Below, piece by piece: positions 1 through 64,000 of a stretch of 64,000 bases of DNA; position 1 is the first letter of the stretch; every line of letters starts with the position of its first letter. Origin of the DNA: Paraburkholderia sp. D15. GTDB lineage: Bacteria > Pseudomonadota > Gammaproteobacteria > Burkholderiales > Burkholderiaceae. Under the pieces are notes generated by a model. The model did no database searches and was not told where the DNA came from. It saw only the letters and a program-made list of their open reading frames with translations. The position numbers and the translations under genes were made by a program. The DNA lies in the NCBI RefSeq assembly GCF_029910215.1, contig NZ_CP110396.1:1736001-1800000 (forward strand), written 5' to 3'.

Positions 1-247
1 CCCGTTACGCTTAAGCGTCTAGAATGCCGGCTGCCCTTGTGGATCGCGTAAGACAAAACGACGGCCACCGGAAATTGCGGCGCGAAACGATGCGCCCTAC
101 CGCGTTGCCCGCTCGAAAGACATCACCACCGCTCATGAAAACGTCCAACGCCGCGCGCCCAAATGCTGCGCTGCAAATTCATCCTCTCGCGCCGCTCTGT
201 GCGTTCGCCGTGCATTTCCTGACAAGCTCGACTCCGCAGGCCGCGCG
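1..247. other. No supported gene at the left edge
   Basis: A 75-codon open frame from position 24 overlaps the next gene's start but has a composition unlike a protein and no recognisable domain, so I do not call it. The stretch probably holds the promoter of the RarD-like gene. I see no convincing -10/-35 pair. Confidence 0.5.
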
Positions 248-1144
248 ATGAACGCCTACGACCCGAAACGAGGTATCGCGTTGTCGGTGGGCGCCTCCAC
301 GCTGTTTGCGCTGCTGTCCGCGTACGCCACGCTGCTCGCGCCGCTGAACGGTCTCGACATCTTCGCGTGGCGCGTCATCTGGACGGTGCCCGGCGCGCTG
401 CTGCTGGTGGCGTTGCGCAAGCGTCTACCGATTCTCCGTCAGCTTCTTGACCGCATGGTGACGCAGCCCAGGCTCGGTGTCGCCATGATCGTCAGCGCGG
501 CGTTGCTCGGCGTGCAGCTTTGGGTGTTTCTTTGGGCGCCGCTGCATGGCCGCATGCTCGAAGTGTCGCTCGGCTATTTCCTGCTGCCGTTGACGATGGT
601 GCTGGTCGGGCGCTTCTACTACCACGAACGCCTCGACGGCTTGCAGTGGCTGGCCGTCGCGTGCGCGGCGGTGGGTGTCGGTCATGAGTTGTGGGTGACC
701 GGCGCTTTTTCGTGGCCGACCTTGCTGGTCGCGCTCGGCTATCCGCCGTACTTCGTGTTGCGCCGCAAGATCAATCAGGATTCGCTCGCCATGTTCACGG
801 TCGAAATGGCGCTGCTGTTGCCGGCCGCGATCGTCTTCGTGGTCAGCGGCGGCTCGCTGGCGAAGATCGGCGGTCGTCTCGACATGTGGTGTTTGCTGCT
901 GCCGGGGCTCGGCGCGTTGAGCACGCTGGCGCTGGCGTCGTATCTGAAGGCAAGCCGTCTGTTGCCGGTCGCGCTGTTCGGCATTCTCGGTTACGTCGAG
1001 CCGGTGCTGCTCGTGCTCGTGTCGATCTTGCTGCTAGGCGAATCCTTGAGCGCGACGCAGTTGGCCACTTACATCCCGATCTGGATCGCGGTCGCGTTGA
1101 CCGGCTTGCATAGCGTGAGGCTGATGCGGTTCGCGCCGAATTGA
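248..1144 (+). CDS. rarD: RarD-like EamA/DMT-superfamily transporter
   Basis: This 298-residue inner-membrane protein has about ten hydrophobic segments spread over its whole length, the usual two-EamA-repeat layout of drug/metabolite transporters. The N-terminal pattern (KRGIALSVGASTLFALLSAY, then a WRVIW stretch near residue 41) and the length of about 300 residues match RarD, the chloramphenicol-sensitivity family. The substrate is not readable from sequence. It stands alone, convergent with the Mpo1-like gene 41 bases downstream. An 11-base tandem duplication begins at its stop codon. Confidence 0.85.
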   Translation: MNAYDPKRGIALSVGASTLFALLSAYATLLAPLNGLDIFAWRVIWTVPGALLLVALRKRLPILRQLLDRMVTQPRLGVAMIVSAALLGVQLWVFLWAPLHGRMLEVSLGYFLLPLTMVLVGRFYYHERLDGLQWLAVACAAVGVGHELWVTGAFSWPTLLVALGYPPYFVLRRKINQDSLAMFTVEMALLLPAAIVFVVSGGSLAKIGGRLDMWCLLLPGLGALSTLALASYLKASRLLPVALFGILGYVEPVLLVLVSILLLGESLSATQLATYIPIWIAVALTGLHSVRLMRFAPN

Positions 1145-1162
1145 TTCGATTTTGATTCGATT
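1141..1162. repeat. 11-bp tandem duplication over the rarD stop codon
   Basis: TTGATTCGATT occurs twice in direct tandem (1141-1151 and 1152-1162). The first copy contains the TGA stop of the RarD-like gene. Confidence 0.9.
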
Positions 1163-1185
1163 CCCGTCCGGCGAGCGGTGATGCG

Positions 1186-1725
1186 TCACCGGTGCGCCGC
1201 TGCCGGTTGCGGATTGATCCGTGTCGGCCCGACTTCCGCTTCGATCGCCTCGCGCAATGCGGGCCGCCAGCCGAAGCCGAACAACGCTTCCGCAAGCACG
1301 AACAGCGGTCCGATCATCAGCCCGATCAGATCGTCGACGAAGGCCGGCTTGCGATGTTCGTACGCGATATGCCCGATGAACTGAAACACCCAACCGATAA
1401 AAAACAGCCCGATGCCGGTCGCGATCCACGCGAGCGTGGACATCGCCGCGATCCACTGGCCGAAGGCGAGGCAGAACGCCGAGAAGATCGCCATCATCAG
1501 CCCGAGCGGGACGTCGAGCACGAGGTAATAGAGCGTGGCCGCGACGAACAACACCCACGCCGGCGACAACACGAAAGGCAATGCACCGACGGCGAAAGCG
1601 GGACGGCTCAGTAATACGCCGAGCGCCACCACGATCATCGGAATGCCGACGAAGTGCGTGGCGATGTTGCGCCGGTCGCGATGATAGGCCGCGTATTGCG
1701 TTAGCTGCTGGGTCAGCGTTCTCAT
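1186..1725 (-). CDS. Mpo1-like (DUF962 / YGL010w family) membrane protein
   Basis: The 179-residue protein has four to five hydrophobic segments. The His-containing N-terminal pattern YHRDRRNIATHFVGIP and the later FIGHIAYEHRKPAF are typical of the DUF962/Mpo1 family. The yeast member Mpo1 is an Fe(II)-dependent dioxygenase that alpha-oxidises 2-hydroxy fatty acids. Bacterial members are usually annotated from homology only, so the reaction here is inferred. The conserved His residues would be the metal ligands. The gene is monocistronic and faces rarD; its 5' end is 91 bases from the divergent Crp/Fnr regulator. Confidence 0.8.
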   Translation of the reverse strand: MRTLTQQLTQYAAYHRDRRNIATHFVGIPMIVVALGVLLSRPAFAVGALPFVLSPAWVLFVAATLYYLVLDVPLGLMMAIFSAFCLAFGQWIAAMSTLAWIATGIGLFFIGWVFQFIGHIAYEHRKPAFVDDLIGLMIGPLFVLAEALFGFGWRPALREAIEAEVGPTRINPQPAAAHR

Positions 1726-1816
1726 GGGTGCCGTTCCTCCGTGAAAGTCAGCATAATCGCGGGCAGCGGAATTTCAAACCATCGGGTAGCCGACAATCGG
1801 GCACGGATGCCGTCCT

Positions 1817-2557
1817 ATGACAGAGAGTCTTTCCTCGAATGAACTGGCCGCCGTGCTGGCGCGCAGCGTCTGGTTCCGCTCGGCGCCCGCGGCCATGCAG
1901 GCGCAGTTGATCGAAGCGGGGCGGGTCGAGCGTCTCGCCGCGAGGCAGCGCCTCTTCACGCGCGGCGATGCCGACGACGGCCTCTACTGTTTGCTCGACG
2001 GACTCGTGCGGATCGGCGCGGCGAGCGCATCGGGCAAGGAAGCGCTGCTCGCCGTGATCGAACCGGTGAACTGGTTCGGCGAGATCGCGCTGTTCGACAA
2101 CCGGCCGCGAACCCACGACGCGTATGCCGAGCGTGAGTCGGTGCTGTTTCATTTGCCGCGTGCGGCGCTTGCCGCGTTGCTCGAACGCACGCCCGCGTAT
2201 TGGCATGTGTTCGGTTTGCTGTTGACGCAAAAGCTGCGTCTCGCCTTCGATGCGATCGAGGAAGCCGCGTTATTGCCCGCCGCGCCGCGCGTGGCGCGCC
2301 GCTTGTTGTTGATGGCGGGCGGCTATCCCGGTGCTCACCACGAGGCCAACTCGCCGGACGGCTTGCGGCGCGTGCTCAAAGTCCCGCAGGAAGATCTGGC
2401 GATGATGCTGGCGCTGTCGCGACAGACCATCAATCAGGTGCTCAAGCAGTTCGAAACGCAAGGGGCGTTGAAGCTGGGTTACGCCGAGATCGAAATCGTC
2501 GATGCGAAGAAGTTGAGCGCGTTGGCGGATCTGGATCGCGCCGGCTCAGGCGATTGA
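1817..2557 (+). CDS. Crp/Fnr-family transcriptional regulator
   Basis: The 246 residues comprise an N-terminal cyclic-nucleotide-binding-type beta roll (about 20-130, with FTRGDADDGLYCLLDG and WFGEIALFD), a dimerisation helix, and a C-terminal winged helix (about 190-220, LAMMLALSRQTINQVLKQF). There is no N-terminal Cys cluster, so it is not an oxygen-sensing FNR. The EIALFD strand resembles the phosphate-binding cassette but lacks the canonical Arg-Ser/Thr pair, so cAMP binding is doubtful. It is divergent from the Mpo1-like gene, which it may regulate. Targets cannot be told from sequence. Confidence 0.85.
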   Translation: MTESLSSNELAAVLARSVWFRSAPAAMQAQLIEAGRVERLAARQRLFTRGDADDGLYCLLDGLVRIGAASASGKEALLAVIEPVNWFGEIALFDNRPRTHDAYAERESVLFHLPRAALAALLERTPAYWHVFGLLLTQKLRLAFDAIEEAALLPAAPRVARRLLLMAGGYPGAHHEANSPDGLRRVLKVPQEDLAMMLALSRQTINQVLKQFETQGALKLGYAEIEIVDAKKLSALADLDRAGSGD

Positions 2558-2617
2558 GTTGGTAAAGACGTGGGTGATCGGGGCGGCGTTTGAAGAAGGC
2601 AACGCGCGATTCGTCAC

Positions 2618-2842
2618 TCACGAGAAGAACGCGAAGGGCAGCGTGGCGGCGAGATAAACCGCGATTCCCATCGACGGTAAACCCACGGCGATCGCGATCG
2701 CGGCGACGGTGCCGCTCGCGACCGACAACACCACTTTGCGCCGCCCGGCCGCCTGCCTTCGTACAAGCGATGCGCGATGCGAGCGATCGCTGGCACTGAG
2801 CGGCGGCGCGGCAGCATTCTCACGGATGTTCAGACTGGACAT
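2618..2842 (-). CDS. Small hypothetical membrane protein
   Basis: The 74-residue protein has a polar, basic N-terminal half (to about residue 36) and a hydrophobic C-terminal half (VLSVASGTVAAIAIAVGLPS, then YLAATLPFAF) that could form one or two membrane segments. I do not recognise the family. On its strand AGGAGGTCATC lies just upstream of the ATG, a strong ribosome binding site that supports translation. A perfect palindrome lies about 50 bases upstream. Confidence 0.6.
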   Translation of the reverse strand: MSSLNIRENAAAPPLSASDRSHRASLVRRQAAGRRKVVLSVASGTVAAIAIAVGLPSMGIAVYLAATLPFAFFS

Positions 2843-2893
2843 GATGACCTCCTGGTGATCGATCGTTGCAGTCTGACATCGCTGAAATATCGG

Positions 2894-2910
2894 GTGCCTT
2901 AATAAGGCAC
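2894..2910. promoter_or_regulatory. Perfect 17-bp palindrome, candidate operator
   Basis: GTGCCTTAATAAGGCAC has two 7-base arms and a 3-base centre. It lies between the DapA-like gene and the start of the small membrane-protein gene, both on the minus strand. No T-run follows it on either strand, so an operator is more likely than a terminator. Confidence 0.5.
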
Positions 2911-2992
2911 TACGTGGCGCAAAAGATGTGTAAATGGGCGCCCCGCGTGTGCCCTGCCTGTGCCCTGCGTGCGCCCCGTCTCGTCCGGTCGG

Positions 2993-3877
2993 TCAGATCA
3001 GCGTCTCCGCAAACTCCTCGCGCAGATCGTGCAAACGGTCGCGTGCCGTGCGCAAGCGGTCGACGAGTTGCGCCGACGCCCGCGTGATCGGCATGCGGGT
3101 TTCGTCGCTGATCGGATGATCGAACGCCAGCATCGCCTTGATTGCCGATGGATTGGGCGCGGCGAACAGCAGCCGCAACACCGGCAGCAAACTGGCGAAC
3201 AGCGTGCGCGCATCCGTCGCGCGATCGTCGGCGATCAACGCCTGCACCGCCGCGAGCAAATCCCCGCACACATGCGCGCTGGCCAGAATGCCGCCGGTGC
3301 CGCCGTGATGCAGACAGTCGTCGAACGCTTCGTCGGTGCCGCACAGAACGCTGATCGGCACGGCGCCGAGTGGTTCGAAGTGCTCTTTCACGCACTCCTT
3401 GATCGCGACGATGTTGTCGTGCTCGACGAGTCGCGCGACCGTCTCCGGCGCAATCGTCGCGCCCGTGCGATGCGGGACGTCGTAGAGCACGAGTGGACGT
3501 CCGGTGGCGAGCGCCACCTGCTCGAAATGCCAGCGCACGCCGGCTTGATCCGGACATACGTACGATGGCGCGGACACCAGATAGCCCGCGCAATCCCAGT
3601 GCTCGTAGCGCTGGATATCGTGCAGCACGTCGCGCGTATTCGATCCGCCGACGCCGATCAGCATCGGCAGACGCCCGCCGATCACTTCGGTCAGCGCCTG
3701 CAGCACGGCGAGGCGTTCGGCTTCCTGTAACAACGCGGCTTCGCCCGTGGTCGACAGCGCGACGAAGCCGCTGATCTCGCTGCGCAGGTAGTGATCGGCG
3801 AGACGCTGCAACGCGTCGATGTCGACTTCGCCGTTGCGCATCGGCGTGACGATCGGCAACCAGATTCCGGAGAACAT
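2993..3877 (-). CDS. Dihydrodipicolinate synthase/N-acetylneuraminate lyase family protein
   Basis: The 294-residue protein is a class I aldolase of the DapA/NanA superfamily. It has STTGEA near residue 42 (carboxylate-binding loop), YDVPHRTG with the catalytic Tyr near 132, and VAIKE with the Schiff-base Lys near 160. A pyruvate-dependent aldol or lyase reaction is therefore expected. Assignment as DapA itself is uncertain because the YDVPHRTG loop diverges from the usual YNVPGRT and the gene is not in a lysine operon. I chose the ATG at 3877, which has GAGAGGG 8 bases upstream, over the in-frame TTG at 3883. The preceding gene ends 2 bases away, so the two are co-transcribed. Confidence 0.85.
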   Translation of the reverse strand: MFSGIWLPIVTPMRNGEVDIDALQRLADHYLRSEISGFVALSTTGEAALLQEAERLAVLQALTEVIGGRLPMLIGVGGSNTRDVLHDIQRYEHWDCAGYLVSAPSYVCPDQAGVRWHFEQVALATGRPLVLYDVPHRTGATIAPETVARLVEHDNIVAIKECVKEHFEPLGAVPISVLCGTDEAFDDCLHHGGTGGILASAHVCGDLLAAVQALIADDRATDARTLFASLLPVLRLLFAAPNPSAIKAMLAFDHPISDETRMPITRASAQLVDRLRTARDRLHDLREEFAETLI

Positions 3878-3879
3878 GA

Positions 3880-4230
3880 TCAACGCCCTCTCGCGGCCGC
3901 GTTGCGACGCTTCACGGGGCCGATCAACGCGGCGGGCAGCGTCGAGATCAACGTGTGCAACGTAAAGTCGAGATCGTCGTAGGCGATGTCGAGTTGCACG
4001 CTGTCTTCCTCGCGGCCGGTTTCGGTGCTGACGACGTACACGCCGAGCGGCGAGTGAAGCAACGCGCGCAGTTGCGTGCCGGATGGATGGTGCGGGAGAT
4101 GGGGAAGACCGACCTGCAAGCGCACACGCCCCGACGGAAACGGAATGACGTTGTTGCGCTTGTGAACCTGCGGAGCGTTGAACGACTGCGGTTGCTGCGC
4201 GAAGCTATCGATGGTTTGTGTGAGTGCCAT
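3880..4230 (-). CDS. Hypothetical protein upstream of the DapA-like gene
   Basis: The 116-residue soluble protein has no signal peptide. Its middle (FPSGRVRLQVGLPHLP, GVYVVSTETGREEDSVQLD) looks like beta strands, followed by an amphipathic helix and a basic C-terminus. I recognise no domain. It is the first gene of a two-gene unit with the DapA-like lyase. No start alternative is compelling; the ATG at 4230 is the first in frame. Confidence 0.6.
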   Translation of the reverse strand: MALTQTIDSFAQQPQSFNAPQVHKRNNVIPFPSGRVRLQVGLPHLPHHPSGTQLRALLHSPLGVYVVSTETGREEDSVQLDIAYDDLDFTLHTLISTLPAALIGPVKRRNAAARGR

Positions 4231-4411
4231 TTAATCCGGCGTTCGTCGACGCCATGGTTGATCAAGACAGTTCGAGATTAGTCTTCCGTACGTAAACGCA
4301 GTGCAAAAATTCTCGCGTCGATCGAAAAAATCGTGCGGTGTCGCGTGTCGCGTACTGTGCGCTGTACTGATGGCGTCGAGACCCGCGTAGTGCCCGGCGC
4401 GCGACGCGCAT

Positions 4412-4438
4412 AAAAAAAGGCGAGTCCTTGGACTCGCC
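4412..4438 (-). terminator. Rho-independent terminator for the 4512-4910 gene
   Basis: Read on the minus strand, GGCGAGTCC pairs with GGACTCGCC over a short loop and is followed by seven T residues (4418 to 4412). It lies about 75 bases beyond the stop of the Ala/Lys-rich secreted protein gene. Confidence 0.9.
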
Positions 4439-4511
4439 CTCCCTGAACGGCACGGTGCGGCTTCGATTAGCGACACCTTTATGGCCGATGCGTGCCGGAA
4501 CCGATCACGTG

Positions 4512-4910
4512 TTATTGCGTCTTCGTCGTGTCGGTCGTTGCGCCGTCGGCTTTGGCCGGGGCAGTGCTGGCCTCTTTCGCGCTCTCCGTCTTAGTCTTTG
4601 CGGCGCTCGTTTCGGTGGTGGTCTTCTTGACGGCCTTGTGCGGCTTTGCCGTGTGATGCGCGGCAACCTTCTTCACGTGCGACTTGCCCGTCGCCTTCGT
4701 CGACTTGGCCGGCGCTTTCGCCGAGGCCGCGCCGTCGTCCGGTGCGCCGGTTTGCACGGCGGTGCTGGCCTTCAGGTTCGCTTGACCGGCAGATTGGGTC
4801 TGCGCGGCTTGTGCCGGTTGTGTAGCGGCCGGTGCGGCAGGTGCCGCCGTTTGAGCGAATGCCGTCGACACGACGAGAGCGGAAGCGAGTGCGGCGAAAA
4901 GCGTCTTCAT
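4512..4910 (-). CDS. Ala/Lys/Thr-rich secreted low-complexity protein
   Basis: The 132-residue protein has a clear Sec signal peptide (MKTLFAALASALVVSTAFAQ, cleavage near residue 19-20). The rest is low-complexity: an Ala/Pro/Gln-rich part, then repeated Lys/Thr/Ala with several KS/KT pairs and HHT. It is strongly basic and probably disordered in the periplasm. Similar short proteins are common in Burkholderia and have no established function. It is monocistronic, with its own terminator. Confidence 0.65.
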   Translation of the reverse strand: MKTLFAALASALVVSTAFAQTAAPAAPAATQPAQAAQTQSAGQANLKASTAVQTGAPDDGAASAKAPAKSTKATGKSHVKKVAAHHTAKPHKAVKKTTTETSAAKTKTESAKEASTAPAKADGATTDTTKTQ

Positions 4911-5120
4911 GGTGTTACTCCTGGTTGAATCGGTGGATTCTTTTTTCGCGGCTGATTATGTTCAGCGCTGCCGGTTTAACGCTGGCCGGAAGACAGGAGT
5001 TGACGACGCGATGGTGACAAAACGTAACGGCTGAAACATGTGGCGAGGGCGATGAGGTCGCTCGCGAACTGGCCAGCCAGTTCGCGAGCATCGCTTTACA
5101 CAATGACCTGACTCACCATC

Positions 5121-5381
5121 TCACTGAAACGGATTCCGAACCACTCCCGGCTTCGCATCCGGTTCATCCTTCACCTTCGCCGGCAAATTCGCTTGCGCCT
5201 GCAACGCGGCGACGATCGCATCCACCGCCTCCTTCAGCGCCAACGCCGCCTTCAGCCCGCGTTGATCCTGCGTCAGTTCCAGCGAGCCGTTCAGCACCAC
5301 GCGCGTCGTGCCGTTGCTGAGCGTGAAACCGTCGCCCTGGATGTTGAGCACGTCGTCGTCGTTCGAATAGGGTTTAAACAC
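5121..5381 (-). CDS. Hypothetical protein coupled to the nuclease gene
   Basis: The 86-residue soluble protein begins MFKPYSNDDDVLNIQGD, followed by a strand-rich part (LSNGTTRVVLNGSLELTQD) and an amphipathic helix (LKAALALKEAVDAIVAAL). I recognise no family. It overlaps the end of the nuclease gene by 8 bases, so translation is probably coupled. Whether it protects against or assists the nuclease is unknown; there is no sequence evidence that it is an inhibitor. Confidence 0.65.
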   Translation of the reverse strand: MFKPYSNDDDVLNIQGDGFTLSNGTTRVVLNGSLELTQDQRGLKAALALKEAVDAIVAALQAQANLPAKVKDEPDAKPGVVRNPFQ

Positions 5382-6123
5382 CTTTGAGTCCTCCCGGTCG
5401 CTGATCTTTGAGGTTTTCCGGAATGCCCGGAAAGCGGATGCCCGATGCGGCTTCGAGTTCGTGAATCGACTTGATGTCGTAGCGGTTCGTCGACACGTTG
5501 TCCACCGTCACCGCGAATGCGAGTTTGCGCGACGGCACGTAGACGACCTTGAACAACTGCGTCGGCACGAACACGCGCGTCGACCCGATGGTCTGCAACT
5601 GCTGGCCGTTGAACATCGGGCCGGTGACCACGTACGTATCGTCGTACGACATCGCGAGCTTGCGCACCGCCGTTTCGATACGTGCCCACAGGCGCTGATT
5701 GTTCTCGCGGTTCTGCGGCACGACATTGGCCAGCGAGAACGATTGTGCCATCGCTTCCTGGTTCCAGCGGTTGCCCGCGGGGCTCATGTGGCCGCGGTCA
5801 AAACCGCTGCGCTTGTAGTCCGCGAGCGTCGCGCCTTCGCCATCGGGCAAACGCGCATCTTCGAAAAACTTGTTGGTGCGCACCATGTCTTTTGCCGCTT
5901 CGATATGGTCGCGCGTCAGATGTTCCGCCGACCACAGCGGACCGTGCGTGAGACCCGAATGCAACACCGCGAAATCGCTATAGCAAAGCATGCGCGTTTT
6001 CGGCGCCATCTTCTGATTGGTCAGAACCGGCCATTGCGCGTTCGGTGTGAATTCGGTACAGGAAGGCGCTGCGTTCGCGTGAGCGGCGACAGCGAATAAC
6101 AGACAGGCAAACCACTTCTTCAT
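5374..6123 (-). CDS. Secreted DNA/RNA non-specific endonuclease (NUC1 family)
   Basis: The 249-residue protein starts with a signal peptide (MKKWFACLLFAVAAHANA). It carries the beta-beta-alpha-metal nuclease signature DRGHMSPAGN, whose His is the general base, and the downstream Asn in NVVPQNRENNQ that binds Mg. It should be a periplasmic or secreted sugar-non-specific nuclease that degrades DNA and RNA for nutrient use or biofilm turnover. An upstream in-frame extension to 6240 exists, but the signal peptide fixes the start at 6123. It forms an operon with the 86-residue protein. Confidence 0.9.
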   Translation of the reverse strand: MKKWFACLLFAVAAHANAAPSCTEFTPNAQWPVLTNQKMAPKTRMLCYSDFAVLHSGLTHGPLWSAEHLTRDHIEAAKDMVRTNKFFEDARLPDGEGATLADYKRSGFDRGHMSPAGNRWNQEAMAQSFSLANVVPQNRENNQRLWARIETAVRKLAMSYDDTYVVTGPMFNGQQLQTIGSTRVFVPTQLFKVVYVPSRKLAFAVTVDNVSTNRYDIKSIHELEAASGIRFPGIPENLKDQRPGGLKGV

Positions 6124-6238
6124 GTGTCGTTCGGTCGAGGGATGGGGGCGCAAGTATAGCGTTGCGGGCGTGCATCCAGCGACGTGAAACAGCGTGAAAA
6201 AGCAGAGACATGCGGCGAGTGTGGAGACCCGCCGTGCC

Positions 6239-6267
6239 AAAAAAAATGGGCCGCTTTGCAGCGACCC
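6239..6267 (-). terminator. Terminator downstream of the 6396-6755 gene
   Basis: On the minus strand GGGTCGC pairs with GCGGCCC (one G-T pair) around the loop TGCAAA, followed by ATTTTTTTT. It lies about 130 bases beyond the stop at 6396 and upstream of the nuclease gene. Confidence 0.75.
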
Positions 6268-6301
6268 CTAATGCGTGGAGTTCCGACTCTACGGAGCGAA
6301 A

Positions 6302-6317
6302 CTTAAGACCGACTTAA
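6302..6317 (+). promoter_or_regulatory. CTTAA-N6-CTTAA box resembling a PmrA/QseB site
   Basis: CTTAA at 6302-6306 and CTTAA at 6313-6317 are separated by six bases, the spacing of PmrA/QseB-type response-regulator boxes. The nearest downstream gene is the nuclease on the minus strand, whose start is at 6123. A match to the same pattern precedes the two-component genes at 39.5 kb. It could be chance. Confidence 0.3.
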
Positions 6318-6333
6318 AGACGGGCAAAGCGCA

Positions 6334-6354
6334 CGAGCAACGAGCAACGAGCAA
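6334..6354. repeat. Three tandem CGAGCAA heptamers
   Basis: CGAGCAA is repeated three times without interruption, with a degenerate fourth unit further on at 6365-6371. No gene is on it. Confidence 0.85.
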
Positions 6355-6395
6355 CGACGAGCAGCGAGCAACCCATCACCCTTCGCGCGAAGCAC

Positions 6396-6755
6396 TTAAC
6401 TATCGAACACGGAGTTCTCGGCACGCACCGTCTGACGATCGACCGCCTGAAGCCGCCAGAATCCGCTCGCCGGTTTATGCGCCGGCAACGCGGTCCATGC
6501 GGCGGCGCCCTGCGCGGCGCTCACGCGCTGTTTGCGATCGACGTGCAAGCCGCGCAACGTGCACAAAGGGGCATCGGCACTGGGCGCGCAGAGGGTGGTC
6601 ACGCCATCCTCGTCGTGCAATTCGCCCCACGGGGGCAGATCGATCCCTTGGTGCGCTTCTCTCGACCACCGGTGTTCGTCGGTGTCGAGCCAAAGCACGG
6701 CATAGTCGTGGCTGACGGAGGGATCGGAACCGTTAATGAGGATGGTTAGGCGCAT
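6396..6755 (-). CDS. Hypothetical protein
   Basis: The 119-residue protein has no signal peptide. Its Trp-rich first half (AVLWLDTDEHRW, GIDLPPWGELHDEDG) suggests a compact beta-rich fold. I recognise no family. It ends with a terminator at about 6250. The gene is separated from the AcpA-like gene by about 220 bases and is probably transcribed on its own. Confidence 0.55.
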   Translation of the reverse strand: MRLTILINGSDPSVSHDYAVLWLDTDEHRWSREAHQGIDLPPWGELHDEDGVTTLCAPSADAPLCTLRGLHVDRKQRVSAAQGAAAWTALPAHKPASGFWRLQAVDRQTVRAENSVFDS

Positions 6756-6974
6756 GTCAGGTCCGTACAGATTGCGAAGTTGAGCCTTATCAGTCTAGGC
6801 CGCGACGCGGGTTATTCAAGACCAGAACTAACAGGTTTCGACGCGAAAAATCTCGATGCGCCACGCAGGGCGGTGCGTCCGCGCGGCACCTGCGGCGCAG
6901 CGACGCGGGCGAATTCGCGAGCGGCTGAATCCGCGCGCCATCGGCACAAAACGGCCGCGGCGCGCGAGCAAGGC

Positions 6975-8687
6975 TCAGGCCAGATCCAGCGTCGTCGTCA
7001 AATCGCCGAGCGGTGCGAGGCCGTTGCCGGCGAATGCGCGGTCGCGCGCCACCACGCCGTCGAGCGGCGCCAATCCGTGCACGCGGCTGATCAATCGCAG
7101 AATCGAGTTCGTGTCGTACACGGTGTGATCGACGTAACCCTTCTTCGCGAGCGGCGACACCACCAGCGCGGGAATGCGCGAGCCCGGACCCCAGCGGTCG
7201 CCCTTCGGCGGCGATACCGGATCCCACCAGCCGCCGTTTTCGTCGACAGTGACGATCACGACGGTATTGGCCCACTGCGGTCCGCGCTGGATGTGGTCGA
7301 TCACCGCCGCAATGTGACGGTCGCCCGATTCGACGTCCGCGTAGCCGGCGTGCATGTTCAGGTCGCCCTGCGGCTTGTAGAAGGTCACGGCGGGCAGACG
7401 GCCCGCGTCGATGTCCGCGATCAGGCGATTGCTCGACGCCTCGTTGCCGAGCCCCGCGTCGCGCAGATGCCGGCTGCGCGCGGCCGTGCCCGGCGCGTAG
7501 TTGGCGAAGTAGTTGAACGGCTGATGGTGGTACTGGAAGTCCGGCACCGCGCCCGTGTCCTGATGGTCGAGCGCGTATTGCCACGCGCCGCTGTACCACG
7601 CCCAATCCACGCCTTTGTCCGTCAGCCGGTCGCCGATCGTCGCGTAGTGTTGCGGCGGCAGCACGCGCGGATTCGACAGGTCGGCGAGCGCGGGATCGCC
7701 GCCTTCCGCCGGCCGCACGTTGCTCGGCTGATACGGCGGCGCCATCGTGTTGACGGCGTAGCCGTCGGCGGTGAATGCGCCGTCGTTGACGAACTTGGGC
7801 GGACCGTCGAGCGCGGAGGCGGGCGAATCGTCGGCGAGCTTCAGGCGGGTGCCGGTCGGATCGTCGCCTTCGACGACCGAAGCAAGCTTCTTCGCCGGGC
7901 TATTGTGGATGTCCGGGTAAAACGGCGGCTGCGCCGAAATCAGGAAGATGTGGTTCATCCACGAGCCGCCGAAGGCCGCCATGAAGAAGTTGTCGCACAG
8001 CGTGTATTGCTGCGCGAGGCCCCACAAACGCAGCGAATCGGCGGAGTTGCGGTAGTGCCCCATCACGAGGCCGCCCGAGTCGCCCCACGCGGCGAACTGG
8101 TTGTTGCGGCCGGCGTTGATCTGCATCTGGTTCTGATAGAAGCGGTGCACCAGATCGCGCGTGATCACGCCAGTCGGCAGCGGCGCGCCGTGCGCATCGA
8201 CGATATGGAACGGCTGGTTGCGCAGACTGCCGATGTCCTTCTCGCCGATCATGTAGCGCTTGCCGTCCACTTCCTGCGCTTGCGGCACGAGTCCGCCCCA
8301 GATGGCGGGCAGACGCGGCAACGGCGTCCTGCCGTCGCGGTCGAGTTGCACGTAGCGTTCGGCACCGACCGAATCGAGCGGATGCTGGACGCCCGGGAAA
8401 TTGCCGTACAGGTTCGCGAAACTGCGGTTCTCCGCGTAAATCACGACGATCTGCTTGACCTGATCGTGCAGCGCCGCATCGAGACGCAGGTCGGCGGCGC
8501 TGCGCGGCGCGCCGTTGCTCGACAGCGCCGCGTCGGTCTTGCAGCCGGTCAGCGCGAGGCCGAGGCCGACCGCCGCGAGGCCGGTGAGAACGCGGCGGCG
8601 CTCGGGATCGTCGGGGGCGTTGCCCGAGAGATCGGCGCGATCGGCGAGTTCATGCTCGGGCGGCAAGCTGGAGTCTTTGTCGTTCAT
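6975..8687 (-). CDS. AcpA-like acid phosphatase / phosphoesterase-family lipoprotein
   Basis: The 570-residue protein belongs to the phosphoesterase family (PF04185) that includes acid phosphatase AcpA and bacterial phospholipases C. The active-site motif IVVIYAENRSFANLYG lies at about 80-95, and DENGGWWDPV, a metal-binding segment, further on. The N-terminus has twin Arg residues followed by a hydrophobic stretch and LALTGC at 44-49, which suggests Tat export and lipidation at Cys49. Its likely role is periplasmic phosphomonoester hydrolysis. A second family member, the phospholipase C at 59.1 kb, is much longer and only distantly similar. Confidence 0.88.
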   Translation of the reverse strand: MNDKDSSLPPEHELADRADLSGNAPDDPERRRVLTGLAAVGLGLALTGCKTDAALSSNGAPRSAADLRLDAALHDQVKQIVVIYAENRSFANLYGNFPGVQHPLDSVGAERYVQLDRDGRTPLPRLPAIWGGLVPQAQEVDGKRYMIGEKDIGSLRNQPFHIVDAHGAPLPTGVITRDLVHRFYQNQMQINAGRNNQFAAWGDSGGLVMGHYRNSADSLRLWGLAQQYTLCDNFFMAAFGGSWMNHIFLISAQPPFYPDIHNSPAKKLASVVEGDDPTGTRLKLADDSPASALDGPPKFVNDGAFTADGYAVNTMAPPYQPSNVRPAEGGDPALADLSNPRVLPPQHYATIGDRLTDKGVDWAWYSGAWQYALDHQDTGAVPDFQYHHQPFNYFANYAPGTAARSRHLRDAGLGNEASSNRLIADIDAGRLPAVTFYKPQGDLNMHAGYADVESGDRHIAAVIDHIQRGPQWANTVVIVTVDENGGWWDPVSPPKGDRWGPGSRIPALVVSPLAKKGYVDHTVYDTNSILRLISRVHGLAPLDGVVARDRAFAGNGLAPLGDLTTTLDLA

Positions 8688-8814
8688 CGGTCGTTTCCGT
8701 GAGGGATTCCGTGGTGGACGTGACGGGCCGGCACGTGCGGCCCGCAGGCGAGGGCGATGCCTTCGGCAATCGCCAAGGCAACGCTCGCGCAGGTGTTCAA
8801 GCCGTCAGGCACGC

Positions 8815-9102
8815 CTACGGCAGGCGACGCTTCACGCGCCAACTGTGGTGCGTTGCATCGATGGCAAACAACAGCCAATGTTTACTATCAACTGGGTGAC
8901 GCTTTTGTGTCGCGTAGCGGTCCACGCTCAATTCGAGCTCGTCGAATGCGCGCAGATGGCAGATGGCATTCGCGCCGGAGCCATCCGCGAATTCGACGAC
9001 GGCCGTTGCCGCGCGGGCCGACTCGGGCGGATGCGGAATGTTGACCGCGCAGCCCGGATAAAGGTGCGAGTCGGCAACCTGAATCTGGATGGAGTGAGAC
9101 AT
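8815..9102 (-). CDS. Hypothetical protein
   Basis: The 95-residue protein begins MSHSIQIQVADSHLYPGC and contains a strand-rich middle (TAVVEFADGSGANAICHL). I recognise no domain. The frame stays open upstream to 9480, but the ATG at 9102 has GGAGGCC about 10 bases upstream on its strand and the upstream part reads like an antisense shadow, so I start here. It lies 127 bases upstream of the AcpA-like gene on the same strand. Confidence 0.55.
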   Translation of the reverse strand: MSHSIQIQVADSHLYPGCAVNIPHPPESARAATAVVEFADGSGANAICHLRAFDELELSVDRYATQKRHPVDSKHWLLFAIDATHHSWRVKRRLP

Positions 9103-9333
9103 GACGGGCCTCCGGACGCTTGAACGGAGCGAGCACGCGACGCCGACGCATCGCGCGATGGACCGCATGGAAGAATAGCACCGGGCGAAACGCTTGCGAC
9201 ACGACAAAATGCCTGCGCGAGCGAGCAACACGCGGTCGTGCGGCGCCGCACACAGCGCGTCGCGGCTGGCGCCCGAGCCCGCTCCGATCTCTGAAGCCCG
9301 CATGCTTCGCGCTATCATGCTGATCTGACTACG

Positions 9334-10353
9334 ATGAACAGAAAAGCGGCAGCCAAGATGGCCAAAGAAGAGCAGACAGGAGCGGGACGCAAGCCGGCGA
9401 GACCACGCGTGGCGGCGACATCGGCGGCGCGCGACGAGGCGGCAACGGCCGCCCAGGCACACGGCGTCGAGCCCGCCCACGCCACGGAATCCACCGATCC
9501 CGCCGACGACGACAGCGCCGGCGGTTCGACCTACCTCGTGCCGGGCCTCGAACGCGGCCTGCGCATTCTTGCGGAGTTCAGCGCGCGCGAGCCGGTGCTC
9601 GGCGCGCCTGAATTGTCGAAGCGGATCGGCATTCCGCGCACCACCACTTTCCGCCTGTTGCAGACGCTCGAAGCGCTGGGTTTTCTCGAACGCGTCAATG
9701 GCGACCGCTATTTTCGTCTGAGCGTCGCGGTGCTGCGGCTCGGCTTCGAGTATCTGAGTTCGCTCGAGCTGACCGATGTCGGTACACCAATTCTCGAACG
9801 GCTGCGCGACGCCACGGGCTTAAGCACGCATCTGCTGATACGCGATCAGCGCGACGTGGTGTTCGTGGCCAAGGCGCAAACCCATGAACCGATGTTCAGC
9901 TCGGTGAAGGTCCACGTCGGCACGCGTCTGCCGGCCCATGCGACCGTGCACGGCCAGGTGCTGATGGGCGATCTGAGTTTCGAGGCCTTACGCCAGTTGT
10001 ACCCGGAGCCGCAACTCGAACGCTATACCGAACGCACGCCGGCGACCGTCGAGGAACTGTATGGCCGCGTGCGCGAAAGCGCGGCGCTCGGTTATGCGGT
10101 GAGCGAGGCATCGTTCGAGCGGGGTATTTCGGTGGTGAGCGCACCGGTACGCGATCAAAGCGGCAAGATCGCCGCCGCCTTGACGGTGACGATTCCGCGT
10201 TCGGATATCGGCGAGGCGGAAGAACGCGAGCCGTTGATCATCGCGGTGTGCCAGGCAGCGCTCGAATTGTCCGAGCGTTTGTCCTACCGGCCGCGTGCGG
10301 ACGATCCGACCGCCGCGCAGGCGCGTCGCCGGCCGGTGACGGCGCACTACTGA
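9334..10353 (+). CDS. IclR-family transcriptional regulator 1
   Basis: The 339-residue protein has a disordered Ala-rich N-terminal extension (1-65), a winged helix (about 70-130, APELSKRIGIPRTTTFRLLQ), and the C-terminal IclR ligand-binding domain (about 145-320, with LPAHATVHGQVLMGD and GYAVSEASFERGISVVSAPV). It is a close paralogue of the second IclR at 16139, and the recognition helices are nearly identical. That suggests both may bind the same operators, for which the 16-bp elements at 11.67-11.97 kb are candidates. It is convergent with the porin across a shared terminator. Confidence 0.92.
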   Translation: MNRKAAAKMAKEEQTGAGRKPARPRVAATSAARDEAATAAQAHGVEPAHATESTDPADDDSAGGSTYLVPGLERGLRILAEFSAREPVLGAPELSKRIGIPRTTTFRLLQTLEALGFLERVNGDRYFRLSVAVLRLGFEYLSSLELTDVGTPILERLRDATGLSTHLLIRDQRDVVFVAKAQTHEPMFSSVKVHVGTRLPAHATVHGQVLMGDLSFEALRQLYPEPQLERYTERTPATVEELYGRVRESAALGYAVSEASFERGISVVSAPVRDQSGKIAAALTVTIPRSDIGEAEEREPLIIAVCQAALELSERLSYRPRADDPTAAQARRRPVTAHY

Positions 10354-10390
10354 TCGAACCGCTTGCTGGCGCGACGACGACTCGCTGGTG

Positions 10391-10434
10391 AAAACAAAGG
10401 CCCGGCTGTGAAAACAGCCGGGCCTTTGTTTTTT
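10391..10434. terminator. Bidirectional terminator between iclR and porin
   Basis: AAAGGCCCGGCTG pairs perfectly with CAGCCGGGCCTTT around a 6-base loop, with A-rich sequence before and T-rich sequence (TGTTTTTT) after. It can serve the IclR gene on the plus strand and the convergent porin gene on the minus strand. Confidence 0.92.
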
Positions 10435-10479
10435 ACATCGCTAGCGTTCGGACATCGACGACGTCGGAACATCAGGACA

Positions 10480-11553
10480 TCAGAACGAGTGATGGATACC
10501 CGTCAGGAAGATCGTCTGATTGCGGCCGCTCGATACGCCCGCGGTAAAGAACGCGGCGTCCGTGTTCGAGCCCGCGCGCTCATAGAGCGCGTTCACGTAC
10601 AACTGCGTCGACTTCGACAGCGAGTAGATATCGCCGATCTCGAACTGGGTCCAGCGATGGCCAGCCAGCGTCGTCGTCGCTGCACCGCCGGCGATGCTGT
10701 TGAACGGCGTGAACTGATAATTCGCGCCCGCATCGTAGCTCTGGTACGTATCCGAATGACCCGCGTATTCCAGCTTCACGCGTGTGTACAAGCCATGCAC
10801 CAGCAGCTTGCCGAACTGATACGACGCGCCGGCGCCCATGTTCTCGACCTTGTCGGCCGTGTAATTCGCGGCGGCCACGCCCTGGAAGTTGGCGATACCG
10901 GTCGTGACGATGGACGGCGTGCGGTTGTGCTCATTTGCATACGTCGCGCCGGCCTTGAACGGACCGTTCTCGTAGGTCAACGCGAAGCTCAGCGTCTTGC
11001 CCGTCGAGAAGTTGGTCGTGTTGCCGAGTCCCATCATCGCGCCGACCGAAAAGCCGGCGAAATTCGCCGAGCGGAATTTGACGGAGTTGTCGAACGGCAC
11101 CACGCCCGTATCCGCGAGTTCGTCGATATTGCCCGGATGGAACGCGTACCAGCTTGCGGCCAGATAGGCGGTGCTCAGCGGGTCCAGCACGTCGAAGCTG
11201 AACGGCGTCTGATGGCCGAGCGTGATCGAGCCGATGCTGTTCGAGCTCAGCCCGACAAAAGCCTGCCGGTTGAACAGCACGCCGGATTTAGCGAATGCGC
11301 CCGTGTTCGTATAGAAACCGTTCTCCAGCTGGAAAACCGTCTTCAGGCCGCCGCCCAGATCTTCCACGCCCTTCAGGCCCCAGCGGTCCGGCTGCATATT
11401 GCCCTGTTCCTCGATCCACTTCGAACTGCCGCCCGCATTGCTGATGTACGCGATACCGGCATCCAGGCTGCCGTATAGCGTCACACTGCTCTGCGCCCAT
11501 GCGCCCGTCGTTGCGCAGATTGCCGTCAAGCCGGCTGCAATGATGTGCTTCAC
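10480..11553 (-). CDS. Gram-negative outer-membrane porin (Burkholderia OmpC-like)
   Basis: The 357-residue protein has a signal peptide (about 1-20, ending GAWAQ) followed by SSVTLYGSLDAGIAYISNAG, the classic first strand of betaproteobacterial trimeric porins. It ends in an aromatic residue (HHSF), as required for BAM-mediated insertion. Alternating beta strands with GLSSNSIGSITLGHQ fill the middle. The start is a GTG at 11553 with GGAGA 7 bases upstream. It is divergent from the oxygenase cluster across a regulatory region of about 440 bases, so it probably admits the substrate of that pathway. Confidence 0.93.
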   Translation of the reverse strand: MKHIIAAGLTAICATTGAWAQSSVTLYGSLDAGIAYISNAGGSSKWIEEQGNMQPDRWGLKGVEDLGGGLKTVFQLENGFYTNTGAFAKSGVLFNRQAFVGLSSNSIGSITLGHQTPFSFDVLDPLSTAYLAASWYAFHPGNIDELADTGVVPFDNSVKFRSANFAGFSVGAMMGLGNTTNFSTGKTLSFALTYENGPFKAGATYANEHNRTPSIVTTGIANFQGVAAANYTADKVENMGAGASYQFGKLLVHGLYTRVKLEYAGHSDTYQSYDAGANYQFTPFNSIAGGAATTTLAGHRWTQFEIGDIYSLSKSTQLYVNALYERAGSNTDAAFFTAGVSSGRNQTIFLTGIHHSF

Positions 11554-11666
11554 CGTTGGTTCTCCTGATCACACGACGGTCGGCTCGCGCCGCATGCGTC
11601 GTCCCTGATCCTTGCTTTGGGGTTAATGCAGTTCTGGGTTTATGCGCCAAAACCGCTACGCTTTAT

Positions 11667-11701
11667 GTTCCACCTATGGGCGTCTGTATCGCCTATGGAA
11701 A
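11667..11701. promoter_or_regulatory. Two related 16-bp elements at the porin promoter
   Basis: GTTCCACCTATGGGCG (11667-11682) and GTATCGCCTATGGAAA (11686-11701) share the pattern GTNNCNNCTATGG and start 19 bases apart. They lie just downstream of the proposed porin -10. A third, fully palindromic version lies at the ferredoxin promoter. Confidence 0.5.
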
Positions 11702-11727
11702 AGTATAGTGAGTCTGGAAGTGGTCAA
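11700..11727 (-). promoter_or_regulatory. Candidate porin promoter
   Basis: On the minus strand TTGACC (11727-11722) is followed after 16 bases by TACTTT (11705-11700). The start of transcription would fall within the paired 16-bp elements. The porin start codon is about 140 bases downstream. Confidence 0.4.
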
Positions 11728-11903
11728 AATAAATTTTCGGACCCCGTACAAACCCGTAGCGTGGTTCGCGTATTCGTCTGCAAAAAACGCCGGAATCAAG
11801 CGCCAGAAGGCGCTGCGGCACATGGACGGATTCAAGCCGGAACACGCAATGCTGTGTTGCGAATGCGACAGTCGGTGTTTTCCCCAGGCGTTCCAGATTT
11901 TTA

Positions 11904-11932
11904 TTTTTTCTCGCGAAAGCCGCTCCTATAAT
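11904..11932 (+). promoter_or_regulatory. Candidate promoter of the oxygenase cluster
   Basis: A perfect -10 hexamer TATAAT lies at 11927-11932. The matching -35 position, 17 bases upstream, is only T-rich (TTTTTT), which suggests an activator or weak basal activity. The region is distinctly AT-rich compared with its surroundings. Confidence 0.5.
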
Positions 11933-11949
11933 TATCCATACACGAACTG

Positions 11950-11969
11950 ATGTTCCTTGTATGGAACAT
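11950..11969. promoter_or_regulatory. 20-bp palindromic operator, probably for an IclR regulator
   Basis: ATGTTCCTTGTATGGAACAT has perfect 7-base arms around a 6-base centre and lies about 18 bases after the -10, where a repressor would block transcription. A near-match in the opposite orientation (GTTCGTGTATGGATAA on the minus strand, 11947-11932) overlaps the -10 itself. Two IclR genes flank or lie within the cluster. Confidence 0.6.
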
Positions 11970-11992
11970 AAGGCTTCAGGAGAAGGCGAGAA

Positions 11993-12307
11993 ATGACTGA
12001 ACAATGGCGCTGCGCCGGCCATGCCGGCGACCTGTCCGACGACGCGCCGATCGAGTTCAAGCTCGACGGCACCGAGATCGGCATCTACAAGGTGGGCGAT
12101 GCGCTATACGCGCTGGAAAACGTCTGCCCTCATGCGTACGCGTTGCTGACGCAGGGCTTTATCGACGGCGACACGGTCGAGTGCCCGCTGCACGAAGCCG
12201 TGTTCCATATCCCGACCGGCAAGTGCCTGAAAGAACCCGGCGGCCGCGACCTGAAGATGTACTCGGTACGTCTCGCCGGTGAAGAAATCCAGATCAAGGT
12301 GGAATGA
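11993..12307 (+). CDS. Rieske [2Fe-2S] ferredoxin of a three-component oxygenase
   Basis: The 104-residue soluble ferredoxin has the Rieske ligands Cys45-x-His47 and Cys64-x-x-His67 (CPH and CPLH), which place it among the electron carriers of ring-hydroxylating dioxygenases. It should pass electrons from the FAD reductase encoded at 22906 to the oxygenase at 12669. AGGAG lies about 10 bases before the ATG. It is the first gene of the long cluster and directly follows the palindromic operator. Confidence 0.93.
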   Translation: MTEQWRCAGHAGDLSDDAPIEFKLDGTEIGIYKVGDALYALENVCPHAYALLTQGFIDGDTVECPLHEAVFHIPTGKCLKEPGGRDLKMYSVRLAGEEIQIKVE

Positions 12308-12308
12308 C

Positions 12309-12620
12309 ATGCGAGAGCAAATCGTGAACTTCAATCCCTTCCTGAAGCCGTGGCTCGCGCCGCAGCCGAACAACGTCGCGGGCAAGGGCGTGATCGAGAA
12401 ACCGGGCGAAACCGGCAACTTCATCTGGCAAACGCGCAAGGCCGAGCCGACCCAATACGAGAACGATTTCGGCGATGCGCTCGAAAAAGTGTTCGAGGCT
12501 GGCGCGACGGAATTGCAGGAAGTGGCCGACGGGTTGAATCGCGTGGGTTTCCGTACGCCGGAAGGCAATGCGTGGAACGCCGAGCGCCTCGCCGCCGAAT
12601 TCCGCCTGCTCGCCGAATAG
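12309..12620 (+). CDS. Small recombinase-like helix-turn-helix protein
   Basis: The 103-residue protein ends in a segment (ELQEVADGLNRVGFRTPEGNAWNAERLAAEF) like the small helix-turn-helix found near the end of serine recombinases. No resolvase catalytic domain is present, so recombination is not expected. The start is the ATG at 12309, one base after the ferredoxin stop. Its position between ferredoxin and oxygenase alpha suggests a role tied to the oxygenase, perhaps as an accessory subunit or regulator, but this is inference from context only. Confidence 0.7.
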   Translation: MREQIVNFNPFLKPWLAPQPNNVAGKGVIEKPGETGNFIWQTRKAEPTQYENDFGDALEKVFEAGATELQEVADGLNRVGFRTPEGNAWNAERLAAEFRLLAE

Positions 12621-12668
12621 GCGCGCATTTCCGAACACGTTCACCGCTTTCGTTTCTGGAGTCTGTTC

Positions 12669-13781
12669 ATGACGTCCCCCCATACCGCTCAAGGCCCGGA
12701 CCAATCCGCGGCCGATCCGATCCAGGCTTACCTGGACAAAGGTCTGCGCAACTACTGGTATCCCGTCGCGCCGAGCTGGCAAGTCGGCGACGCGCCGGTC
12801 GGCATCACGCGCCTCGGCGATCAGATCGTCCTGTGGCGCGATAAGGAAGGCCACGTCCACGCGCTCGAAGACCGCTGCCCGCATCGCGGCGCGCGTCTGT
12901 CGCTCGGCTGGAATCTCGGCGGCAGCGTCGCGTGCTGGTATCACGGCATCGAGATCGACGGCAGCGGCGAGGTCACGAAAGTGCCGGCTGTCTCGAACTG
13001 TCCGCTGGAAGGGCAGAAGTGCGTGAAGTCCTATCCGGTCGAAGAGCATGCCGGCGCGATCTTCCTGTGGTTCGGCGACGACGCACACAAGCAGCCCACG
13101 CCGCTCGCGCTGCCGGAAGAACTGGTCGGCGAGGAATACGCGAACTTCCTGTGCATGTCGAACTGGAAGTGCAATTACCAGTACGCGATCGACAACGTGA
13201 TGGACCCGATGCACGGCGCCTACCTGCATGCCACGTCGCACTCGATGGCCGAAGGCGACAAGCAGGCCGACATGCGCGTGCGCAAAACGGAAACCGGCTT
13301 GATGTTCGAGAAAGTCGGCCAGCGCGACGTGAACTTCGACTGGGTGGAACTCGGCGAAACCGGTTGCCTGTGGATGCGTCTCGCGATTCCGTACAAGAAG
13401 AAGTTCGGCCCGGGCGGCAACTTCGGGATCATCGGCTTCGCCGTTCCCGTCGATGAAAACCATTGCCAGGTGTACTTCTGGCGGACGCGCAAGGTGTCGG
13501 GCTGGCAGCGCGACGCGTGGCGCTTCATGTATCGCAATCGTCTGGAAGGTCTGCATTGGGCGGTGCTGGAACAAGACCGCTACGTGCTGGAAAGCATGGC
13601 GCCGAATGCGCGCGAACACGAATTCCTCTATCAGCACGATGTCGGCATGACGCGCGTGCGTCGCATGTTGCGTCAACGCGCGCAGCAGGATTTCGCCGCA
13701 CTGGATGCGCATCGCGCGCAAACGGCGAGCGCGGCGCCGGGCGCCGCCGCTACCGCCGACGCGAGCCACAGCCATGCATAA
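12669..13781 (+). CDS. Rieske non-haem iron oxygenase, alpha subunit
   Basis: The 370-residue protein has the Rieske ligands C70-P-H72 and C89-W-Y-H92. The mononuclear iron site is DPMHGAYLH (Asp179, His182, His187). It belongs to the single-subunit (phthalate/vanillate-like) oxygenases, because no beta-subunit gene is present. It would hydroxylate an aromatic ring or demethylate a substituent, using electrons from the upstream ferredoxin. The last 25 residues are an Ala-rich tail. It overlaps the following dehydrogenase gene by 8 bases. Confidence 0.92.
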   Translation: MTSPHTAQGPDQSAADPIQAYLDKGLRNYWYPVAPSWQVGDAPVGITRLGDQIVLWRDKEGHVHALEDRCPHRGARLSLGWNLGGSVACWYHGIEIDGSGEVTKVPAVSNCPLEGQKCVKSYPVEEHAGAIFLWFGDDAHKQPTPLALPEELVGEEYANFLCMSNWKCNYQYAIDNVMDPMHGAYLHATSHSMAEGDKQADMRVRKTETGLMFEKVGQRDVNFDWVELGETGCLWMRLAIPYKKKFGPGGNFGIIGFAVPVDENHCQVYFWRTRKVSGWQRDAWRFMYRNRLEGLHWAVLEQDRYVLESMAPNAREHEFLYQHDVGMTRVRRMLRQRAQQDFAALDAHRAQTASAAPGAAATADASHSHA

Positions 13782-14541
13782 CGACGCGTTCGCAGCGCTC
13801 CACGGCCGGCGCGTTCTCGTGACCGGCGGCGCGCGCGGTCTCGGCGCGGCGTTCGTGCGCGCGTTGGCGCAGGCCGGCGCGCACACCGTGTTCGGCGACG
13901 TGCTGCACGACGAAGGCAACGCGCTGGCCGCATCGCTGGGTGAGCAGGGACACGCCGTCACCTATCTGCCGCTCGATCTTGCCGATCCCGCGAGCGTCGC
14001 GCAATTCGCGCAGCAAGGCGCGCAACGCCTCGGCGGTCTGGACGCGCTGATCAACAACGCGGCGATCACCCATTCCGGCGGCAAATTCGCCGACGAGTTG
14101 TCCATCGACACGTGGGACGCGGTGATGAACGTCAACGTGCGCGGCACGTGGCTGATGAGCACCGCCGCGCTGCCGTATCTGCGCGAGTCGGGGCGCGGCA
14201 GCATCGTCAACATCGCGTCGGACACGGCGCTGTGGGGCGCGCCGAAGCTGCTCGCCTATGTCGCCAGCAAGGGCGCGGTGATCGCGATGACGCGCTCGCT
14301 CGCGCGCGAGTTCGGCGCGCACAAAGTGACCGTGAATGCGATCGCGCCGGGCCTCACCGAAGTCGAGGCGACCGCCTACGTGCCCGCCGAGCGTCACCAG
14401 TATTACCTGCAAGGCCGCGCGTTGCCGCGCGCTCAAGTGCCCGACGACGTCACCGGGCCCGTGCTGTTCCTGTTGTCCGATGCCGCGCGCTTCGTGACCG
14501 GCCAGTTGCTGCCGGTGAACGGCGGCTTCGTGATGAATTGA
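13774..14541 (+). CDS. Short-chain dehydrogenase/reductase 1
   Basis: The 255-residue classical SDR has the cofactor motif VTGGARGLGAA near the N-terminus, NNAAI, a catalytic Ser in IVNIASD, and Y-x-x-x-K as YVASKG. The Asp in GDVLHDEG after the second strand favours NAD. In this cluster it may oxidise a cis-dihydrodiol or an alcohol made by the oxygenase. The ATG at 13774 lies inside the end of the oxygenase gene; an in-frame upstream extension belongs to that gene's sequence. Confidence 0.9.
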   Translation: MHNDAFAALHGRRVLVTGGARGLGAAFVRALAQAGAHTVFGDVLHDEGNALAASLGEQGHAVTYLPLDLADPASVAQFAQQGAQRLGGLDALINNAAITHSGGKFADELSIDTWDAVMNVNVRGTWLMSTAALPYLRESGRGSIVNIASDTALWGAPKLLAYVASKGAVIAMTRSLAREFGAHKVTVNAIAPGLTEVEATAYVPAERHQYYLQGRALPRAQVPDDVTGPVLFLLSDAARFVTGQLLPVNGGFVMN

Positions 14542-14567
14542 TCATGTCGAATCCAAAGGAGAAAGAG

Positions 14568-15095
14568 ATGGCGGACGCCGATATCGAACGCAAGTCGTGG
14601 GACCAACCCGCGGACGCGAGCTTTGCCCAGTGGCTGGACAGCCGCGTCGCGCGGCTGGAAACGCGTCGCTACGACTGGGACGCGCTGAAGTTTCAGGCCG
14701 ACTACGACCCGAAGTACCGCCGCGCGCAAATGCGCTACGTCGGCACGGGCGGCACGGGCGTCGCGAAGGACATGAACACGGTCCCCGCCGGCGGCTTCAC
14801 GTTTTCGACGATGGTGATTCCGGCCGGCAACATTGGCCCGAGCCATATTCATCGGGATGTCGAAGAAATCTTCTTCGTGCTGCGCGGCAAGATGAAAGTG
14901 GTTTGCGAGAAAGACGGCGAGACGTGGGAAGCGGTGCTCGGCGAACGCGATCTGATCTCGGTGCCGCCGGGTGTGTATCGCACGGAAATCAACATTGGCG
15001 AGGAAGACGCGCTGATGTGCGTGATGCTCGGTTCGCCGAAGCCGATCACGCCGACGTATCCGCCGGATTCGCCGCTCGCCCAGCTCAAGCGCTAG
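14568..15095 (+). CDS. Cupin-domain protein of the oxygenase cluster
   Basis: The 175-residue protein has a single beta-barrel cupin. The metal-binding pattern is GPSHIHRDVEEIFFVLRG in motif 1 and a YRTEIN segment in motif 2, where the usual His is missing or replaced. The start at 14568 is chosen over the ATG at 14544 because GGAG sits 6 bases before it. Cupins in such clusters act as ring-cleaving dioxygenases, isomerases or decarboxylation helpers; which applies here is not clear. It follows the SDR gene by 26 bases. Confidence 0.85.
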   Translation: MADADIERKSWDQPADASFAQWLDSRVARLETRRYDWDALKFQADYDPKYRRAQMRYVGTGGTGVAKDMNTVPAGGFTFSTMVIPAGNIGPSHIHRDVEEIFFVLRGKMKVVCEKDGETWEAVLGERDLISVPPGVYRTEINIGEEDALMCVMLGSPKPITPTYPPDSPLAQLKR

Positions 15096-15142
15096 ACACT
15101 GAACGCCATTTTTTTGTCGTGACGACACCCACGAAGGAAATC

Positions 15143-16138
15143 ATGTCCGCAGTTCCGGCCGTTACCGCCGATCCACATGCCGAGCAGGGCACGCAAGCCG
15201 GGCTCGAAGCGCGCGTCGCGCGCTTTCCCGCGCGGCAGGTCCAGCTCGCGTCGCAACGCGTGGTGAGCTATCGCGAAGCGGACGGCGGCAGCCACGGCGA
15301 TGCGTTGCCGCTGGTGCTGCTGCACGGTATCGGTTCGGGCGCGGCTTCGTGGGTGCAGCAGTTCGAAGCGCTCGGCGCGACGCGCCGGGTGCTGGCGTGG
15401 GACGCGCCGGGTTATGGCGCATCCACGCCGGTCGAGGCGGCCTCGCCGTGCGCCGGCGATTACGCTGCCGTGCTGCGCGAATGGCTCGACGCGTTGGGTA
15501 TCGAGCGCTGCGTGTTGCTGGGGCATTCGCTCGGCGCGATTGTGGCGGGTGCGTTTTGCGCTTCGTCGGGTAGCTCAGGGAGCGCCGGTCTCGCCGTCGC
15601 CCAGCTGGAACGCGTGGCCGGTTTGCTGTTGCTGTCGCCGGCCGGCGGTTACGGCGCGGCCCCCGCCGAATTGCGCGACGCGAAGCGCGACCAACGCCTC
15701 GCCATGCTGCGCGATCTCGGCCCGCAGGGTCTCGCCGGGCAACGCAGCGGCAATATGGTGTCCGCTCATGCGAGCGACGAAGCTCGCGCGTGGGTGCGCT
15801 GGAACATGTCGCGCGTGATTCCGCAGGGCTATGAACAGGCGACGCATCTGCTCGCCAATGCCGACCTCGCCGCCGACCTCGCTCGCTATCGAGCTGGTTT
15901 TCAAGCGCGAGTTCAAGCGCAACTGCAAGCGCGGAATGCAGCGCCCATCGCCATCGCCGTCGGCGCAGAAGACACCATCACGCCCCCTGCCGCCTGCGAG
16001 CACCTCGCCCAGGCCGCGGGCGTGCCGCTTCAGATCGTGCCGCGAGCCGGACACGCCGGCTATATCGAAGCACCCGCCGCTTACACCGCGATCATCGACA
16101 CATTCTGCCGCGCCAGCGACGAACACCGGAGCCAATGA
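15143..16138 (+). CDS. Alpha/beta hydrolase
   Basis: The 331-residue protein has an oxyanion-hole segment (VLLHGIGSGAASW), the nucleophile elbow GHSLGA, an acidic residue in AVGAEDTITPP, and the catalytic His in PRAGHAGYIEAP. This is the layout of meta-cleavage-product hydrolases and related C-C or ester hydrolases. In the cluster it is the natural partner of the VOC dioxygenase. AAGGAA lies about 5 bases before the ATG. The IclR gene starts immediately after its stop codon. Confidence 0.88.
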   Translation: MSAVPAVTADPHAEQGTQAGLEARVARFPARQVQLASQRVVSYREADGGSHGDALPLVLLHGIGSGAASWVQQFEALGATRRVLAWDAPGYGASTPVEAASPCAGDYAAVLREWLDALGIERCVLLGHSLGAIVAGAFCASSGSSGSAGLAVAQLERVAGLLLLSPAGGYGAAPAELRDAKRDQRLAMLRDLGPQGLAGQRSGNMVSAHASDEARAWVRWNMSRVIPQGYEQATHLLANADLAADLARYRAGFQARVQAQLQARNAAPIAIAVGAEDTITPPAACEHLAQAAGVPLQIVPRAGHAGYIEAPAAYTAIIDTFCRASDEHRSQ

Positions 16139-17035
16139 ATGACGCCCGACCTCACTAACGCCGAACGCGACGCGGACGAAGACCGCAGCGAAACGGGCAA
16201 CGACGCCGGCAGCGAAACCGGCTACCGCGTGCCGGGCCTCGAACGCGGTCTGCGCATCCTCACGGAATTCTCGCCGCGCGAGCCGGTGCTCGGCGCACCG
16301 GAACTGTCCCGCCGCCTGAAGATTCCACGCACGACGGTATTCCGTCTGCTGCAAACGCTCGAATCGCTCGGCTTTCTCGAACGCGCCGACAAGGACCGCA
16401 ACTATCGCCTCGGCGTCGCGGTGCTGCGGCTCGGTTTCGAATACCTCAGCTCGCTCGAACTGACCGACCTCGGCTTGCCGGTCATCGAAGCGCTGCGCGA
16501 CGACACCGGCCTCACGACGCACATCGTGATCCGCGACGGACGCGACGTGGTGTTCGTCGCCAAGGCGCAAAGCCACGCACCGATTTTCAGTTCGGTGAAG
16601 GTCAACGTCGGCACGCGTCTGCCCGCTCATGCGACGACCCACGGCCAGGTGCTGATGGGCGACATGACCATCGACGAACTGAGAAAGCTCTATCCCGAAC
16701 CCGAACTCGAACGCTTCACGAAGCAAACGCCAGTCACGCTCGACGATCTGTACGAACGGATTCGCGACGACGCGCGGCGCGGTTTCGCGATCAGCGAATC
16801 GTCGTTCGAACGCGGCATTTCGGTGGTCAGCGCGCCAGTGCGCAACGACACGGGCCGCATCGTCGCGGTGATCACGACGACGATTCCGCGCCACGAGATC
16901 GACGCTTCGCTGCTCGACAGCGGCCTGATCGACAAGGTGCGCCGCGCCGCCGACGAACTCTCGCAACGCCTGAACTACCGGCCGAAGTCGGGTCCGAAGG
17001 CGGGCAGCCAATACATGAAAGCACTGGGGCTCTGA
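16139..17035 (+). CDS. IclR-family transcriptional regulator 2, within the operon
   Basis: The 298-residue protein has a winged helix at about 30-90 (APELSRRLKIPRTTVFRLLQ) and an effector domain at about 105-280. It shares almost all key segments with the IclR at 9334, for example VGTRLPAHAT, HGQVLMGD and SSFERGISVVSAPV. Its place inside the operon means it is produced with the enzymes, consistent with feedback control. The start directly abuts the hydrolase stop, and its own stop overlaps the next ATG (TGATG). Confidence 0.92.
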   Translation: MTPDLTNAERDADEDRSETGNDAGSETGYRVPGLERGLRILTEFSPREPVLGAPELSRRLKIPRTTVFRLLQTLESLGFLERADKDRNYRLGVAVLRLGFEYLSSLELTDLGLPVIEALRDDTGLTTHIVIRDGRDVVFVAKAQSHAPIFSSVKVNVGTRLPAHATTHGQVLMGDMTIDELRKLYPEPELERFTKQTPVTLDDLYERIRDDARRGFAISESSFERGISVVSAPVRNDTGRIVAVITTTIPRHEIDASLLDSGLIDKVRRAADELSQRLNYRPKSGPKAGSQYMKALGL

Positions 17036-17832
17036 TGATCCAAATCGACTTGACCGGACAGGTGGCGGTGGTGACGGGCGGTTCGTCCGGCATCGGCCTC
17101 GCGACTGCCGAACTGTTTCTGCGGGCCGGCGCATCGGTCGCGATCTGCGGCCGCGACAGCGAACGTCTCGGCGAGGCGCAAGCCGCGCTGACCGCGCAGT
17201 TTCCCGACGCGCCGTTGCTCGCGCAACGCTGCGACGTGCTCGATACCGGCGACGTCGCCGCGTTTGCGCAGGCCGTGCAAACGCGCTTCGGCCGCACCGA
17301 CATGCTGGTGAACAACGCGGGTCAGGGACGCGTGTCGACCTTCGCCGACACCACCGACGAAGCCTGGCGCGAAGAACTCGACCTGAAGTATTTCAGCGTG
17401 ATCCGCCCGACCCGCGCGTTCCTGCCGATGCTGCGCGACGCCGCGCATCCGTCGGTGGTCTGCGTGAATTCGCTGCTCGCGCTGCAACCGGAGCCGCACA
17501 TGGTGGCGACCTCGTCGGCGCGCGCCGGTGTGCTGAGTCTCATCAAGTCGCTCGCGGTCGAACTCGCGCCGCAACGCATCCGCGTCAATTCGATTCTGAT
17601 CGGCATCGTCGAATCGGGGCAATGGCGCCGCCGTTACGCGACGCAGGCGCAGCCGGGCCAGAGCTGGGAAGACTGGACCGCCGAACTGGCGCGCAAGAAA
17701 AACATTCCGCTAGGCCGCTTCGGCAAACCCGAAGAAGCCGCTCAAGCGCTTTTTTATCTGGCTACGACGCTGTCGTCCTACACGACGGGCAGTCATATCG
17801 ATGTTTCTGGAGGCGTTGCACGACATGTCTAA
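17035..17832 (+). CDS. Short-chain dehydrogenase/reductase 2
   Basis: The 265-residue SDR has VTGGSSGIGLAT and NNAGQG. The usual catalytic Y-x-x-x-K is not evident: where YxxxK is expected the sequence reads MVATSSARAGVLS. The Ser in VNSLLAL is also unusual. It may therefore be an atypical or weakly active SDR, or use other residues. It overlaps the IclR gene by one base and the TPP enzyme by 8 bases, so all three should be translated together. Confidence 0.85.
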   Translation: MIQIDLTGQVAVVTGGSSGIGLATAELFLRAGASVAICGRDSERLGEAQAALTAQFPDAPLLAQRCDVLDTGDVAAFAQAVQTRFGRTDMLVNNAGQGRVSTFADTTDEAWREELDLKYFSVIRPTRAFLPMLRDAAHPSVVCVNSLLALQPEPHMVATSSARAGVLSLIKSLAVELAPQRIRVNSILIGIVESGQWRRRYATQAQPGQSWEDWTAELARKKNIPLGRFGKPEEAAQALFYLATTLSSYTTGSHIDVSGGVARHV

Positions 17833-19483
17833 TACAACCACCGTTGGCGAACTGATCGCCGCCTTTCTCGAGCAGTGCGGCGTTCGAACCGCGTTCGGCG
17901 TGATCTCGATCCACAACATGCCGATCCTCGACGCGATCCATCACCGCGGCAAGATCCGCTACGTCGGCGCACGCGGCGAAGCGGGCGCGGTCAACATGGC
18001 CGACGGTCTGGCGCGCGTGTCCGGCGGCCTCGGCGTCGCGTTCACCAGCACCGGCACCGCCGCCGGCAACGCGGCGGGTGCGATGGTCGAAGCGTTGACC
18101 GCGGGCACCGCGCTGCTGCACATCACCGGCCAGATCGAAACCGAATACCTCGATCAGGATCTGGCGTATATCCACGAAGCGCCGGATCAGTTGTCCATGC
18201 TGTCGTCGATTTCGAAGGCCGCGTTTCGCGTGCGCTCGGTCGATACCGCGCTGCCGACCATCCGCGAAGCCGTGCGCGTCGCGCAGACCGCGCCGAGCGG
18301 TCCGGTCAGCGTGGAGATTCCGATCGACATCCAGGCCGCGCAAGTCGAATGGCCCGCCGACATGGCCGCGCCGCACGTCACGACGCTCACGCATTGCAGC
18401 CGCCGCGTCGCGCAACTCGCCGACGCCCTGGCGGGTGCGAAGCGTCCGCTGCTGTGGCTCGGCGGCGGCACGCGCCACGCGACGCGAGCGGTCGAACGTC
18501 TGGTCGCGCTGGGCTTCGGCGTGGTGACGAGCGTGCAAGGCCGCGGCGTGCTGCCCGAGGATCATCCGGCGACGCTCGGCGCGTTCAACGTGCACGCGGC
18601 GGTGGAAAGCTTCTACAAGACCTGCGACGCGCTGGTGGTGGTCGGCTCGCGTCTGCGCGGCAATGAAACGCTGAAGTACAAGCTCGCGCTGCCGCAACCG
18701 CTGTATCGCGTCGATGCCGATGCGCTCGCCGATAACCGCGGCTACCGCAACGAGATGTTCATTCACGGCGACGCCTCCGCCGTGCTCGACGAACTGGCGA
18801 CGCTGCTCGAAAGCCGCCTGAAGGTCGATCCCACTTTCGCCGCCGATCTGGCCGCCGCGCGCGAAAGCGCCGTCGCCGACGTGGGCAAGGGGCTCGGTCC
18901 GTACAAGAAGCTGGTCGATGCATTGCAGGGCGCCGTGGGCCGCGACTACAACTGGGTACGCGACGTCACGATCTCGAACAGCACCTGGGGCAACCGGATG
19001 CTGAAAATCTTCGCGCCGCGCGCGGGCGTGCATGCGCTCGGCGGCGGCATCGGCCAGGGCATGCAGATGGGCATCGGCGCGGCGCTCGCGGGCAATGCGG
19101 CCAAGACCGTGTGTCTCGTCGGCGACGGCGGTCTGATGGTCAACGTCGGCGAACTCGCGACGGCCGTGCAGGAAAACGCCAACGTGATGATCGTGCTGAT
19201 GAACGATCAGTGCTACGGCGTGATCCGCAACATCCAGGACGCGCAGTACGGCGGCCGGCGGTGCTACGTCGATCTGCATCAGCCGGATTTCGCGCAGTTC
19301 TGCGAGAGCCTCAAGCTCACGCATTTCCGCGTCAAGTCGCTCGATCAGGTCGACGCGGTGATTCGCGAGGGCATGGCGAAGACCGGCCCGGTGCTGGTCG
19401 AGGTGGACATGCTGTCGGTGGGCTCGTTCGCGACCGCCTTCGCGGGGCCGCCGGTCAAGAAAGAGGAGCCGGAACATGCATGA
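17825..19483 (+). CDS. Thiamine-diphosphate-dependent enzyme (acetolactate-synthase/decarboxylase-like)
   Basis: The 552-residue protein has the three-domain layout of the acetolactate synthase/benzoylformate decarboxylase superfamily: an N-terminal PYR domain (catalytic Glu likely in [14 protein letters not shown]), a central domain, and a C-terminal PP domain with [11 protein letters not shown] and the downstream Asn of MNDQCYG, which bind ThDP and Mg. It would decarboxylate or carboligate a 2-oxo acid formed in the pathway. I use the ATG at 17825, inside the SDR end, rather than 17801. Confidence 0.88.
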
Positions 19484-20306
19484 CGCGGGCTACGCGGGGC
19501 ATCACGCACCCGTCGACGTCGCGATGATCGGCTTCGGCGCGATCGGCCAGGCGGTGTATCGCTCGGTCGCCGCCGATCCGACCGTGCGCGTGTCGCACGT
19601 GATCGTGCCGGAGCGGCACATGGCCTCGGTGCGCGATGTCGTGGGCGACGCGGTGGACGTGGTGGCTTCCGTGTCCGCGCTCAGCAGCCAGCCGCATTTC
19701 GCGCTGGAGTGTGCCGGACATAGCGCGCTCGTCGACCACGTCGTGCCGCTGCTGAAGGCCGGCACCGATTGCGCGGTGGCGTCGATCGGCGCGCTGTCCG
19801 ACGTGTTGCTGCTCGACGCGTTGTCCGCCGCGGCCGACGAAGGCGACGCGACGCTGACGCTGCTGTCCGGCGCGATCGGCGGCGTGGACGCGCTGGCCGC
19901 CGCGAAGCTCGGCGGTCTCGACGAAGTGCTGTACACCGGCCGCAAGCCGCCGACCGGCTGGCTCGGCACGCCCGCCGAACAGGTCTGCGATCTGCACGCG
20001 CTGACCGACGAGAAAGTGATTTTCGAAGGCAGCGCGCGTGAAGCCGCGCGGCTCTATCCGAAGAACGCCAACGTGGCCGCGACGATCGCGCTGGCCGGTC
20101 TCGGACTCGACCACACCACCGTGCGGTTGATCGCGGACCCGAACGTGACGCGCAACGTGCACCGCATTCTCGCGCGCGGCGCGTTTGGCGAGATGTCGCT
20201 GGAAATGTGCGGCAAACCGCTGCCGGACAACCCGAAGACCTCCGCATTGACCGCGTATAGCGCGATCCGCGCGTTGCGCAATCGCGCGGCGCGTTGCGTG
20301 ATCTAA
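19476..20306 (+). CDS. nadX: Aspartate dehydrogenase-like oxidoreductase
   Basis: The 276-residue protein has an N-terminal Rossmann fold ([12 protein letters not shown]) and the later GRKPP, with [12 protein letters not shown] and [11 protein letters not shown], typical of L-aspartate dehydrogenase (NadX). The canonical reaction is NAD(P)-linked interconversion of aspartate and iminoaspartate, which can feed NAD synthesis. Here it sits among aromatic-degradation genes with no nadA or nadC, so its true substrate may be another amino or imino acid. It overlaps the TPP enzyme gene by 8 bases. Confidence 0.85.
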
Positions 20307-20337
20307 GCGACCTGCCTACTGGCGGAAGCAGTAGTAG

Positions 20338-20364
20338 CAGAAGTAACAGAAGTAACGGAAGCAA
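20338..20364. repeat. Three tandem 9-bp units between two cluster genes
   Basis: CAGAAGTAA occurs twice and then as CGGAAGCAA, in the short gap between the aspartate-dehydrogenase-like and aldehyde-dehydrogenase genes. Confidence 0.85.
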
Positions 20365-20374
20365 GCTAACCGGA

Positions 20375-21874
20375 ATGACCGACATGACTCACTTCGATAC
20401 CAGCCTCGTGCCCAACGGCGATATTTTTATCGGCGGCGAATGGCGGCAGGGGCGTGGCAACCCGTACAAAAGCCTGTATCCGGCGGATCAGTCGGTCAAC
20501 ATGGAAATCTCCACCGCCAATGCCGACGACGCGCGCGACGCCGTGCAGGCCGCCGATCTCGCGTGGCGCAAGGCGGACTGGTCAGGTCTGAAGCCGCATC
20601 AGCGGGCGCTCGTTCTGTATCGCATCGCCGATCTGATCATGGCGCGTCACGAAGCGCTCGCGCAACTGCAACGCCGCGACAACGGCAAACCGATCGGCGA
20701 AACGCGCGTGCTGGTGGCAAGCGCCGCGAACACCTTCCGTTATTTCGCGGCTTGCCTCGAAACGCTCGACGAAGACGTGACGCCTTCGCGCGGCGACTAT
20801 CTGACCATGAGCGTGTACGAACCGATCGGCGTGATTGCCGCGATCACGCCGTGGAATTCGCCGATCGCCTCCGACGCGCAGAAGCTCGCGCCCGCGTTGG
20901 CGGGCGGCAATGCCGTGGTGTTGAAGCCGGCCGAAGTGACGCCGTTGACCTCGCTGGCGCTGGCGCGCATCTGCGAGGAAGCCGGCGTGCCGAAAGGCGT
21001 GATCAGCGTGCTGCCGGGCAAGGGCTCGGTGATCGGCGACGTGCTGGTGCGTCATCCGCTGGTGAAGAAGGTGTCGTTCACGGGCGGCACCGAAGTGGGC
21101 CGCGGCATCGCGCGCATCGCGGCGGACAAACTGATGCCGGTCTCGCTCGAACTGGGCGGCAAGTCGCCGACCATCGTGTTCGACGACGCCGATCTCGACC
21201 ATGCGGTGAACGGCGTGCTGTACGGCATTTTCAGTTCGTCGGGCGAGGCGTGCATTGCCGGCTCGCGGCTGTTCGTGCAGCGCGCCATCTACGACGCGTT
21301 CATGAAGCGTCTCGCCGAAGGCGCGCGCAAGCTGCGCGTCGGCGATCCGGCGCGCGCCGATACGCAGATGGGTCCGCTGATCACGGCGGCGCATCGCGAA
21401 ACGGTCGAGCGCTATGTCGCGCTCGGTCTCGAAGAGGGCGGCCGCCTGCTGTGCGGCGGCGAGCGTCCGGTCGGCGACGGCCGCGAACACGGCACCTACT
21501 ACCAGCCGACGATTCTCGAAGGCCTCGGCAACAGCGCGCGCATCTGCCAGGAAGAGATTTTCGGGCCGGTGCTGGTGGCCATGCCCTTCGACGACGAAGC
21601 GTCGCTGCTGAAAGACGCGAACGACAGCGTGTTCGGTCTCGCGGCGGGCATCTGGACACGCGACTACAAGCGCGCGTACCGCATCGCGCGCGCGCTCGAA
21701 GCCGGCACGATCTGGATCAATACCTACAAGCTGTTCTCGATCTCCACGCCGTTCAGCGGCTGGAAGGAGAGCGGCATGGGACGCGAGAAAGGCCGGCTCG
21801 GCATCCGCGAATACATGCAACAGAAGAGCCTCTACTGGGGCTTGAACGACGCGCCGCTGGCGTGGGCGAACTGA
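20375..21874 (+). CDS. Aldehyde dehydrogenase (NAD(P)-dependent)
   Basis: The 499-residue protein is a full-length ALDH. It has the Asn of TPWNSPIA, SFTGGTEVGRGIA, the catalytic Glu in LELGGKSP and the catalytic Cys in SSSGEACIAGSR. It belongs to the semialdehyde/betaine-aldehyde type and would oxidise an aldehyde from ring cleavage or decarboxylation to the acid. The start is uncertain between ATGs at 20375 and 20384, and neither has a strong ribosome binding site. Confidence 0.9.
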   Translation: MTDMTHFDTSLVPNGDIFIGGEWRQGRGNPYKSLYPADQSVNMEISTANADDARDAVQAADLAWRKADWSGLKPHQRALVLYRIADLIMARHEALAQLQRRDNGKPIGETRVLVASAANTFRYFAACLETLDEDVTPSRGDYLTMSVYEPIGVIAAITPWNSPIASDAQKLAPALAGGNAVVLKPAEVTPLTSLALARICEEAGVPKGVISVLPGKGSVIGDVLVRHPLVKKVSFTGGTEVGRGIARIAADKLMPVSLELGGKSPTIVFDDADLDHAVNGVLYGIFSSSGEACIAGSRLFVQRAIYDAFMKRLAEGARKLRVGDPARADTQMGPLITAAHRETVERYVALGLEEGGRLLCGGERPVGDGREHGTYYQPTILEGLGNSARICQEEIFGPVLVAMPFDDEASLLKDANDSVFGLAAGIWTRDYKRAYRIARALEAGTIWINTYKLFSISTPFSGWKESGMGREKGRLGIREYMQQKSLYWGLNDAPLAWAN

Positions 21875-21902
21875 TCGGCACGGATCGGCACCGATCGGAC
21901 CC
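21873..21902. repeat. Three tandem 10-bp units at the ALDH stop codon
   Basis: GATCGGCACG, GATCGGCACC and GATCGGACCC follow one another. The first base pair of the array is the last two bases of the TGA stop. Confidence 0.85.
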
Positions 21903-21947
21903 GCAGCGCACACGCAACGGCAACGCAACACACGCAAGAGGCACGTT

Positions 21948-22913
21948 ATGACGATTCTCGGCATCGAACAGATTATTTACGGCGTGACGGACCTCGCCGC
22001 CTGCCGCCGCTTTTTCGCGGACTGGGGCTTGAAGGAAGTCGCGCACGACGAAACGCAGGCGCGCTTCGAAACGCTGAACGGCTGCACGGTGCTCGCCGTC
22101 GATGCGAACGACCCGTCGCTGCCGCCCGCTTTCGAGGACGGTCCGACCTTGCGCGAGGTCACGTGGGGCGTGGCGACGAAGGCGGAGCTCGATGAATTGC
22201 GCGGCCGCTTCGCCGGTCAGCCGGGCCATTTCGAAACCGGCGACGCAGTCGGCTGCATCGATCCCAACGGCATGGCGATTCGCGTCGAGGTCACCCGCAA
22301 GCGCGCGCTCGACATTCACGGTTCGCCGTCGAACGTATGGGGGCAAACGCTGCGCGTCGACCAACCGTCGACGATTTACGAGCGCGCGGAGCCCGTCGAA
22401 GTGGGACACGTGGTGTTCTTCACGAATCGCCTCGCCGAACAGGAAAAGTTCTATCAGGAGCTGCTCGGCTTCGAGATGTCGGATCGCTATCCGGGTCGTG
22501 GCGCGTTCATGCGCTGCGCGCCGCACGGCGGTCACCACGACATTTTTCTGCTGGCGCTGCCGGGCGGCAAGCGCGGCCTGAATCACGTCGCGTTCACCGT
22601 GCGCGATATCCACGAGGTGTTCGGCGGCGGCATGCATATCAGCCGCTGCGGTTGGGATACGCAACTGGGGCCGGGGCGTCATCCGGTGTCGTCGGCGTAC
22701 TTCTGGTACTTCCAGAATCCGGCCGGCGGCTTGATCGAGTACTACGCCGACGAGGATCAGCTCACGCCCGACTGGCAGCCGCGCGACTTCGAACCGGGTC
22801 CGACGGTGTTCGCCGAATGGGCGATCGACGGCGGCATCGACGGCAATACGCGCCGTCAGAAGAACGCCAAGGCGCCGGAAGGCAAGTTCATGACGGAGCG
22901 GAAAAATGACTGA
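21948..22913 (+). CDS. VOC-family extradiol-type ring-cleavage dioxygenase
   Basis: The 321-residue protein has two vicinal-oxygen-chelate domains (about 1-120 and 148-280). The second carries the Fe(II) ligand triad of type I extradiol dioxygenases: His154 (VGHVVFF), His213 (LNHVAFT) and Glu264 (GGLIEYYAD). Meta-cleavage of a catechol-like intermediate is the likely role, placing it downstream of the oxygenase and SDR steps. Ligands in the N-terminal domain are lost, as in BphC-like enzymes. It overlaps the reductase gene by 8 bases. Confidence 0.9.
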   Translation: MTILGIEQIIYGVTDLAACRRFFADWGLKEVAHDETQARFETLNGCTVLAVDANDPSLPPAFEDGPTLREVTWGVATKAELDELRGRFAGQPGHFETGDAVGCIDPNGMAIRVEVTRKRALDIHGSPSNVWGQTLRVDQPSTIYERAEPVEVGHVVFFTNRLAEQEKFYQELLGFEMSDRYPGRGAFMRCAPHGGHHDIFLLALPGGKRGLNHVAFTVRDIHEVFGGGMHISRCGWDTQLGPGRHPVSSAYFWYFQNPAGGLIEYYADEDQLTPDWQPRDFEPGPTVFAEWAIDGGIDGNTRRQKNAKAPEGKFMTERKND

Positions 22914-24171
22914 CGCTGCTGTGGCAAAGGCGCAAGCCGCGCACGAAGGACTCGACGCGCCGCGCACGATCGTTGTGATCGGTGGGGGCCAGGCGGCCGG
23001 TTGGGTGGTGAAGACGCTGCGCAAGGAAGGCTTCGACGGCCGGCTCGTGATGATCGCCGACGAAGTGCATCTGCCGTACGAACGGCCGCCGCTGTCGAAG
23101 GCGGTGCTGGCCGGCGAAGCCGACATCGACACCGTGCGTCTGGTGAAGCCCGACGACTTCGACGCATTGAACGTCGAAGCGTGGCAGCCGGACTGCGCGA
23201 GCGAGGTCGATCGCGAACGGCAGCTCGTGCGGACGCGCTCGGGCCGCGAAGTGCGCTACGACCGGCTGGTGATCGCCACCGGCGGCGCGGCGCGCCGTTT
23301 GCCGGACGCGCTCGTCAACACCTCGCACATTGCCTATCTGCGCACGCTCGACGAAGCCGTCGCGCTCGGCGAGCGCCTGCGCGCCAGCGAACGCGTGCTG
23401 GTGGTGGGCGGCGGCTGGATCGGCCTCGAAGTCGCGGCGACCGCGCGCAAGCTCGGCGTGCAGGCCTCGGTGATCGAAAGCGCGCCGCGTCTGTGCGCGC
23501 GTTCGTTGCCGCCGGTGGTGTCCGGCTTCCTGCTCGACCTGCATCGCGCGAATGGCGTGGATGTGCGGTTGAACGCGTCGCTGGTGAAGCTCGACGATCA
23601 TCCGCACGACGCTAACCGGATTCGCGCGACCTTCGCGGACGGCTCGACGCTGGACGCCGACTTCGCCGTCGCCGGGATCGGCCTGACGCCGCATACGGCG
23701 CTGGCCGAAGCGGCGGGCGTGAAGGTGGACGACGGCATCGTGGTCGATCATTTCGGCGCAACCGACGACCCGCGCATCTTTGCGTGCGGCGATGTGGCCA
23801 ATCATCCGAGCGCGTGGCTCAAGCGGCGCGTGCGGCTGGAGTCGTGGGCGAATGCGCAGAACCAGGCGATCGGCGTGGCGAAGGCCTTGCTCGGCAAGTT
23901 CGAACCGTACGCGGACATTCCGTGGTTCTGGTCCGATCAGTACGACGTCAACCTACAGATTCTCGGCGACATTCCAGCCGACGCGCAGCTCGCCGTGCGC
24001 GGCGAGCTGCCCGGCAAGCGGGCGACGCTGTTCCATCTGGAGGACGGCGCGATTCGCGGCGTGATCGCCATCAATACCCCGCGCGAACTGAAGCTGTCGC
24101 GCAAATGGATGAACCAGGGCCGAACCATCGACCTGGCCACCTTGACCGACGCCTCGACGGCGCTTGCCTAA
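22906..24171 (+). CDS. FAD-dependent ferredoxin reductase
   Basis: The 421-residue protein has an FAD Rossmann motif (VVIGGGQAAGWVVKTLR), the pair LPYERPPLSK, a second dinucleotide motif for NAD(P)H (VLVVGGGWIGLEVAATAR), and IFACGDVANH. This is the BphA4/pyridine-nucleotide-disulfide class of reductase. It would reduce the Rieske ferredoxin at 11993 with NADH. Although nearly 11 kb from its partners, it is in the same transcription unit. Confidence 0.92.
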   Translation: MTDAAVAKAQAAHEGLDAPRTIVVIGGGQAAGWVVKTLRKEGFDGRLVMIADEVHLPYERPPLSKAVLAGEADIDTVRLVKPDDFDALNVEAWQPDCASEVDRERQLVRTRSGREVRYDRLVIATGGAARRLPDALVNTSHIAYLRTLDEAVALGERLRASERVLVVGGGWIGLEVAATARKLGVQASVIESAPRLCARSLPPVVSGFLLDLHRANGVDVRLNASLVKLDDHPHDANRIRATFADGSTLDADFAVAGIGLTPHTALAEAAGVKVDDGIVVDHFGATDDPRIFACGDVANHPSAWLKRRVRLESWANAQNQAIGVAKALLGKFEPYADIPWFWSDQYDVNLQILGDIPADAQLAVRGELPGKRATLFHLEDGAIRGVIAINTPRELKLSRKWMNQGRTIDLATLTDASTALA

Positions 24172-24196
24172 CCACATCTACGGACGGCACCACGGC

Positions 24197-25600
24197 ATGA
24201 GAACCATCGACAACACCATGGGGGACCGCAGCAGCGCCGGTGTCTCAGGCCCCGTGACCCGGGGCTCGATCATCGCGCGACTCGAACGGTTGCCGAAGAA
24301 CGCGATGCAGGTGCGCGCGCGCATATTGATCGGCCTCGCGACGTTCTTCGACGGCTTCGACGTGATCGCGATCGCGGCCACGCTGCCGATCCTGATCGCG
24401 AAGTGGCACCTGACGCCGTGGGAGATCGGCTTCCTGATCGGCTCCGGTTCGGTCGGCCAGTTGATCGGTGCGTTCGTGTTTCCGTGGTACGCGGAGCGCA
24501 AGGGGCGCGTGCAGGCGATTGCGTTGAGTTCGGGGATTATCGGCATCACCAGCATCGCCTGCGGTTTCGCGCCGAGCTTCGCCGCGTTCGTGGTGCTGCG
24601 CGTGATCCAGGGGCTCGGGCTGGGCGGCGAGTTGCCGGTGGCCGCGACCTACATCAACGAGATCAGCCGCGCGCATGGGCGTGGGCGTTTCGTGCTGCTG
24701 TACGAGATCGTGTTTCCGGTCGGCTTGTTGGCGTCGAATGCGTTGGGCGCGTGGATCGTGCCGCGTTTCGGCTGGCAGACCATGTATTTCATCGGCGGGA
24801 TGCCGTTGATTCTGTTCTTCGTGCTGCGCAAGCTGGTGCCGGAATCGCCGCGCTGGCTCGCCGAGCGCGAACGCATGGCCGATGCCGATGCCGCCGTGCA
24901 TGCGTTCGAACGTGCCGCCAAGGGGCCGCTGCCGCCGGTGTTGCAGTCGGCGGAATTCGAGGCGATGGCCAATCGTCATCCGAAGCGCCGCATGAGCGAC
25001 CTGTTCGGCCCGGCGTATCTGAAGCGGACGCTGGCCGTGGCGATGCTGTGGGTCACCTGCGGCTTCATTCAGTACGGTCTGTCGACCTGGCTGCCGACCA
25101 TCTATCGCACGGTGTATCACGCGCCGCTGCAACTGGCGCTGAACCTGGCGGTCGCGGCTTCCGTGCTGGGCGTGGTGGGATCGCTGACCTGCGCGCTGCT
25201 GGTGGATAAGGTGGGACGCAAGCCGATCATCAATCTGTCGTTCGTGGCATGCGCGCTGTCGCTGCTGCTGGCGGGCGTGTTCCACGATGCGTCGGTGTAT
25301 GTGGTCGCGACGTGCTGCGCGTTTTCGCTGGGCTTCCTTGCCTGCGGTTTTATCACGGCGTATGTGTACACGCCGGAGTTGTACCCGACCAGCATCCGCG
25401 CGATGGGTTGCGGCGTGGGCGGCGCGTGGCTGAAGGTAGCGGCGATTTTCGCGCCGGCGATCGTGTCGAAGACGATGATCGGCGGCAATCTACAGGTGGC
25501 GTTTTATATTCTCGCGGCGGTGCCGTTTCTCGCGGCGGTCGCGGTGCATTTTCTGGGCATCGAGACTAAGGGGAAGGTGCTGGAGCAGCTTGAGGCTTGA
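24197..25600 (+). CDS. MFS transporter, aromatic-acid symporter type
   Basis: The 467-residue protein has twelve hydrophobic segments. It has the AAHS/sugar-porter-like features DGFDVIAIAATLP in helix 1, a WYAERKGRVQ loop after helix 2, and ESPRWLAERER before the central loop. In the second half VDKVGRKP is the repeated motif A. It probably imports the substrate, most likely a carboxylated aromatic. I chose the ATG at 24197; a TTG at 24164 overlapping the reductase gene is possible. A terminator follows. Confidence 0.88.
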   Translation: MRTIDNTMGDRSSAGVSGPVTRGSIIARLERLPKNAMQVRARILIGLATFFDGFDVIAIAATLPILIAKWHLTPWEIGFLIGSGSVGQLIGAFVFPWYAERKGRVQAIALSSGIIGITSIACGFAPSFAAFVVLRVIQGLGLGGELPVAATYINEISRAHGRGRFVLLYEIVFPVGLLASNALGAWIVPRFGWQTMYFIGGMPLILFFVLRKLVPESPRWLAERERMADADAAVHAFERAAKGPLPPVLQSAEFEAMANRHPKRRMSDLFGPAYLKRTLAVAMLWVTCGFIQYGLSTWLPTIYRTVYHAPLQLALNLAVAASVLGVVGSLTCALLVDKVGRKPIINLSFVACALSLLLAGVFHDASVYVVATCCAFSLGFLACGFITAYVYTPELYPTSIRAMGCGVGGAWLKVAAIFAPAIVSKTMIGGNLQVAFYILAAVPFLAAVAVHFLGIETKGKVLEQLEA

Positions 25601-25630
25601 GCGTGTGACGGGTTGGGTGGGCGGTTGATG

Positions 25631-25658
25631 TTGGTTGTTTGTTGTTGGTTGTTTGTTG
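25631..25658. repeat. Two tandem 14-bp units after the MFS gene
   Basis: TTGGTTGTTTGTTG occurs twice with no gap, between the MFS stop and its terminator. Confidence 0.9.
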
Positions 25659-25681
25659 TATCGCAATGGCGGAAGGCGAAG

Positions 25682-25709
25682 GGCGCACTGGGTGGTGCGC
25701 CTTTTGTTT
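25682..25709 (+). terminator. Terminator of the oxygenase cluster
   Basis: GGCGCAC pairs with GTGCGCC around a 6-base loop, followed by TTTTGTTT. It lies about 80 bases after the MFS stop and before the convergent J-domain gene. Confidence 0.85.
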
Positions 25710-25754
25710 GGCCAAGGTTTGAACGCGCGGGACGCGTGTCCCGCACGCATTGAC

Positions 25755-27440
25755 CTAACGGTTGTGTTGCGCGGCACTTGCCACGCGCAGTTCATTGATC
25801 AACCACAGACTCATCAGCCCCATCGACGCGACGGCCAGTATCGACGGCATGGCGATGGCGATCATGAGACTGACGAGGAATAGATAAAACCTGGCCAGCG
25901 CATTCGCCGAGGCAAGGGTCAGCCACCACGGCGTGTTTCCGATGACGCTTCCCGCAACGGGTAACACGGCGAACAGTGCCCAGGCGATGTGCGGCGCGTG
26001 CGTTGCGGATGACGATATCTGCACGAAAAATACCGCCGCACCCCCGAACCAGCACAACGCGAGACGCCGCACCCATACAGGTCTTGGGTGCAGAGCAGCG
26101 CGCAATGCAGGCAGCGGAAATTCGCAGAACAAGGCGATCAGCGCGGCGTGCGCGATCGGCATGGGCCATGAGGCCGGGTCCAGCGTGGTCCATTGCCCGT
26201 AGTAGCCACAGCAGTACGCCACCTGGAACGCAAGAAATACGAAGGCGACACCGCTTCGTAACGCACCGTGCACGGCAATCGCCCACTGGATGCACAGCAC
26301 GAGCGCGGCGATCGCGAGAGGCGTCCGCGCAGGATCGGGTCCGCTGACTAGATCGCCGGCCACGACCGCCAGCCATAGCACGACCCATCCATAGCGGACC
26401 GAAGGCGACTGGCGCAGCGCCTGCACGTGACGGGTCAAGGCGGGCGCCAGGTTGAAAACCCACGCTAACGCGCAGCCGACGTTGACGGTCAGCATGGCGA
26501 ATGCGATTGCCAGTTCGCGCGGTCCCCAGGCAACGATCGAGCGATGCTTTTCAGCGGGCACCAGCGCGCTGGCCAGCAACGTGCCGCACAGCACGCCGAT
26601 CAGCATTGCGGTTTTGAACAGGCTGACGATTCCCGCGCGAAGCGACAGGCATTCGACCCAGAAGTCGAGCCTTGTCTGATCGAACCGCGACTGCGAAGCG
26701 TTGACAAAATACTGGCGCAACGCTGGAACGAGCGCGGTCATTTCATCCCGAACGCCGGTCGTGCGCACGTCCCAGAGTCCTCGAACGACGCTACGTTGCG
26801 GCGCATCCATCAACGCGGTCGCCTGCGGAAACCGAACCCTCAGGTTGAGATAGTTTTCGTCGGCGAATACGCGGGAAAGTGCGAGGGTCGCGGTTCGCTG
26901 GTCGCGCTGCAAGAGATGCGCGGAGTTCTCGCGCCAACCCAGCACTGTGCAGAGCGACGTTTTCAGTTCAGCCGGCGTGTTGTCGTTCAGGCACGCGCAT
27001 AGCGTCAGCCATTCGAGCTCGTCACGGGTTGCGAAGCTGACGATCGAATCGAACAGGTCGCTCAATGAGCGCCGGAGCGATTCCTTCCTCGGGCTTGCCA
27101 GAAATCCGCGCCAGATTTCCGCGGCCTCGTCGCGTGCTGCCTGCATGCGCAGAGCGGCGGATGTCTCGCGCGTTTCGTCGGGCGCGGGTGTGACGGCTTG
27201 CGAGGCCGGGGGCGTGCCCGTTATGGCGGCTGGAATGCCGGGCGCTTCGAGCTCCGGCGCCGCGACCATCTGCATCGCCGACTCATACGCATACCGCAGC
27301 CGCTGAAACGCGTCCGCATCCTCGTCCGGCCGTTGCTGCTTCACCTGTTTCGCGTACGCGCGACGCACCGCGCGTTCATCGGCGCTCGAATCGATGCCGA
27401 GCACGTCCCACGGCCACTGTTTGTCGGAACCTGTCGTCAT
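25755..27440 (-). CDS. J-domain membrane protein paired with an HscC-like Hsp70
   Basis: The 561-residue protein starts with a short J-like domain (about 8-50: WPWDVLGIDSSADERAVRRA, then DADAFQRLRYAYE). The signature tripeptide reads QRPD where related proteins have HRPD or HPD, so its ability to stimulate Hsp70 ATPase is in doubt. After a long soluble region (to about 270) come roughly eight to ten hydrophobic segments to the C-terminus. E. coli pairs HscC with J-proteins DjlB and DjlC; this gene follows the Hsp70 gene by 6 bases, so the pairing is likely conserved. I used the ATG at 27440 rather than the upstream TTG. Confidence 0.78.
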   Translation of the reverse strand: MTTGSDKQWPWDVLGIDSSADERAVRRAYAKQVKQQRPDEDADAFQRLRYAYESAMQMVAAPELEAPGIPAAITGTPPASQAVTPAPDETRETSAALRMQAARDEAAEIWRGFLASPRKESLRRSLSDLFDSIVSFATRDELEWLTLCACLNDNTPAELKTSLCTVLGWRENSAHLLQRDQRTATLALSRVFADENYLNLRVRFPQATALMDAPQRSVVRGLWDVRTTGVRDEMTALVPALRQYFVNASQSRFDQTRLDFWVECLSLRAGIVSLFKTAMLIGVLCGTLLASALVPAEKHRSIVAWGPRELAIAFAMLTVNVGCALAWVFNLAPALTRHVQALRQSPSVRYGWVVLWLAVVAGDLVSGPDPARTPLAIAALVLCIQWAIAVHGALRSGVAFVFLAFQVAYCCGYYGQWTTLDPASWPMPIAHAALIALFCEFPLPALRAALHPRPVWVRRLALCWFGGAAVFFVQISSSATHAPHIAWALFAVLPVAGSVIGNTPWWLTLASANALARFYLFLVSLMIAIAMPSILAVASMGLMSLWLINELRVASAAQHNR

Positions 27441-27446
27441 GGCCAA

Positions 27447-29156
27447 TCAGTACGTTACGTGCACGTCGAAACGATCCAGCAGCGCGCTCAGCTCGCCGCG
27501 CGCGCGGGCGATTTCGTCGGCGTGTTGCCGCTCGATCAGCGCCTGAAACCGCGCGATATGCGCGGCCAGATATTGCCGGTGATCGCCAAGCGTCTCTTCA
27601 TACACACGGTCGGCGCGCGTCAACAGCGAACGGTTTTCGAGCTGGTCGCGCGGATGAATCTTCAATGCGCTCAACGCAGCGAGCCGTTCGCGGATTTCCT
27701 CCGGCGTCATCACACCGGGGTTCTCCTCGATCACCATCGCGCGCTTCACGCCGCCGGGAAACGCGGTGGCTTCGACTTCCAGCACGCCGTTCACGTCGTA
27801 GGTGAAACGTACGTCCGCGCCCGCTTCGCCGGCGGGTTTCAGCGGCACGTCCAAGGTGAATTCGCCGAGCGCCACGTTGTCCGTGGTCAGACGCGCTTCA
27901 CCCTGGAACACCTTGATGCTCAGCATCTGCTGCCGGTCGCGCACCGTGAAAATGCGCTGCATGCGGCTCACCGGCACGATCGTGTTGCGTTCGATGATCG
28001 GCAGGAAATGGCCCGGCACGTACTGATTCTGCGCGACCTGCATCGCGGTATCGATGCCGAGGCTATACGGCGCGACATCGGTCAGCACCATCTCGTCGAG
28101 CCCCGCGTCGCGGCCGACGAGACCCGCCTGCACCGCGGCGCCGAGTGCCACGACTTCGTCGGGATTCAGATGGCCGGCGGGCAGCCGCCCGAACATCTTC
28201 GAGACCAGCTTGCGGACCATCGGCATGCGCGAGGCGCCGCCGACCAGAATGATTTCGTCGAGCGCGGCGACCGCGATCTTCGAGTCGCGCAACGCGCGCT
28301 CCACCGGTTTGCGCAAGCGTTGCAGCAGGTGCTCGCAAGTGCGTTCGGCGGTGGCGGCATCGAGTTCGAGCGTGTAGTCCTGATCGTCGACCGAGAGTTG
28401 CAACGTGACGCTCTCCGCGCCGTTCTGCGTGAGCTGCCGCTTCGCGCGTTCCGCCTGTTGATGCAGACGCTGCGCGGCGATCGGCGTGAGCTTCTTCAAC
28501 GTCAGCGTGTTGCGCTGGCAGAACAGTTCGGCCAGCGCCTCGGTGAAGTCTTCACCGCCAAGGAAATTGTCTCCGGTGCTGGCGCGTACTTCCATCACGC
28601 CTTCGAAGAAGTCGAGCACGGACACGTCGAAGGTGCCACCGCCCAGATCGAAGATCAGGAACTTGCGTTCGCTGTCGCGCTGATGCACGCCGTACGCGAG
28701 CGAGGCCGCGGTCGGCTCGTTGACGAGGCGCAGCACGTGAAGGCCCGCGAGTTCGCCGGCAATGCGCGTGGCCTTGCGTTGCGCGTCGCTGAAATAGGCG
28801 GGCACGGCGATCACCGCGTCGCTGACCGCTTCGCCGAGAAAGGCTTCGGCGTCGGCCTTCAATGACTTGAGAACCAGCGACGAGAGTTCTTCGGGACGCA
28901 GCGTCTGAGCGCCGAGCGGCACGCTGCGATTCGTGCCCATGTAGCGTTTGAAGTTCGCGGCGGTGCGCTCGGGATGCGTATGCAGGCGATCATGCGCGGG
29001 ACGGCCGACGAGAATCGAGCCGTCGTCGTCGACGGACACGCACGAGGGCGTCAGCGTCTCGCCCAGCGCGTTCGGGATAAGAACGGCCTGGTTATCGCGC
29101 CAGACCGCCACAAGACTATGCGTGGTTCCAAGATCGATGCCGATGATCGAAGGCAT
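27447..29156 (-). CDS. hscC: Hsp70-family chaperone, HscC-like
   Basis: The 569-residue protein has phosphate-1 [15 protein letters not shown], phosphate-2 [15 protein letters not shown] and adenosine motif [16 protein letters not shown] shortened substrate-binding domain follows (residues about 380-569), and the acidic EEVD-like tail of DnaK is absent. Length and pattern fit HscC, a specialised Hsp70, rather than DnaK. The start is the ATG before PSIIGID; the longer open frame to 29267 is not conserved-looking. It forms an operon with the J-domain protein. Confidence 0.88.
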
Positions 29157-29304
29157 GTACAGTTTCCGATTCCGTGTCGCGCCCCTCCATGAGGAGATCG
29201 CCCAAGTTTTCGCCGAGGTGCCGCATGGCGAGCCGCGTGTAGCTCCGTCCAATGGCGATAACGGCACACCGCGCGCAAAACTTGAGCGTCATGGCGCGAG
29301 GGAA

Positions 29305-29766
29305 TCAAAGCGCCTTGCGATACACCACGAAGCCGGAGCGGTCCGCGACCTGGTCGTAGAGCTTCATCGCCGTGTGGTTGGTCTCGTGCGTCTGCCAGTA
29401 CACGCGCTCGAGCCCGTCGGCCTTCGCGCGCGCATACACCGCTTCGATCAGCGCGCGGCCCACGCCCTTGCCGCGTTCGGTGTCGAGCGTGTAGAGGTCT
29501 TGCAGATAACAGGTCGGCGCCGCCATGGTGGTGTGGCGGTGATAGAGGAAATGCACGAGGCCGAGCAACTGACCGTTGCGTTCGGCGACCAGCGCGTGCA
29601 TCGGTTCGTAGGCATCGAAAAAACGCGCCCACGTGATCTGCGTGACCGCGCGCGGCAATGCCGTTTCGCCCGAGCGGCCGTAGAAAGCGTTGTAGCCGTC
29701 CCAGAGCGGCAGCCAGGCATCGAAGTCGGCGGGGGTGACGGGGCGGATGTGGATCGAGTCGGACAT
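29305..29766 (-). CDS. GNAT-family N-acetyltransferase
   Basis: The 153-residue protein has the acetyl-CoA-binding motif A at about 95-115 (LDTERGKGVGRALIEAV) and QTHETNHTAMKLYDQVA as motif B. It resembles small GNAT enzymes acting on amino acids, polyamines or related amines; the substrate is not identifiable. Transcription is probably separate from the 93-residue protein 58 bases upstream. Confidence 0.88.
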   Translation of the reverse strand: MSDSIHIRPVTPADFDAWLPLWDGYNAFYGRSGETALPRAVTQITWARFFDAYEPMHALVAERNGQLLGLVHFLYHRHTTMAAPTCYLQDLYTLDTERGKGVGRALIEAVYARAKADGLERVYWQTHETNHTAMKLYDQVADRSGFVVYRKAL

Positions 29767-29824
29767 GGGTGTGTTCCTGGTGGGAGAGTGGTTGAATTGA
29801 TCGGGGTGGTCCGCGAGCGTCAAG

Positions 29825-30106
29825 TCATGGCTGGTTCGAACACGCATCGATCGCGGCGCTGAGCGCTTGATCGTGCGTTTCGTGGCTGACGTCCTGTGCC
29901 GTGACTGCGCCCGACTTCGCCGAAGCCGCCGCGTTGCCGCGCGCCGCCAGGCGGTCGCGTACGCAGGCGTCGAGATTCGCGCGTGCGGTCGTGACCGGGT
30001 CGAGCGCGATGTAGACGGCAGCGGCGCAAGCCAGCGCCACGCAGCAGGTTGCCGCGGCGCCGACGCGTAGGTGTGTCGCGCTAGCCTCACGAATGCGCGT
30101 GTTCAT
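29825..30106 (-). CDS. Hypothetical single-span membrane protein
   Basis: The 93-residue protein has one hydrophobic segment (about 14-34: VGAAATCCVALACAAAVYIA) and a polar, probably periplasmic C-terminal part with two Cys residues (DACVRDRL and DACSNQP) that could form a disulfide. The start at 30106 has AGGGGAA 6-7 bases upstream. I recognise no family. It is divergent from the MocR regulator. Confidence 0.55.
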   Translation of the reverse strand: MNTRIREASATHLRVGAAATCCVALACAAAVYIALDPVTTARANLDACVRDRLAARGNAAASAKSGAVTAQDVSHETHDQALSAAIDACSNQP

Positions 30107-30213
30107 GACGTTCCCCTTTATTCTCTTCGCATCGCCAATGGCGACGCCCAAGTGACCTACAGGCTGCGCGCAAGCGCCGCGTGGCGATAACCGAGCCATC
30201 AGCATAAGAAATT

Positions 30214-30260
30214 TGTGGCACCATTGTTAGCTCCACACAGCTATCAAATTTTGGAGCCAC
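30214..30260. promoter_or_regulatory. Repeated TGGC(A/T)CCA-type elements before the MocR gene
   Basis: TGTGGCACCA (30214-30223), TTAGCTCCA (30227-30235) and, inverted, TTGGAGCCAC (30251-30260) form a set of related half-sites in the divergent promoter region. MocR-type regulators commonly bind repeated half-sites near their own genes, so this is a candidate autoregulatory region. Confidence 0.35.
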
Positions 30261-30263
30261 GCC

Positions 30264-31739
30264 TTGGACTACGGTCTGCTGATGTCGAACGTCGAGCGCA
30301 CATTGGGCGGCCGCAAGCTCACGCAGCAGGACCTGCTCTACGAGAGCCTGCGCCGCGCGATTCTCGACGGCGCGATCCGGCACGGCAGCCGGCTGCTCGC
30401 GAGCCGCGCGCTGGCGGAGCAACTGGGCATCGCGCGTAATTCGGTGCTGTACGCGTACGAGCGGCTCACGGAGGAGGGCTTTATCGATGCGAGCCGGCAT
30501 GGCTCCATCGTCAAGCGGGTGAGCGGGGCGGATGCGGCTGCCGCCGCCTCGGCCAGCGGCCGGCTCCAGGCGGTGGACGGCGGCCTGTCGGTGCGCGTGA
30601 CCGATCTGCCGCGTGAGCGCACCAGTCCCGACGACCCCACGCCGTTTCGCCCCGGCGTGCCTGCCCTCGACGAATTTCCGCTGGCGCAGTGGCGGGCGTC
30701 GATGGAGCGCGCGTGGCGCACCATCGAGCCGGAAGAACTGGGTTACGGCAACAACTCGGGGCATCCGGCGTTGCGCCGGTCGATTGCCGAATACGTGCGC
30801 GTGTCGCGCGGCGTGCGCTGTTCGGCGGAGCAGGTGTTCATCACCGCCGGCACGCAGGCGAGCCTCGATCTGTGCGCGTGCATGTTCGCCGATGCGGGCG
30901 ACAGCGTGTGGGTCGAAGACCCCGGCTACCACGGCGCGAAGGCGGCGTTTCAGGCGGCAGGCCTGAAGCTGGTGCCGATTCCCGTCGATGCCGCCGGCAT
31001 TGCGCCGACTCCCGACCATTGGAAGCGTACGCCGCCGCGTCTGCTGTATCTGACGCCGTCGCATCAATATCCGCTTGGCAGCGTGCTGAGCCTGGAGCGG
31101 CGCGGGTCGATCATCGAGAACGCGGTGGCGCATGGCGCGTGGATCATCGAAGACGACTACGACAGCGAACTGCGGCACAACGGGCCGCCGCTACCGTCGA
31201 TACAAGGTCTCGTCGAACACGCGCCGGTGATCTACCTCGGTACTTTCAGCAAGACGATGTTTCCGGCGCTGCGCATGGCCTTCATGATCGTGCCCGCGCA
31301 TCTCGTCGCACAGGTGGACGACACGCTGAGCGAGATCGCGCGGCAAGGGCGTGTGGCGGAACAGATCGCGTTGGCGGATTTCATCGACAGCGGCAAGTAC
31401 GCGCGGCATCTGCGGCGCATGCGGCGTCTCTATCAGCAACGCCGCACCGCGCTGGTGGACGCGATCGAGCGGCACATGGGCGATCTGATGACGGTCTCGT
31501 CGGACGGCGGGGGCATGCATCTGACGGTGCGGCTCGACGCGCCGTTGCGCGATCAGGACGTGAGCGCGGCGACCGGCGCGCAGGGGTTGCATATCGCCGC
31601 GTTGAGCGCGTTCTGCCAGCCGCCGGCGCGCGATGCCGCGCACTACAACGGCTTCATGCTCGGCTATGCACGGGTCAAGCCGCAGGACGCGGATGCGTTG
31701 GTGGCGCGGCTCGCGAGCGTGGTGCGCGGCATGTTATGA
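30264..31739 (+). CDS. MocR/PdxR-type regulator (GntR winged helix fused to aminotransferase)
   Basis: The 491-residue protein has an N-terminal GntR winged helix (about 20-90: ESLRRAILDGAIRHGSRLLA, LAEQLGIARNSVLYAYE) and a type I PLP-dependent aminotransferase-like domain (about 120-490). The Lys of GTFSKTMFPALR would bind PLP. Such proteins sense pyridoxal phosphate or an amino-acid adduct. The TTG at 30264 has GGAG 7 bases upstream; the ATG at 30282 has none. The convergent neighbour is a sarcosine-oxidase-like enzyme. Confidence 0.88.
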   Translation: MDYGLLMSNVERTLGGRKLTQQDLLYESLRRAILDGAIRHGSRLLASRALAEQLGIARNSVLYAYERLTEEGFIDASRHGSIVKRVSGADAAAAASASGRLQAVDGGLSVRVTDLPRERTSPDDPTPFRPGVPALDEFPLAQWRASMERAWRTIEPEELGYGNNSGHPALRRSIAEYVRVSRGVRCSAEQVFITAGTQASLDLCACMFADAGDSVWVEDPGYHGAKAAFQAAGLKLVPIPVDAAGIAPTPDHWKRTPPRLLYLTPSHQYPLGSVLSLERRGSIIENAVAHGAWIIEDDYDSELRHNGPPLPSIQGLVEHAPVIYLGTFSKTMFPALRMAFMIVPAHLVAQVDDTLSEIARQGRVAEQIALADFIDSGKYARHLRRMRRLYQQRRTALVDAIERHMGDLMTVSSDGGGMHLTVRLDAPLRDQDVSAATGAQGLHIAALSAFCQPPARDAAHYNGFMLGYARVKPQDADALVARLASVVRGML

Positions 31740-31778
31740 AGCGGCATAAAGCAGTCGGTCTGAACCAGGCTTAACCGC

Positions 31779-31814
31779 GGTTCAAACCACGTCTCAAACC
31801 ACGGCTCACACCAT
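31779..31814. repeat. Three tandem 12-bp units at the flavoenzyme stop codon
   Basis: GGTTCAAACCAC, GTCTCAAACCAC and GGCTCACACCAT run from the gap into the minus-strand flavoenzyme gene. Its stop (TCA on the plus strand, 31806-31808) lies within the third copy. Confidence 0.8.
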
Positions 31815-32909
31815 CTCCGCCTTCAGCCACCGCGCGAGCATTGCATCCTCGTCGCTCTCCAGCGCGTGAGCGACGCGCCGTCCGATCGCCGCGCCGAATT
31901 TATAACCGTGCCCCGAACACGCGGACACCACCAGCGTATTGCCGATCCGCTTCGAAAAGAAACGGCTGTCCGCGGTGAACGTGTACATGCAGGTTTTGAC
32001 TTCGGAGACGGTGTAATCGCCGAGACGGCGCAGCGGCGGCGCGAACAGACGGCGGATGCTGTCGCCCTCGCCGGGCGCCGCGGTGCGGTCCGCTTCGGGA
32101 TCGAGCGCATGGACCTTGTGAATCCCGGCGCCGAACTTCAGACCCAGGCCGTCGAGCGGCGGGATCACGTAACCGTCGCTGGCGCCGCCGATGTCGAGAA
32201 TGGCCGGCGCGTTGACCCATGCCTCTTCGAGATCGGCGGGCGGCTCCATGTAGGCCACCGCGTTGCGGAACGTCATCAGCGTTTCGGCGAGCGCGGGAAA
32301 CAGTTGCAGTGTCCACGCGCCGGCGGTGACCACGAGCCGGTCGGCGCGCAGAAAGCTGTTGTCGTCGAGTCGTACGGACGCGGTGTGCGGATCGACCGAC
32401 AGCACCTTCGTATGCGTGCGGATATCGGCGCCGCGCATCTTGAGCCACGCCTTCATGTCGCGCGCTATGCGCTCGCTGAACAGCGCGCCGCCTTCGTGAT
32501 CGAGATACGCGTAACGGAATGTGGCCGGATCGAGAAACGGATAGCGCCGCGCCGCTTCGTCCGGTTCGAGCCGTTCGTAGTCGAATGCCATGCGATCGAG
32601 GCCGGCGCGAAAACCATCGGCGCCGTCGCCGGCGAATTGCGAAATGCCGAGCACGCCGCAATTCGCGTAGTGCGAAACGCCGAGGTCGTTCCACAGCAGA
32701 TCCCAGCTATCGAATGCTTCGGCCATGTTGCGGGCGTAGCCGTCGGCGTCGCCATACGCGCGGCGGATCATGCGATGCCGGTCACCCGAAGCGGCCAGCG
32801 GATTCGGAATCGAGCCCTGCTCGATCAGCGTGATGTCGTGCCCCAGCTTCGCGAGCGACCACGCCGTACTCAGGCCGGCAATGCCCGCTCCTACGATTGT
32901 CACCCGCAT
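31806..32909 (-). CDS. FAD-dependent oxidoreductase of the D-amino-acid/sarcosine oxidase family
   Basis: The 367-residue protein has the FAD motif VTIVGAGIAGLSTAWSLAKLG at the very start, the ribose-binding Glu in LIEQG, and GDRHRMIRRAYGDADGYA, a pattern seen in monomeric sarcosine oxidase and N-methyltryptophan oxidase. VVSACSGHGYKFGAAIG near the C-terminus contains a Cys in the position used for covalent FAD in that family. It probably oxidises an N-methyl amino acid or related amine. It is convergent with MocR. Confidence 0.85.
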   Translation of the reverse strand: MRVTIVGAGIAGLSTAWSLAKLGHDITLIEQGSIPNPLAASGDRHRMIRRAYGDADGYARNMAEAFDSWDLLWNDLGVSHYANCGVLGISQFAGDGADGFRAGLDRMAFDYERLEPDEAARRYPFLDPATFRYAYLDHEGGALFSERIARDMKAWLKMRGADIRTHTKVLSVDPHTASVRLDDNSFLRADRLVVTAGAWTLQLFPALAETLMTFRNAVAYMEPPADLEEAWVNAPAILDIGGASDGYVIPPLDGLGLKFGAGIHKVHALDPEADRTAAPGEGDSIRRLFAPPLRRLGDYTVSEVKTCMYTFTADSRFFSKRIGNTLVVSACSGHGYKFGAAIGRRVAHALESDEDAMLARWLKAEMV

Positions 32910-33060
32910 GCCCACGCCCCCGTGTCAAAGGTTCCGGGCCAGAGTCTAGCAGCGCGAAAAAATATCCGGTAAGGGATTTTCGTGCGAATCGGCGTAGGGA
33001 AAAACGAAGCGGCGACGCGCGGCGAAATGCGGCAAACCGTGGTCTCCACGCGCGCTCGTA

Positions 33061-33264
33061 TCAATGTTTGCGATGCGAACCGTGACGTAACTGGTTGCGC
33101 ACTTTCTTCGCCGCGAAGAGCGGCACGTAGTCGAACACGCGTGCTTCGTCCCGATAGCTGGCCAAGGTGTCGGCGTACATCTTCGAGACCGTTTCCGTGG
33201 GCGTATCGGTCTCCTCTGCAATGCTTCTCACCACTTCGTCGACATTAGGCTCGGGTTGCGACAT
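33061..33264 (-). CDS. Small DUF3562-like protein
   Basis: The 67-residue soluble protein contains PNVDEVVRSIAEETDTPTET and then VSKMYADTLASYRDEARVFD, which form two or three helices with a basic His-rich end. I associate this pattern, from memory, with DUF3562, a small family common in Burkholderia. Function is unknown. The start at 33264 has GGAGAG 6-8 bases upstream and defines the gene; the frame stays open further upstream. Confidence 0.65.
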   Translation of the reverse strand: MSQPEPNVDEVVRSIAEETDTPTETVSKMYADTLASYRDEARVFDYVPLFAAKKVRNQLRHGSHRKH

Positions 33265-33459
33265 GGGTCTCTCCAGTTGAGCGAAGCGCTTGGCACGAGT
33301 GAAGCGCGCCGGAAGCAGCGGCGCGCGGGCAACAGGGTTTCCATTAAAGGAAGCGATTCCAGTGGATGCCAATTGAATCGCCCTATCGAGTATGTCGTTC
33401 CACAGAGATTTTTGTCTTGCGATGCCGCAAACCCGTGCGCAGGAGGGCGAAACGAAAAA

Positions 33460-34530
33460 TCAATGCGAATGGCGATGGTGAATGTCGGGAAAATGCGGAT
33501 GAGCATGCGTGATCGGTGCATGGTGATGCGCATGGGTATGCGGCTCCTCACCGTCCCACGCGAAATCGTGTTCGTGCTGATGATGCGCGTCGTGCCGGTG
33601 CCGATGCGTGTGATCGAGCGGGTCGTGCGTATGCGCGTGTTCGTGACGTTCGCGGATATGCAGCCAGACGCCCAGCGTCATCAGCGCGGCGGCGACCCAG
33701 AACAGCGGCGGCGGCAATTCCGGCCACAGCAGCCACGACAGCGTGACGCCGAACAGCGGCGCGACCGAGAAATAGGCGCCGGTCCGCGCGGTGCCGAGAT
33801 TGCGCAATGCGACCACGAACAGGACGAGGCTCACGCCATAGCCCGCGAAACCCGTCAGCATCGCGAGCGCGACGGTCGTGGCGGTCGGCCACGCCGTGCC
33901 GAGGCGCAGCGCGAGCAGCACATTCACCGACCCGGCCACGAGTCCTTTTACGCAGGCGATGAACATCGCGTCGTGCGTGGACACCTTGCGCGTGAGGTTG
34001 TTGTCGATCGCCCAGCACGCGCAGGCGCCGATCAGCAGCAGCGTGCCGGCCGGCAGACCCGCTGCGCCGGGTTGCCAGGACAATGCCGCCCCGCCCGCGA
34101 CGATCGCGGCCATGCCGAGGAACACCTGGGTGTCGACGTTTTCGCGGAACACGATCCATGCGATCAGCGCGGTGAACACGCCTTCGAGATTCAGCAGTAG
34201 CGAACCGGCGGCGGCAGGGGTGGTTTGCAGGCCCCACATCAGCAACGCCGGCCCGGCGACGCCGCCCGCGGCGATCGCGCCGGCGAGCCACGGCACCTCG
34301 CGAAGCGGAAACGACGGGTGATGCCTGGTGTCGGTTTGACCGACGGCGTTGCCTTTCAGGCGGCGTAGCAGGATCACGGTGGCGAGGCCGAGGCCGCTGC
34401 CGAGATAGAACAGTCCGGCCAGCAGGAAGGGCGACAGCGTGCCGAGCAGTGCTTTCGCAAGCGGAGTCGTCGCGCCGAACAGGGCAGCGGCGAGAAGGGC
34501 GGTGAAGGCGGCGTTCAGGCGCGTGGACAT
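33460..34530 (-). CDS. EamA/DMT transporter with a His-rich C-terminal tail
   Basis: The 356-residue protein has ten hydrophobic segments in two EamA repeats (to about residue 292), then a soluble tail of about 60 residues holding 24 His, arranged as HAHTH, HTHRHRH and HAHHH clusters. Such a tail suggests binding of Zn, Ni, Co or Cu and perhaps metal export or metal sensing; ordinary EamA members lack it. The LysR regulator upstream on the same strand may control it. The start at 34530 is set by the N-terminal EamA helix; the open frame runs to 34680. Confidence 0.85.
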   Translation of the reverse strand: MSTRLNAAFTALLAAALFGATTPLAKALLGTLSPFLLAGLFYLGSGLGLATVILLRRLKGNAVGQTDTRHHPSFPLREVPWLAGAIAAGGVAGPALLMWGLQTTPAAAGSLLLNLEGVFTALIAWIVFRENVDTQVFLGMAAIVAGGAALSWQPGAAGLPAGTLLLIGACACWAIDNNLTRKVSTHDAMFIACVKGLVAGSVNVLLALRLGTAWPTATTVALAMLTGFAGYGVSLVLFVVALRNLGTARTGAYFSVAPLFGVTLSWLLWPELPPPLFWVAAALMTLGVWLHIRERHEHAHTHDPLDHTHRHRHDAHHQHEHDFAWDGEEPHTHAHHHAPITHAHPHFPDIHHRHSH

Positions 34531-34724
34531 GGCGGGAGAAGCGATAAAAAAAGCGGGAACGGACGGGCCGCGGCAAACGCGCAATACCGCAATAGCGCAA
34601 CAGGTAAGGCTCGACGCGCGACCCGCAATGCACGGCACGCGGTGCGCAGGCAGACCCGAACGATAGCGCGATCCGTGCACCGACGCGCGGCACCGTGTGG
34701 AAACTTACACGACGTTTGCGACGC

Positions 34725-35618
34725 TTACGCTTCGCTAAACAAGCGCTCCGACAAAAAGTCCACGAACGCCCGCAGCTTCGGCGACAACTGTCGGCTCGAC
34801 GGCCACAGCACCGAAAACTGCCCTGCGTCCGCGAGATGTTCGTCGAGCATGCTTTGCAACGTGCCTGCGCGCAACGCATCGCGCGCCAGAAAATCGGGCA
34901 TGTAGGCGATCCCCAGGCCGAGTTCGGCGGCGGCGCGCAACGCCTCCATGTTGTTGCACGTCAACGTGGTCGGAAAGCGCGCGGCCATGTCGTCGGCTTG
35001 TCCACGAAAGGCCCAGGGCTGCAGCTTGCCCGAGGTCGGGAAGCGAAACCGCAGGCACGCGTGCGCGGCGAGATCCGCGGGCGTCGACGGTATGCCGCGC
35101 TGCTTCAGATAGGCTGGCGACGCGCACAGCACGAAGCGGAACGGGCCGAGGCGCTTGGCCATCAGTTGCGAATCGGGCAGCTCGCCGCTGCGGATCGCGG
35201 CGTCGAAGCCGCCTTCGATCACGTCGACGATGCGGTCGTTGAAATCCAGTTCGAGGTCGATCTCCGGATAACGCGCGGTGAACGCCGGCAGCAGCGGCAG
35301 CAGAAACCGGTAGCCGATCGTCGGCAAGCTCACGCGCAGGCGTCCGCGCGGCACGGCGTTGGCGGCGAGCATCATCGATTCGGCTTCGTTCAGCGCGTCG
35401 AGAATCGACCGGCAACGGTCGTAGAAACGTTCGCCGTCTTCCGTCAGGCTGACGCGCCGTGTGCTGCGCTGGAGCAGCCGCACGCCGAGATGCTGTTCGA
35501 GCCGCGCGACGCTCTTGCCGACCGCCGACGGCGAAATGCCGATCCGCTGCGACGCGCCGACGAAGCTGGAAGCCTCCACCGTTTGCACGAAGGCGACGAT
35601 TCCGCTGAGGTTATCCAT
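34725..35618 (-). CDS. LysR-family transcriptional regulator
   Basis: The 297-residue protein has an N-terminal winged helix (about 1-60: SFVGASQRIGISPSAVGKSV, then a RLLQRSTR segment) and the effector-binding domain (about 90-297). It is of the AphB/CrgA subgroup judging by the SVSLTEDGERFYDRC-like linker. It lies 195 bases upstream of the His-tailed transporter gene on the same strand and divergent from the lipocalin gene; either may be a target. Confidence 0.9.
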   Translation of the reverse strand: MDNLSGIVAFVQTVEASSFVGASQRIGISPSAVGKSVARLEQHLGVRLLQRSTRRVSLTEDGERFYDRCRSILDALNEAESMMLAANAVPRGRLRVSLPTIGYRFLLPLLPAFTARYPEIDLELDFNDRIVDVIEGGFDAAIRSGELPDSQLMAKRLGPFRFVLCASPAYLKQRGIPSTPADLAAHACLRFRFPTSGKLQPWAFRGQADDMAARFPTTLTCNNMEALRAAAELGLGIAYMPDFLARDALRAGTLQSMLDEHLADAGQFSVLWPSSRQLSPKLRAFVDFLSERLFSEA

Positions 35619-35825
35619 GGATGCGATTCGAGAGTGGAAGTCTGGAGTGGGCGAAATGTAGCATTATTCATCCGCTACGGCTCCATTATGGAAAGCCTTA
35701 TATCCCCATCTCGCCGAACCGCTCATCTGACTTGCATAGAAGCCTCCGCCAGCGCACTCGCATCCGCATCCATCCGGCCCCGACGAACGTAATACGTTAA
35801 CTCACGCCATGTTCGAGGCCCTGCC

Positions 35826-36431
35826 ATGCGTCGCCTGTACTCCGCTGCCGCTGTCGTCGTCGCTGCCACCCTGCTGCTGTCCGTCGCGGCGTGCTCCAAC
35901 GACCCGCCCAATCCCAATCCGCGCGCGAGCGAGCCGCTCGCCACCGTGCCGGTCGATCTGCCGCGCTACATGGGCCGCTGGTACATCATCGCGAACATTC
36001 CGTACTTCGCCGAACGCGACATGGTGGCGAGCCGCGCGGAATGGAAATTGCGGCCAGACGGCAAGATCGACGACTCGTACTACGCGCGCAAGAAAAGCTT
36101 CGACGCGCCGGAAAAGCACTATCAGTTTCTCGATACGCCAGTGCCGGGCAAGGACGGCGGCGAATGGAGCGTGCAGATTTTCTGGCCGGTGCATGTGACG
36201 CAACTCACGTTGTACGTGGATCCCGACTATCGCTACACGATCCTCGGCTATCCCGGCAAGAACCTCGGCTGGATCTTCTCGCGCGAGCCGGATATGAGCG
36301 ACGACACGTATCGGTCGATGCTCGCGAAACTCGACGCGATGGGCTACGACACGTCGCGCTTCAAACGCGTGCCGCAGCATCCGGACCAGTTGGGTAAGGC
36401 GGGGTTTGCGTCGCCGGGGGATAAGGACTGA
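35826..36431 (+). CDS. blc: Lipocalin-family outer-membrane lipoprotein
   Basis: The 201-residue protein has a lipoprotein signal with LSVAAC (Cys23). The lipocalin GxW motif is in YMGRWYIIANIPYFAERD, and the beta barrel continues with DYRYTILGYPGKNLGWIFSR and the C-terminal helix. It fits the Blc type, which binds lysophospholipids or fatty acids in the envelope. GAGG lies 8 bases before the ATG. Confidence 0.9.
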   Translation: MRRLYSAAAVVVAATLLLSVAACSNDPPNPNPRASEPLATVPVDLPRYMGRWYIIANIPYFAERDMVASRAEWKLRPDGKIDDSYYARKKSFDAPEKHYQFLDTPVPGKDGGEWSVQIFWPVHVTQLTLYVDPDYRYTILGYPGKNLGWIFSREPDMSDDTYRSMLAKLDAMGYDTSRFKRVPQHPDQLGKAGFASPGDKD

Positions 36432-36545
36432 TGCAAGGACGAGCGAACGCGCGGGCGAAACGCGATGGAGCGCGGCACGCATGGAGCCCGCCGCATCCGA
36501 TCCCATTTTCTCCGCGTATAAACCGCATCGAGCCGCATCGATTTT

Positions 36546-36585
36546 TCACTGAGCCTCACTGACCCTCATTGACCTTCACTGACTT
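36546..36585. repeat. Four tandem decamers just upstream of the DUF1295 gene
   Basis: TCACTGAGCC, TCACTGACCC, TCATTGACCT and TCACTGACTT run head to tail, ending 14 bases before the start codon. A two-copy unit CCGCATCGA(G/T) lies just before at 36523-36542. The array falls in the expected 5' leader. Confidence 0.85.
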
Positions 36586-36599
36586 CGAACGAGAGCTTC

Positions 36600-37382
36600 A
36601 TGCCGCCACTAGCCGCCGCCGTGATTGCCCTGATCGGTCTCGTCGCGATCTTCAGCGCCGCGTGGGCGTGGCAATTGAAGACCGACAACGCGGGCATGAT
36701 CGATCCGATCTGGGCGTATTCGCTGGGCCTCGTCGCCGTGCTGTACGCGGTGCTCGGCAACGGCGCGCCGCTCATGCGCGCGCTCACGGCGCTCGGCGGG
36801 CTGGTGTGGGGCGTGCGGCTCGGCACGCATCTGTGGCGGCGCAACTTCGGCAAACCGGAAGACGCGCGCTACCACCGCTTCCGCGAGGAATGGGGCGACG
36901 AAGCGGCGAGCAAGATGTTCTGGTTCTTCCAGTTGCAGGTGGTCGTCTCGATGCTGCTGTCGCTCGCGTTTCTGGTGCCGTCGTATCGGGTCGACGAACC
37001 GCGCATCGGCTGGACCTTGCTGGCGATCGTGTTGTGGATCGTCTCGGTGGCCGGCGAAGGGATCGCGGACCGTCAGTTGAAACGCTTCAAGGCCGATCCG
37101 GCCAATCGCGACGCCGTGTGCCGCGTCGGCTTGTGGCGCTATTCGCGGCATCCGAATTACTTCTTCGAGTGCGTGCATTGGCTTGCGTACATCGCGCTGT
37201 CGATCGGCACGCCGTGGGCCTGGTTCACCGTGCTGCCGCCGATACTGATGGCGTTCCTGCTGCTCAAGCTGTCCGGCATTCCGCTGCTCGAAGCGGGCAT
37301 GGCGGAGCGGCGCCCCGGTTACGCCGAGTACATGCGCACGACCAGCGCACTGATTCCATGGCCGCCACGGCGGCAGAGATAA
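36600..37382 (+). CDS. DUF1295 membrane protein (steroid 5-alpha-reductase-like)
   Basis: The 260-residue protein has six to seven hydrophobic segments. The C-terminal signature ANRDAVCRVGLWRYSRHPNY and a following FFECVHW stretch is typical of DUF1295/ICMT-like methyltransferases and reductases. In many proteobacteria DUF1295 genes sit beside CFA-synthase genes in lipid-modification clusters, as here. The reaction is unknown; an NADPH-linked reduction or fatty-acid modification is inferred. Confidence 0.88.
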   Translation: MPPLAAAVIALIGLVAIFSAAWAWQLKTDNAGMIDPIWAYSLGLVAVLYAVLGNGAPLMRALTALGGLVWGVRLGTHLWRRNFGKPEDARYHRFREEWGDEAASKMFWFFQLQVVVSMLLSLAFLVPSYRVDEPRIGWTLLAIVLWIVSVAGEGIADRQLKRFKADPANRDAVCRVGLWRYSRHPNYFFECVHWLAYIALSIGTPWAWFTVLPPILMAFLLLKLSGIPLLEAGMAERRPGYAEYMRTTSALIPWPPRRQR

Positions 37383-37486
37383 CCAGAACGAAAGGGCCCG
37401 AGGGTGCTCGCACCGCTTCGCATCCACGCAAGTCAGGCTCGGAAAAATAACCATTACCCCGTTGCATGGGACAAGGAGTCAGCCTC

Positions 37487-38602
37487 ATGAGCGTTTCCAC
37501 GACCGGCCACACGCTGCCGCCTTCCGCGCCTGCCAATGCCGGCGACGGCTGGCTGATTCACGCGTGCGAACGCGGCTGGCTGCCCGACCGCCTGATCCGC
37601 CTCGGCATGCGTCAATTGATGCGTCAGCGTCTGCGCGACGAAGCCCTCGACGACGGCGAGATGCGCGCGCGACGCCTTAACCTGCTGCTCGACGAACTGC
37701 GCGCGAGTCCCATCGCGATCGAAACGCAGGCCGCCAACACGCAGCATTACGAAGTGCCGGCGGCGTTTTTTCATGCGCATCTCGGGCCGCACCTGAAGTA
37801 CTCGTGCTGTCTTTATCCGCATGGCGATGAAACGCTCGCCGACGCCGAAGCGGCAATGCTGGAGCGCTATGCCGAACGCGCGGAACTGGCCGACGGTCAG
37901 CGGATTCTCGACCTCGGCTGTGGCTGGGGCTCGCTGTCGCTGTGGCTGGCGGCGCGCTATCCGCGCTCGGAGATCGTCGCGCTGTCGAACTCGCACGGCC
38001 AGCGTGCGTTTATCGAAGCGCGCGCGGCGGAGCGGGGTCTGCATAACCTCAAGGTCATGACGGGCAACGTCGTCGATTTCGAATTCGATCGCGCGCTGTT
38101 GGGCGACGGCTTCGACCGCGTGGTGTCGATCGAAATGTTCGAGCACATGAAGAACTACGCTCTGCTGCTCGCCAAAATCGCGCGCTGGATGCGCGACGAT
38201 GCCGAGGCGAAACTGTTCGTGCATATCTTCGTGCACCGCACGCTTGCGTATCACTTCGAGGTGCGCGACGGCAGCGACTGGATGTCGAAGTACTTCTTCA
38301 CCGGCGGCACGATGCCGTCCGAAGCGTTGCTGCTGAACTTTCAGGACGATCTGCGGATGGAGCGGCAGTGGTGGGTGAGCGGCACGCACTACGAGCGCAC
38401 GGCCAACCATTGGCTCGCCGCACTCGACGCCGCGCGCGATCGCGTGATGCCGATGCTGGTCGACACCTATGGCGCGCGTGACGCGGCAGTGTGGTTGCAG
38501 CGCTGGCGCATGTTCTACATGGCGGTCGCCGAATTGTTCGGCTACGCGAACGGCAACGAGTGGGGCGTCGGCCATTACCGGTTCGTGAAGCGGCAGGCGT
38601 GA
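37487..38602 (+). CDS. Cyclopropane-fatty-acyl-phospholipid synthase family methyltransferase
   Basis: The 371-residue protein has SAM motif I at about 141-148 (LDLGCGWGSLSLWL), IALSNSHGQRAFIE-type motif II, and SIEMFEHMKNY. It should transfer a methyl or methylene from SAM to an unsaturated fatty-acyl chain. It lacks the N-terminal extension of E. coli Cfa, so it is a CFA-like paralogue. The start at 37487 has AAGGAG 8 bases upstream. It follows DUF1295 by 104 bases. Confidence 0.88.
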   Translation: MSVSTTGHTLPPSAPANAGDGWLIHACERGWLPDRLIRLGMRQLMRQRLRDEALDDGEMRARRLNLLLDELRASPIAIETQAANTQHYEVPAAFFHAHLGPHLKYSCCLYPHGDETLADAEAAMLERYAERAELADGQRILDLGCGWGSLSLWLAARYPRSEIVALSNSHGQRAFIEARAAERGLHNLKVMTGNVVDFEFDRALLGDGFDRVVSIEMFEHMKNYALLLAKIARWMRDDAEAKLFVHIFVHRTLAYHFEVRDGSDWMSKYFFTGGTMPSEALLLNFQDDLRMERQWWVSGTHYERTANHWLAALDAARDRVMPMLVDTYGARDAAVWLQRWRMFYMAVAELFGYANGNEWGVGHYRFVKRQA

Positions 38603-38624
38603 TGCACGTGATGCACGTGATGCG
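38599..38624. repeat. Tandem 9-bp units over the CFA-synthase-like stop codon
   Basis: GTGATGCAC occurs twice (38599-38607, 38608-38616), then GTGATGCG. The first copy contains the TGA stop at 38600-38602. Confidence 0.85.
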
Positions 38625-38686
38625 ATCGATGCGATGGCGTGGCGGCGCCCCTGGCGCGGCGGCCGCCATCGCATGAAGCTGCGCGG

Positions 38687-39475
38687 CTAGACCGCCGTTT
38701 CCCGCGCTGCGGCCCGCTTCGGCACCAGCACGATACACACGACGATAAACACCAGCAGGATCGCCGATGCATACAGGCGGCTGATATGCAGCCCACCCTG
38801 CGCGACCGGCTTGTCAAGAAAGTCGCCCAACGTCGCGCCAAGCGGGCGAGTCAGAATGAACGCAGCCCAGAACAAGGCCGTACGCGACACGCGCGTCCAG
38901 AAATACAGCGCGGCCACGACGATCAACCCGGCGCCGAACAGCATCGCGCCATATTCGTAGCCGAGGCCAAGACCACCGCGATCGTCGCCCGCGACCCAGT
39001 CGCCGAGCGCGGTGCCGAGCGTCTGCGAGAACAGGATCGTGATCCAGTAGAACCACTCCGCTTTCGCCGTGACCACGCTTTGCACGGATACGGTGCCTTC
39101 GCTGCGATACCAGATCGCCAGACTGAGCACCAGCAACGTCACGACGACGGCCGTGCCGCCCGGATAGCCGATACCGAGCGAGCGGTCCGCGAAATCGGCG
39201 AGGGTCGTGCCGAGCGTGGTGGTCGCGACGATCGTCCCCCAGTACAGGAAGCGATGGAATGCGCGCGCGTTGACCTGCGCGGCGACGAGTCCGACGAACA
39301 GCGCGAGGAAGATCGCCGAACCGATCAGGTAGCCGAGGTTCAGCGACATCGATACCCAGTCGCCGCCGGTTTCGCCCAGCGTGGTCGCGGCGACCTTGAT
39401 GACCCAGAAACCCATCGTCACTTCGGGGACCTTGCTGATGGCCTGTCGGGCCATGCTCCCAGTACTGCCTTTCAT
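38687..39475 (-). CDS. COG4705-type polytopic membrane protein with fourfold repeat
   Basis: The 262-residue protein has eight or so hydrophobic segments and four copies of a TLG-x-T-x-x-D/GD motif at about 32-40, 87-95, 152-160 and 211-219. This suggests an internal fourfold repeat and a shared transport or binding site with paired Asp and Thr residues. It matches the uncharacterised COG4705 group. AAGGAG lies 6 bases before the ATG. It is divergent from a two-component system whose predicted binding site lies between them, so it is a likely target. Confidence 0.78.
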   Translation of the reverse strand: MKGSTGSMARQAISKVPEVTMGFWVIKVAATTLGETGGDWVSMSLNLGYLIGSAIFLALFVGLVAAQVNARAFHRFLYWGTIVATTTLGTTLADFADRSLGIGYPGGTAVVVTLLVLSLAIWYRSEGTVSVQSVVTAKAEWFYWITILFSQTLGTALGDWVAGDDRGGLGLGYEYGAMLFGAGLIVVAALYFWTRVSRTALFWAAFILTRPLGATLGDFLDKPVAQGGLHISRLYASAILLVFIVVCIVLVPKRAAARETAV

Positions 39476-39521
39476 ATCGCGCTCCTTGCTGGATGATGGG
39501 GCGGATACTATTGGGCCGATG

Positions 39522-39549
39522 CTTAACCGCTGCTTAAGGGTCGGTTAAT
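39522..39549. promoter_or_regulatory. Three half-sites with 11-bp spacing, PmrA/QseB-type box
   Basis: CTTAA at 39522, CTTAA at 39533 and GTTAA at 39544 recur every 11 bases. The first two form CTTAA-N6-CTTAA, the PmrA/QseB consensus. The site lies between the COG4705 gene (minus) and the response regulator (plus) and fits autoregulation plus control of COG4705. Confidence 0.6.
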
Positions 39550-39595
39550 CTGGATTGCGCGACAATGGCGGCCGGTGTCAATGCACGGGGGCGCG

Positions 39596-40258
39596 ATGCG
39601 TCTGCTACTGGTGGAAGACGATGAAATGATTGCGGAGACCGTGCTCGATTCGATGCGGCGCGAAGGCTACGCGATCGATTGGGCCGCCGACGGCCGTGCG
39701 GCTGAACTGTCACTCGACAACGGCGTGTACGACCTCGTGCTGCTCGATCTCGGGTTGCCGAGGAAGGACGGCATCGACCTGCTCGATCGCTATCGCCGGC
39801 AAGGCGGCCAGGCACCGGTGATCATCCTGACCGCGCGCGATTCGGTGCACGACCGCATTCGCGGTCTCGACGCGGGCGCCGACGACTATCTGATCAAACC
39901 GTTCGACCTCGACGAACTGGCGGCCCGCGCCCGCGCACTGCTGCGGCGGCGCACCGGCCAGAAGCAGCCGGTCTATGCGCACGGCGGCCTGACCCTCGAC
40001 CCCGCCGCGCACGAAGTCAGCAAGGACGGCGCGCCGGTCGCGCTGGTGCCGCGCGAATTCGCGTTGCTGCAGGCGCTGATCGAGGAACCGGCGCGCGTCT
40101 TCACCCGTGCCGAACTCGAAGACAAGCTGTACGGATGGGGCGAGGAAGTCGGCAGCAATACGATCGAAGTCCACGTACACAGCCTGCGTCGCAAGATCGG
40201 CGCGGAGCAGGTGGTGACCGTGCGCGGCGTCGGCTATCGGCTGAAGAGGCTCGAATGA
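39596..40258 (+). CDS. OmpR/PmrA-family response regulator
   Basis: The 220-residue protein has a receiver domain with acidic pocket EDD at 7-9, phosphoacceptor Asp51 (LVLLDLGLP), the Thr of LTARD and Lys of YLIKPFD, then a winged-helix DNA-binding domain (about 125-218). It is closest in pattern to PmrA/QseB. The start at 39596 has GGGGG upstream; a GTG at 39575 is possible. The stop overlaps the kinase ATG (ATGA). Confidence 0.93.
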   Translation: MRLLLVEDDEMIAETVLDSMRREGYAIDWAADGRAAELSLDNGVYDLVLLDLGLPRKDGIDLLDRYRRQGGQAPVIILTARDSVHDRIRGLDAGADDYLIKPFDLDELAARARALLRRRTGQKQPVYAHGGLTLDPAAHEVSKDGAPVALVPREFALLQALIEEPARVFTRAELEDKLYGWGEEVGSNTIEVHVHSLRRKIGAEQVVTVRGVGYRLKRLE

Positions 40259-41628
40259 AGTCGATTCGCCGCTGGCTGCTGGGCTGGCTGATTTGCGGTC
40301 TCGCGGTCGTGTCGGGGATCGCCGCGTTCGGGATCTTTCACACCGCCCGCGAGGAAGCCAACGAACTGTTCGACTACGAATTGCGCACGGTCGCGCTGTC
40401 GCTGCCGTCGAGTCTCGACACCGCCGAAACGGTCGAGCGGCAAAATTCACAGTTCAAGGACATCGCGGACGACCGCATCCTGATCGAGATCTGGGACGGC
40501 GCCGGATCGCTCGTCTATCACTCGCGGCAAGCGGCGACGCTCGCGCGTCTGCCGCCGGGCTACAGCGTGATCGAACGGGGCGAGGAGCATTGGCGGGTGT
40601 TCGGCTTGCAGCAACCGGACCGCTTCGTGCAGGTTGCGCAGCCCGTCTCCGTGCGCGAGGCGCTGGCGTTGCGCCTCGCGCTTCATACGCTGTGGCCGCT
40701 CGGCCTCTTGATGCCGGTGACGATCGCGCTGGTGCTGTTCGTCGTCGCGCGAGGATTGGCGCCCATCGGCGGACTGTCGCGTCTGCTCGCCACGCGGTCG
40801 CTGGATTCGCTCGAACCGCTGCATATCGACGGGAATCTGCCGATCGAAATCCGGCCGCTGGTCGACGCGTTGAACGATCTGCTTCAGCGCCTGAATATCG
40901 CGTCGCAGGCGCAGCGCACGTTTATCGCCGATGCCGCGCACGAGCTGCGTTCGCCGCTGGCCGCGCTCAAATTGCAGTTGCAGGCCGCGTCGAACGACGG
41001 CACCTTGAAGGACGACGGCCAGACCATCGAGCGGATCGACACGCGCCTGAACCGTATCATCCGGCTCGTCCAGCAACTGCTGACGCTGGCGCGGGAAGAC
41101 GCGCAGCCCGGTAGCGAGAGCACGTCGGTCAGCTTGCGGCGGATCGGCGAGCAGGCGGTCAGCGACTTCTCGCTGCTCGCGGAAGCGCGGCACATCGATC
41201 TCGGTCTGGAGTTCCGGCATCCGGTCACGCCGGACGACGCCTGCAACGTTCTCGCCGACCCGCACGGCGTGAGCGTGCTGCTGAACAACCTGATCGACAA
41301 TGCCATCCGCTATACGCCGCCGGGCGGCAAGGTCGACGTCGTGCTCGCCATCACCGGCGAGCTTTTCGGCATCGAGGTGGTGGACAACGGCCCCGGCATT
41401 CCGGAGGAAGACATGGAGCGGGTGCTCGACCGCTTCTATCGCGGTCAACATACGCGGGGCACGGGCAGCGGGCTGGGGCTGGCGATTGCCGCGCGTATCG
41501 CGCAACGGCACCGCCTGACGCTGGCGCTGCGCAATGGCGCCGGCGGCGGCCTGGTGGTGGCGGTCACGGGCTTTGTCACGCAACAGGGAAATAATATGAA
41601 ACACAGTGCCCTGCACGCGATGGAATAA
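40255..41628 (+). CDS. Sensor histidine kinase, QseC/PmrB type
   Basis: The 457-residue protein has two transmembrane helices (about 7-28 and 145-168) around a periplasmic domain of about 115 residues, then a HAMP linker. HisKA has the phosphoacceptor His229 in DAAHELRSPL. The HATPase domain has NLIDNAIRYTPPGG (N box), DNGPGIPEED (G1) and GTGSGLGLAI (G2). The QseC/PmrB-type sensor domain may detect cationic compounds or metals, which cannot be told here. It overlaps the regulator gene by 4 bases. Confidence 0.93.
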   Translation: MKSIRRWLLGWLICGLAVVSGIAAFGIFHTAREEANELFDYELRTVALSLPSSLDTAETVERQNSQFKDIADDRILIEIWDGAGSLVYHSRQAATLARLPPGYSVIERGEEHWRVFGLQQPDRFVQVAQPVSVREALALRLALHTLWPLGLLMPVTIALVLFVVARGLAPIGGLSRLLATRSLDSLEPLHIDGNLPIEIRPLVDALNDLLQRLNIASQAQRTFIADAAHELRSPLAALKLQLQAASNDGTLKDDGQTIERIDTRLNRIIRLVQQLLTLAREDAQPGSESTSVSLRRIGEQAVSDFSLLAEARHIDLGLEFRHPVTPDDACNVLADPHGVSVLLNNLIDNAIRYTPPGGKVDVVLAITGELFGIEVVDNGPGIPEEDMERVLDRFYRGQHTRGTGSGLGLAIAARIAQRHRLTLALRNGAGGGLVVAVTGFVTQQGNNMKHSALHAME

Positions 41629-41744
41629 AAGCCCACACTAAGGCGTTTGGCTAGTATGCCGGACGTCATCCGAACGTTCCGGCATGGCCGTTATTTCAAA
41701 CAGCTTTCGCGGCATCACGGCCGCGACCGGAACACAACACGACG

Positions 41745-42338
41745 ATGAACACCCGCACCGATTCCCTGTCTGACCTGAACGATCCGGCGACGCGCTACAC
41801 CCGCACCGCCATGACGCTGCACTGGCTGATCGCGTTGCTGATGATCGGCAACGTGGTGCTGGGCTTGAGCGCCGATTCGCTGCCCGACGACTGGGTGCGT
41901 CCGGTGGTCGATACGCACAAGTCGATCGGCATCACCGTGCTCGGTCTCGCGCTGATGCGCATTCTGTGGCGCGTGTCGCACAAGCCGCCGCCGTTGCCGC
42001 GCGAGTTTCCGTCGTGGGAAAAAATTGCCGCGCACGTCGCGCACTTCCTGTTGTATTTGCTGATGATCGCGCTGCCGTTGTCCGGCTGGCTGCACGATTC
42101 GGCGTGGAAGGACGCGGCCACGCATCCGATGCGTCTGTTCAATCTGTTCACGTGGCCGCGCATCGGTTACGTGATGAACCTCGATCCGGCGCTCAAGGAG
42201 ACGCTGCACGACCGTTTCGGCGCGTTGCATACGTGGCTCGGCTACGCGCTGTATGCGCTGCTCGCGATGCACATCGGCGGGGCGTTGAAGCATCAGTGGA
42301 TCGATCGCAAGTCGGTGTTCAAGCGCATGGTGCCGTGA
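41745..42338 (+). CDS. cybB: Cytochrome b561 family protein
   Basis: The 197-residue protein has four transmembrane helices with conserved His in MTLHWLIALLM (helix 1), DTHKSIGI (helix 2), AHFLLYLLM (helix 3) and YALLAMHIGGALKHQ (helix 4), giving two b-type haem ligand pairs as in CybB. It probably transfers electrons from quinol to a periplasmic acceptor, perhaps superoxide. It is not obviously co-transcribed with its neighbours. Confidence 0.9.
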   Translation: MNTRTDSLSDLNDPATRYTRTAMTLHWLIALLMIGNVVLGLSADSLPDDWVRPVVDTHKSIGITVLGLALMRILWRVSHKPPPLPREFPSWEKIAAHVAHFLLYLLMIALPLSGWLHDSAWKDAATHPMRLFNLFTWPRIGYVMNLDPALKETLHDRFGALHTWLGYALYALLAMHIGGALKHQWIDRKSVFKRMVP

Positions 42339-42411
42339 GGCGCAGCGCTTTTTCGCTTTTGTCCTCGCTTTTGCCCCGTCAACCGCTGCATCGAAGAATT
42401 CGAGCGTCATT

Positions 42412-43863
42412 TTGAAGAAAACTCTGGAACAGTCGCTCGCGCTTGCATCGCCCCGTATCCTGCCGCGTCGTTCGACGCCGTTGAGCGCGCTGATTCACCT
42501 CAGCGTGCTGGTGCTGTGGGTGCTGCTGTTTGCGCGCGCCTTCTTTCTGAAGGGCGCGCTCGCGTGGTCGACCGGCATCGTCTACGTGCTGTACGACACC
42601 GTGCTGCTCGCGTTCGTCACGTGGAAGTCGCTGCCGCTGATGCGTCGTACGCCGCCGCTCGAACCCGATTACGACCGCCGCAATCTACCCTCGATGGGCG
42701 TGATCGTCGCGTCGCATAACGAGGCGACGGTCCTGCCCGTGACGCTCGCCGCGTTGCTGCGGCAAACCCACGGCCCGGCGCAGATCGTGATCGCCGACGA
42801 CGGCTCGACCGATCACACGCGCAAGCTGCTGACCGAACGCTTCGGCCTGAGCCCGGCCGCCGACGGCGTGTTGAGCGCGCCGAGCACGCTCTATCCGAAC
42901 CTGTACTGGCTGCGCGTGCCGCACGGCGGCAAGGCGCGCGCGCTGAACGCCGCGATCACGCTGATGCATACCGACACGGTGATGACCGTCGACGCCGACA
43001 CGCTGCTCGACGACGATGCCACCTACGCGATGCGCGCCGCGTTCGCGAACGAGCCGAAGCTGGTCGCCGCCGCCGGCATTCTGGTGCCGGTCTGCGGCAA
43101 GTCGGCGTCGGGCCGCGTGTTCCAGTGGTTCCAGACCTACGAGTACATGCGCAACTTCATCGCCCGTTTCGCGTGGATGCGCGCCGACAGTCTGCTGCTG
43201 ATCTCGGGCGCGTTCGCGTCGTTCCGGCGCGATGCGCTGGTCGACGTGGGCGGTTTCGACCCGCAGTGCCTGGTCGAGGACTACGAGCTGATCCATCGCC
43301 TGCGGCGCTACTCGGTCGACCACGGTCTCGGCTGGGACGTGCGCGTGGTCGGCGACGCGCATGCGCGCACCGACGCGCCGGACAACCTCGGCAGCTTCCT
43401 GCGCCAACGGCGCCGCTGGTTCGCGGGCTTCCTGCAGACGCAGTACTGGAACCGCGACATGACCGGCAACCCGCGTTACGGCACGCTCGGCATGCTGATG
43501 CTGCCGGTCAAGGCGATCGACACCATGCAGCCGATCTACGGCCTGACGGCGTTCGCGTTGCTGGTGGCGTTTCTGTTCGGCGGGCACGGCGCGATCGTCA
43601 TCTCGATCTTCAGCGTGATCGGCCTGAAGACCGCGATCGACCTCGCGTTCTATCTGTGGAGCATCCATCTCTATCGACGCTGGACCGGTCAGCGCACCGG
43701 CTCCAGTCTCGGCATGGCGATGCTCGCGGCGGTCGCCGAGCCGTTCACGTTCCAGCTGGTGCGGCACGTGGGCGCGGCGCTCGGCTGGCTGCATTTCTTG
43801 CGCGGCGGACGCTCGTGGGGCGTGCAGCGCCGCTCCGGCCTCGTCGCGCACGACGAAAGCTAG
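42412..43863 (+). CDS. Membrane family 2 glycosyltransferase (processive type)
   Basis: The 483-residue protein has two N-terminal transmembrane helices, a GT2 domain (about 100-330) and three C-terminal helices. IVASHNEATVLPVTLAALL, ADDGSTDHT, DADT (metal/UDP binding), EDYELIHRLRR (general base) and QRRRW are present, as in cellulose/hyaluronan-type synthases and PgaC. It should polymerise or transfer a sugar across the inner membrane. The start is a TTG at 42412, since no earlier in-frame ATG fits. Confidence 0.85.
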   Translation: MKKTLEQSLALASPRILPRRSTPLSALIHLSVLVLWVLLFARAFFLKGALAWSTGIVYVLYDTVLLAFVTWKSLPLMRRTPPLEPDYDRRNLPSMGVIVASHNEATVLPVTLAALLRQTHGPAQIVIADDGSTDHTRKLLTERFGLSPAADGVLSAPSTLYPNLYWLRVPHGGKARALNAAITLMHTDTVMTVDADTLLDDDATYAMRAAFANEPKLVAAAGILVPVCGKSASGRVFQWFQTYEYMRNFIARFAWMRADSLLLISGAFASFRRDALVDVGGFDPQCLVEDYELIHRLRRYSVDHGLGWDVRVVGDAHARTDAPDNLGSFLRQRRRWFAGFLQTQYWNRDMTGNPRYGTLGMLMLPVKAIDTMQPIYGLTAFALLVAFLFGGHGAIVISIFSVIGLKTAIDLAFYLWSIHLYRRWTGQRTGSSLGMAMLAAVAEPFTFQLVRHVGAALGWLHFLRGGRSWGVQRRSGLVAHDES

Positions 43864-43918
43864 CGGTGGTTTTTGAGGGGGCGCGGCGTGACACGGCCGC
43901 GCGCACCAGGGCGCTAAA

Positions 43919-43933
43919 CCCCGCCGGGCGGGG
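43919..43933. other. GC-only hairpin in the gap after the glycosyltransferase
   Basis: CCCCGCC and GGCGGGG flank a single G. Further GC-rich imperfect repeats follow to 43980. No T-run follows, so a factor-independent terminator is not supported. The 205-base gap otherwise shows nothing. Confidence 0.4.
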
Positions 43934-44068
43934 CGCCGGCGCGGCCCAGGGTGCGCTCGGGGAACCCAGGGGACCCCTCCTTCGAGTAGACTGACGGGCG
44001 ATGCCGCCCTGACAGAACCTCGAGAAAGGCGGCGACCTTCTATCCGCTCGTGCACGGAGGCCCCACCT

Positions 44069-45316
44069 ATGCATGCTGTTCCCCCGCTAGAACAAGACAC
44101 CGCAGAAGCAACCGTCGCAACCGTCGACGCGCCGCCGGCGCGTGACGCAGCGCAAAAGAGCGCGCAATGGTCCGCCAACGGCCAGACACCCAACCCGACC
44201 GCCAACGATAAACCGGTGCGCGACCTGCGCCGCGTCGGGATTCATCCCGACTACTGGTATCCGCTTGCGTGGTCCCACGAGGTGAAGCGCGGCAAGACGC
44301 ACGGTGTGACGTTCGCGGGTGAGCCGATCGTGCTGGCGCGCACCGAGACCGGCAAGGTGTTCGCGCTGGAAGATCGCTGCGCGCATCGGCAGGTTCCGCT
44401 GCATCAGGGCGTGGTGGAAGGCGAATCGATTCGCTGCGGCTACCACGGCTGGACCTACGACTGTTCGGGCAGCTGCATCGACGTGCCGTATCTCGGCAAG
44501 GACCGCCTGCCCAACGGCGTGCGCTCCTACCCGTGCCGCGAAGTGGAAGGCCTGATCTTCGTGTTCCCGGGCGACCCCGCTCTCGCCGACGAACAGACGC
44601 TGCCGCCGCTCGGCTCGGTATCGGACCCGAAGTACAAGACGCGCCGCTTCGGCCGTCCGGTGAACTGCCACTACTCGTTCATGCACGAAAACCTGATGGA
44701 CATGAACCATCAGTTCCTGCACCGCCGGCAGATGGGCCAGATGCGCGCCCGTTCGCTGGGCCGGCGGCGCGGCGACGGCTGGGTCGAGGTCGATTACACG
44801 TTTGCGCGCATGGCCGGCCAGCAGCCGATCGGCGAGGCGATCGTGTTCGGCCAGAGCCGCAAGACCGGCGGCGACAACGACAAGGACGTGATGACGATCC
44901 GCACGCAGTATCCGTATCAGACGCTGCAGATCCGTACGTCGGAAAACACGCTGGTGATGGACCTGTGGATCATCTACGTGCCGCTCGACCGCGAGCAGCG
45001 CACCAACCGCACCTTCGGTCTGCTGTCCATCCGCAAGCCCGGCATTCCCGGCGTGCTGAATCTGGCCTGGCCGCTGCTCGTGTGGTTCACCGAGCGGATC
45101 TTCAAGGAAGACCGCGAGATCGTCGAAGCCGAGCAGCGTGCGCACGATTCGCAAGGCGCGGACTGGAATCACGAGGTGTTCCCCGTGATCAACGAACTGC
45201 GCGAACTGCTGCGCGAAAGCGGCGCGCCGGATCAGGTGGTGGGCGCCGGCACGGGCGATACATCGGTGATCCGCTTCTGGGATTCGCGGCACGGCAAGCC
45301 GCAGCCGAATAACTGA
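44069..45316 (+). CDS. Rieske oxygenase, stand-alone alpha-type subunit
   Basis: The 415-residue protein has a disordered N-terminal 50 residues and Rieske ligands C104-A-H106 and C123-G-Y-H126. The iron site is in LMDMNHQFLH, with Asp211, His214 and His218. The two His are separated by three residues rather than the usual four. No ferredoxin or reductase gene is adjacent; the rubredoxin 1.6 kb downstream is a possible donor. The N-terminal region and the His spacing set it apart from the 12669 oxygenase. CGGAGG lies 8 bases before the ATG. Confidence 0.88.
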   Translation: MHAVPPLEQDTAEATVATVDAPPARDAAQKSAQWSANGQTPNPTANDKPVRDLRRVGIHPDYWYPLAWSHEVKRGKTHGVTFAGEPIVLARTETGKVFALEDRCAHRQVPLHQGVVEGESIRCGYHGWTYDCSGSCIDVPYLGKDRLPNGVRSYPCREVEGLIFVFPGDPALADEQTLPPLGSVSDPKYKTRRFGRPVNCHYSFMHENLMDMNHQFLHRRQMGQMRARSLGRRRGDGWVEVDYTFARMAGQQPIGEAIVFGQSRKTGGDNDKDVMTIRTQYPYQTLQIRTSENTLVMDLWIIYVPLDREQRTNRTFGLLSIRKPGIPGVLNLAWPLLVWFTERIFKEDREIVEAEQRAHDSQGADWNHEVFPVINELRELLRESGAPDQVVGAGTGDTSVIRFWDSRHGKPQPNN

Positions 45317-45473
45317 TATTCGAGTATTTTTGCGTCGCCCTGGACCGTACAATCATCCGCGACGATGAGCGGCGTGCCGGGCGATGCGGCTGGCATCACC
45401 ACCGTGCGCGGGGCGCGGGCTGATCGATCGGGAAAGCATACAAACATAATTAATCGCCTGAGAGGCTCATCCG

Positions 45474-46493
45474 ATGAGTATCGAACTGCATGCGGTCATG
45501 CCGATTGTCGTGTTGTTGTCGGGCCTTGCCTATGTAGCGTGGGCGCTCGCGAAGGGCGGCCCCAAAGCCCCTCCGCCCATGGATTCGATCAACTCGCCGT
45601 TCAAGTCGATCGATTACTCCGATTTACCTCCCCTCGAACATTTCGTTGCGCGCGATCAAACCGCGCTCGCTTATCGCGTCTACCGTGGCCGCACGGGTGC
45701 GGGCACAGGCATAGGCACGGGCCCCGGCAGCATACGCGGCAGCGTGGTGTTGATTCACGGCTCGTCGGCAAGCAGCGTAAGCATGCATACGCTGGCCAAG
45801 GCGCTCGTCGCGGAGGCTTACGACGTCTACGTGCCCGACGTACGCGGTCACGGCGAATCGGGCAAGAAAGGCACGATCGCGTACATCGGCCAGCTGGAAG
45901 ACGACCTCAGCGATTTCATCGACGCCGTGCAGCCGCCAGGCCCGCGCACGCTGGCCGGTTTCTCCGCAGGCGGCGGCTTCGTGCTGCGCTTCGCGGGCGA
46001 CGCGCGGCAGATGGCTTTCGATCGCTACGTGCTGCTCGCGCCGCTGATTCACCACAACGCGGCGAGCACGCGGCGCGGCGGTGGCGGATGGGTGAACGTG
46101 GGCCTGCCGCGAACCATCGCGCTGGTGATTCTCAACCAGCTGCGCATCACCTTCTTCAATCATCTGCCGACGGTGGCGTTCGCGCTGACACCGGAAGCCG
46201 CGGCGATGCTCACGCCGCAGTACTCGTACAACCTGATGCAGAACTTCCGTCCGCGCGACGACTATCGCGCGACGATTCGCGCGACCCGGCGTCCGGTCGA
46301 GGTGCTGGTCGGCGCGAACGACGAAGCGTTCTACGCCGATCAATTCGCCGGGGTTTTCGCGGAAGCGGGACGCGTGGTGCCGGTCACGATCGTGCCCGGC
46401 GTCGGACATATCGGTTTGACGTTGGAGCCGGCCGCGGTGGCCGAAATCGTGGCGGCGGTGTCCGAGCGGCAGGGCGAGGCCGTCGCGTCCTGA
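45474..46493 (+). CDS. Alpha/beta hydrolase with N-terminal membrane anchor
   Basis: The 339-residue protein has a hydrophobic segment at about 8-27 (VMPIVVLLSGLAYVAWALA), then an alpha/beta hydrolase fold. VLIHGSSAS is the oxyanion region, GFSAGGGF the nucleophile elbow, an Asp lies in VGANDEAFYAD, and GVGHIGLT carries the His. It is of the lysophospholipase/monoacylglycerol-lipase type. It is probably membrane-attached and acts on lipids or esters. Confidence 0.85.
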   Translation: MSIELHAVMPIVVLLSGLAYVAWALAKGGPKAPPPMDSINSPFKSIDYSDLPPLEHFVARDQTALAYRVYRGRTGAGTGIGTGPGSIRGSVVLIHGSSASSVSMHTLAKALVAEAYDVYVPDVRGHGESGKKGTIAYIGQLEDDLSDFIDAVQPPGPRTLAGFSAGGGFVLRFAGDARQMAFDRYVLLAPLIHHNAASTRRGGGGWVNVGLPRTIALVILNQLRITFFNHLPTVAFALTPEAAAMLTPQYSYNLMQNFRPRDDYRATIRATRRPVEVLVGANDEAFYADQFAGVFAEAGRVVPVTIVPGVGHIGLTLEPAAVAEIVAAVSERQGEAVAS

Positions 46494-46710
46494 ACGCCTG
46501 GCGAGTTCCGGATGCCCGGCGTATACCGGGCAATCTTTGCGGCGCGCGGAGAATTAATCCATCTCCTGACGCGAGTCAATGAAGCGTGCGCGAGCGGGCA
46601 TAATGTCGGCCTGATTGTCGATCTGATACACCCGGGTTTGCGCCAGTCGGTCTAACCGGCTCGCGGACCCGTGTACCATTTCGCTTTTTCCGACTTTTGA
46701 AGAAACGCCC

Positions 46711-46827
46711 GTGACCTCGCAACCCGTCTCCACCCCATCGCGTAAATCCCTCACCCTGCTGCAACTGCTCGGCCTGATCGGCGCGGCCGGTCTGATTGCC
46801 GCCATCGTGCTGAATCAGTTCGTCTGA
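46711..46827 (+). CDS. Small single-span membrane protein (38 residues)
   Basis: A GTG-started frame encodes 38 residues: a short polar start and one hydrophobic segment (about 14-34: LTLLQLLGLIGAAGLIAAIV) ending NQFV. Its composition looks like a real membrane peptide, and the gap between neighbours is just the right size, but the ribosome binding site is weak. I know of no family assignment. Confidence 0.5.
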   Translation: MTSQPVSTPSRKSLTLLQLLGLIGAAGLIAAIVLNQFV

Positions 46828-46959
46828 CTTCGCCGCGACGTTTCGTCGGCCGCCTGGTTTTCCGTTTTTTCGTTCATGCCGGTCAGTGCGCGCGTCGGAA
46901 CATTTTTCGACGCGCGCGCGTCCGGCTTTCCCGTTTCCCGATAGAGATTCCGATCTGCC

Positions 46960-47403
46960 ATGTACAAGAAGGGCGTCGCCGTGGAAATCCAGTTTTCGCC
47001 CGAGCGGCTCAATGACGGCGCTGGCGATCCGTACTGGATCGATCTGACGCAGGCCGAGGCGCAGCGACTGCTTGAAGCGTTGCAGGCGCGGCTCGCCGCG
47101 TCGCCCACGGCGACCGATGCGCCGCTCGTGATGAGCCTCGATGCCACGTCTGTCGCATCTGCTGCATCGGTCACGTCAGTCACGCCGACGATCGCGGACG
47201 ACGCGCCGGCGCCCGCTGCCGCGGCGCCGGCGGACGACTTCAAGCAATGGGTCTGCGTGATCTGCGGCTGGGTCTACGACGAAGCCGAAGGCCTGCCGGA
47301 AGAAGGACTCGCGCCGGGCACGCGCTGGGCGGACGTGCCGGCGGATTGGCGTTGCCCACTGTGCGACGTGGGCAAGGAAGATTTCGCGCTTGTCGAGTTT
47401 TGA
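46960..47403 (+). CDS. Rubredoxin with an N-terminal extension
   Basis: The 147-residue protein has an N-terminal domain of about 45 residues (EIQFSPERLNDGAGDPYWID), an Ala/Pro-rich linker, and a C-terminal rubredoxin (about 92-147). The Fe ligands are WVCVICGWVYDE and WRCPLCDVGK (two C-x-x-C pairs). Rubredoxins carry electrons to oxygenases or oxidases. The N-terminal extension is not one I recognise, but similar fusions exist. The Rieske oxygenase 1.6 kb upstream on the same strand is a possible partner. Confidence 0.88.
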   Translation: MYKKGVAVEIQFSPERLNDGAGDPYWIDLTQAEAQRLLEALQARLAASPTATDAPLVMSLDATSVASAASVTSVTPTIADDAPAPAAAAPADDFKQWVCVICGWVYDEAEGLPEEGLAPGTRWADVPADWRCPLCDVGKEDFALVEF

Positions 47404-47472
47404 AGCCGGCGGTTGCTAACTCACCAGCAACCCACCGGCTTCTCAACCCACCAACGTTTCAATCCCTCAGTT

Positions 47473-48327
47473 TCAACCCGCGCCCTCCGGATAATCCGCG
47501 CCCACCGTGGTCGCTTCCCACGTGTCGAAATCGCCGCGCATGAAGTCGAGCTTCTTGCGCGCCAGTTCGAGCGCCATCTTGCCGAGCAGTAGACGCAGCG
47601 GCGGCGTGTCGGACAGCGCGGCGTCGATGATCGCCTGCGCCGCGCGCACCGGATCGCCCGCCTGTTTGCCGCTGCGCGCCTCGGTCTGCTTGCGGCGCTC
47701 GCCGGCGGTGCTCGCGTAATCGTCGATCACGGTGGCCGACTGTTTGATCGACGGTCCGGCCCAATTGGTGCGGAACGGTCCCGGTTCGACGATCATCACG
47801 TCGATGCCGAGCGGCTTCACCTCCATCGCCAGCGATTCCGACAGGCCCTCGACCGCATACTTGGTCGCATGGTAGTACCCAGTCGCCGCGAAACTCGTGA
47901 TGCCGCCAATCGACGACACGTTCACGATCAACCCGCTCTTCTGTGCGCGCATGATCGGCAGCACCGCCTTGGTCGTGTCGACGAGACCGAACACATTGGT
48001 TTCGAACATCGCGCGGACCTCCGCGTCGTCGCCTTCCTCGATCGCGGCGAGATAGCCGTAGCCCGCGTTATTGACCAGCACGTCGATGCGGCCGAAGTGC
48101 TGCTTCGCCTGCTTGACCACCGCTTCGACCTGCGCGAGCTGGGTGACGTCGAGCGGTAGAACCAGCACGCGGTCGCCGTGCGCGGCGGCGATGTCCTGTA
48201 CCTTCGACGGGTCGCGCGCGGTCACCACCGCGCGCCAGCCGCGCTCCAGCACCAGCTTCGCGAGCTCGCGGCCGAAGCCGGTGGAACAACCTGTGATCAG
48301 CCAGACGGGATTGTCTCGATTCATCAT
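47473..48327 (-). CDS. SDR-family oxidoreductase
   Basis: The 284-residue classical SDR has ITGCSTGFGRELAK, NNAGYG, the catalytic Ser in VNVSSIGG and Y-x-x-x-K as YHATKYAVEG. The ARDPSK loop after strand 2 favours NADP. It belongs to the 17-beta-hydroxysteroid-dehydrogenase-like group commonly annotated as oxidoreductase. GGAG lies 8 bases before the ATG. It is monocistronic, and its 5' end faces the LysR gene on the same strand. Confidence 0.88.
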   Translation of the reverse strand: MMNRDNPVWLITGCSTGFGRELAKLVLERGWRAVVTARDPSKVQDIAAAHGDRVLVLPLDVTQLAQVEAVVKQAKQHFGRIDVLVNNAGYGYLAAIEEGDDAEVRAMFETNVFGLVDTTKAVLPIMRAQKSGLIVNVSSIGGITSFAATGYYHATKYAVEGLSESLAMEVKPLGIDVMIVEPGPFRTNWAGPSIKQSATVIDDYASTAGERRKQTEARSGKQAGDPVRAAQAIIDAALSDTPPLRLLLGKMALELARKKLDFMRGDFDTWEATTVGADYPEGAG

Positions 48328-48480
48328 TTGGGAAACTCCTGTTGATGGTCTGCGACGTCGGAATGCGGAACACGGCGTGCGAACGCGTGCGGCGCGGCGT
48401 GTTGTACGGTTCGCGCAGCTCGTGAAGCCGCTGAATCGCCAAAGTGCTTAGCGTGAAGCGTGCCCGGTCTGATTGCCGGG

Positions 48481-49428
48481 TCAGGAGCGAGAGTTCGCGC
48501 GATGCGCACGGCCTCCGGTGTGACGCTTCAATTCTAGACGCAGCGCGGCGGCCTCGCTTTGCAGCGCTTCGACGAAGACCCGCGCAAGCGGATGGCCTGG
48601 CCGATGCTCCGGCTCGATCACGCTCACGCGAAACGGCAGCGATATCGCGAGCGGACGAATCTGCAAACCCCGGTCGGCGAAATCGAGTGCGGTCAGCGGA
48701 TTGACGATCGCGATGCCCAGCCCCTGGCGCACGAAACTGCACACCGAGACCGCGTTCGGCGTTTCGACGATCTGGCGGCGCGCGATACCGGCTTGCGCGA
48801 AAGCGTCGTCGATCTGAACCCGGTAAGGGTCGTTGGGCGACAGGCTGACGAACGGTTGATTCGCAAAGTCCCTGAGCGCGATGACGCGCTTGTTCAGCAA
48901 CGGATGCCCGTCGGGCAGCACGCACACTTCATCCACTTCGAGCAGCGGCGTCAGACGCGTGCCGGCCGGCGGCGCGCCGTGTTCGGTCAGGCCGAGATCG
49001 TAGCGTTGCGCGGTGAGCCATTCCTCGAGAAAGGGCGATTCCTGGGTCGCAACGGACACGCTCGCGCCGGGTTGCGTATCGAGAAAGCGCTTCGACGCGC
49101 CCGGCAGGATCGAATGCGAGAACGCGGGCAGCGCGATCACGGCAAGCTGGCCGCCCTGGAACTCGCGCAAGCTCGCCGCCGTCGATGCCACGCGTTCGAG
49201 CCCGACATACGCGCGCTTGATTTCGTCGAACAGCGTCAACGCGGATGCCGTGGGACGCAGCCGTCCATGCACCCGTTCGAATAGCGCGAAGCCGATGCTC
49301 TGTTCCATGCGGGCGAGCTCGCGGCTCACCGTCGGCTGCGAGGTGAAGAGCATGGCGGCGGCCTGCGTGACGCTGCCTGTCGTCATCAGCGCGCGAAAAA
49401 CTTCGATGTGACGGTGAGTGAGCGCCAT
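48481..49428 (-). CDS. lysR: LysR-family regulator, probable activator of lysA
   Basis: The 315-residue protein has an N-terminal winged helix (about 1-60: THRHIEVFRALMTTGSVTQA, LFTSQPTVSREL) and an effector domain. It is divergent from lysA across 111 bases, the same arrangement as lysR-lysA in E. coli, where LysR activates lysA in the absence of lysine. The intergenic stretch contains AATAGGTATT, a small inverted repeat. The start at 49428 (MALTHRHIEVF) is preferred; the frame is open to 49500. Confidence 0.85.
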   Translation of the reverse strand: MALTHRHIEVFRALMTTGSVTQAAAMLFTSQPTVSRELARMEQSIGFALFERVHGRLRPTASALTLFDEIKRAYVGLERVASTAASLREFQGGQLAVIALPAFSHSILPGASKRFLDTQPGASVSVATQESPFLEEWLTAQRYDLGLTEHGAPPAGTRLTPLLEVDEVCVLPDGHPLLNKRVIALRDFANQPFVSLSPNDPYRVQIDDAFAQAGIARRQIVETPNAVSVCSFVRQGLGIAIVNPLTALDFADRGLQIRPLAISLPFRVSVIEPEHRPGHPLARVFVEALQSEAAALRLELKRHTGGRAHRANSRS

Positions 49429-49539
49429 GATGGGTATATCAGGAATGAATGGGTCAGCGAATAATAGGTATTTTACTGAAAGGCTGGTTCTCCGCATCAT
49501 GTCGGTCAGGTCAACGCTTGAGCATGGGAGCAGGAAATC

Positions 49540-50793
49540 GTGACGTCATTCGATTCGTACCAGATCGCCGGATTGGCGCGACAGCACGGCACGCCGCTGT
49601 GGATTTACGACGCGGACACGATTCGCCAGCGCATCGACGAACTGCGCGCATTCGACGTGATTCGCTACGCGCAGAAAGCGTGTTCGAATCTGCACATTCT
49701 TCGGTTGATGCGCGCGCAAGGCGTGGTCGTCGACGCGGTGTCTCACGGGGAAATCGCGCGCAGCCTCGCCGCGGGCTTCACGCCGGACGGCGACCCGGAG
49801 GGCGTGATCTTCACCGCGGACTTGATCGATCACGCGACGCTGGCCACCGTGATCGAGAAACGCATCACGGTCAATGCGGGGTCGCTCGACATGCTCGAAC
49901 GTGTCGGACAACACGCACCGGAAGGTCATCGCGTGTGGCTGCGGATCAATCCTGGGTTTGGCCACGGACATAGCAACAAGACCAACACGGGTGGCGAGCA
50001 TAGCAAGCACGGCATCTGGCTCGACGAGTTGCCGCAGGCGCTGGCGCTCGTGCGTCGCTATCGGCTGAAGCTGGTCGGGCTGCACATGCATATCGGTTCC
50101 GGCGTCGACTATGCGCATCTATCGCGGGTGTGCGATGCGATGGTCGAGGCGGTTCAAGGGCGTCAAGGTCTTCAGGGGCACGATATCGAGGCGATTTCCG
50201 CGGGCGGCGGACTGTCCGTGCCGTACAAAGCGGATGACGCGCGCATCGATACGGGACACTACTTCCGGTTGTGGGACGCGGCGCGCCGGCGGATCGAGGC
50301 GCACGTCGGGCATCGCGTGAGACTGGAGATCGAACCGGGGCGCTTTCTGGTGGCCGAGGCCGGCCTGCTCGTCGCCGAGGTGCACGCGCTGAACCGGCGG
50401 CCGGCGCAGCAATTCGCGCTGGTCGATGCGGGGTTCAACGATCTGGTGCGGCCTTCGTTTTACGGTAGCCATCATGAAATGACGGTGTTGAAACGCAGCG
50501 GTGCGCCGAGCGATGCCGCGCCCGATGCGCTCGCTATCGCCGGGCCGTTGTGCGAAGCCGGCGATGTATTTACGCAGGCAGCGGGCGGCGTCGTCATGAA
50601 TCGGACGATGCCCGCGCCGGAGGTAGGCGACTTCGTCGTGTTTCACGATGCGGGCGCGTACGGCGCGTCGATGTCATCGAACTACAACAGCCGGCCGCTC
50701 GCGCCCGAGGTGTTGCTGGAAGGTGGCGAGCCGAGAGTGATCCGGCGTCGCCAGACGATCGAGGAACTGGTTGCGCTTGAAACGATGGATTGA
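49540..50793 (+). CDS. lysA: Diaminopimelate decarboxylase
   Basis: The 417-residue protein is a fold-III PLP enzyme with YAQKACSN (PLP Lys), VDAVSHGEIARSL, HMHIGSG and GPLCEAGDVFT (active-site Cys). It converts meso-diaminopimelate to L-lysine. It is of the E. coli type, controlled by the adjacent LysR. The GTG at 49540 has AGGAAAT upstream. A pentanucleotide array begins on its stop codon. A second lysA elsewhere in the genome is likely, since Burkholderia usually encodes one in the dap region. Confidence 0.92.
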   Translation: MTSFDSYQIAGLARQHGTPLWIYDADTIRQRIDELRAFDVIRYAQKACSNLHILRLMRAQGVVVDAVSHGEIARSLAAGFTPDGDPEGVIFTADLIDHATLATVIEKRITVNAGSLDMLERVGQHAPEGHRVWLRINPGFGHGHSNKTNTGGEHSKHGIWLDELPQALALVRRYRLKLVGLHMHIGSGVDYAHLSRVCDAMVEAVQGRQGLQGHDIEAISAGGGLSVPYKADDARIDTGHYFRLWDAARRRIEAHVGHRVRLEIEPGRFLVAEAGLLVAEVHALNRRPAQQFALVDAGFNDLVRPSFYGSHHEMTVLKRSGAPSDAAPDALAIAGPLCEAGDVFTQAAGGVVMNRTMPAPEVGDFVVFHDAGAYGASMSSNYNSRPLAPEVLLEGGEPRVIRRRQTIEELVALETMD

Positions 50794-50835
50794 AGGCAAG
50801 GCAAGGCAAGGCAAGGCAAGGCAAGGCAAGGCAAG
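50793..50835. repeat. AAGGC pentanucleotide array (8 copies plus 3 bases)
   Basis: Eight perfect AAGGC copies run from 50793 to 50832, followed by AAG. The first A is the last base of the lysA stop codon TGA. The array lies between lysA and the convergent LysR gene whose stop is at 50852. Confidence 0.97.
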
Positions 50836-50851
50836 CGCTAACACGCCCGCC

Positions 50852-51772
50852 TCAACGCGCCCGCACCGTGCGCGAATACGATGCGATCATCGTCGCGAAT
50901 TCCTGCGCGGCCGGCGTCAGCGGAACCGCCGCGCGTTGCAGCAGGCAGACATCCTGCTCGACCGCCCGCTCGCGCACGGGAATGGCGGTCAGCGTGCTCG
51001 CGAACGGCCCGCGCTGCGCGACGACCGACGCCTCCAGCGACAGACAATCCGTCGCGCCGACCAGATGCAGCGTCTCGTACAGACCCTCCACGGTCGCGAT
51101 GATTCTGGGCGGCGGCAGCCCGTGGCTATCGAACATCTGGTTGAGCCGGTGCACCTGCGGGTTGTCCGTGAGATTGGGCGAGCGCGTGGCCAGCCACGGG
51201 CAATCGACCAGTTCGGCAAGCGACGTCGCATGTGCCTTCGGATGACCCCGCCGGCACACGACGACCGGATCGGACGGATAGAGCGGCGTGACGGAAAGAT
51301 CGGTCGTATCGGTGTACTTCGACACCAGCGCAACCGCGAAGTCGAGCGTGCCTTCGCGAATCCGCGAGATCATCATGCGCGAGGTGCCGGTGCGCAGATG
51401 CACCGCGACCCGTTCGAAGCGCGTGCGAAATTGCGTCAACACCGGCGCGAGCGCGTCGATCAACGGCTCGGTGGTCATGCCGAACGTGACTTCGCCGACG
51501 TAGTCGCCGCGCAGTTGCCGCACTTCCTGCTCGGCCCGCTCGCATTCGCCGATGATCGCACCCGCCCGCTGCAACAGACGTTGCCCCAGCGCGGTCAGCG
51601 CGATGCCGCGATTCGTGCGCGTGAACAGCGTCGCGCCGAGCATCGATTCGAGATTCTGCAACTGCTGCGTGATCCCGCTCTGCGCGATGCCGAGCGCCCG
51701 CGACGCCGCGCGGATGCTGCCGTGCTCGGCCACCGCGGTGAACGCGCGCAACTGGGAGATCGTCAATGCCAT
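50852..51772 (-). CDS. LysR-family regulator divergent from an amino-acid-binding protein
   Basis: The 306-residue protein has a winged helix at about 1-60 (LRAFTAVAEHGSIRAASRAL, SGITQQLQNLESMLGATLF) and an effector domain at about 90-306. It is divergent from the solute-binding-protein gene with a 15-bp inverted repeat between them, the usual arrangement for LysR control of a neighbouring transport gene. It resembles CysB/ArgP-like members in layout, without a specific match I can name. Confidence 0.9.
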   Translation of the reverse strand: MALTISQLRAFTAVAEHGSIRAASRALGIAQSGITQQLQNLESMLGATLFTRTNRGIALTALGQRLLQRAGAIIGECERAEQEVRQLRGDYVGEVTFGMTTEPLIDALAPVLTQFRTRFERVAVHLRTGTSRMMISRIREGTLDFAVALVSKYTDTTDLSVTPLYPSDPVVVCRRGHPKAHATSLAELVDCPWLATRSPNLTDNPQVHRLNQMFDSHGLPPPRIIATVEGLYETLHLVGATDCLSLEASVVAQRGPFASTLTAIPVRERAVEQDVCLLQRAAVPLTPAAQEFATMIASYSRTVRAR

Positions 51773-51811
51773 GGCGGAGTGGGTCCGGTGATCGGTAAAA
51801 GTGATCATGAT

Positions 51812-51826
51812 AGTCCGAATGGGACT
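51812..51826. promoter_or_regulatory. Inverted repeat AGTCC-N5-GGACT between LysR and binding-protein genes
   Basis: AGTCCGAATGGGACT is a 15-bp inverted repeat with 5-base arms, about 73 bases before the binding-protein ATG and 40 bases before the LysR ATG. It is a good candidate for the LysR recognition site. Confidence 0.5.
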
Positions 51827-51898
51827 TCTTTGAGGCGCGGGCGCGGCATAGGATCGTGCTGTCGTACTCCGCCCACTCCACACTCCCACCCGCCTTCC

Positions 51899-52666
51899 AT
51901 GAAAACTCTGCTGACGATCCTGTGCGCCGCGCTGACCTTGAGCAGCGGCGCATTCGCCGCCGAGCCGCAGACTGTGCGCCTCGGCATCGATCCGACCTAT
52001 CCGCCGATGGACGCCAAGGCGCCCGACGGCACGCTCAAGGGCTTCGACGTCGACCTCGGCAACGAGATCTGCAAACGCATTCACGCGCGTTGCCAATGGG
52101 TGGAGCTGGAGTTCTCGGGGATGATTCCCGCGTTGCAGGCACGCAAGATCGACGCGGTCATGTCGTCGATGGCGATCACGGAGAAGCGTCAGCAGCAGAT
52201 CCTGTTTTCGTCGAAGCTGTTTCAGTTCAAGTCGCATCTGATCGCGCGGCAAGGTTCGCCGCTCTCGGCCGGGTTGAATGCGTTGTCCGGCAAGCAGATC
52301 GGCGTGCAGTCGGGCACGCAGTTCGAATCGTATGCGTTGAAGAACTGGGCGCCGAACGGCGTGCACGTGGTCGCGTACAAGAGCCAGGACGAAGTCTTCG
52401 CCGATCTGGAAAACGGCCGGCTCGACGGCGCGTTGCTCGGCACGGTGGAAGCCGATTACGGTTTTCTGCGCACGCCGGCGGGCAAGGGCTTCGCCTTCGT
52501 CGGCGAGCCGCTTTCGATGGGCGATCACGGCGTGGGTATCGGCTTGCGCAAGGACGAGACGGAATTGCAGGCGTCGATCAACGCGGCGATCGCCTCGATG
52601 CTCAAGGACGGCACGTACGCGCAGATCGCGAAGAAGTACTTCGACTTCGACCCGTACGGCAACTGA
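51899..52666 (+). CDS. Periplasmic amino-acid-binding protein (lysine/arginine/ornithine type)
   Basis: The 255-residue protein has a signal peptide (about 1-20, ending GAFA) and a family 3 solute-binding fold: VRLGIDPTYPPMDAKAPDGT, GFDVDLGNEICKRI, MSSMAITEKR and SGTQFESYA. The Asp/Arg/Ser pattern fits binding of basic amino acids. No permease or ATPase genes follow, so it may work with a transporter encoded elsewhere, or as a sensor. The next gene is an M14-type deacylase. Confidence 0.88.
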   Translation: MKTLLTILCAALTLSSGAFAAEPQTVRLGIDPTYPPMDAKAPDGTLKGFDVDLGNEICKRIHARCQWVELEFSGMIPALQARKIDAVMSSMAITEKRQQQILFSSKLFQFKSHLIARQGSPLSAGLNALSGKQIGVQSGTQFESYALKNWAPNGVHVVAYKSQDEVFADLENGRLDGALLGTVEADYGFLRTPAGKGFAFVGEPLSMGDHGVGIGLRKDETELQASINAAIASMLKDGTYAQIAKKYFDFDPYGN

Positions 52667-52734
52667 CCGGCAATCGACCGGCGACGAGTCGCCTTATTTC
52701 CCCCTTATCCGCATTTGCTCCAGGCTTTTCCTTC

Positions 52735-53850
52735 ATGAACAGGCAATCGATTCCGCTTCTCTCGCCGGCTATCGGCACGCACCGCGAACTGGTGTCGTTT
52801 CATTTCGGCCCGACGGATCAGGGACACAAGATCTACATCCAGTCGTCGCTGCATGCCGATGAAACGCCCGCGATGCTGACCACCGTGCTGTTGAAACGTC
52901 GTCTGCTCGAACTGGAACGACAAGGCGCGCTGGCGGCGGAAATCGTGCTGGTGCCGGTGGCGAATCCGGTCGGGCTCGGTCAATACGTGCTCGGCCAGTT
53001 TCTCGGCCGTTTCGATCTGGGCAGCGGCAAGAACTTCAACCGTCATTTTCTGCAGTTCACGAAGCTGGCGGCGCGCGCGCAGGAAGTGCTGGGCAGCGAT
53101 CCCAAGGAAAACGTGCGGCTGGTGCGCAAGCTGATCGCCGAAGAACTGGACGCGCAGAAGCCGCTGACGGAATTCGACTCGCTGCAATTGGCATTGCTGA
53201 AGCTTTCGCACGATGCGGACGTGGTGATCGATCTGCATTGCTCGCTGGAAGCGGCGATGCATGTCTACACCAGCGAGGCCGGATGGGCGGAGTTCGAGCC
53301 GTTGTCGCGCTACCTCGGCGCGCAGGCTTCGCTGCTCGCGACGAACTCGGGCGGCGATTCGTTCGACGAGACGCACAGCTTGTTGTGGTGGACGTTGCAG
53401 CAGGCGATGCCGGCGGACAAGCCGGTACCGAACGGCGCGGTTGCGGTGACGGTGGAGTGTCGCGGACAGCGTGACGTGTCGTACGAGGTGGCGCAGGAAG
53501 ATGCGGACGCGATCGTCGATTATCTGGTGTGGCGCAAGGCGATTCGCGGCGCGGTGAAACCGCTGCCGCCGTTGCTGTCGCCGGCGACGCCGCTGGCCGG
53601 CAGCGAGCAGTTCTACGCACCGGTGAGCGGGATTCTGATTCATCGCGCGAAGATCGGCGACACGATTCGCGTTGGGCAGCCGCTGTTCGATATCGTCGAT
53701 CCGTTGACGGATGAGACGACCACGATTTCCAGCCATACCGAAGGCGTGTTTTATATGCGTCGCGCGATTCGTTTCGTGACGGCGGGCGCGCCGTTGGGAC
53801 GCGTGACGGGCACGCGTCCGTTCAGGACGGGGGTGTTGCTGGGGGCGTGA
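52735..53850 (+). CDS. Succinylglutamate desuccinylase/aspartoacylase family protein (M14)
   Basis: The 371-residue protein has the zinc site of M14 deacylases: SSLHADETPA (H and E) and VVIDLHCSLE (second His), with a general-base Glu in VTVECRGQ. A lipoyl-like beta-barrel extension follows (about 290-350: FYAPVSGILIHRAKIGDTIR). It should hydrolyse an N-acylated amino acid or related amide. It follows the binding protein by 68 bases, so the binding protein may supply the substrate. Confidence 0.85.
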   Translation: MNRQSIPLLSPAIGTHRELVSFHFGPTDQGHKIYIQSSLHADETPAMLTTVLLKRRLLELERQGALAAEIVLVPVANPVGLGQYVLGQFLGRFDLGSGKNFNRHFLQFTKLAARAQEVLGSDPKENVRLVRKLIAEELDAQKPLTEFDSLQLALLKLSHDADVVIDLHCSLEAAMHVYTSEAGWAEFEPLSRYLGAQASLLATNSGGDSFDETHSLLWWTLQQAMPADKPVPNGAVAVTVECRGQRDVSYEVAQEDADAIVDYLVWRKAIRGAVKPLPPLLSPATPLAGSEQFYAPVSGILIHRAKIGDTIRVGQPLFDIVDPLTDETTTISSHTEGVFYMRRAIRFVTAGAPLGRVTGTRPFRTGVLLGA

Positions 53851-53883
53851 GGATATAGGGCGGGGTGGGTTGCCCGCCGTTCC

Positions 53884-54150
53884 TTATTTTCTTCCGACCA
53901 GATACGTCACACCATTCGGACCGTAGCGCTCCGAATGCGGTTTGTCAGCCGCGAGGTGGAAGACGTCGCCGGCTTTGTACACCTGCTCCTCGTCGCCGCA
54001 GACGATGTGCAGTTCGCCCTCCAGGATCAGCGCCTTCGCTTCGAAGGGATGGGTGTGCACGTCCATTGTTGCGTTGGGTTCCTTCGTCACGACGACGGGT
54101 TCGGGGAAACCGTCTTGCGTCAGGTTTTGGGTGAAGGTTTCGCGGTTCAT
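53884..54150 (-). CDS. Small cupin-domain protein
   Basis: The 88-residue single-domain cupin has motif 1 MDVHTHPFEAKALILEGEL and motif 2 AADKPHSERYG, which together keep three His and a Glu for a metal. Function is not known; it may be an isomerase, a dioxygenase-like enzyme or a sensor. It lies 45 bases downstream of the Fic gene on the same strand and may be co-transcribed. Confidence 0.8.
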   Translation of the reverse strand: MNRETFTQNLTQDGFPEPVVVTKEPNATMDVHTHPFEAKALILEGELHIVCGDEEQVYKAGDVFHLAADKPHSERYGPNGVTYLVGRK

Positions 54151-54195
54151 GGTGGGGCCTTATACAAGGAGGTGAACGCGCCTCGGCGTGGCCTC

Positions 54196-54783
54196 TTACA
54201 TGCCAGATCCCGGCGACGGCGGAGCCGTATCCGGTGCAGTTGCGCGACGTAGCCCGAGCACGTCGAGATAGTTGTCGAGCGAGCGCTGGACCGACTCGGC
54301 CGCGAGGCGGGCGGTGTCACTATAGTCTCCGCTGACGCACGCTTTGTCGAGCGCGGCGTAGTAAGCAAGCCGATCTTCTTTGCGGATGATCGCGGGCGGG
54401 TAGCTCGCCTTCATTAACTCGAAGTTCAGCAGCAACCGTCCCGTCCGGCCATTACCGTCGACGAATGGGTGAATCTTCACGAAGCGCGTGTGCAGTTCCG
54501 CCGCACGTTCGACGGGGTGCATGTTTCCGGCCGTTTCATACCAGGTGATCAGAGCGGCCATTTCGGCGGGCGGATGCAGGAAGTCGGGCGGAGTCGTGCT
54601 CGCGCCCTCGATCGCGTTGGAGTGATACGTCCACTCCAACATCAGCTTTTCGCGCAAAGAAGCGACCGTGTGCCGCGGCAGCGGGCGTGCCGCATCGAGC
54701 GTCGCCTTGTCGGCGTCGATCGTGTTCAGGAGCCCGGCGATTTGATTCGGCATTTGCATTCCCAATGCGAGATTTGTTGTCAT
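54196..54783 (-). CDS. fic: Fic-domain protein with an apparent in-frame central deletion
   Basis: The 195-residue protein has the Fic catalytic motif HPFVDGNGRTGRLL near residue 105, which transfers AMP from ATP to target proteins. The N-terminal SNAIEG (about 54-59) is the S-x-x-x-E-G inhibitory motif of class II Fic proteins. In full-length relatives these two are separated by about 120 residues, including the flap that docks the target; here they are only about 45 apart. The sequence runs straight from SNAIEG into STTPPDFLHPPAEM, which normally follows the flap. It may be inactive or of altered specificity. Confidence 0.82.
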   Translation of the reverse strand: MTTNLALGMQMPNQIAGLLNTIDADKATLDAARPLPRHTVASLREKLMLEWTYHSNAIEGASTTPPDFLHPPAEMAALITWYETAGNMHPVERAAELHTRFVKIHPFVDGNGRTGRLLLNFELMKASYPPAIIRKEDRLAYYAALDKACVSGDYSDTARLAAESVQRSLDNYLDVLGLRRATAPDTAPPSPGSGM

Positions 54784-55098
54784 GCGCCCAGGTGACGGTC
54801 AAAGTCATCTCAGGTCCTATATCCCCAATGGGGACAACAATCAAGCATCGGCGAAATTCCGGCCGGGATGGGTAGCGGACGGCATGAAAACCGGACGCAT
54901 TTCTGAGGCCATAGAGCGTTGCATCTCATCTTGTTGCAAACCGCGACCCCGATTCGCCATGCCCGGCAATTTTGCACATCCGTCAAATTTCGTCTCAAGG
55001 TTTCACCTTTTCCGAGTTTTCTTATTCTGAGTCGGACCTCCCTGATTCAGCGTCTAGCGATTGCGAATTTCCAACGACGCTGAGAAGAAGGGAGGCCT
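54784..55098. other. Intergenic region between fic and the RHS gene
   Basis: About 315 bases hold the divergent starts of fic (minus) and RHS (plus). A promoter with an internal palindrome serves fic (entry below). Towards the RHS start the sequence becomes more AT-rich, and GGGAGG precedes the ATG. I see no small gene or repeat here. Confidence 0.6.
54816..54844 (-). promoter_or_regulatory. Candidate fic promoter with an operator in its spacer
   Basis: On the minus strand TTGATT (54844-54839) is followed after 17 bases by TATAGG (54821-54816). The spacer contains the inverted repeat TCCCC-AAT-GGGGA (54822-54834), where a bound repressor would block RNA polymerase. Confidence 0.5.
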
Positions 55099-57570
55099 AT
55101 GAGATTCAACGATTCGCCTTGCGGAACGATGGGCGATCTGATGCGCGCAATCGCCCTGTTTGCGCTGTTGTTCATTGCATTCGGTGCAAATGCAACCGAC
55201 TGTCTCACGCTCTACTCGCAGTCCGGTGCAATGCCGGGATCGAAAACCTGCCGCCTCGACGTCGTGGGCAATACGCCGGGCGGCATGGGCAACTACGCGT
55301 GTATCAACGACCTCGCGCTGATCGATCAGTGGTGCGCCTCGCCGGTTCCAGACGAACCGGAGGCGACGTGCCCGGTTGCTGATCCGGTGTATCCCGGCAG
55401 CGGCGCGGTGACGCTGACGCAAGCCGACTTCGTCAGTGGCGACGACATTCCCCTGCTGTTCACACGCACGTACCGCTCGAAATCGCTGTCAGGCGCAGCC
55501 ACGGCGATGGGACCGGTCTGGTTCCACAACTGGCAGCGCAGCCTCGGGCTGGCTAATTCGAACAACGGGAGTTCGTCGACGGTTCTCGCGTATCGGGACA
55601 AGGGTGAGCCGGTGACGTTCCGTTGGACGAGCGGCACGTGGCGCTCGACTGGATTCACGGGGCTCGCGCTTTCGCAGAACGGATCGGGCTGGACGCTGAC
55701 CGACCTGCAAACGGAAACCATTGAGTCTTACTCCGCGCAGGGTCTGCTGTTGTCCGAGACCACGAAGACGGGATTCGTGCGCACGCTCGCCTACGACGCA
55801 TCGGGTCTGTTGACGACCATCACCCAGCACGCGACGGGGACGTCGGCGAACCAGGACCTGACACTTCGTCTGGACTACGACGACAGGCGTCGGTTGTCGC
55901 GTCTGAACGATCCGCTGGGCCGCATGACGCAATACGGGTACGACGCGAGCAGCAACCTCGTATCGATCACCTGGCCCGACGGCTATCAACACCGCTACGT
56001 CTATGACGACGCCCGCTTCAGGAACGCGCTGACCGGCGAAGTCGACGAATCGGGCAATCGCGTCGCCACCTGGACCTACGACTCGCAGGGGCGCGCGGTC
56101 GCCGTCACTCATCCCGACACATCGCGCAATGTGCAGTTTGCCTACGGCCCGGGTTCGACCGTGATCACCGATCGCCGACGGGCGACGACGTTAAACATGT
56201 CGTCGATTGGCGGCATGTTGCGGCCGACGGGCACCGCGTCGGTCGCGGGAAACACGGCCTCGACATGGGACAGCGCGGGCCGGCCGCTCAAGGATACGGA
56301 TGCGAGCGGCGGCAGCGCCGACTACAGCTACGACGATGCGGGCCGCCCCATCCGCGCCACGATCAAGAGCCCGTCCGGTACGTCGATCACAACAATGCGC
56401 TATGCGGACGCGACGAGTCTGCGTCCGTCGATGATCGCATCGCCCGGCTTGATCCAGTCGTTCGTCTACGACGTCAACGGCAACACCACGGGCATTGCCG
56501 AGACCCCCACGCTCGATGCAACGGGCGCGAGCGCGTTCGATGCGCCGAAGTCCGGCGGCGTGACGATGGCTTACGGCATGACGTACGACGCGACGAACCG
56601 GCTCGCGTTCGTGCAGCAACTGGCGGACGGCCAGGTGAAGGGCCAATGGAGAGTCACGCGCGATGCGACCGGCAACGTCTTCGCGATCGTGATCCAGCAG
56701 ACGATTCCGGACGCGACCGAAATGGTCCTGCGTGACGCGGCGCACCGGGTGTTAGCCGGTTACAACCCGACCGGCGATTTCTATCTGCGTTACGACCGGC
56801 GCGGGCGCATCGACGTCTTCAAGTTCAGCGAGTACGCGAGTCCGGCGAACGGCGGTATCCGGCGCGTGTTCAAGGCGAGGTGGACGTACTCGCCGGACGG
56901 CCAGGTCGCGGCGCGAAGCGCGACGGTTGCGAGGGACGGCAGCGTGCTCGATCTGAACGACGGCACGGACATTCCGGTCAGCAGCGAGGAGGCGGATCAG
57001 TGGATCGATAACTACAACAATGGCGATTCGCCGGTTGGGCCGCCTGCGGGGTTGCAGGGTGCCCGGTCGATGCTGCGGTCGGGGACGGCCGTTGGTGGAG
57101 GCGCTATTTGTGGAAGCTGCCACTTCTCGGTGGGCTTGATCGACGGTGCGGCGCGAGGTATTGCGTTTGTCTGGCGGATCGCACAGAACCCGGCGGTGCG
57201 ATACGGCATCGGTCAGGGTGCGCGCAAGGCGGCGGAGAACTGGGAGCGCATCAAGCAGATGTGCAAGCCGGCCGCCGAGACGGAGGTCGATGGGATTCCG
57301 CCGGGACGGATTACGTCGGAATACACTGATATTACGGTGGGCCGGAGCACGCGGAATGTCGAAACAGATGTTGGCAAGGGTGAATTTGAAGCAAATCTAC
57401 GCAACGATGGTTGGGCCGAAAAGGTCAGTTCCGACGGTAAGACGGATATCTTTACCAAAGGCGATCTCAAGTACACAGTGCGTGAGCATTCGAACGCTGG
57501 CAGCCCAACTGCGGAATATTTCCCGGCAGGAGCCACCAGCGCAACCCTAAAAATACGACTGGCCAAGTGA
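55099..57570 (+). CDS. RHS/YD-repeat polymorphic toxin with secretion signal
   Basis: The 823-residue protein has a signal peptide in its first 32 residues (MRAIALFALLFIAFGANA). A DUF6531-like segment follows at about 93-130 (YPGSGAVTLTQADF, FTRTYRS), then YD-type repeats over about 200-600 (for example YDASSNLVSITWPDGYQHRY, YDSQGRAVAVTH). The C-terminal part (about 740-823) differs in base composition, being more AT-rich. It ends GDLKYTVREHSNAGSPTAEY and AGATSATLKIRLAK, which looks like a toxin tip of unknown activity. The usual RHS-associated core with DPxGL is not evident. GGGAGG lies only 3 bases before the ATG; the ATG at 55141 is an alternative start. Confidence 0.85.
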   Translation: MRFNDSPCGTMGDLMRAIALFALLFIAFGANATDCLTLYSQSGAMPGSKTCRLDVVGNTPGGMGNYACINDLALIDQWCASPVPDEPEATCPVADPVYPGSGAVTLTQADFVSGDDIPLLFTRTYRSKSLSGAATAMGPVWFHNWQRSLGLANSNNGSSSTVLAYRDKGEPVTFRWTSGTWRSTGFTGLALSQNGSGWTLTDLQTETIESYSAQGLLLSETTKTGFVRTLAYDASGLLTTITQHATGTSANQDLTLRLDYDDRRRLSRLNDPLGRMTQYGYDASSNLVSITWPDGYQHRYVYDDARFRNALTGEVDESGNRVATWTYDSQGRAVAVTHPDTSRNVQFAYGPGSTVITDRRRATTLNMSSIGGMLRPTGTASVAGNTASTWDSAGRPLKDTDASGGSADYSYDDAGRPIRATIKSPSGTSITTMRYADATSLRPSMIASPGLIQSFVYDVNGNTTGIAETPTLDATGASAFDAPKSGGVTMAYGMTYDATNRLAFVQQLADGQVKGQWRVTRDATGNVFAIVIQQTIPDATEMVLRDAAHRVLAGYNPTGDFYLRYDRRGRIDVFKFSEYASPANGGIRRVFKARWTYSPDGQVAARSATVARDGSVLDLNDGTDIPVSSEEADQWIDNYNNGDSPVGPPAGLQGARSMLRSGTAVGGGAICGSCHFSVGLIDGAARGIAFVWRIAQNPAVRYGIGQGARKAAENWERIKQMCKPAAETEVDGIPPGRITSEYTDITVGRSTRNVETDVGKGEFEANLRNDGWAEKVSSDGKTDIFTKGDLKYTVREHSNAGSPTAEYFPAGATSATLKIRLAK

Positions 57571-58085
57571 TGAAAGATCTGGACTATATATACGACCGAG
57601 CAGCGTTTACGGAACTGTGGGAACGTGCGACGACGAACGTTTCGTCTCTAGTGAGCAAGCCGCGCGACGATCTACTTTACTTTGATGCGATCGACATCGC
57701 GACGCAAAAATTCTACGAGCTAGCACAGACGTTGCTCGCGTTCGAGAATGCGACTGATTTCGCGACGTTGATTCTTAAACCCGATCCGTTCACTTATTTC
57801 CATCACCTCTTCGGCAAATATCCCGGCTTCATTCATCGAAGCGGTAACACGTACGAAGATTTTTTTGAGCTCATGATGCGAGACCCTGGTGGCAACATCG
57901 CCGACGCGCTGGGCGTGAATCACGAACGCTACGTGGTCATGCCGCTGACAGGCGAATGGATCGCGTTCGGTGATAGATCCTGGGACATTGGTGTTCTTTA
58001 TGGACCGCCGGCCATCATGGAGTGCGCAAAGCGCTTCTATCCGTTCTTCATTACTCCGCCGGAGCTTTTTCGAGTTCAGCCATAA
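57570..58085 (+). CDS. Immunity-like protein 1 of the RHS toxin
   Basis: The 171-residue soluble acidic protein starts on the RHS stop codon (TGATG), typical of coupled toxin-immunity pairs. It has DLLYFDAIDIATQKFYELAQ, a KPDPFTYFHHLFGKYPGF block, and YVVMPLTGEWIAFGDRSWDI near the middle. About 60 percent of its positions match the gene at 58466. It should bind and neutralise the C-terminal tip. I do not recognise a named immunity family. Confidence 0.8.
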   Translation: MKDLDYIYDRAAFTELWERATTNVSSLVSKPRDDLLYFDAIDIATQKFYELAQTLLAFENATDFATLILKPDPFTYFHHLFGKYPGFIHRSGNTYEDFFELMMRDPGGNIADALGVNHERYVVMPLTGEWIAFGDRSWDIGVLYGPPAIMECAKRFYPFFITPPELFRVQP

Positions 58086-58130
58086 AAAACTCGAGTACTT
58101 GCAATCTCTCGACACTCAAAGTGAGGTGAA

Positions 58131-58469
58131 ATGGACGGGCGTATCTTTTTCGACGACGCGGCTGAATTCAACGGTCTGTTGACTACGGCCAGGACTCACA
58201 TTCGGGAGCTCGCGGGCATGCCTGCGAGCGAACCGGTGTACTTCGATTCAGCCACTACTACCAGGTCGTACGAGATCTGCTTACGTTCGCCCATTCGCGC
58301 GAGACCGCGATTTTTTCGAGCACACCGGAAGTCAATGACTTTGCACGTAGGCGACTGGCCCGTGATCTCGTACAACCACCAAAAACCTTCAAGATTGCTC
58401 ATTGAGATTTGGGAGGACGGCGTTGCAGGCGCGCGCCGCCCGACCCTCAAGATCCGACTGCCGAAATGA
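58131..58469 (+). pseudogene. Decayed immunity fragment joined to a toxin-tip fragment
   Basis: The start (GRIFFDDAAEFNGLLTTA) aligns with the N-termini of the two immunity-like proteins (DFIHERSEFAPLWTRA). After about 58250 the homology continues only in another frame (YYQVVRDLLTFAHSRETA against FFELIRHLLAFKGSSDFA), which marks a one-base frameshift. The original frame instead runs on to end ARRPTLKIRLPK, matching the RHS end AGATSATLKIRLAK. So this is a frameshifted immunity remnant followed by a leftover toxin C-terminus. Confidence 0.7.
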
Positions 58470-58981
58470 CGCCAATCGACTTCATCCACGAGCGCTCAGA
58501 GTTCGCACCGCTTTGGACGCGTGCAAAAAAGAGCCTCGATCTGCTTCGTACTATGCCGCTCGAGGACTTGCTCTTTTTCGACTCGATCGATCTCCAGACG
58601 CAAAAGTTCTTCGAGCTCATACGCCATTTACTTGCCTTCAAAGGATCGAGCGACTTCGCCACGCTGGTCATGAAACCAGACCCGTTTAACTACTTTCACT
58701 TCCACTTCGGCAAGTACCCTGGTTTTATACAGCGGGCCAATCATACTGATGAAGAGTTCTTCGAATTTTTGTTGAAGGATCCAGGCGGTAGCCTTGCAGA
58801 CGCACTCGGAGTCAATTCGGAACACTACGTCGTGATGCCCCTGCCGGGAGACTGGATTGCCTTTGGCGACAGATCGTGGGGAACAGGTGTACTTTACGGG
58901 CCGCCCGACATCATGGAATGTGCCAGAAGTTTTTATCCGTTCTTCCACTCTCCGCCGGAGCGCTTTCGAGTTGAGCCATAG
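58466..58981 (+). CDS. Immunity-like protein 2, after an orphan toxin tip
   Basis: The 171-residue protein is a close relative of the gene at 57570 (KPDPFNYFHFHFGKYPGF, NSEHYVVMPLPGDWIAFGD, GVLYGPPDIMECARSFYPFF). Its ATG overlaps the stop of the toxin-tip remnant (ATGA), the same arrangement as the RHS/immunity-1 junction. It probably protects against a related toxin tip, now decayed here, or against tips of sister strains. Confidence 0.78.
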   Translation: MTPIDFIHERSEFAPLWTRAKKSLDLLRTMPLEDLLFFDSIDLQTQKFFELIRHLLAFKGSSDFATLVMKPDPFNYFHFHFGKYPGFIQRANHTDEEFFEFLLKDPGGSLADALGVNSEHYVVMPLPGDWIAFGDRSWGTGVLYGPPDIMECARSFYPFFHSPPERFRVEP

Positions 58982-59000
58982 TCGATAGCCCACAAAAACA

Positions 59001-59024
59001 AAGAGGCGCGAATTCGCGCCTCTT
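59001..59024 (-). terminator. Terminator between immunity gene 2 and phospholipase C
   Basis: The arms AAGAGGCGCG and CGCGCCTCTT flank a 4-base centre. On the minus strand the hairpin is followed by TGTTTTTGTG, so it serves the phospholipase C gene 77 bases upstream on that strand. It may also stop transcription of the immunity genes. Confidence 0.85.
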
Positions 59025-59100
59025 CGTCCATGCAAACCTCGGCAGAAAAAAGAAAGGCTCTGTTCAACATCCGGAGCCCTCACTGCATTAATTCAAACCC

Positions 59101-61266
59101 TCAATTCACCACCAGCACCGGCGCCACCGCCGCCGGATCGCTGATACTCGGCCGGCCATTCTCGACGTGTCCCGCGAAGCGGCGCGAGAAGCTCGCGTCG
59201 TCGTTATCGGTCACCGTCAAGTCGTACCAGTGGTGGCTCGACGCCAGCACCCACGCTTCCTCGACAGGCGACCCGGCCGGCACGAACACCGGACGCACAC
59301 GCGCACCGTATGCGTTGTCGGTCACCGTCAAGCGCGCCACGCCGCCGCCGTTGTTGCTGAACTTCAGGAACACGTTGCCGTTCGCCACGTCGTATTGCAC
59401 CTTCACCTCGGGTTGCGCCGGCTTGCCGCCATGCCCGCCCCAACCCGCCACCTGCGATGCCGCCGACGTCTGCTTCGCCGCCACCTGCGCATTGCCCGCG
59501 AACTTGCGCACGAACCCATTCGGCCCGAACACCTCGAACGCGTACACGCCATCCGTCGACGTCAGATCGAACGTCTCCTTCAGCGACTTGCCAGCCTCCA
59601 CCGTGTAACGCCACGGACCATCCGCGCGGTTCGTCGAGTACACGTAGAAATGCGCACCCTGTTCGCCGGTATTGCCGATGGCAATATCGAACGTGTTCTT
59701 CTTCGCGTCCGCATGGCCATTCACATGCAACTCATACGGCAACGCACGCGCGAAGCGAATGCCGCTTTCCTGCGGATCGATCGCGCCGGGCGTCGTCGGC
59801 ACGGTTGGCTTCGGCTGCGTCGCGCACTGGTTGTCCGCGATGCTCTTGTAGTTGCTCGTATCGGGCAGCGGTGGCACCTTCGAGTCCGGCGTGCGGAAGT
59901 CGAATGCGGTCGTCAGATCGCCGCACACCGCGCGGCGCCACGCCGTGATGTTCGGCTCGTACACGCCGAAACGCGTTTCGATGAAGCGAATCACCGACGT
60001 GTGATCGAACACCTGCGAGCACACGAAGCCGCCCTTGCTCCACGGCGACACGATCGTCATCGGCACGCGCGGGCCGAGGCCGTACGGCAGACCGTCCGCC
60101 GTGTAGCTGCCGCCGCGCAACGGATTGACCACGGTGTGGATTTCGCCGTCGGTGCTAACCGTCGACTGACCCTGCGCCGCCGTCGTCGCCGGTTGCGGCG
60201 GCACGAGGTGATCGAAGAAGCCGTCGTTCTCGTCGTACATGATGAACAACACGGTTTTGCTCCACACCTCGGGATTCGACGTCAACGCATCGAGAATCTG
60301 CGACGTGTACTCGGCGCCGTAAGCCGGCGTATAACTCGGATGCTCGGAATAGGCGGCCGGCGGGCACAACCACGACACTTGCGGCAACTGATTCGCCAGC
60401 ACATCGGCCTTCAGATCGTCGATGGTGCGCACGGTCTGCGCGCGCTGATACAGCGGCGAACCCGGCTGCGCGTTGATGTAGTTGGCGAAATTCTGCAGGA
60501 TGTTGGTGCCGTAGTTGCCATTCAGCGGATCGTCGCCGGTCAGCCCCTGCTGATACACCTGCCACGAAATGCCCGCGGCCTGCAGACGCTCCGGATACGT
60601 GGTCCACGACAGCAACTGGTAATTCGGCGGCCCGTCGCCGTCGACGTAATCGTTGTTGTCGAGCAGCGGGCCGCCCATCGTGCCGGTCGGATCGACCATG
60701 CCGGTCATCAGATACGAACGGTTCGGGTGCGTGGGGCCGGGCAGCGAGCAGAAGTACGCGTCGCAAATGGTGAAGGCGTCGGCCAGCGCGTAGTGAAACG
60801 GAATGTCGCTGCGCAGGTGGTAGCCCATCGTCATGTCGGTCTTGTTGGCCGGCCACTGGTCGTAGCGGCCGCCGTCGATCGCGGCATGGGTCTTGTACCA
60901 GGTGTGATCGAGATCGCCGACGCATTGCGCGCTGGTGGTCGCGGTGTTCAGATGGAACGGCAGCACCGGTTTGGTCGGATCTTCCTTCGACGGTTGATAC
61001 CACACCGGCTTGCCGCCCGGCAGCGGAATCGGGAAGCGGTCGTTGTATCCGCGCACGCCGCGCAGATGGCCGAAGTAATGGTCGAACGAACGGTTCTCCT
61101 GCATGAACACGACGATGTGCTCGACATCGCGGATCGTGCCCGTGCGCGAAAACGCGGGGACGGCCAGTGCATTGCGGATCGACTCGGGCAGCGCGGTCAT
61201 GGCGGCGGCAGCGCCGGCGGAGCTTGCAACGGTCTGCAGGAAACGGCGACGGCTAGTTGAAGTCAT
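59101..61266 (-). CDS. plcN: Phosphocholine-specific phospholipase C, Tat-exported
   Basis: The 721-residue protein has a twin-arginine signal (SRRRFLQTVASSAGAAAAM). The phosphoesterase active site is at about 50-65 (IVVFMQENRSFDHYFGH), with YDENDGFFDHLVPP further on. Two C-terminal beta-sandwich domains (about 520-720, DUF756 type) are typical of PlcN and PlcH of Pseudomonas and Burkholderia. It hydrolyses phosphatidylcholine and related lipids outside the cell. It is probably co-regulated with phosphate limitation, although I saw no Pho box. Confidence 0.93.
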   Translation of the reverse strand: MTSTSRRRFLQTVASSAGAAAAMTALPESIRNALAVPAFSRTGTIRDVEHIVVFMQENRSFDHYFGHLRGVRGYNDRFPIPLPGGKPVWYQPSKEDPTKPVLPFHLNTATTSAQCVGDLDHTWYKTHAAIDGGRYDQWPANKTDMTMGYHLRSDIPFHYALADAFTICDAYFCSLPGPTHPNRSYLMTGMVDPTGTMGGPLLDNNDYVDGDGPPNYQLLSWTTYPERLQAAGISWQVYQQGLTGDDPLNGNYGTNILQNFANYINAQPGSPLYQRAQTVRTIDDLKADVLANQLPQVSWLCPPAAYSEHPSYTPAYGAEYTSQILDALTSNPEVWSKTVLFIMYDENDGFFDHLVPPQPATTAAQGQSTVSTDGEIHTVVNPLRGGSYTADGLPYGLGPRVPMTIVSPWSKGGFVCSQVFDHTSVIRFIETRFGVYEPNITAWRRAVCGDLTTAFDFRTPDSKVPPLPDTSNYKSIADNQCATQPKPTVPTTPGAIDPQESGIRFARALPYELHVNGHADAKKNTFDIAIGNTGEQGAHFYVYSTNRADGPWRYTVEAGKSLKETFDLTSTDGVYAFEVFGPNGFVRKFAGNAQVAAKQTSAASQVAGWGGHGGKPAQPEVKVQYDVANGNVFLKFSNNGGGVARLTVTDNAYGARVRPVFVPAGSPVEEAWVLASSHHWYDLTVTDNDDASFSRRFAGHVENGRPSISDPAAVAPVLVVN

Positions 61267-61326
61267 CGAATATCACCTTCTGCGGGGAGGAAAGCGTAGC
61301 GCGCCTCGCGCGCCGGGGGAATCGGG

Positions 61327-61704
61327 TCAGTTGCTGGTGGCGCTGTCGCCGGGCGCGTAACGCATCACCGGCGCGACCTGCTGGTTGTCGGCAGCGAGAC
61401 TGGCCTGCATGTTCTCGACGATCGGATCGGAGGCGGCGGCGGAAGACGCGCTGGCCGTGACCGGATTGGCCACGATCGTTGAGGATGGGTTGAGGATTGG
61501 CGTTGCGGACATGGCGGCGGCACGCTGCTGCATGTCGCCGTTGGCCGCAGTCATGCCAGTCGAAGACGACGAGGGGCGCGCATTCGAAGTGGAATCGTCG
61601 GCACCGCAGCCGCTCAACGCTAACGTGGCGAACGTCGCGGCTGTTGCTATCGCAAGCAGAACGACGCTCGCGCTTCCAGTGAAGCTCGTGTCTCTCGTTT
61701 TCAT
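61327..61704 (-). CDS. Small hypothetical lipoprotein
   Basis: The 125-residue protein has a hydrophobic signal (about 12-30) ending in LALSGC, a lipobox, then a Ser/Thr/Ala-rich low-complexity region. I recognise no domain. The start is the ATG at 61704; a TTG upstream at 61752 would add 16 residues. It precedes phospholipase C on the same strand by 60 bases and may be co-transcribed with it. Confidence 0.6.
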   Translation of the reverse strand: MKTRDTSFTGSASVVLLAIATAATFATLALSGCGADDSTSNARPSSSSTGMTAANGDMQQRAAAMSATPILNPSSTIVANPVTASASSAAASDPIVENMQASLAADNQQVAPVMRYAPGDSATSN

Positions 61705-61905
61705 GTCTGCGTCCAGTTTCGTGAAAGCGGATGCAGTCTCTAATCCTTTCAAGAAATAATTGTGAAACGTTTGCGAGTGGTAAAACTTGCGCGAATACGT
61801 TGGTTCGACGAAAGGAATGGGAAAGTAAAAAGAAGGACAATGGTCACGCCAACGCCATACCCTTCATGCCTCGACAACTCGATGTTCCACGCAACCGGTT
61901 GATCC

Positions 61906-63873
61906 ATGACACGTATCGAACGACCCATCGACATCACGCGTCTCGAAGACGAATGGCTGGAAGCGGACGGCTTCGGTGGTTTTGCGTCCGGCACCGTGGG
62001 CACGCTACGCACGCGTCGTTATCACGCGCTGCTGCTGTCGGCGACGCGTCCGCCCGGTGGACGCATGGTGCTGGTCAATGGCCTGGAGGCATGGGTCGAA
62101 GCGAACGGCGAGCGCGTGCCGTTGAGCATGCAACGTTATGTGCCGGACGTGATCTATCCGGACCTGACCGCGCGGCTTCTCGCATTCGATACCACGCCTT
62201 GGCCGACGTGGCGTTTTGCGCTCGGTACGCACACCACGATCACGGCGGAAGTGTTCGTGAGCAAGGCCACCTGCGAGACGGTGCTGCGATGGCGGCTCGA
62301 CCGTGCGCAAACAAACGCGGAAGAAACGACTGCGCCGGTACTGAAAGTCCGTCCGCTGCTTTCGGGCCGCGACTACCACGCACTGCATCACGAGAACCCC
62401 GCGTTCAACTTCAACGCGCGAACCAGCGACGATCTGACGTGCGCCAGCTGGCAGCCGTATGGCGACGTTCCTGCTATTCACGCGTCGACGAACGGCGCAT
62501 ACACGCATGCGCCCGATTGGTACCGGAACTTCTGCTACGCACGCGAGCAGGAACGTGGTCTGGATTTCAGCGAAGATCTCGCGACGCCTGGTGTCTTCAG
62601 CTTCGACCTCGCGCGTGGCGAAGCGGTCATGATCCTGAGCGCGTCGGGTAACGCGCAATCATCGAATGCCGCGACTCGTGCCGCCGCCCTCGCGCTTGCC
62701 GAACAACAGCGCCGCGTCGCGTTGGGCTCGCGTCTGCAACGTTCCGCGGACGCCTACATCGTCGCGCGCAATCAAGGCCGCACGATACTCGCGGGCTTCC
62801 CGTGGTTCACCGACTGGGGCCGCGACACGTTCATCTCGATGCGCGGCCTGCTGATCGCGTCGGGGCGCCTCGACGAAGCCGAGGCGATCCTGCTCGAATG
62901 GTCGGACACGCTGTCCGAGGGCATGCTGCCGAACCGTTTCCCCGACTATGGCGACGCGCCGGAATACAACTCGGTCGATGCATCGCTATGGTTCGTCGTC
63001 GCCGTGCACGACTATCTCGCCTCGGGCCATGCGAGCGACGCCACACGTCAGCGTCTGCAGCAGGCCGTGGAGGCGATCCTCGCCGGCTACACGCGCGGCA
63101 CCCGCTTCAACATTCAGGCGTCCGCGCAAGACGGTCTGTTGCGCGCGGGCGTTCCCGGCGTGCAGCTCACGTGGATGGATGCGAAAGTCGGCGACTGGGT
63201 GGTGACGCCGCGCATCGGAAAACCGGTCGAAGTGCAGGCGCTCTGGATTAACGCTTTGCGCATTGCAGCAAGCTGGAATACGCAATGGCAGCAGCCCGCG
63301 CAAACCGCGCTGCAAGCGTTCAAGGAACGCTTCGTCGACCCGGCCACGCAGGCGCTGTTCGATAACGTCGATGTCGATCACGTCGCCGGCACGATAGATC
63401 GCGCGATCCGCCCGAATCAGATCTTCGCGATCGGCGGCCTGCCGTTTCCGTTACTGGAAGGCGATGCGGCTCGCGCAGTACTCGATCAGGTCGAAGCGCA
63501 GTTGCTCACGCCGTCTGGCTTGCGAACGCTGGCGCCGTCCGATCCTGCCTATCGCGGGCACTACGGCGGTCCGCCACTCGCACGCGACGGCGCCTATCAC
63601 CAGGGCACCGTATGGCCGTGGTTGCTGGGGCCATTTGTGGAAGGCTGGCTGCGGGTTCATGGCAGTGCAGCAGAAACCTGCGACGAGGCGCGCACGCGTT
63701 TTCTGGCTCCGCTGTACGCGCAACTCGACCGTGCCGGGCTCGACCATCTATCCGAAATCGCCGACGGCGACGCGCCTCACGCGCCGGCCGGCACGCCGTT
63801 TCAGGCGTGGTCGCTCGGCGAACTGCTGCGGCTCGAACGACTGCTTGCGCGCCTGAGGCCCATTGCGGCGTAA
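61906..63873 (+). CDS. Glycogen-debranching-type amylo-alpha-1,6-glucosidase
   Basis: The 655-residue protein has an N-terminal beta-sandwich domain (about 1-240, with the opening WLEADGFGGFASGTVGTLRT) and a C-terminal (alpha/alpha)6 barrel (about 260-640). Acidic residues FTDWGRDTFISMRG, PDYGDAPEYNSVDASLW and YHQGTVWPWLLGP fit the GH133/amylo-glucosidase family. It removes alpha-1,6-linked glucose from branched glucans, a step in glycogen or trehalose metabolism. The partial gene downstream may belong to the same unit. Confidence 0.9.
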   Translation: MTRIERPIDITRLEDEWLEADGFGGFASGTVGTLRTRRYHALLLSATRPPGGRMVLVNGLEAWVEANGERVPLSMQRYVPDVIYPDLTARLLAFDTTPWPTWRFALGTHTTITAEVFVSKATCETVLRWRLDRAQTNAEETTAPVLKVRPLLSGRDYHALHHENPAFNFNARTSDDLTCASWQPYGDVPAIHASTNGAYTHAPDWYRNFCYAREQERGLDFSEDLATPGVFSFDLARGEAVMILSASGNAQSSNAATRAAALALAEQQRRVALGSRLQRSADAYIVARNQGRTILAGFPWFTDWGRDTFISMRGLLIASGRLDEAEAILLEWSDTLSEGMLPNRFPDYGDAPEYNSVDASLWFVVAVHDYLASGHASDATRQRLQQAVEAILAGYTRGTRFNIQASAQDGLLRAGVPGVQLTWMDAKVGDWVVTPRIGKPVEVQALWINALRIAASWNTQWQQPAQTALQAFKERFVDPATQALFDNVDVDHVAGTIDRAIRPNQIFAIGGLPFPLLEGDAARAVLDQVEAQLLTPSGLRTLAPSDPAYRGHYGGPPLARDGAYHQGTVWPWLLGPFVEGWLRVHGSAAETCDEARTRFLAPLYAQLDRAGLDHLSEIADGDAPHAPAGTPFQAWSLGELLRLERLLARLRPIAA

Positions 63874-63925
63874 ACCGCGCTACGATGTGTGTCCCGCTGC
63901 CAAGCCTGCTGCAAGGACGGAAGTC

Positions 63926-64000
63926 ATGCCACCGCTGCGTGCTGCCAATGTGCTCGCTACCCTCGAAGGCTCACGCCTGCATTCGGCCGACTGTGCCCAC
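63926..64000 (+). CDS. Start of a further gene, cut by the window edge
   Basis: An ATG at 63926, with GGACGGAAG upstream, opens a frame that runs to the last base (25 codons: MPPLRAANVLATLEGSRLHS and five more). This is too short to identify. Its distance of 52 bases from the debranching-enzyme stop suggests the same operon. Confidence 0.4.
   Translation, partial: MPPLRAANVLATLEGSRLHSADCAH

Follow-up and report, generated by a model that had tools for sequence, protein, structure and literature searches.

A fourteen-gene cluster of Paraburkholderia sp. D15 as the probable genetic basis for kynurenic acid breakdown

A cluster of about 14 genes in Paraburkholderia sp. D15 is probably the missing genetic basis for the breakdown of kynurenic acid. 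This compound is a by-product of tryptophan in animals, plants, and microbes, and the chemistry of its breakdown was described around 1960. We rate the chance that the cluster serves to import and mineralize kynurenate or its 8-hydroxy form xanthurenate (4-oxoquinoline-2-carboxylates) as slightly better than even. The cluster lies in a stretch of 64,000 nucleotides, here called the window, and its features are collected in Table 1.

Table 1. Features of the cluster and its borders, in window positions
Feature	Position	Strand	Basis
Second IclR-family regulator, upstream neighbour	9334..10353	+	Pfam IclR_C/HTH_IclR; >55% identity in 73/73 long loci
Gram-negative porin, divergent	10480..11553	-	Pfam Porin_4; upstream and divergent in 73/73 long loci
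Rieske-type ferredoxin of the oxygenase	11993..12307	+	Pfam Rieske; C45 H47 C64 H67 in 12/12
Small HTH_62 ("recombinase-like helix-turn-helix") protein	12309..12620	+	Pfam PF20552 (ORF 12279-12620)
Rieske oxygenase alpha subunit, VanA/DdmC type (oxA)	12669..13781	+	Pfam Rieske and VanA_C
SDR1	13774..14541	+	Pfam adh_short; overlaps oxA by 8 nt
Cupin	14568..15095 (alternative start 14544)	+	Separate frame within ORF 14597-16138
Alpha/beta hydrolase	15143..16138 (alternative start 15119)	+	Pfam Abhydrolase
IclR regulator, PcaR/PobR-like, under model cut-off	16139..17035	+	Pfam and NCBIfam score
SDR2, atypical SDR	17035..17832	+	PRK07062 above cut-off
Thiamine-diphosphate (TPP) enzyme	17825..19483	+	PRK07064, 958 bits vs cut-off 495; E52 conserved
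Aspartate dehydrogenase (AspDH)	19476..20306	+	NF009826, 539 bits vs cut-off 479; PDB 2dc1
Aldehyde dehydrogenase (ALDH)	20375..21874	+	BADH/HpaE-like, under those cut-offs
Type I extradiol dioxygenase (VOC)	21948..22913	+	H154 H213 E264 H197 H245 Y254 in 34/34 homologues
FAD ferredoxin reductase	22906..24171	+	HcaD/AndAa-like, under those models' cut-offs
MFS transporter	24197..25600	+	Top NCBIfam score for aromatic-acid:H+ symporters, under cut-off
Intrinsic terminator	25670..25715	+	Hairpin fold -26.4 kcal/mol, z -5.25

All 14 genes (11993-25600) lie on the plus strand and are followed by a strong terminator. A sequence-only reading had described such a run of named gene types, tightly linked on one strand and closed by a terminator, and Pfam, the gene boundaries, and the hairpin agree with it. 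Gaps between genes range from -8 to +74 nt (the calculation placed the ALDH start at 20381, and the nearest ATG lies at 20375). That reading had passed over the IclR gene within the run and the HTH_62 gene between ferredoxin and oxygenase. In addition, one long open reading frame conceals the cupin gene in another frame, followed by the hydrolase. Upstream, the unit also takes in a divergent porin gene and a second IclR gene, both present in every one of the 73 loci that exceed 21 kb. Good support for the terminator comes from its fold; a consensus scan alone gave terminators not above chance (11 found vs 12.1 expected) and found no sigma-70-type promoter. Comparison of gene content and order across other bacteria showed that the cluster is widespread, not singular: among the best 80 of 579 loci, the genes found are colinear on one strand in all 80, and 74 carry all 14. 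Because gene order is conserved across loci, chance linkage is excluded.

At the sequence level, the full three-component oxygenase that had been proposed is borne out, with a reductase, a ferredoxin, and an alpha-only oxygenase carrying Rieske and mononuclear iron ligands. The protein read as a ferredoxin is of the Rieske type, with top NCBIfam scores to AndAb/HcaC-type ferredoxins, under their cut-offs. Residues C70, H72, C89, H92, D179, H182, H187, and D303 of oxA are conserved in 34 homologues. The oxygenase is a single alpha subunit, and no beta subunit gene was found among the ORFs scanned with Pfam; both PF00848 matches of the genome lie outside the window. In a PDB search, the top match of oxA was DdmC (dicamba O-demethylase), with carbazole 1,9a-dioxygenase among the next ones. 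Both belong to its family, are among its closest solved structures, and match mainly over the Rieske half; their cluster contexts presumably differ from that of the window. The oxygenase may be a kynurenate 7,8-hydroxylase. The HTH_62 protein is apparently its companion: in a set of 299 genomes that includes the window's own, the nine strongest matches all lie in stretches with oxA. In its AF2 model (pLDDT 71.9), the N-terminal half has low confidence and the C-terminal half is confident and helical.

The catechol-type intermediate and extradiol enzyme of the sequence-only reading also held up. The VOC enzyme has the 2-His-1-Glu site and the catalytic His/His/Tyr set, residues with established roles in type I extradiol enzymes, and would act as a 7,8-dihydroxykynurenate 8,8a-dioxygenase. 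SDR1 directly follows oxA in 30 of 41 further loci, has Y162/K166 in 32/32 homologues, and is a candidate dihydrodiol dehydrogenase. SDR2 lacks the classical Tyr-x3-Lys, with Thr159 for Tyr and Arg163 for Lys in 31/31 homologues. With SDR1 normal, this loss would fit a non-alcohol substrate, and SDR2 may be an ene-reductase; such a role is unusual for an SDR and weighs against the assignment. Its nearest PDB entry, at 364 bits and near full length, is the short-chain oxidoreductase Q9HYA2 (3lf1/3lf2). Q9HYA2 is presumably a P. aeruginosa protein and is not known to have an assigned function; its catalytic centre has reportedly been described as atypical. The cupin, found in 39/41 loci as two sequence types, has weak similarity to quercetinase in the PDB (E 2e-4). 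It is a small, beta-strand-rich cupin (AF2 pLDDT 74.7) with conserved H93, H95, and E99, and would be the pyridine-ring-cleaving dioxygenase. Where a fourth ligand usually sits it has Arg, which counts against this role. S129, D277, and H304 of the hydrolase, a putative amide hydrolase, are kept in at least 95% of 30 homologues. The TPP enzyme is a predicted 2-oxo-acid decarboxylase. AspDH (35/41 loci) scores above the curated cut-off of the NadX/PRK13303 family and may work as an iminosuccinate reductase. Annotations seen on orthologues are acetolactate synthase, betaine-aldehyde dehydrogenase, vanillate demethylase, and NAD biosynthesis; in the best 120 of 2158 homologues, names are generic or lacking.

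The core was defined as nine enzymes: the Rieske oxygenase, two SDRs, VOC, TPP enzyme, ALDH, cupin, alpha/beta hydrolase, and AspDH. It is complete in 31 of the 41 further loci, a number reached from an initial 22 with extra flanking sequence and two lowered cut-offs; stricter cut-offs give 29, with Streptomyces and G901 dropping out. The 41-locus table omits G794 (the window's genus) and second oxygenase paralogues of G723 (L132, L133) and G566, and covers 11 of the 26 plasmid-collection records. The loci with a full core come from named proteobacteria (Beta-, Gamma-, and Alpha-) and a Streptomyces; Klebsiella, Acinetobacter, Novosphingobium, and Paracoccus are among them. In the stretches covered, G718 lacks SDR2 and hydrolase, and G723 lacks SDR2 and ALDH; G323 lacks ALDH. 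G682 lacks SDR1, SDR2, cupin, hydrolase, and AspDH despite 13 kb of upstream coverage. Relatives without core enzymes, G682's five included, count against the kynurenate reading. Extra genes among the 41 loci encode an FAD monooxygenase (13), a sulfatase (6), and RidA (4), which would be in keeping with xanthurenate, a sulfate of it, and an imine product, respectively.

Hayaishi and co-workers reportedly worked out a kynurenate (quinoline) pathway in Pseudomonas fluorescens in 1961-63, with the activities EC 1.14.99.2, 1.3.1.18, and 1.13.11.10. For each of those activities the window cluster encodes an enzyme type that could carry it out, and the whole is logically consistent; our literature search turned up no genes for the enzymes of that pathway. 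What the sequences show directly is which genes are present, how they are linked, how far they are conserved, and which catalytic residues they keep; we infer which enzyme serves which step, as well as steps 7 to 9 in full. The chemistry of steps 1 to 6, from 7,8-dihydroxylation to aldehyde oxidation, is largely established background. After uptake via the porin and the MFS transporter, ferredoxin, oxygenase, and reductase would form the 7,8-dihydrodiol of kynurenate (step 1), which SDR1 would convert to 7,8-dihydroxykynurenate (step 2). The VOC enzyme would then cut the 8-8a bond to leave a pyridine with an unsaturated 2-oxo-acid chain (step 3), the C=C of which would be reduced by SDR2 (step 4). 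Decarboxylation by the TPP enzyme (step 5) and the action of ALDH (step 6) would lead to 5-(2-carboxyethyl)-4,6-dihydroxypicolinate. The cupin would add O2 across the C4-C5 bond (step 7), the hydrolase would split the amide to give 2-oxoglutarate and aminofumarate/iminosuccinate (step 8), and AspDH would turn iminosuccinate into L-aspartate (step 9). All nine proposed steps balance in the computed element balance. If the pyridine ring is opened in this way to give 2-oxoglutarate and iminosuccinate, the presence of AspDH is explained. The sequence-only reading had taken AspDH and the TPP enzyme as signs of an amino-acid-like or 2-oxo-acid side chain in the substrate. A ring nitrogen leaving as iminosuccinate would be a simpler account of the former, and the 2-oxo acid would rather arise during ring cleavage. 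Aromatic catabolism, the three-component oxygenase, and the extradiol step of that reading are supported; the amino-acid side chain is not supported in the form given.

Evidence from neighbouring genes points in both directions. A molybdenum hydroxylase is the expected enzyme type for the conversion of quinaldate to kynurenate. Such a gene lies directly 3' of oxA on the same strand in the three congeneric genomes G602, G682, and G718, and a co-directional one follows an oxA-TPP-VOC copy on Caballeronia pNK84, not directly beside oxA; the large subunits of the two lineages share 63% identity. This recurrence is a clue for kynurenate. Against it, 4-hydroxybenzoyl-CoA reductase was best and quinoline oxidoreductase fourth in PDB searches, and because PDB and NCBIfam are equivocal, the idea of a proven quinoline enzyme was dropped. 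The Mo gene of L131, CO-dehydrogenase-like and on the opposite strand, was left out of the count. Tryptophan dioxygenase is near the cluster only in G468 (9.3 kb) and is otherwise distant, absent, or on another contig; in G1067, a congener of G468, about 60 kb separate the tryptophan-kynurenine genes from the nearest core gene. It occurs in 8/17 carriers of the first set and, within G468's order, in 14/16 carriers vs 10/20 non-carriers. Linkage to tryptophan-kynurenine genes, close in G468 only, was dropped as substrate proof, and the lack of consistent linkage weighs against kynurenate.

P. aeruginosa presumably carries the cluster, and we take PA3505 to be its AspDH orthologue. A P. aeruginosa kynU mutant has been described in which kynurenate builds up to 100 uM, which counts against the kynurenate reading. 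The predicted essentiality of PA3505 in three of four host-like media too speaks against it, as a gene with a purely catabolic role would not be expected to behave so. The cluster had been called uncharacterised; this holds in that our literature search found no paper on it, although it is widespread rather than singular. The search returned transcriptome, Tn-seq, and similar mentions of cluster genes only, and no paper naming the substrate or tying the genes to kynurenate. In support, reference lists carry titles dealing with the breakdown of kynurenate and the formation of glutamate in Pseudomonas, and names of intermediates appear in published tables.

The same chemistry could instead be aimed at a different benzo-fused N-heteroaromatic acid, such as quinaldate, a quinoline carboxylate bearing hydroxyl or sulfate groups, or an unknown alkaloid of plant or marine origin; kynurenate would then be no more than a side substrate. 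Although genes for Mo hydroxylase, sulfatase, GH3 glucosidase, and FAD monooxygenase near cluster relatives speak for this, complete cores exist in loci without those extras, which suggests that the core acts on an intermediate common to all of them. To yield aspartate, a substrate would also need the 2-carboxy-4-oxo pattern of kynurenate, and we regard the alternative as unlikely. Sulfur scavenging from an aromatic sulfate or sulfonate would fit the sulfatase in 6/41 loci, NMT1-type ABC transporters in several loci, and three A. baumannii genes placed under "sulfur acquisition"; the sulfatase and this listing could also mean a sulfated substrate. However, sulfatase had no match at cut-off in 35/41 loci and none among the window cluster genes, and such a route seems extremely unlikely. 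NMT1-type proteins are not known to be sulfur-specific. A cysteate/sulfopyruvate route through AspDH, TPP decarboxylase, and ALDH was dropped, as it leaves oxygenase and VOC idle.

Quite unlikely, in our view, is a classical meta pathway for a monocyclic aromatic acid, with hydroxylation or demethylation and extradiol cleavage to aliphatic acids. It would account for the gene types and the VanA-type oxygenase, and matching A. baumannii genes are up with mucin and tabulated beside benzoate and phenylacetate genes, a rise that also speaks for the kynurenate reading, but it gives AspDH and cupin no clear role and a TPP enzyme sits where lyases are usual. The route of 3-phenylpropionate dioxygenase (HcaEFCD) and the Mhp enzymes releases succinate; the same logic on a phenylalanine- or m-tyrosine-like substrate, by 2,3-dihydroxylation, extradiol cleavage, and MhpC-like hydrolysis, would yield aspartate directly. 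The window cluster shares with that system a Rieske ferredoxin, FAD reductase, SDR, extradiol enzyme, and alpha/beta hydrolase; the first two get their highest scores, under cut-offs, from AndA/Hca models, and the hydrolase triad is intact. It differs in its alpha-only VanA-type oxygenase and in having TPP enzyme, ALDH, cupin, and AspDH in place of MhpDEF. No HcaF beta subunit and no MhpD/MhpE/MhpF-type hydratase or aldolase was found among the cluster genes scanned with Pfam, MhpC-type hydrolases match weakly, and TPP enzyme, cupin, and ALDH would be left without explanation, so we hold this to be very unlikely. A benzoxazinoid idea was rejected, since the gene set does not match the passages of PMC11297187 considered: the bxd cluster of Microbacterium, which serves a plant metabolite, likewise includes VOC and ALDH genes, but those passages describe a lactonase-led pathway, and neither "aspartate" nor "dioxygenase" occurs in the main text.

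More tentatively, and at somewhat less than even chance, the cluster may be the full genetic basis of bacterial kynurenate/xanthurenate mineralization, with ring opening by cupin and amide hydrolase, AspDH as imine reductase, and HTH_62 as a new Rieske-oxygenase companion, common to soil bacteria and opportunists (Klebsiella, Acinetobacter, apparently Pseudomonas), which could then remove a host tryptophan metabolite. If the kynurenate reading is true, genes would be supplied for enzyme activities described around 1960, "biosynthetic" AspDH in catabolic clusters would be explained, and the orthologue annotations listed above would need correcting. It would also become possible to test gene by gene how kynurenate is turned over by bacteria of soil, rhizosphere, and hosts.

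The window corresponds to C2:1736001–1800000 of a three-contig genome of 8.33 Mb. Gene boundaries and Pfam or profile matches place 14 closely spaced genes on one strand, ended by a hairpin terminator, which confirms the gene run described by the sequence-only reading. A divergent porin gene and a second IclR gene lie upstream and are part of the same conserved unit.

Features of the window, with positions and strands
Feature	Position	Strand
Genes 1–5 in order: Rieske ferredoxin, HTH_62 protein, oxA (VanA-type oxygenase), SDR1 (short-chain dehydrogenase), cupin	within 11993–25600	+
Genes 6–10 in order: alpha/beta hydrolase, IclR, SDR2 (short-chain dehydrogenase), thiamine-diphosphate (TPP) enzyme, aspartate dehydrogenase (AspDH)	within 11993–25600	+
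Genes 11–14 in order: aldehyde dehydrogenase (ALDH), VOC extradiol dioxygenase, ferredoxin reductase, MFS	within 11993–25600	+
Tandem pair immediately following the cluster: DnaJ-like protein (563 aa; match under the Pfam cut-off) and Hsp70-family protein (606 aa)	25755–29267	-
Second VanA-type Rieske oxygenase (35% identity to oxA over 185 residues)	44069–45316	+
RHS-repeat protein, DUF6531 domain	55099–57570	+

Cluster content and order were compared across relatives, as had been proposed. A search of a genome collection with the TPP protein gave at least 579 confirmed loci, and among the best 80 of these, all were colinear on one strand for the genes found and 74 carried all 14 genes. The other six lack one to five genes; they are short loci at contig ends (L030, L039, L048, L057, and L093) and L052, in which the MFS gene is broken into pieces. 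Among the matches listed, the loci closest by TPP gene were from Paraburkholderia (94–95%).

Forty-one distant loci, anchored on the oxygenase or the HTH_62 protein, were drawn from 11 plasmid-collection records and 30 genomes. The nine-enzyme core (oxA, SDR1, SDR2, VOC, TPP enzyme, ALDH, cupin, hydrolase, and AspDH) was complete in 31 of them, or 29 at stricter cut-offs. Six of the ten incomplete loci (Caballeronia M1242, G566, G559, G602, G276, and G1047) are truncated where the contig or record stops; G323 has 8/9 core enzymes, G723 and G718 have 7/9 each, and G682 has 4/9 despite 13 kb of sequence covered upstream of its genes. Named carriers include Klebsiella pneumoniae, Acinetobacter baumannii, Novosphingobium, Pseudosulfitobacter, Nitratireductor, Paracoccus, Streptomyces chartreusis, and Cupriavidus. 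The cluster is a minority trait in both orders sampled, with carriers in 12/300 genomes of the window's order (E 1e-60) and 16/292 of the order of G468 (E 1e-80), probably Rhodobacterales judging from likeness to named records. Transporters (MFS, NMT1-type ABC, or TRAP) and electron-transfer partners (a flavodoxin or VanB-type reductase near the cluster) vary while the nine enzymes are mostly constant, a pattern expected of one pathway with exchangeable accessories. In L147, L148, L149, and the loci from the order of G468, a cupin of ~315 aa with another metal motif mostly replaces the short one.

Catalytic residues are largely retained across diverse homologues. The oxygenase keeps both its Rieske and mononuclear-iron ligands (34 homologues). 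Conserved likewise are H154, H213, E264 and H197, H245, Y254 in VOC (34/34), Y162/K166 in SDR1 (32/32), H93, H95, and E99 in the cupin, and, in at least 95% of 30 sequences, S129/D277/H304 in the hydrolase. In SDR2, the catalytic Tyr is Thr and the catalytic Lys is Arg in 31/31. Its nearest solved structure, with a nearly full-length match, is 3lf1/3lf2 (Q9HYA2), which we take to be a P. aeruginosa PAO1 protein; the matching PAO1 block is presumably about PA3504–PA3511, with PA3505 as the AspDH.

The HTH_62 protein adjoins the oxygenase, or sits a few genes off, wherever seen. In a family search of 299 genomes, the nine strongest matches, which rank above eleven weaker ones, all lie in stretches bearing the oxygenase. 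In its predicted structure, confidence is low for the N-terminal half, and the C-terminal half is confidently modeled as helical; the protein may bind DNA, or bind or mature the oxygenase.

The historical kynurenate route runs from kynurenate through the 7,8-dihydrodiol, 7,8-dihydroxykynurenate, and the 8,8a extradiol product to an ene-reduced 2-oxo acid, an aldehyde, and 5-(2-carboxyethyl)-4,6-dihydroxypicolinate. Each of its six activities could be served by one cluster enzyme type, which would leave exactly three: the cupin, the hydrolase, and AspDH. The C4–C5 bond of the picolinate would be cleaved oxidatively, and hydrolysis of the N1–C6 amide would then give 2-oxoglutarate and aminofumarate, a tautomer of iminosuccinate, the AspDH substrate. 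The computed element balance of this proposed nine-step scheme holds at every step, and it is the sole scheme found that gives every cluster enzyme a job. Titles on the route are listed among the references of PMC11354673 and PMC5610271, and PMC11364965 and PMC10543884 name its intermediates. A limited literature search found no assignment of these genes to a pathway.

Neighboring genes offer further substrate clues. G602, G682, and G718, all of one genus in the window's order, carry a molybdenum hydroxylase immediately after the oxygenase and co-directional with it; it is complete in G718 (L, M, and S subunits and an SRPBCC protein), and the other two copies are cut short at contig ends. Enzymes of this kind hydroxylate N-heteroaromatics as well as other compounds. 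A related one, with all three subunits and SRPBCC, occurs on Caballeronia sp. NK8 plasmid pNK84 (63% identity between the G718 and pNK84 large subunits). There (L109, 6268–37016), a full cluster copy is followed by a partial second copy (ferredoxin, HTH_62, oxA, TPP, and VOC) and then the hydroxylase; the ferredoxin and HTH_62 accessions are identical in both copies. FAD monooxygenase (13/41 loci), sulfatase (6/41), and RidA (4/41) genes also recur beside the cluster. The sulfatase adjoins variants in the order of G468 (L143, L144, L178, L179, L181, and L182), accompanied in L144 by TRAP-transporter and FAD monooxygenase genes. On Novosphingobium pHR1a (L107, 2157–10366), a TonB-dependent receptor and a GH3 glucosidase directly precede the TPP, AspDH, and ALDH genes, which suggests a glycoside form of the substrate. 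Xanthurenate, its 8-O-sulfate, and its 8-O-glucoside are natural products that would fit these neighbors; other phenolic acids would fit too.

A pathway always serving endogenous tryptophan should have tryptophan dioxygenase alongside it. This enzyme is present in 8/17 carriers of the first set, and in the order of G468 in 14/16 carriers versus 10/20 non-carriers, a weak difference confounded by relatedness; in G468 itself, 9.3 kb separates it from the closest core gene. The window's genome has kynB-kynU-kynA (kynB and kynU named from sequence and order) elsewhere, outside the cluster. An imported substrate is more likely than an endogenous tryptophan product. In P. aeruginosa without kynU, kynurenate builds up to 100 uM in LB (PMC4938989), which argues against constant turnover there. 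A. baumannii genes were matched to the cluster via product names and gene order (L105), not sequence. With mucin, A1S_0954 and A1S_0956-0958 rose 2.2–3.7 fold (PMC5757984), and the tables concerned include benzoate, catechol, and phenylacetate genes as well; with vitamin B12, ABUW_2942, 2943, and 2946 rose and were placed under sulfur acquisition (PMC12892962). In a Tn-seq study, which tabled PA3505 under nicotinate metabolism, the gene was predicted to be essential in three of its four host-like media (PMC9732424).

The earlier reading from the sequence is partly supported: aromatic catabolism, a three-component oxygenase, and an extradiol enzyme hold up, and the amino-acid-like side chain proposed for the substrate is not supported in that form. 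On balance, we lean slightly toward kynurenate or xanthurenate catabolism as the best reading, and the value of the cluster is that an old kynurenate pathway without genes becomes testable.
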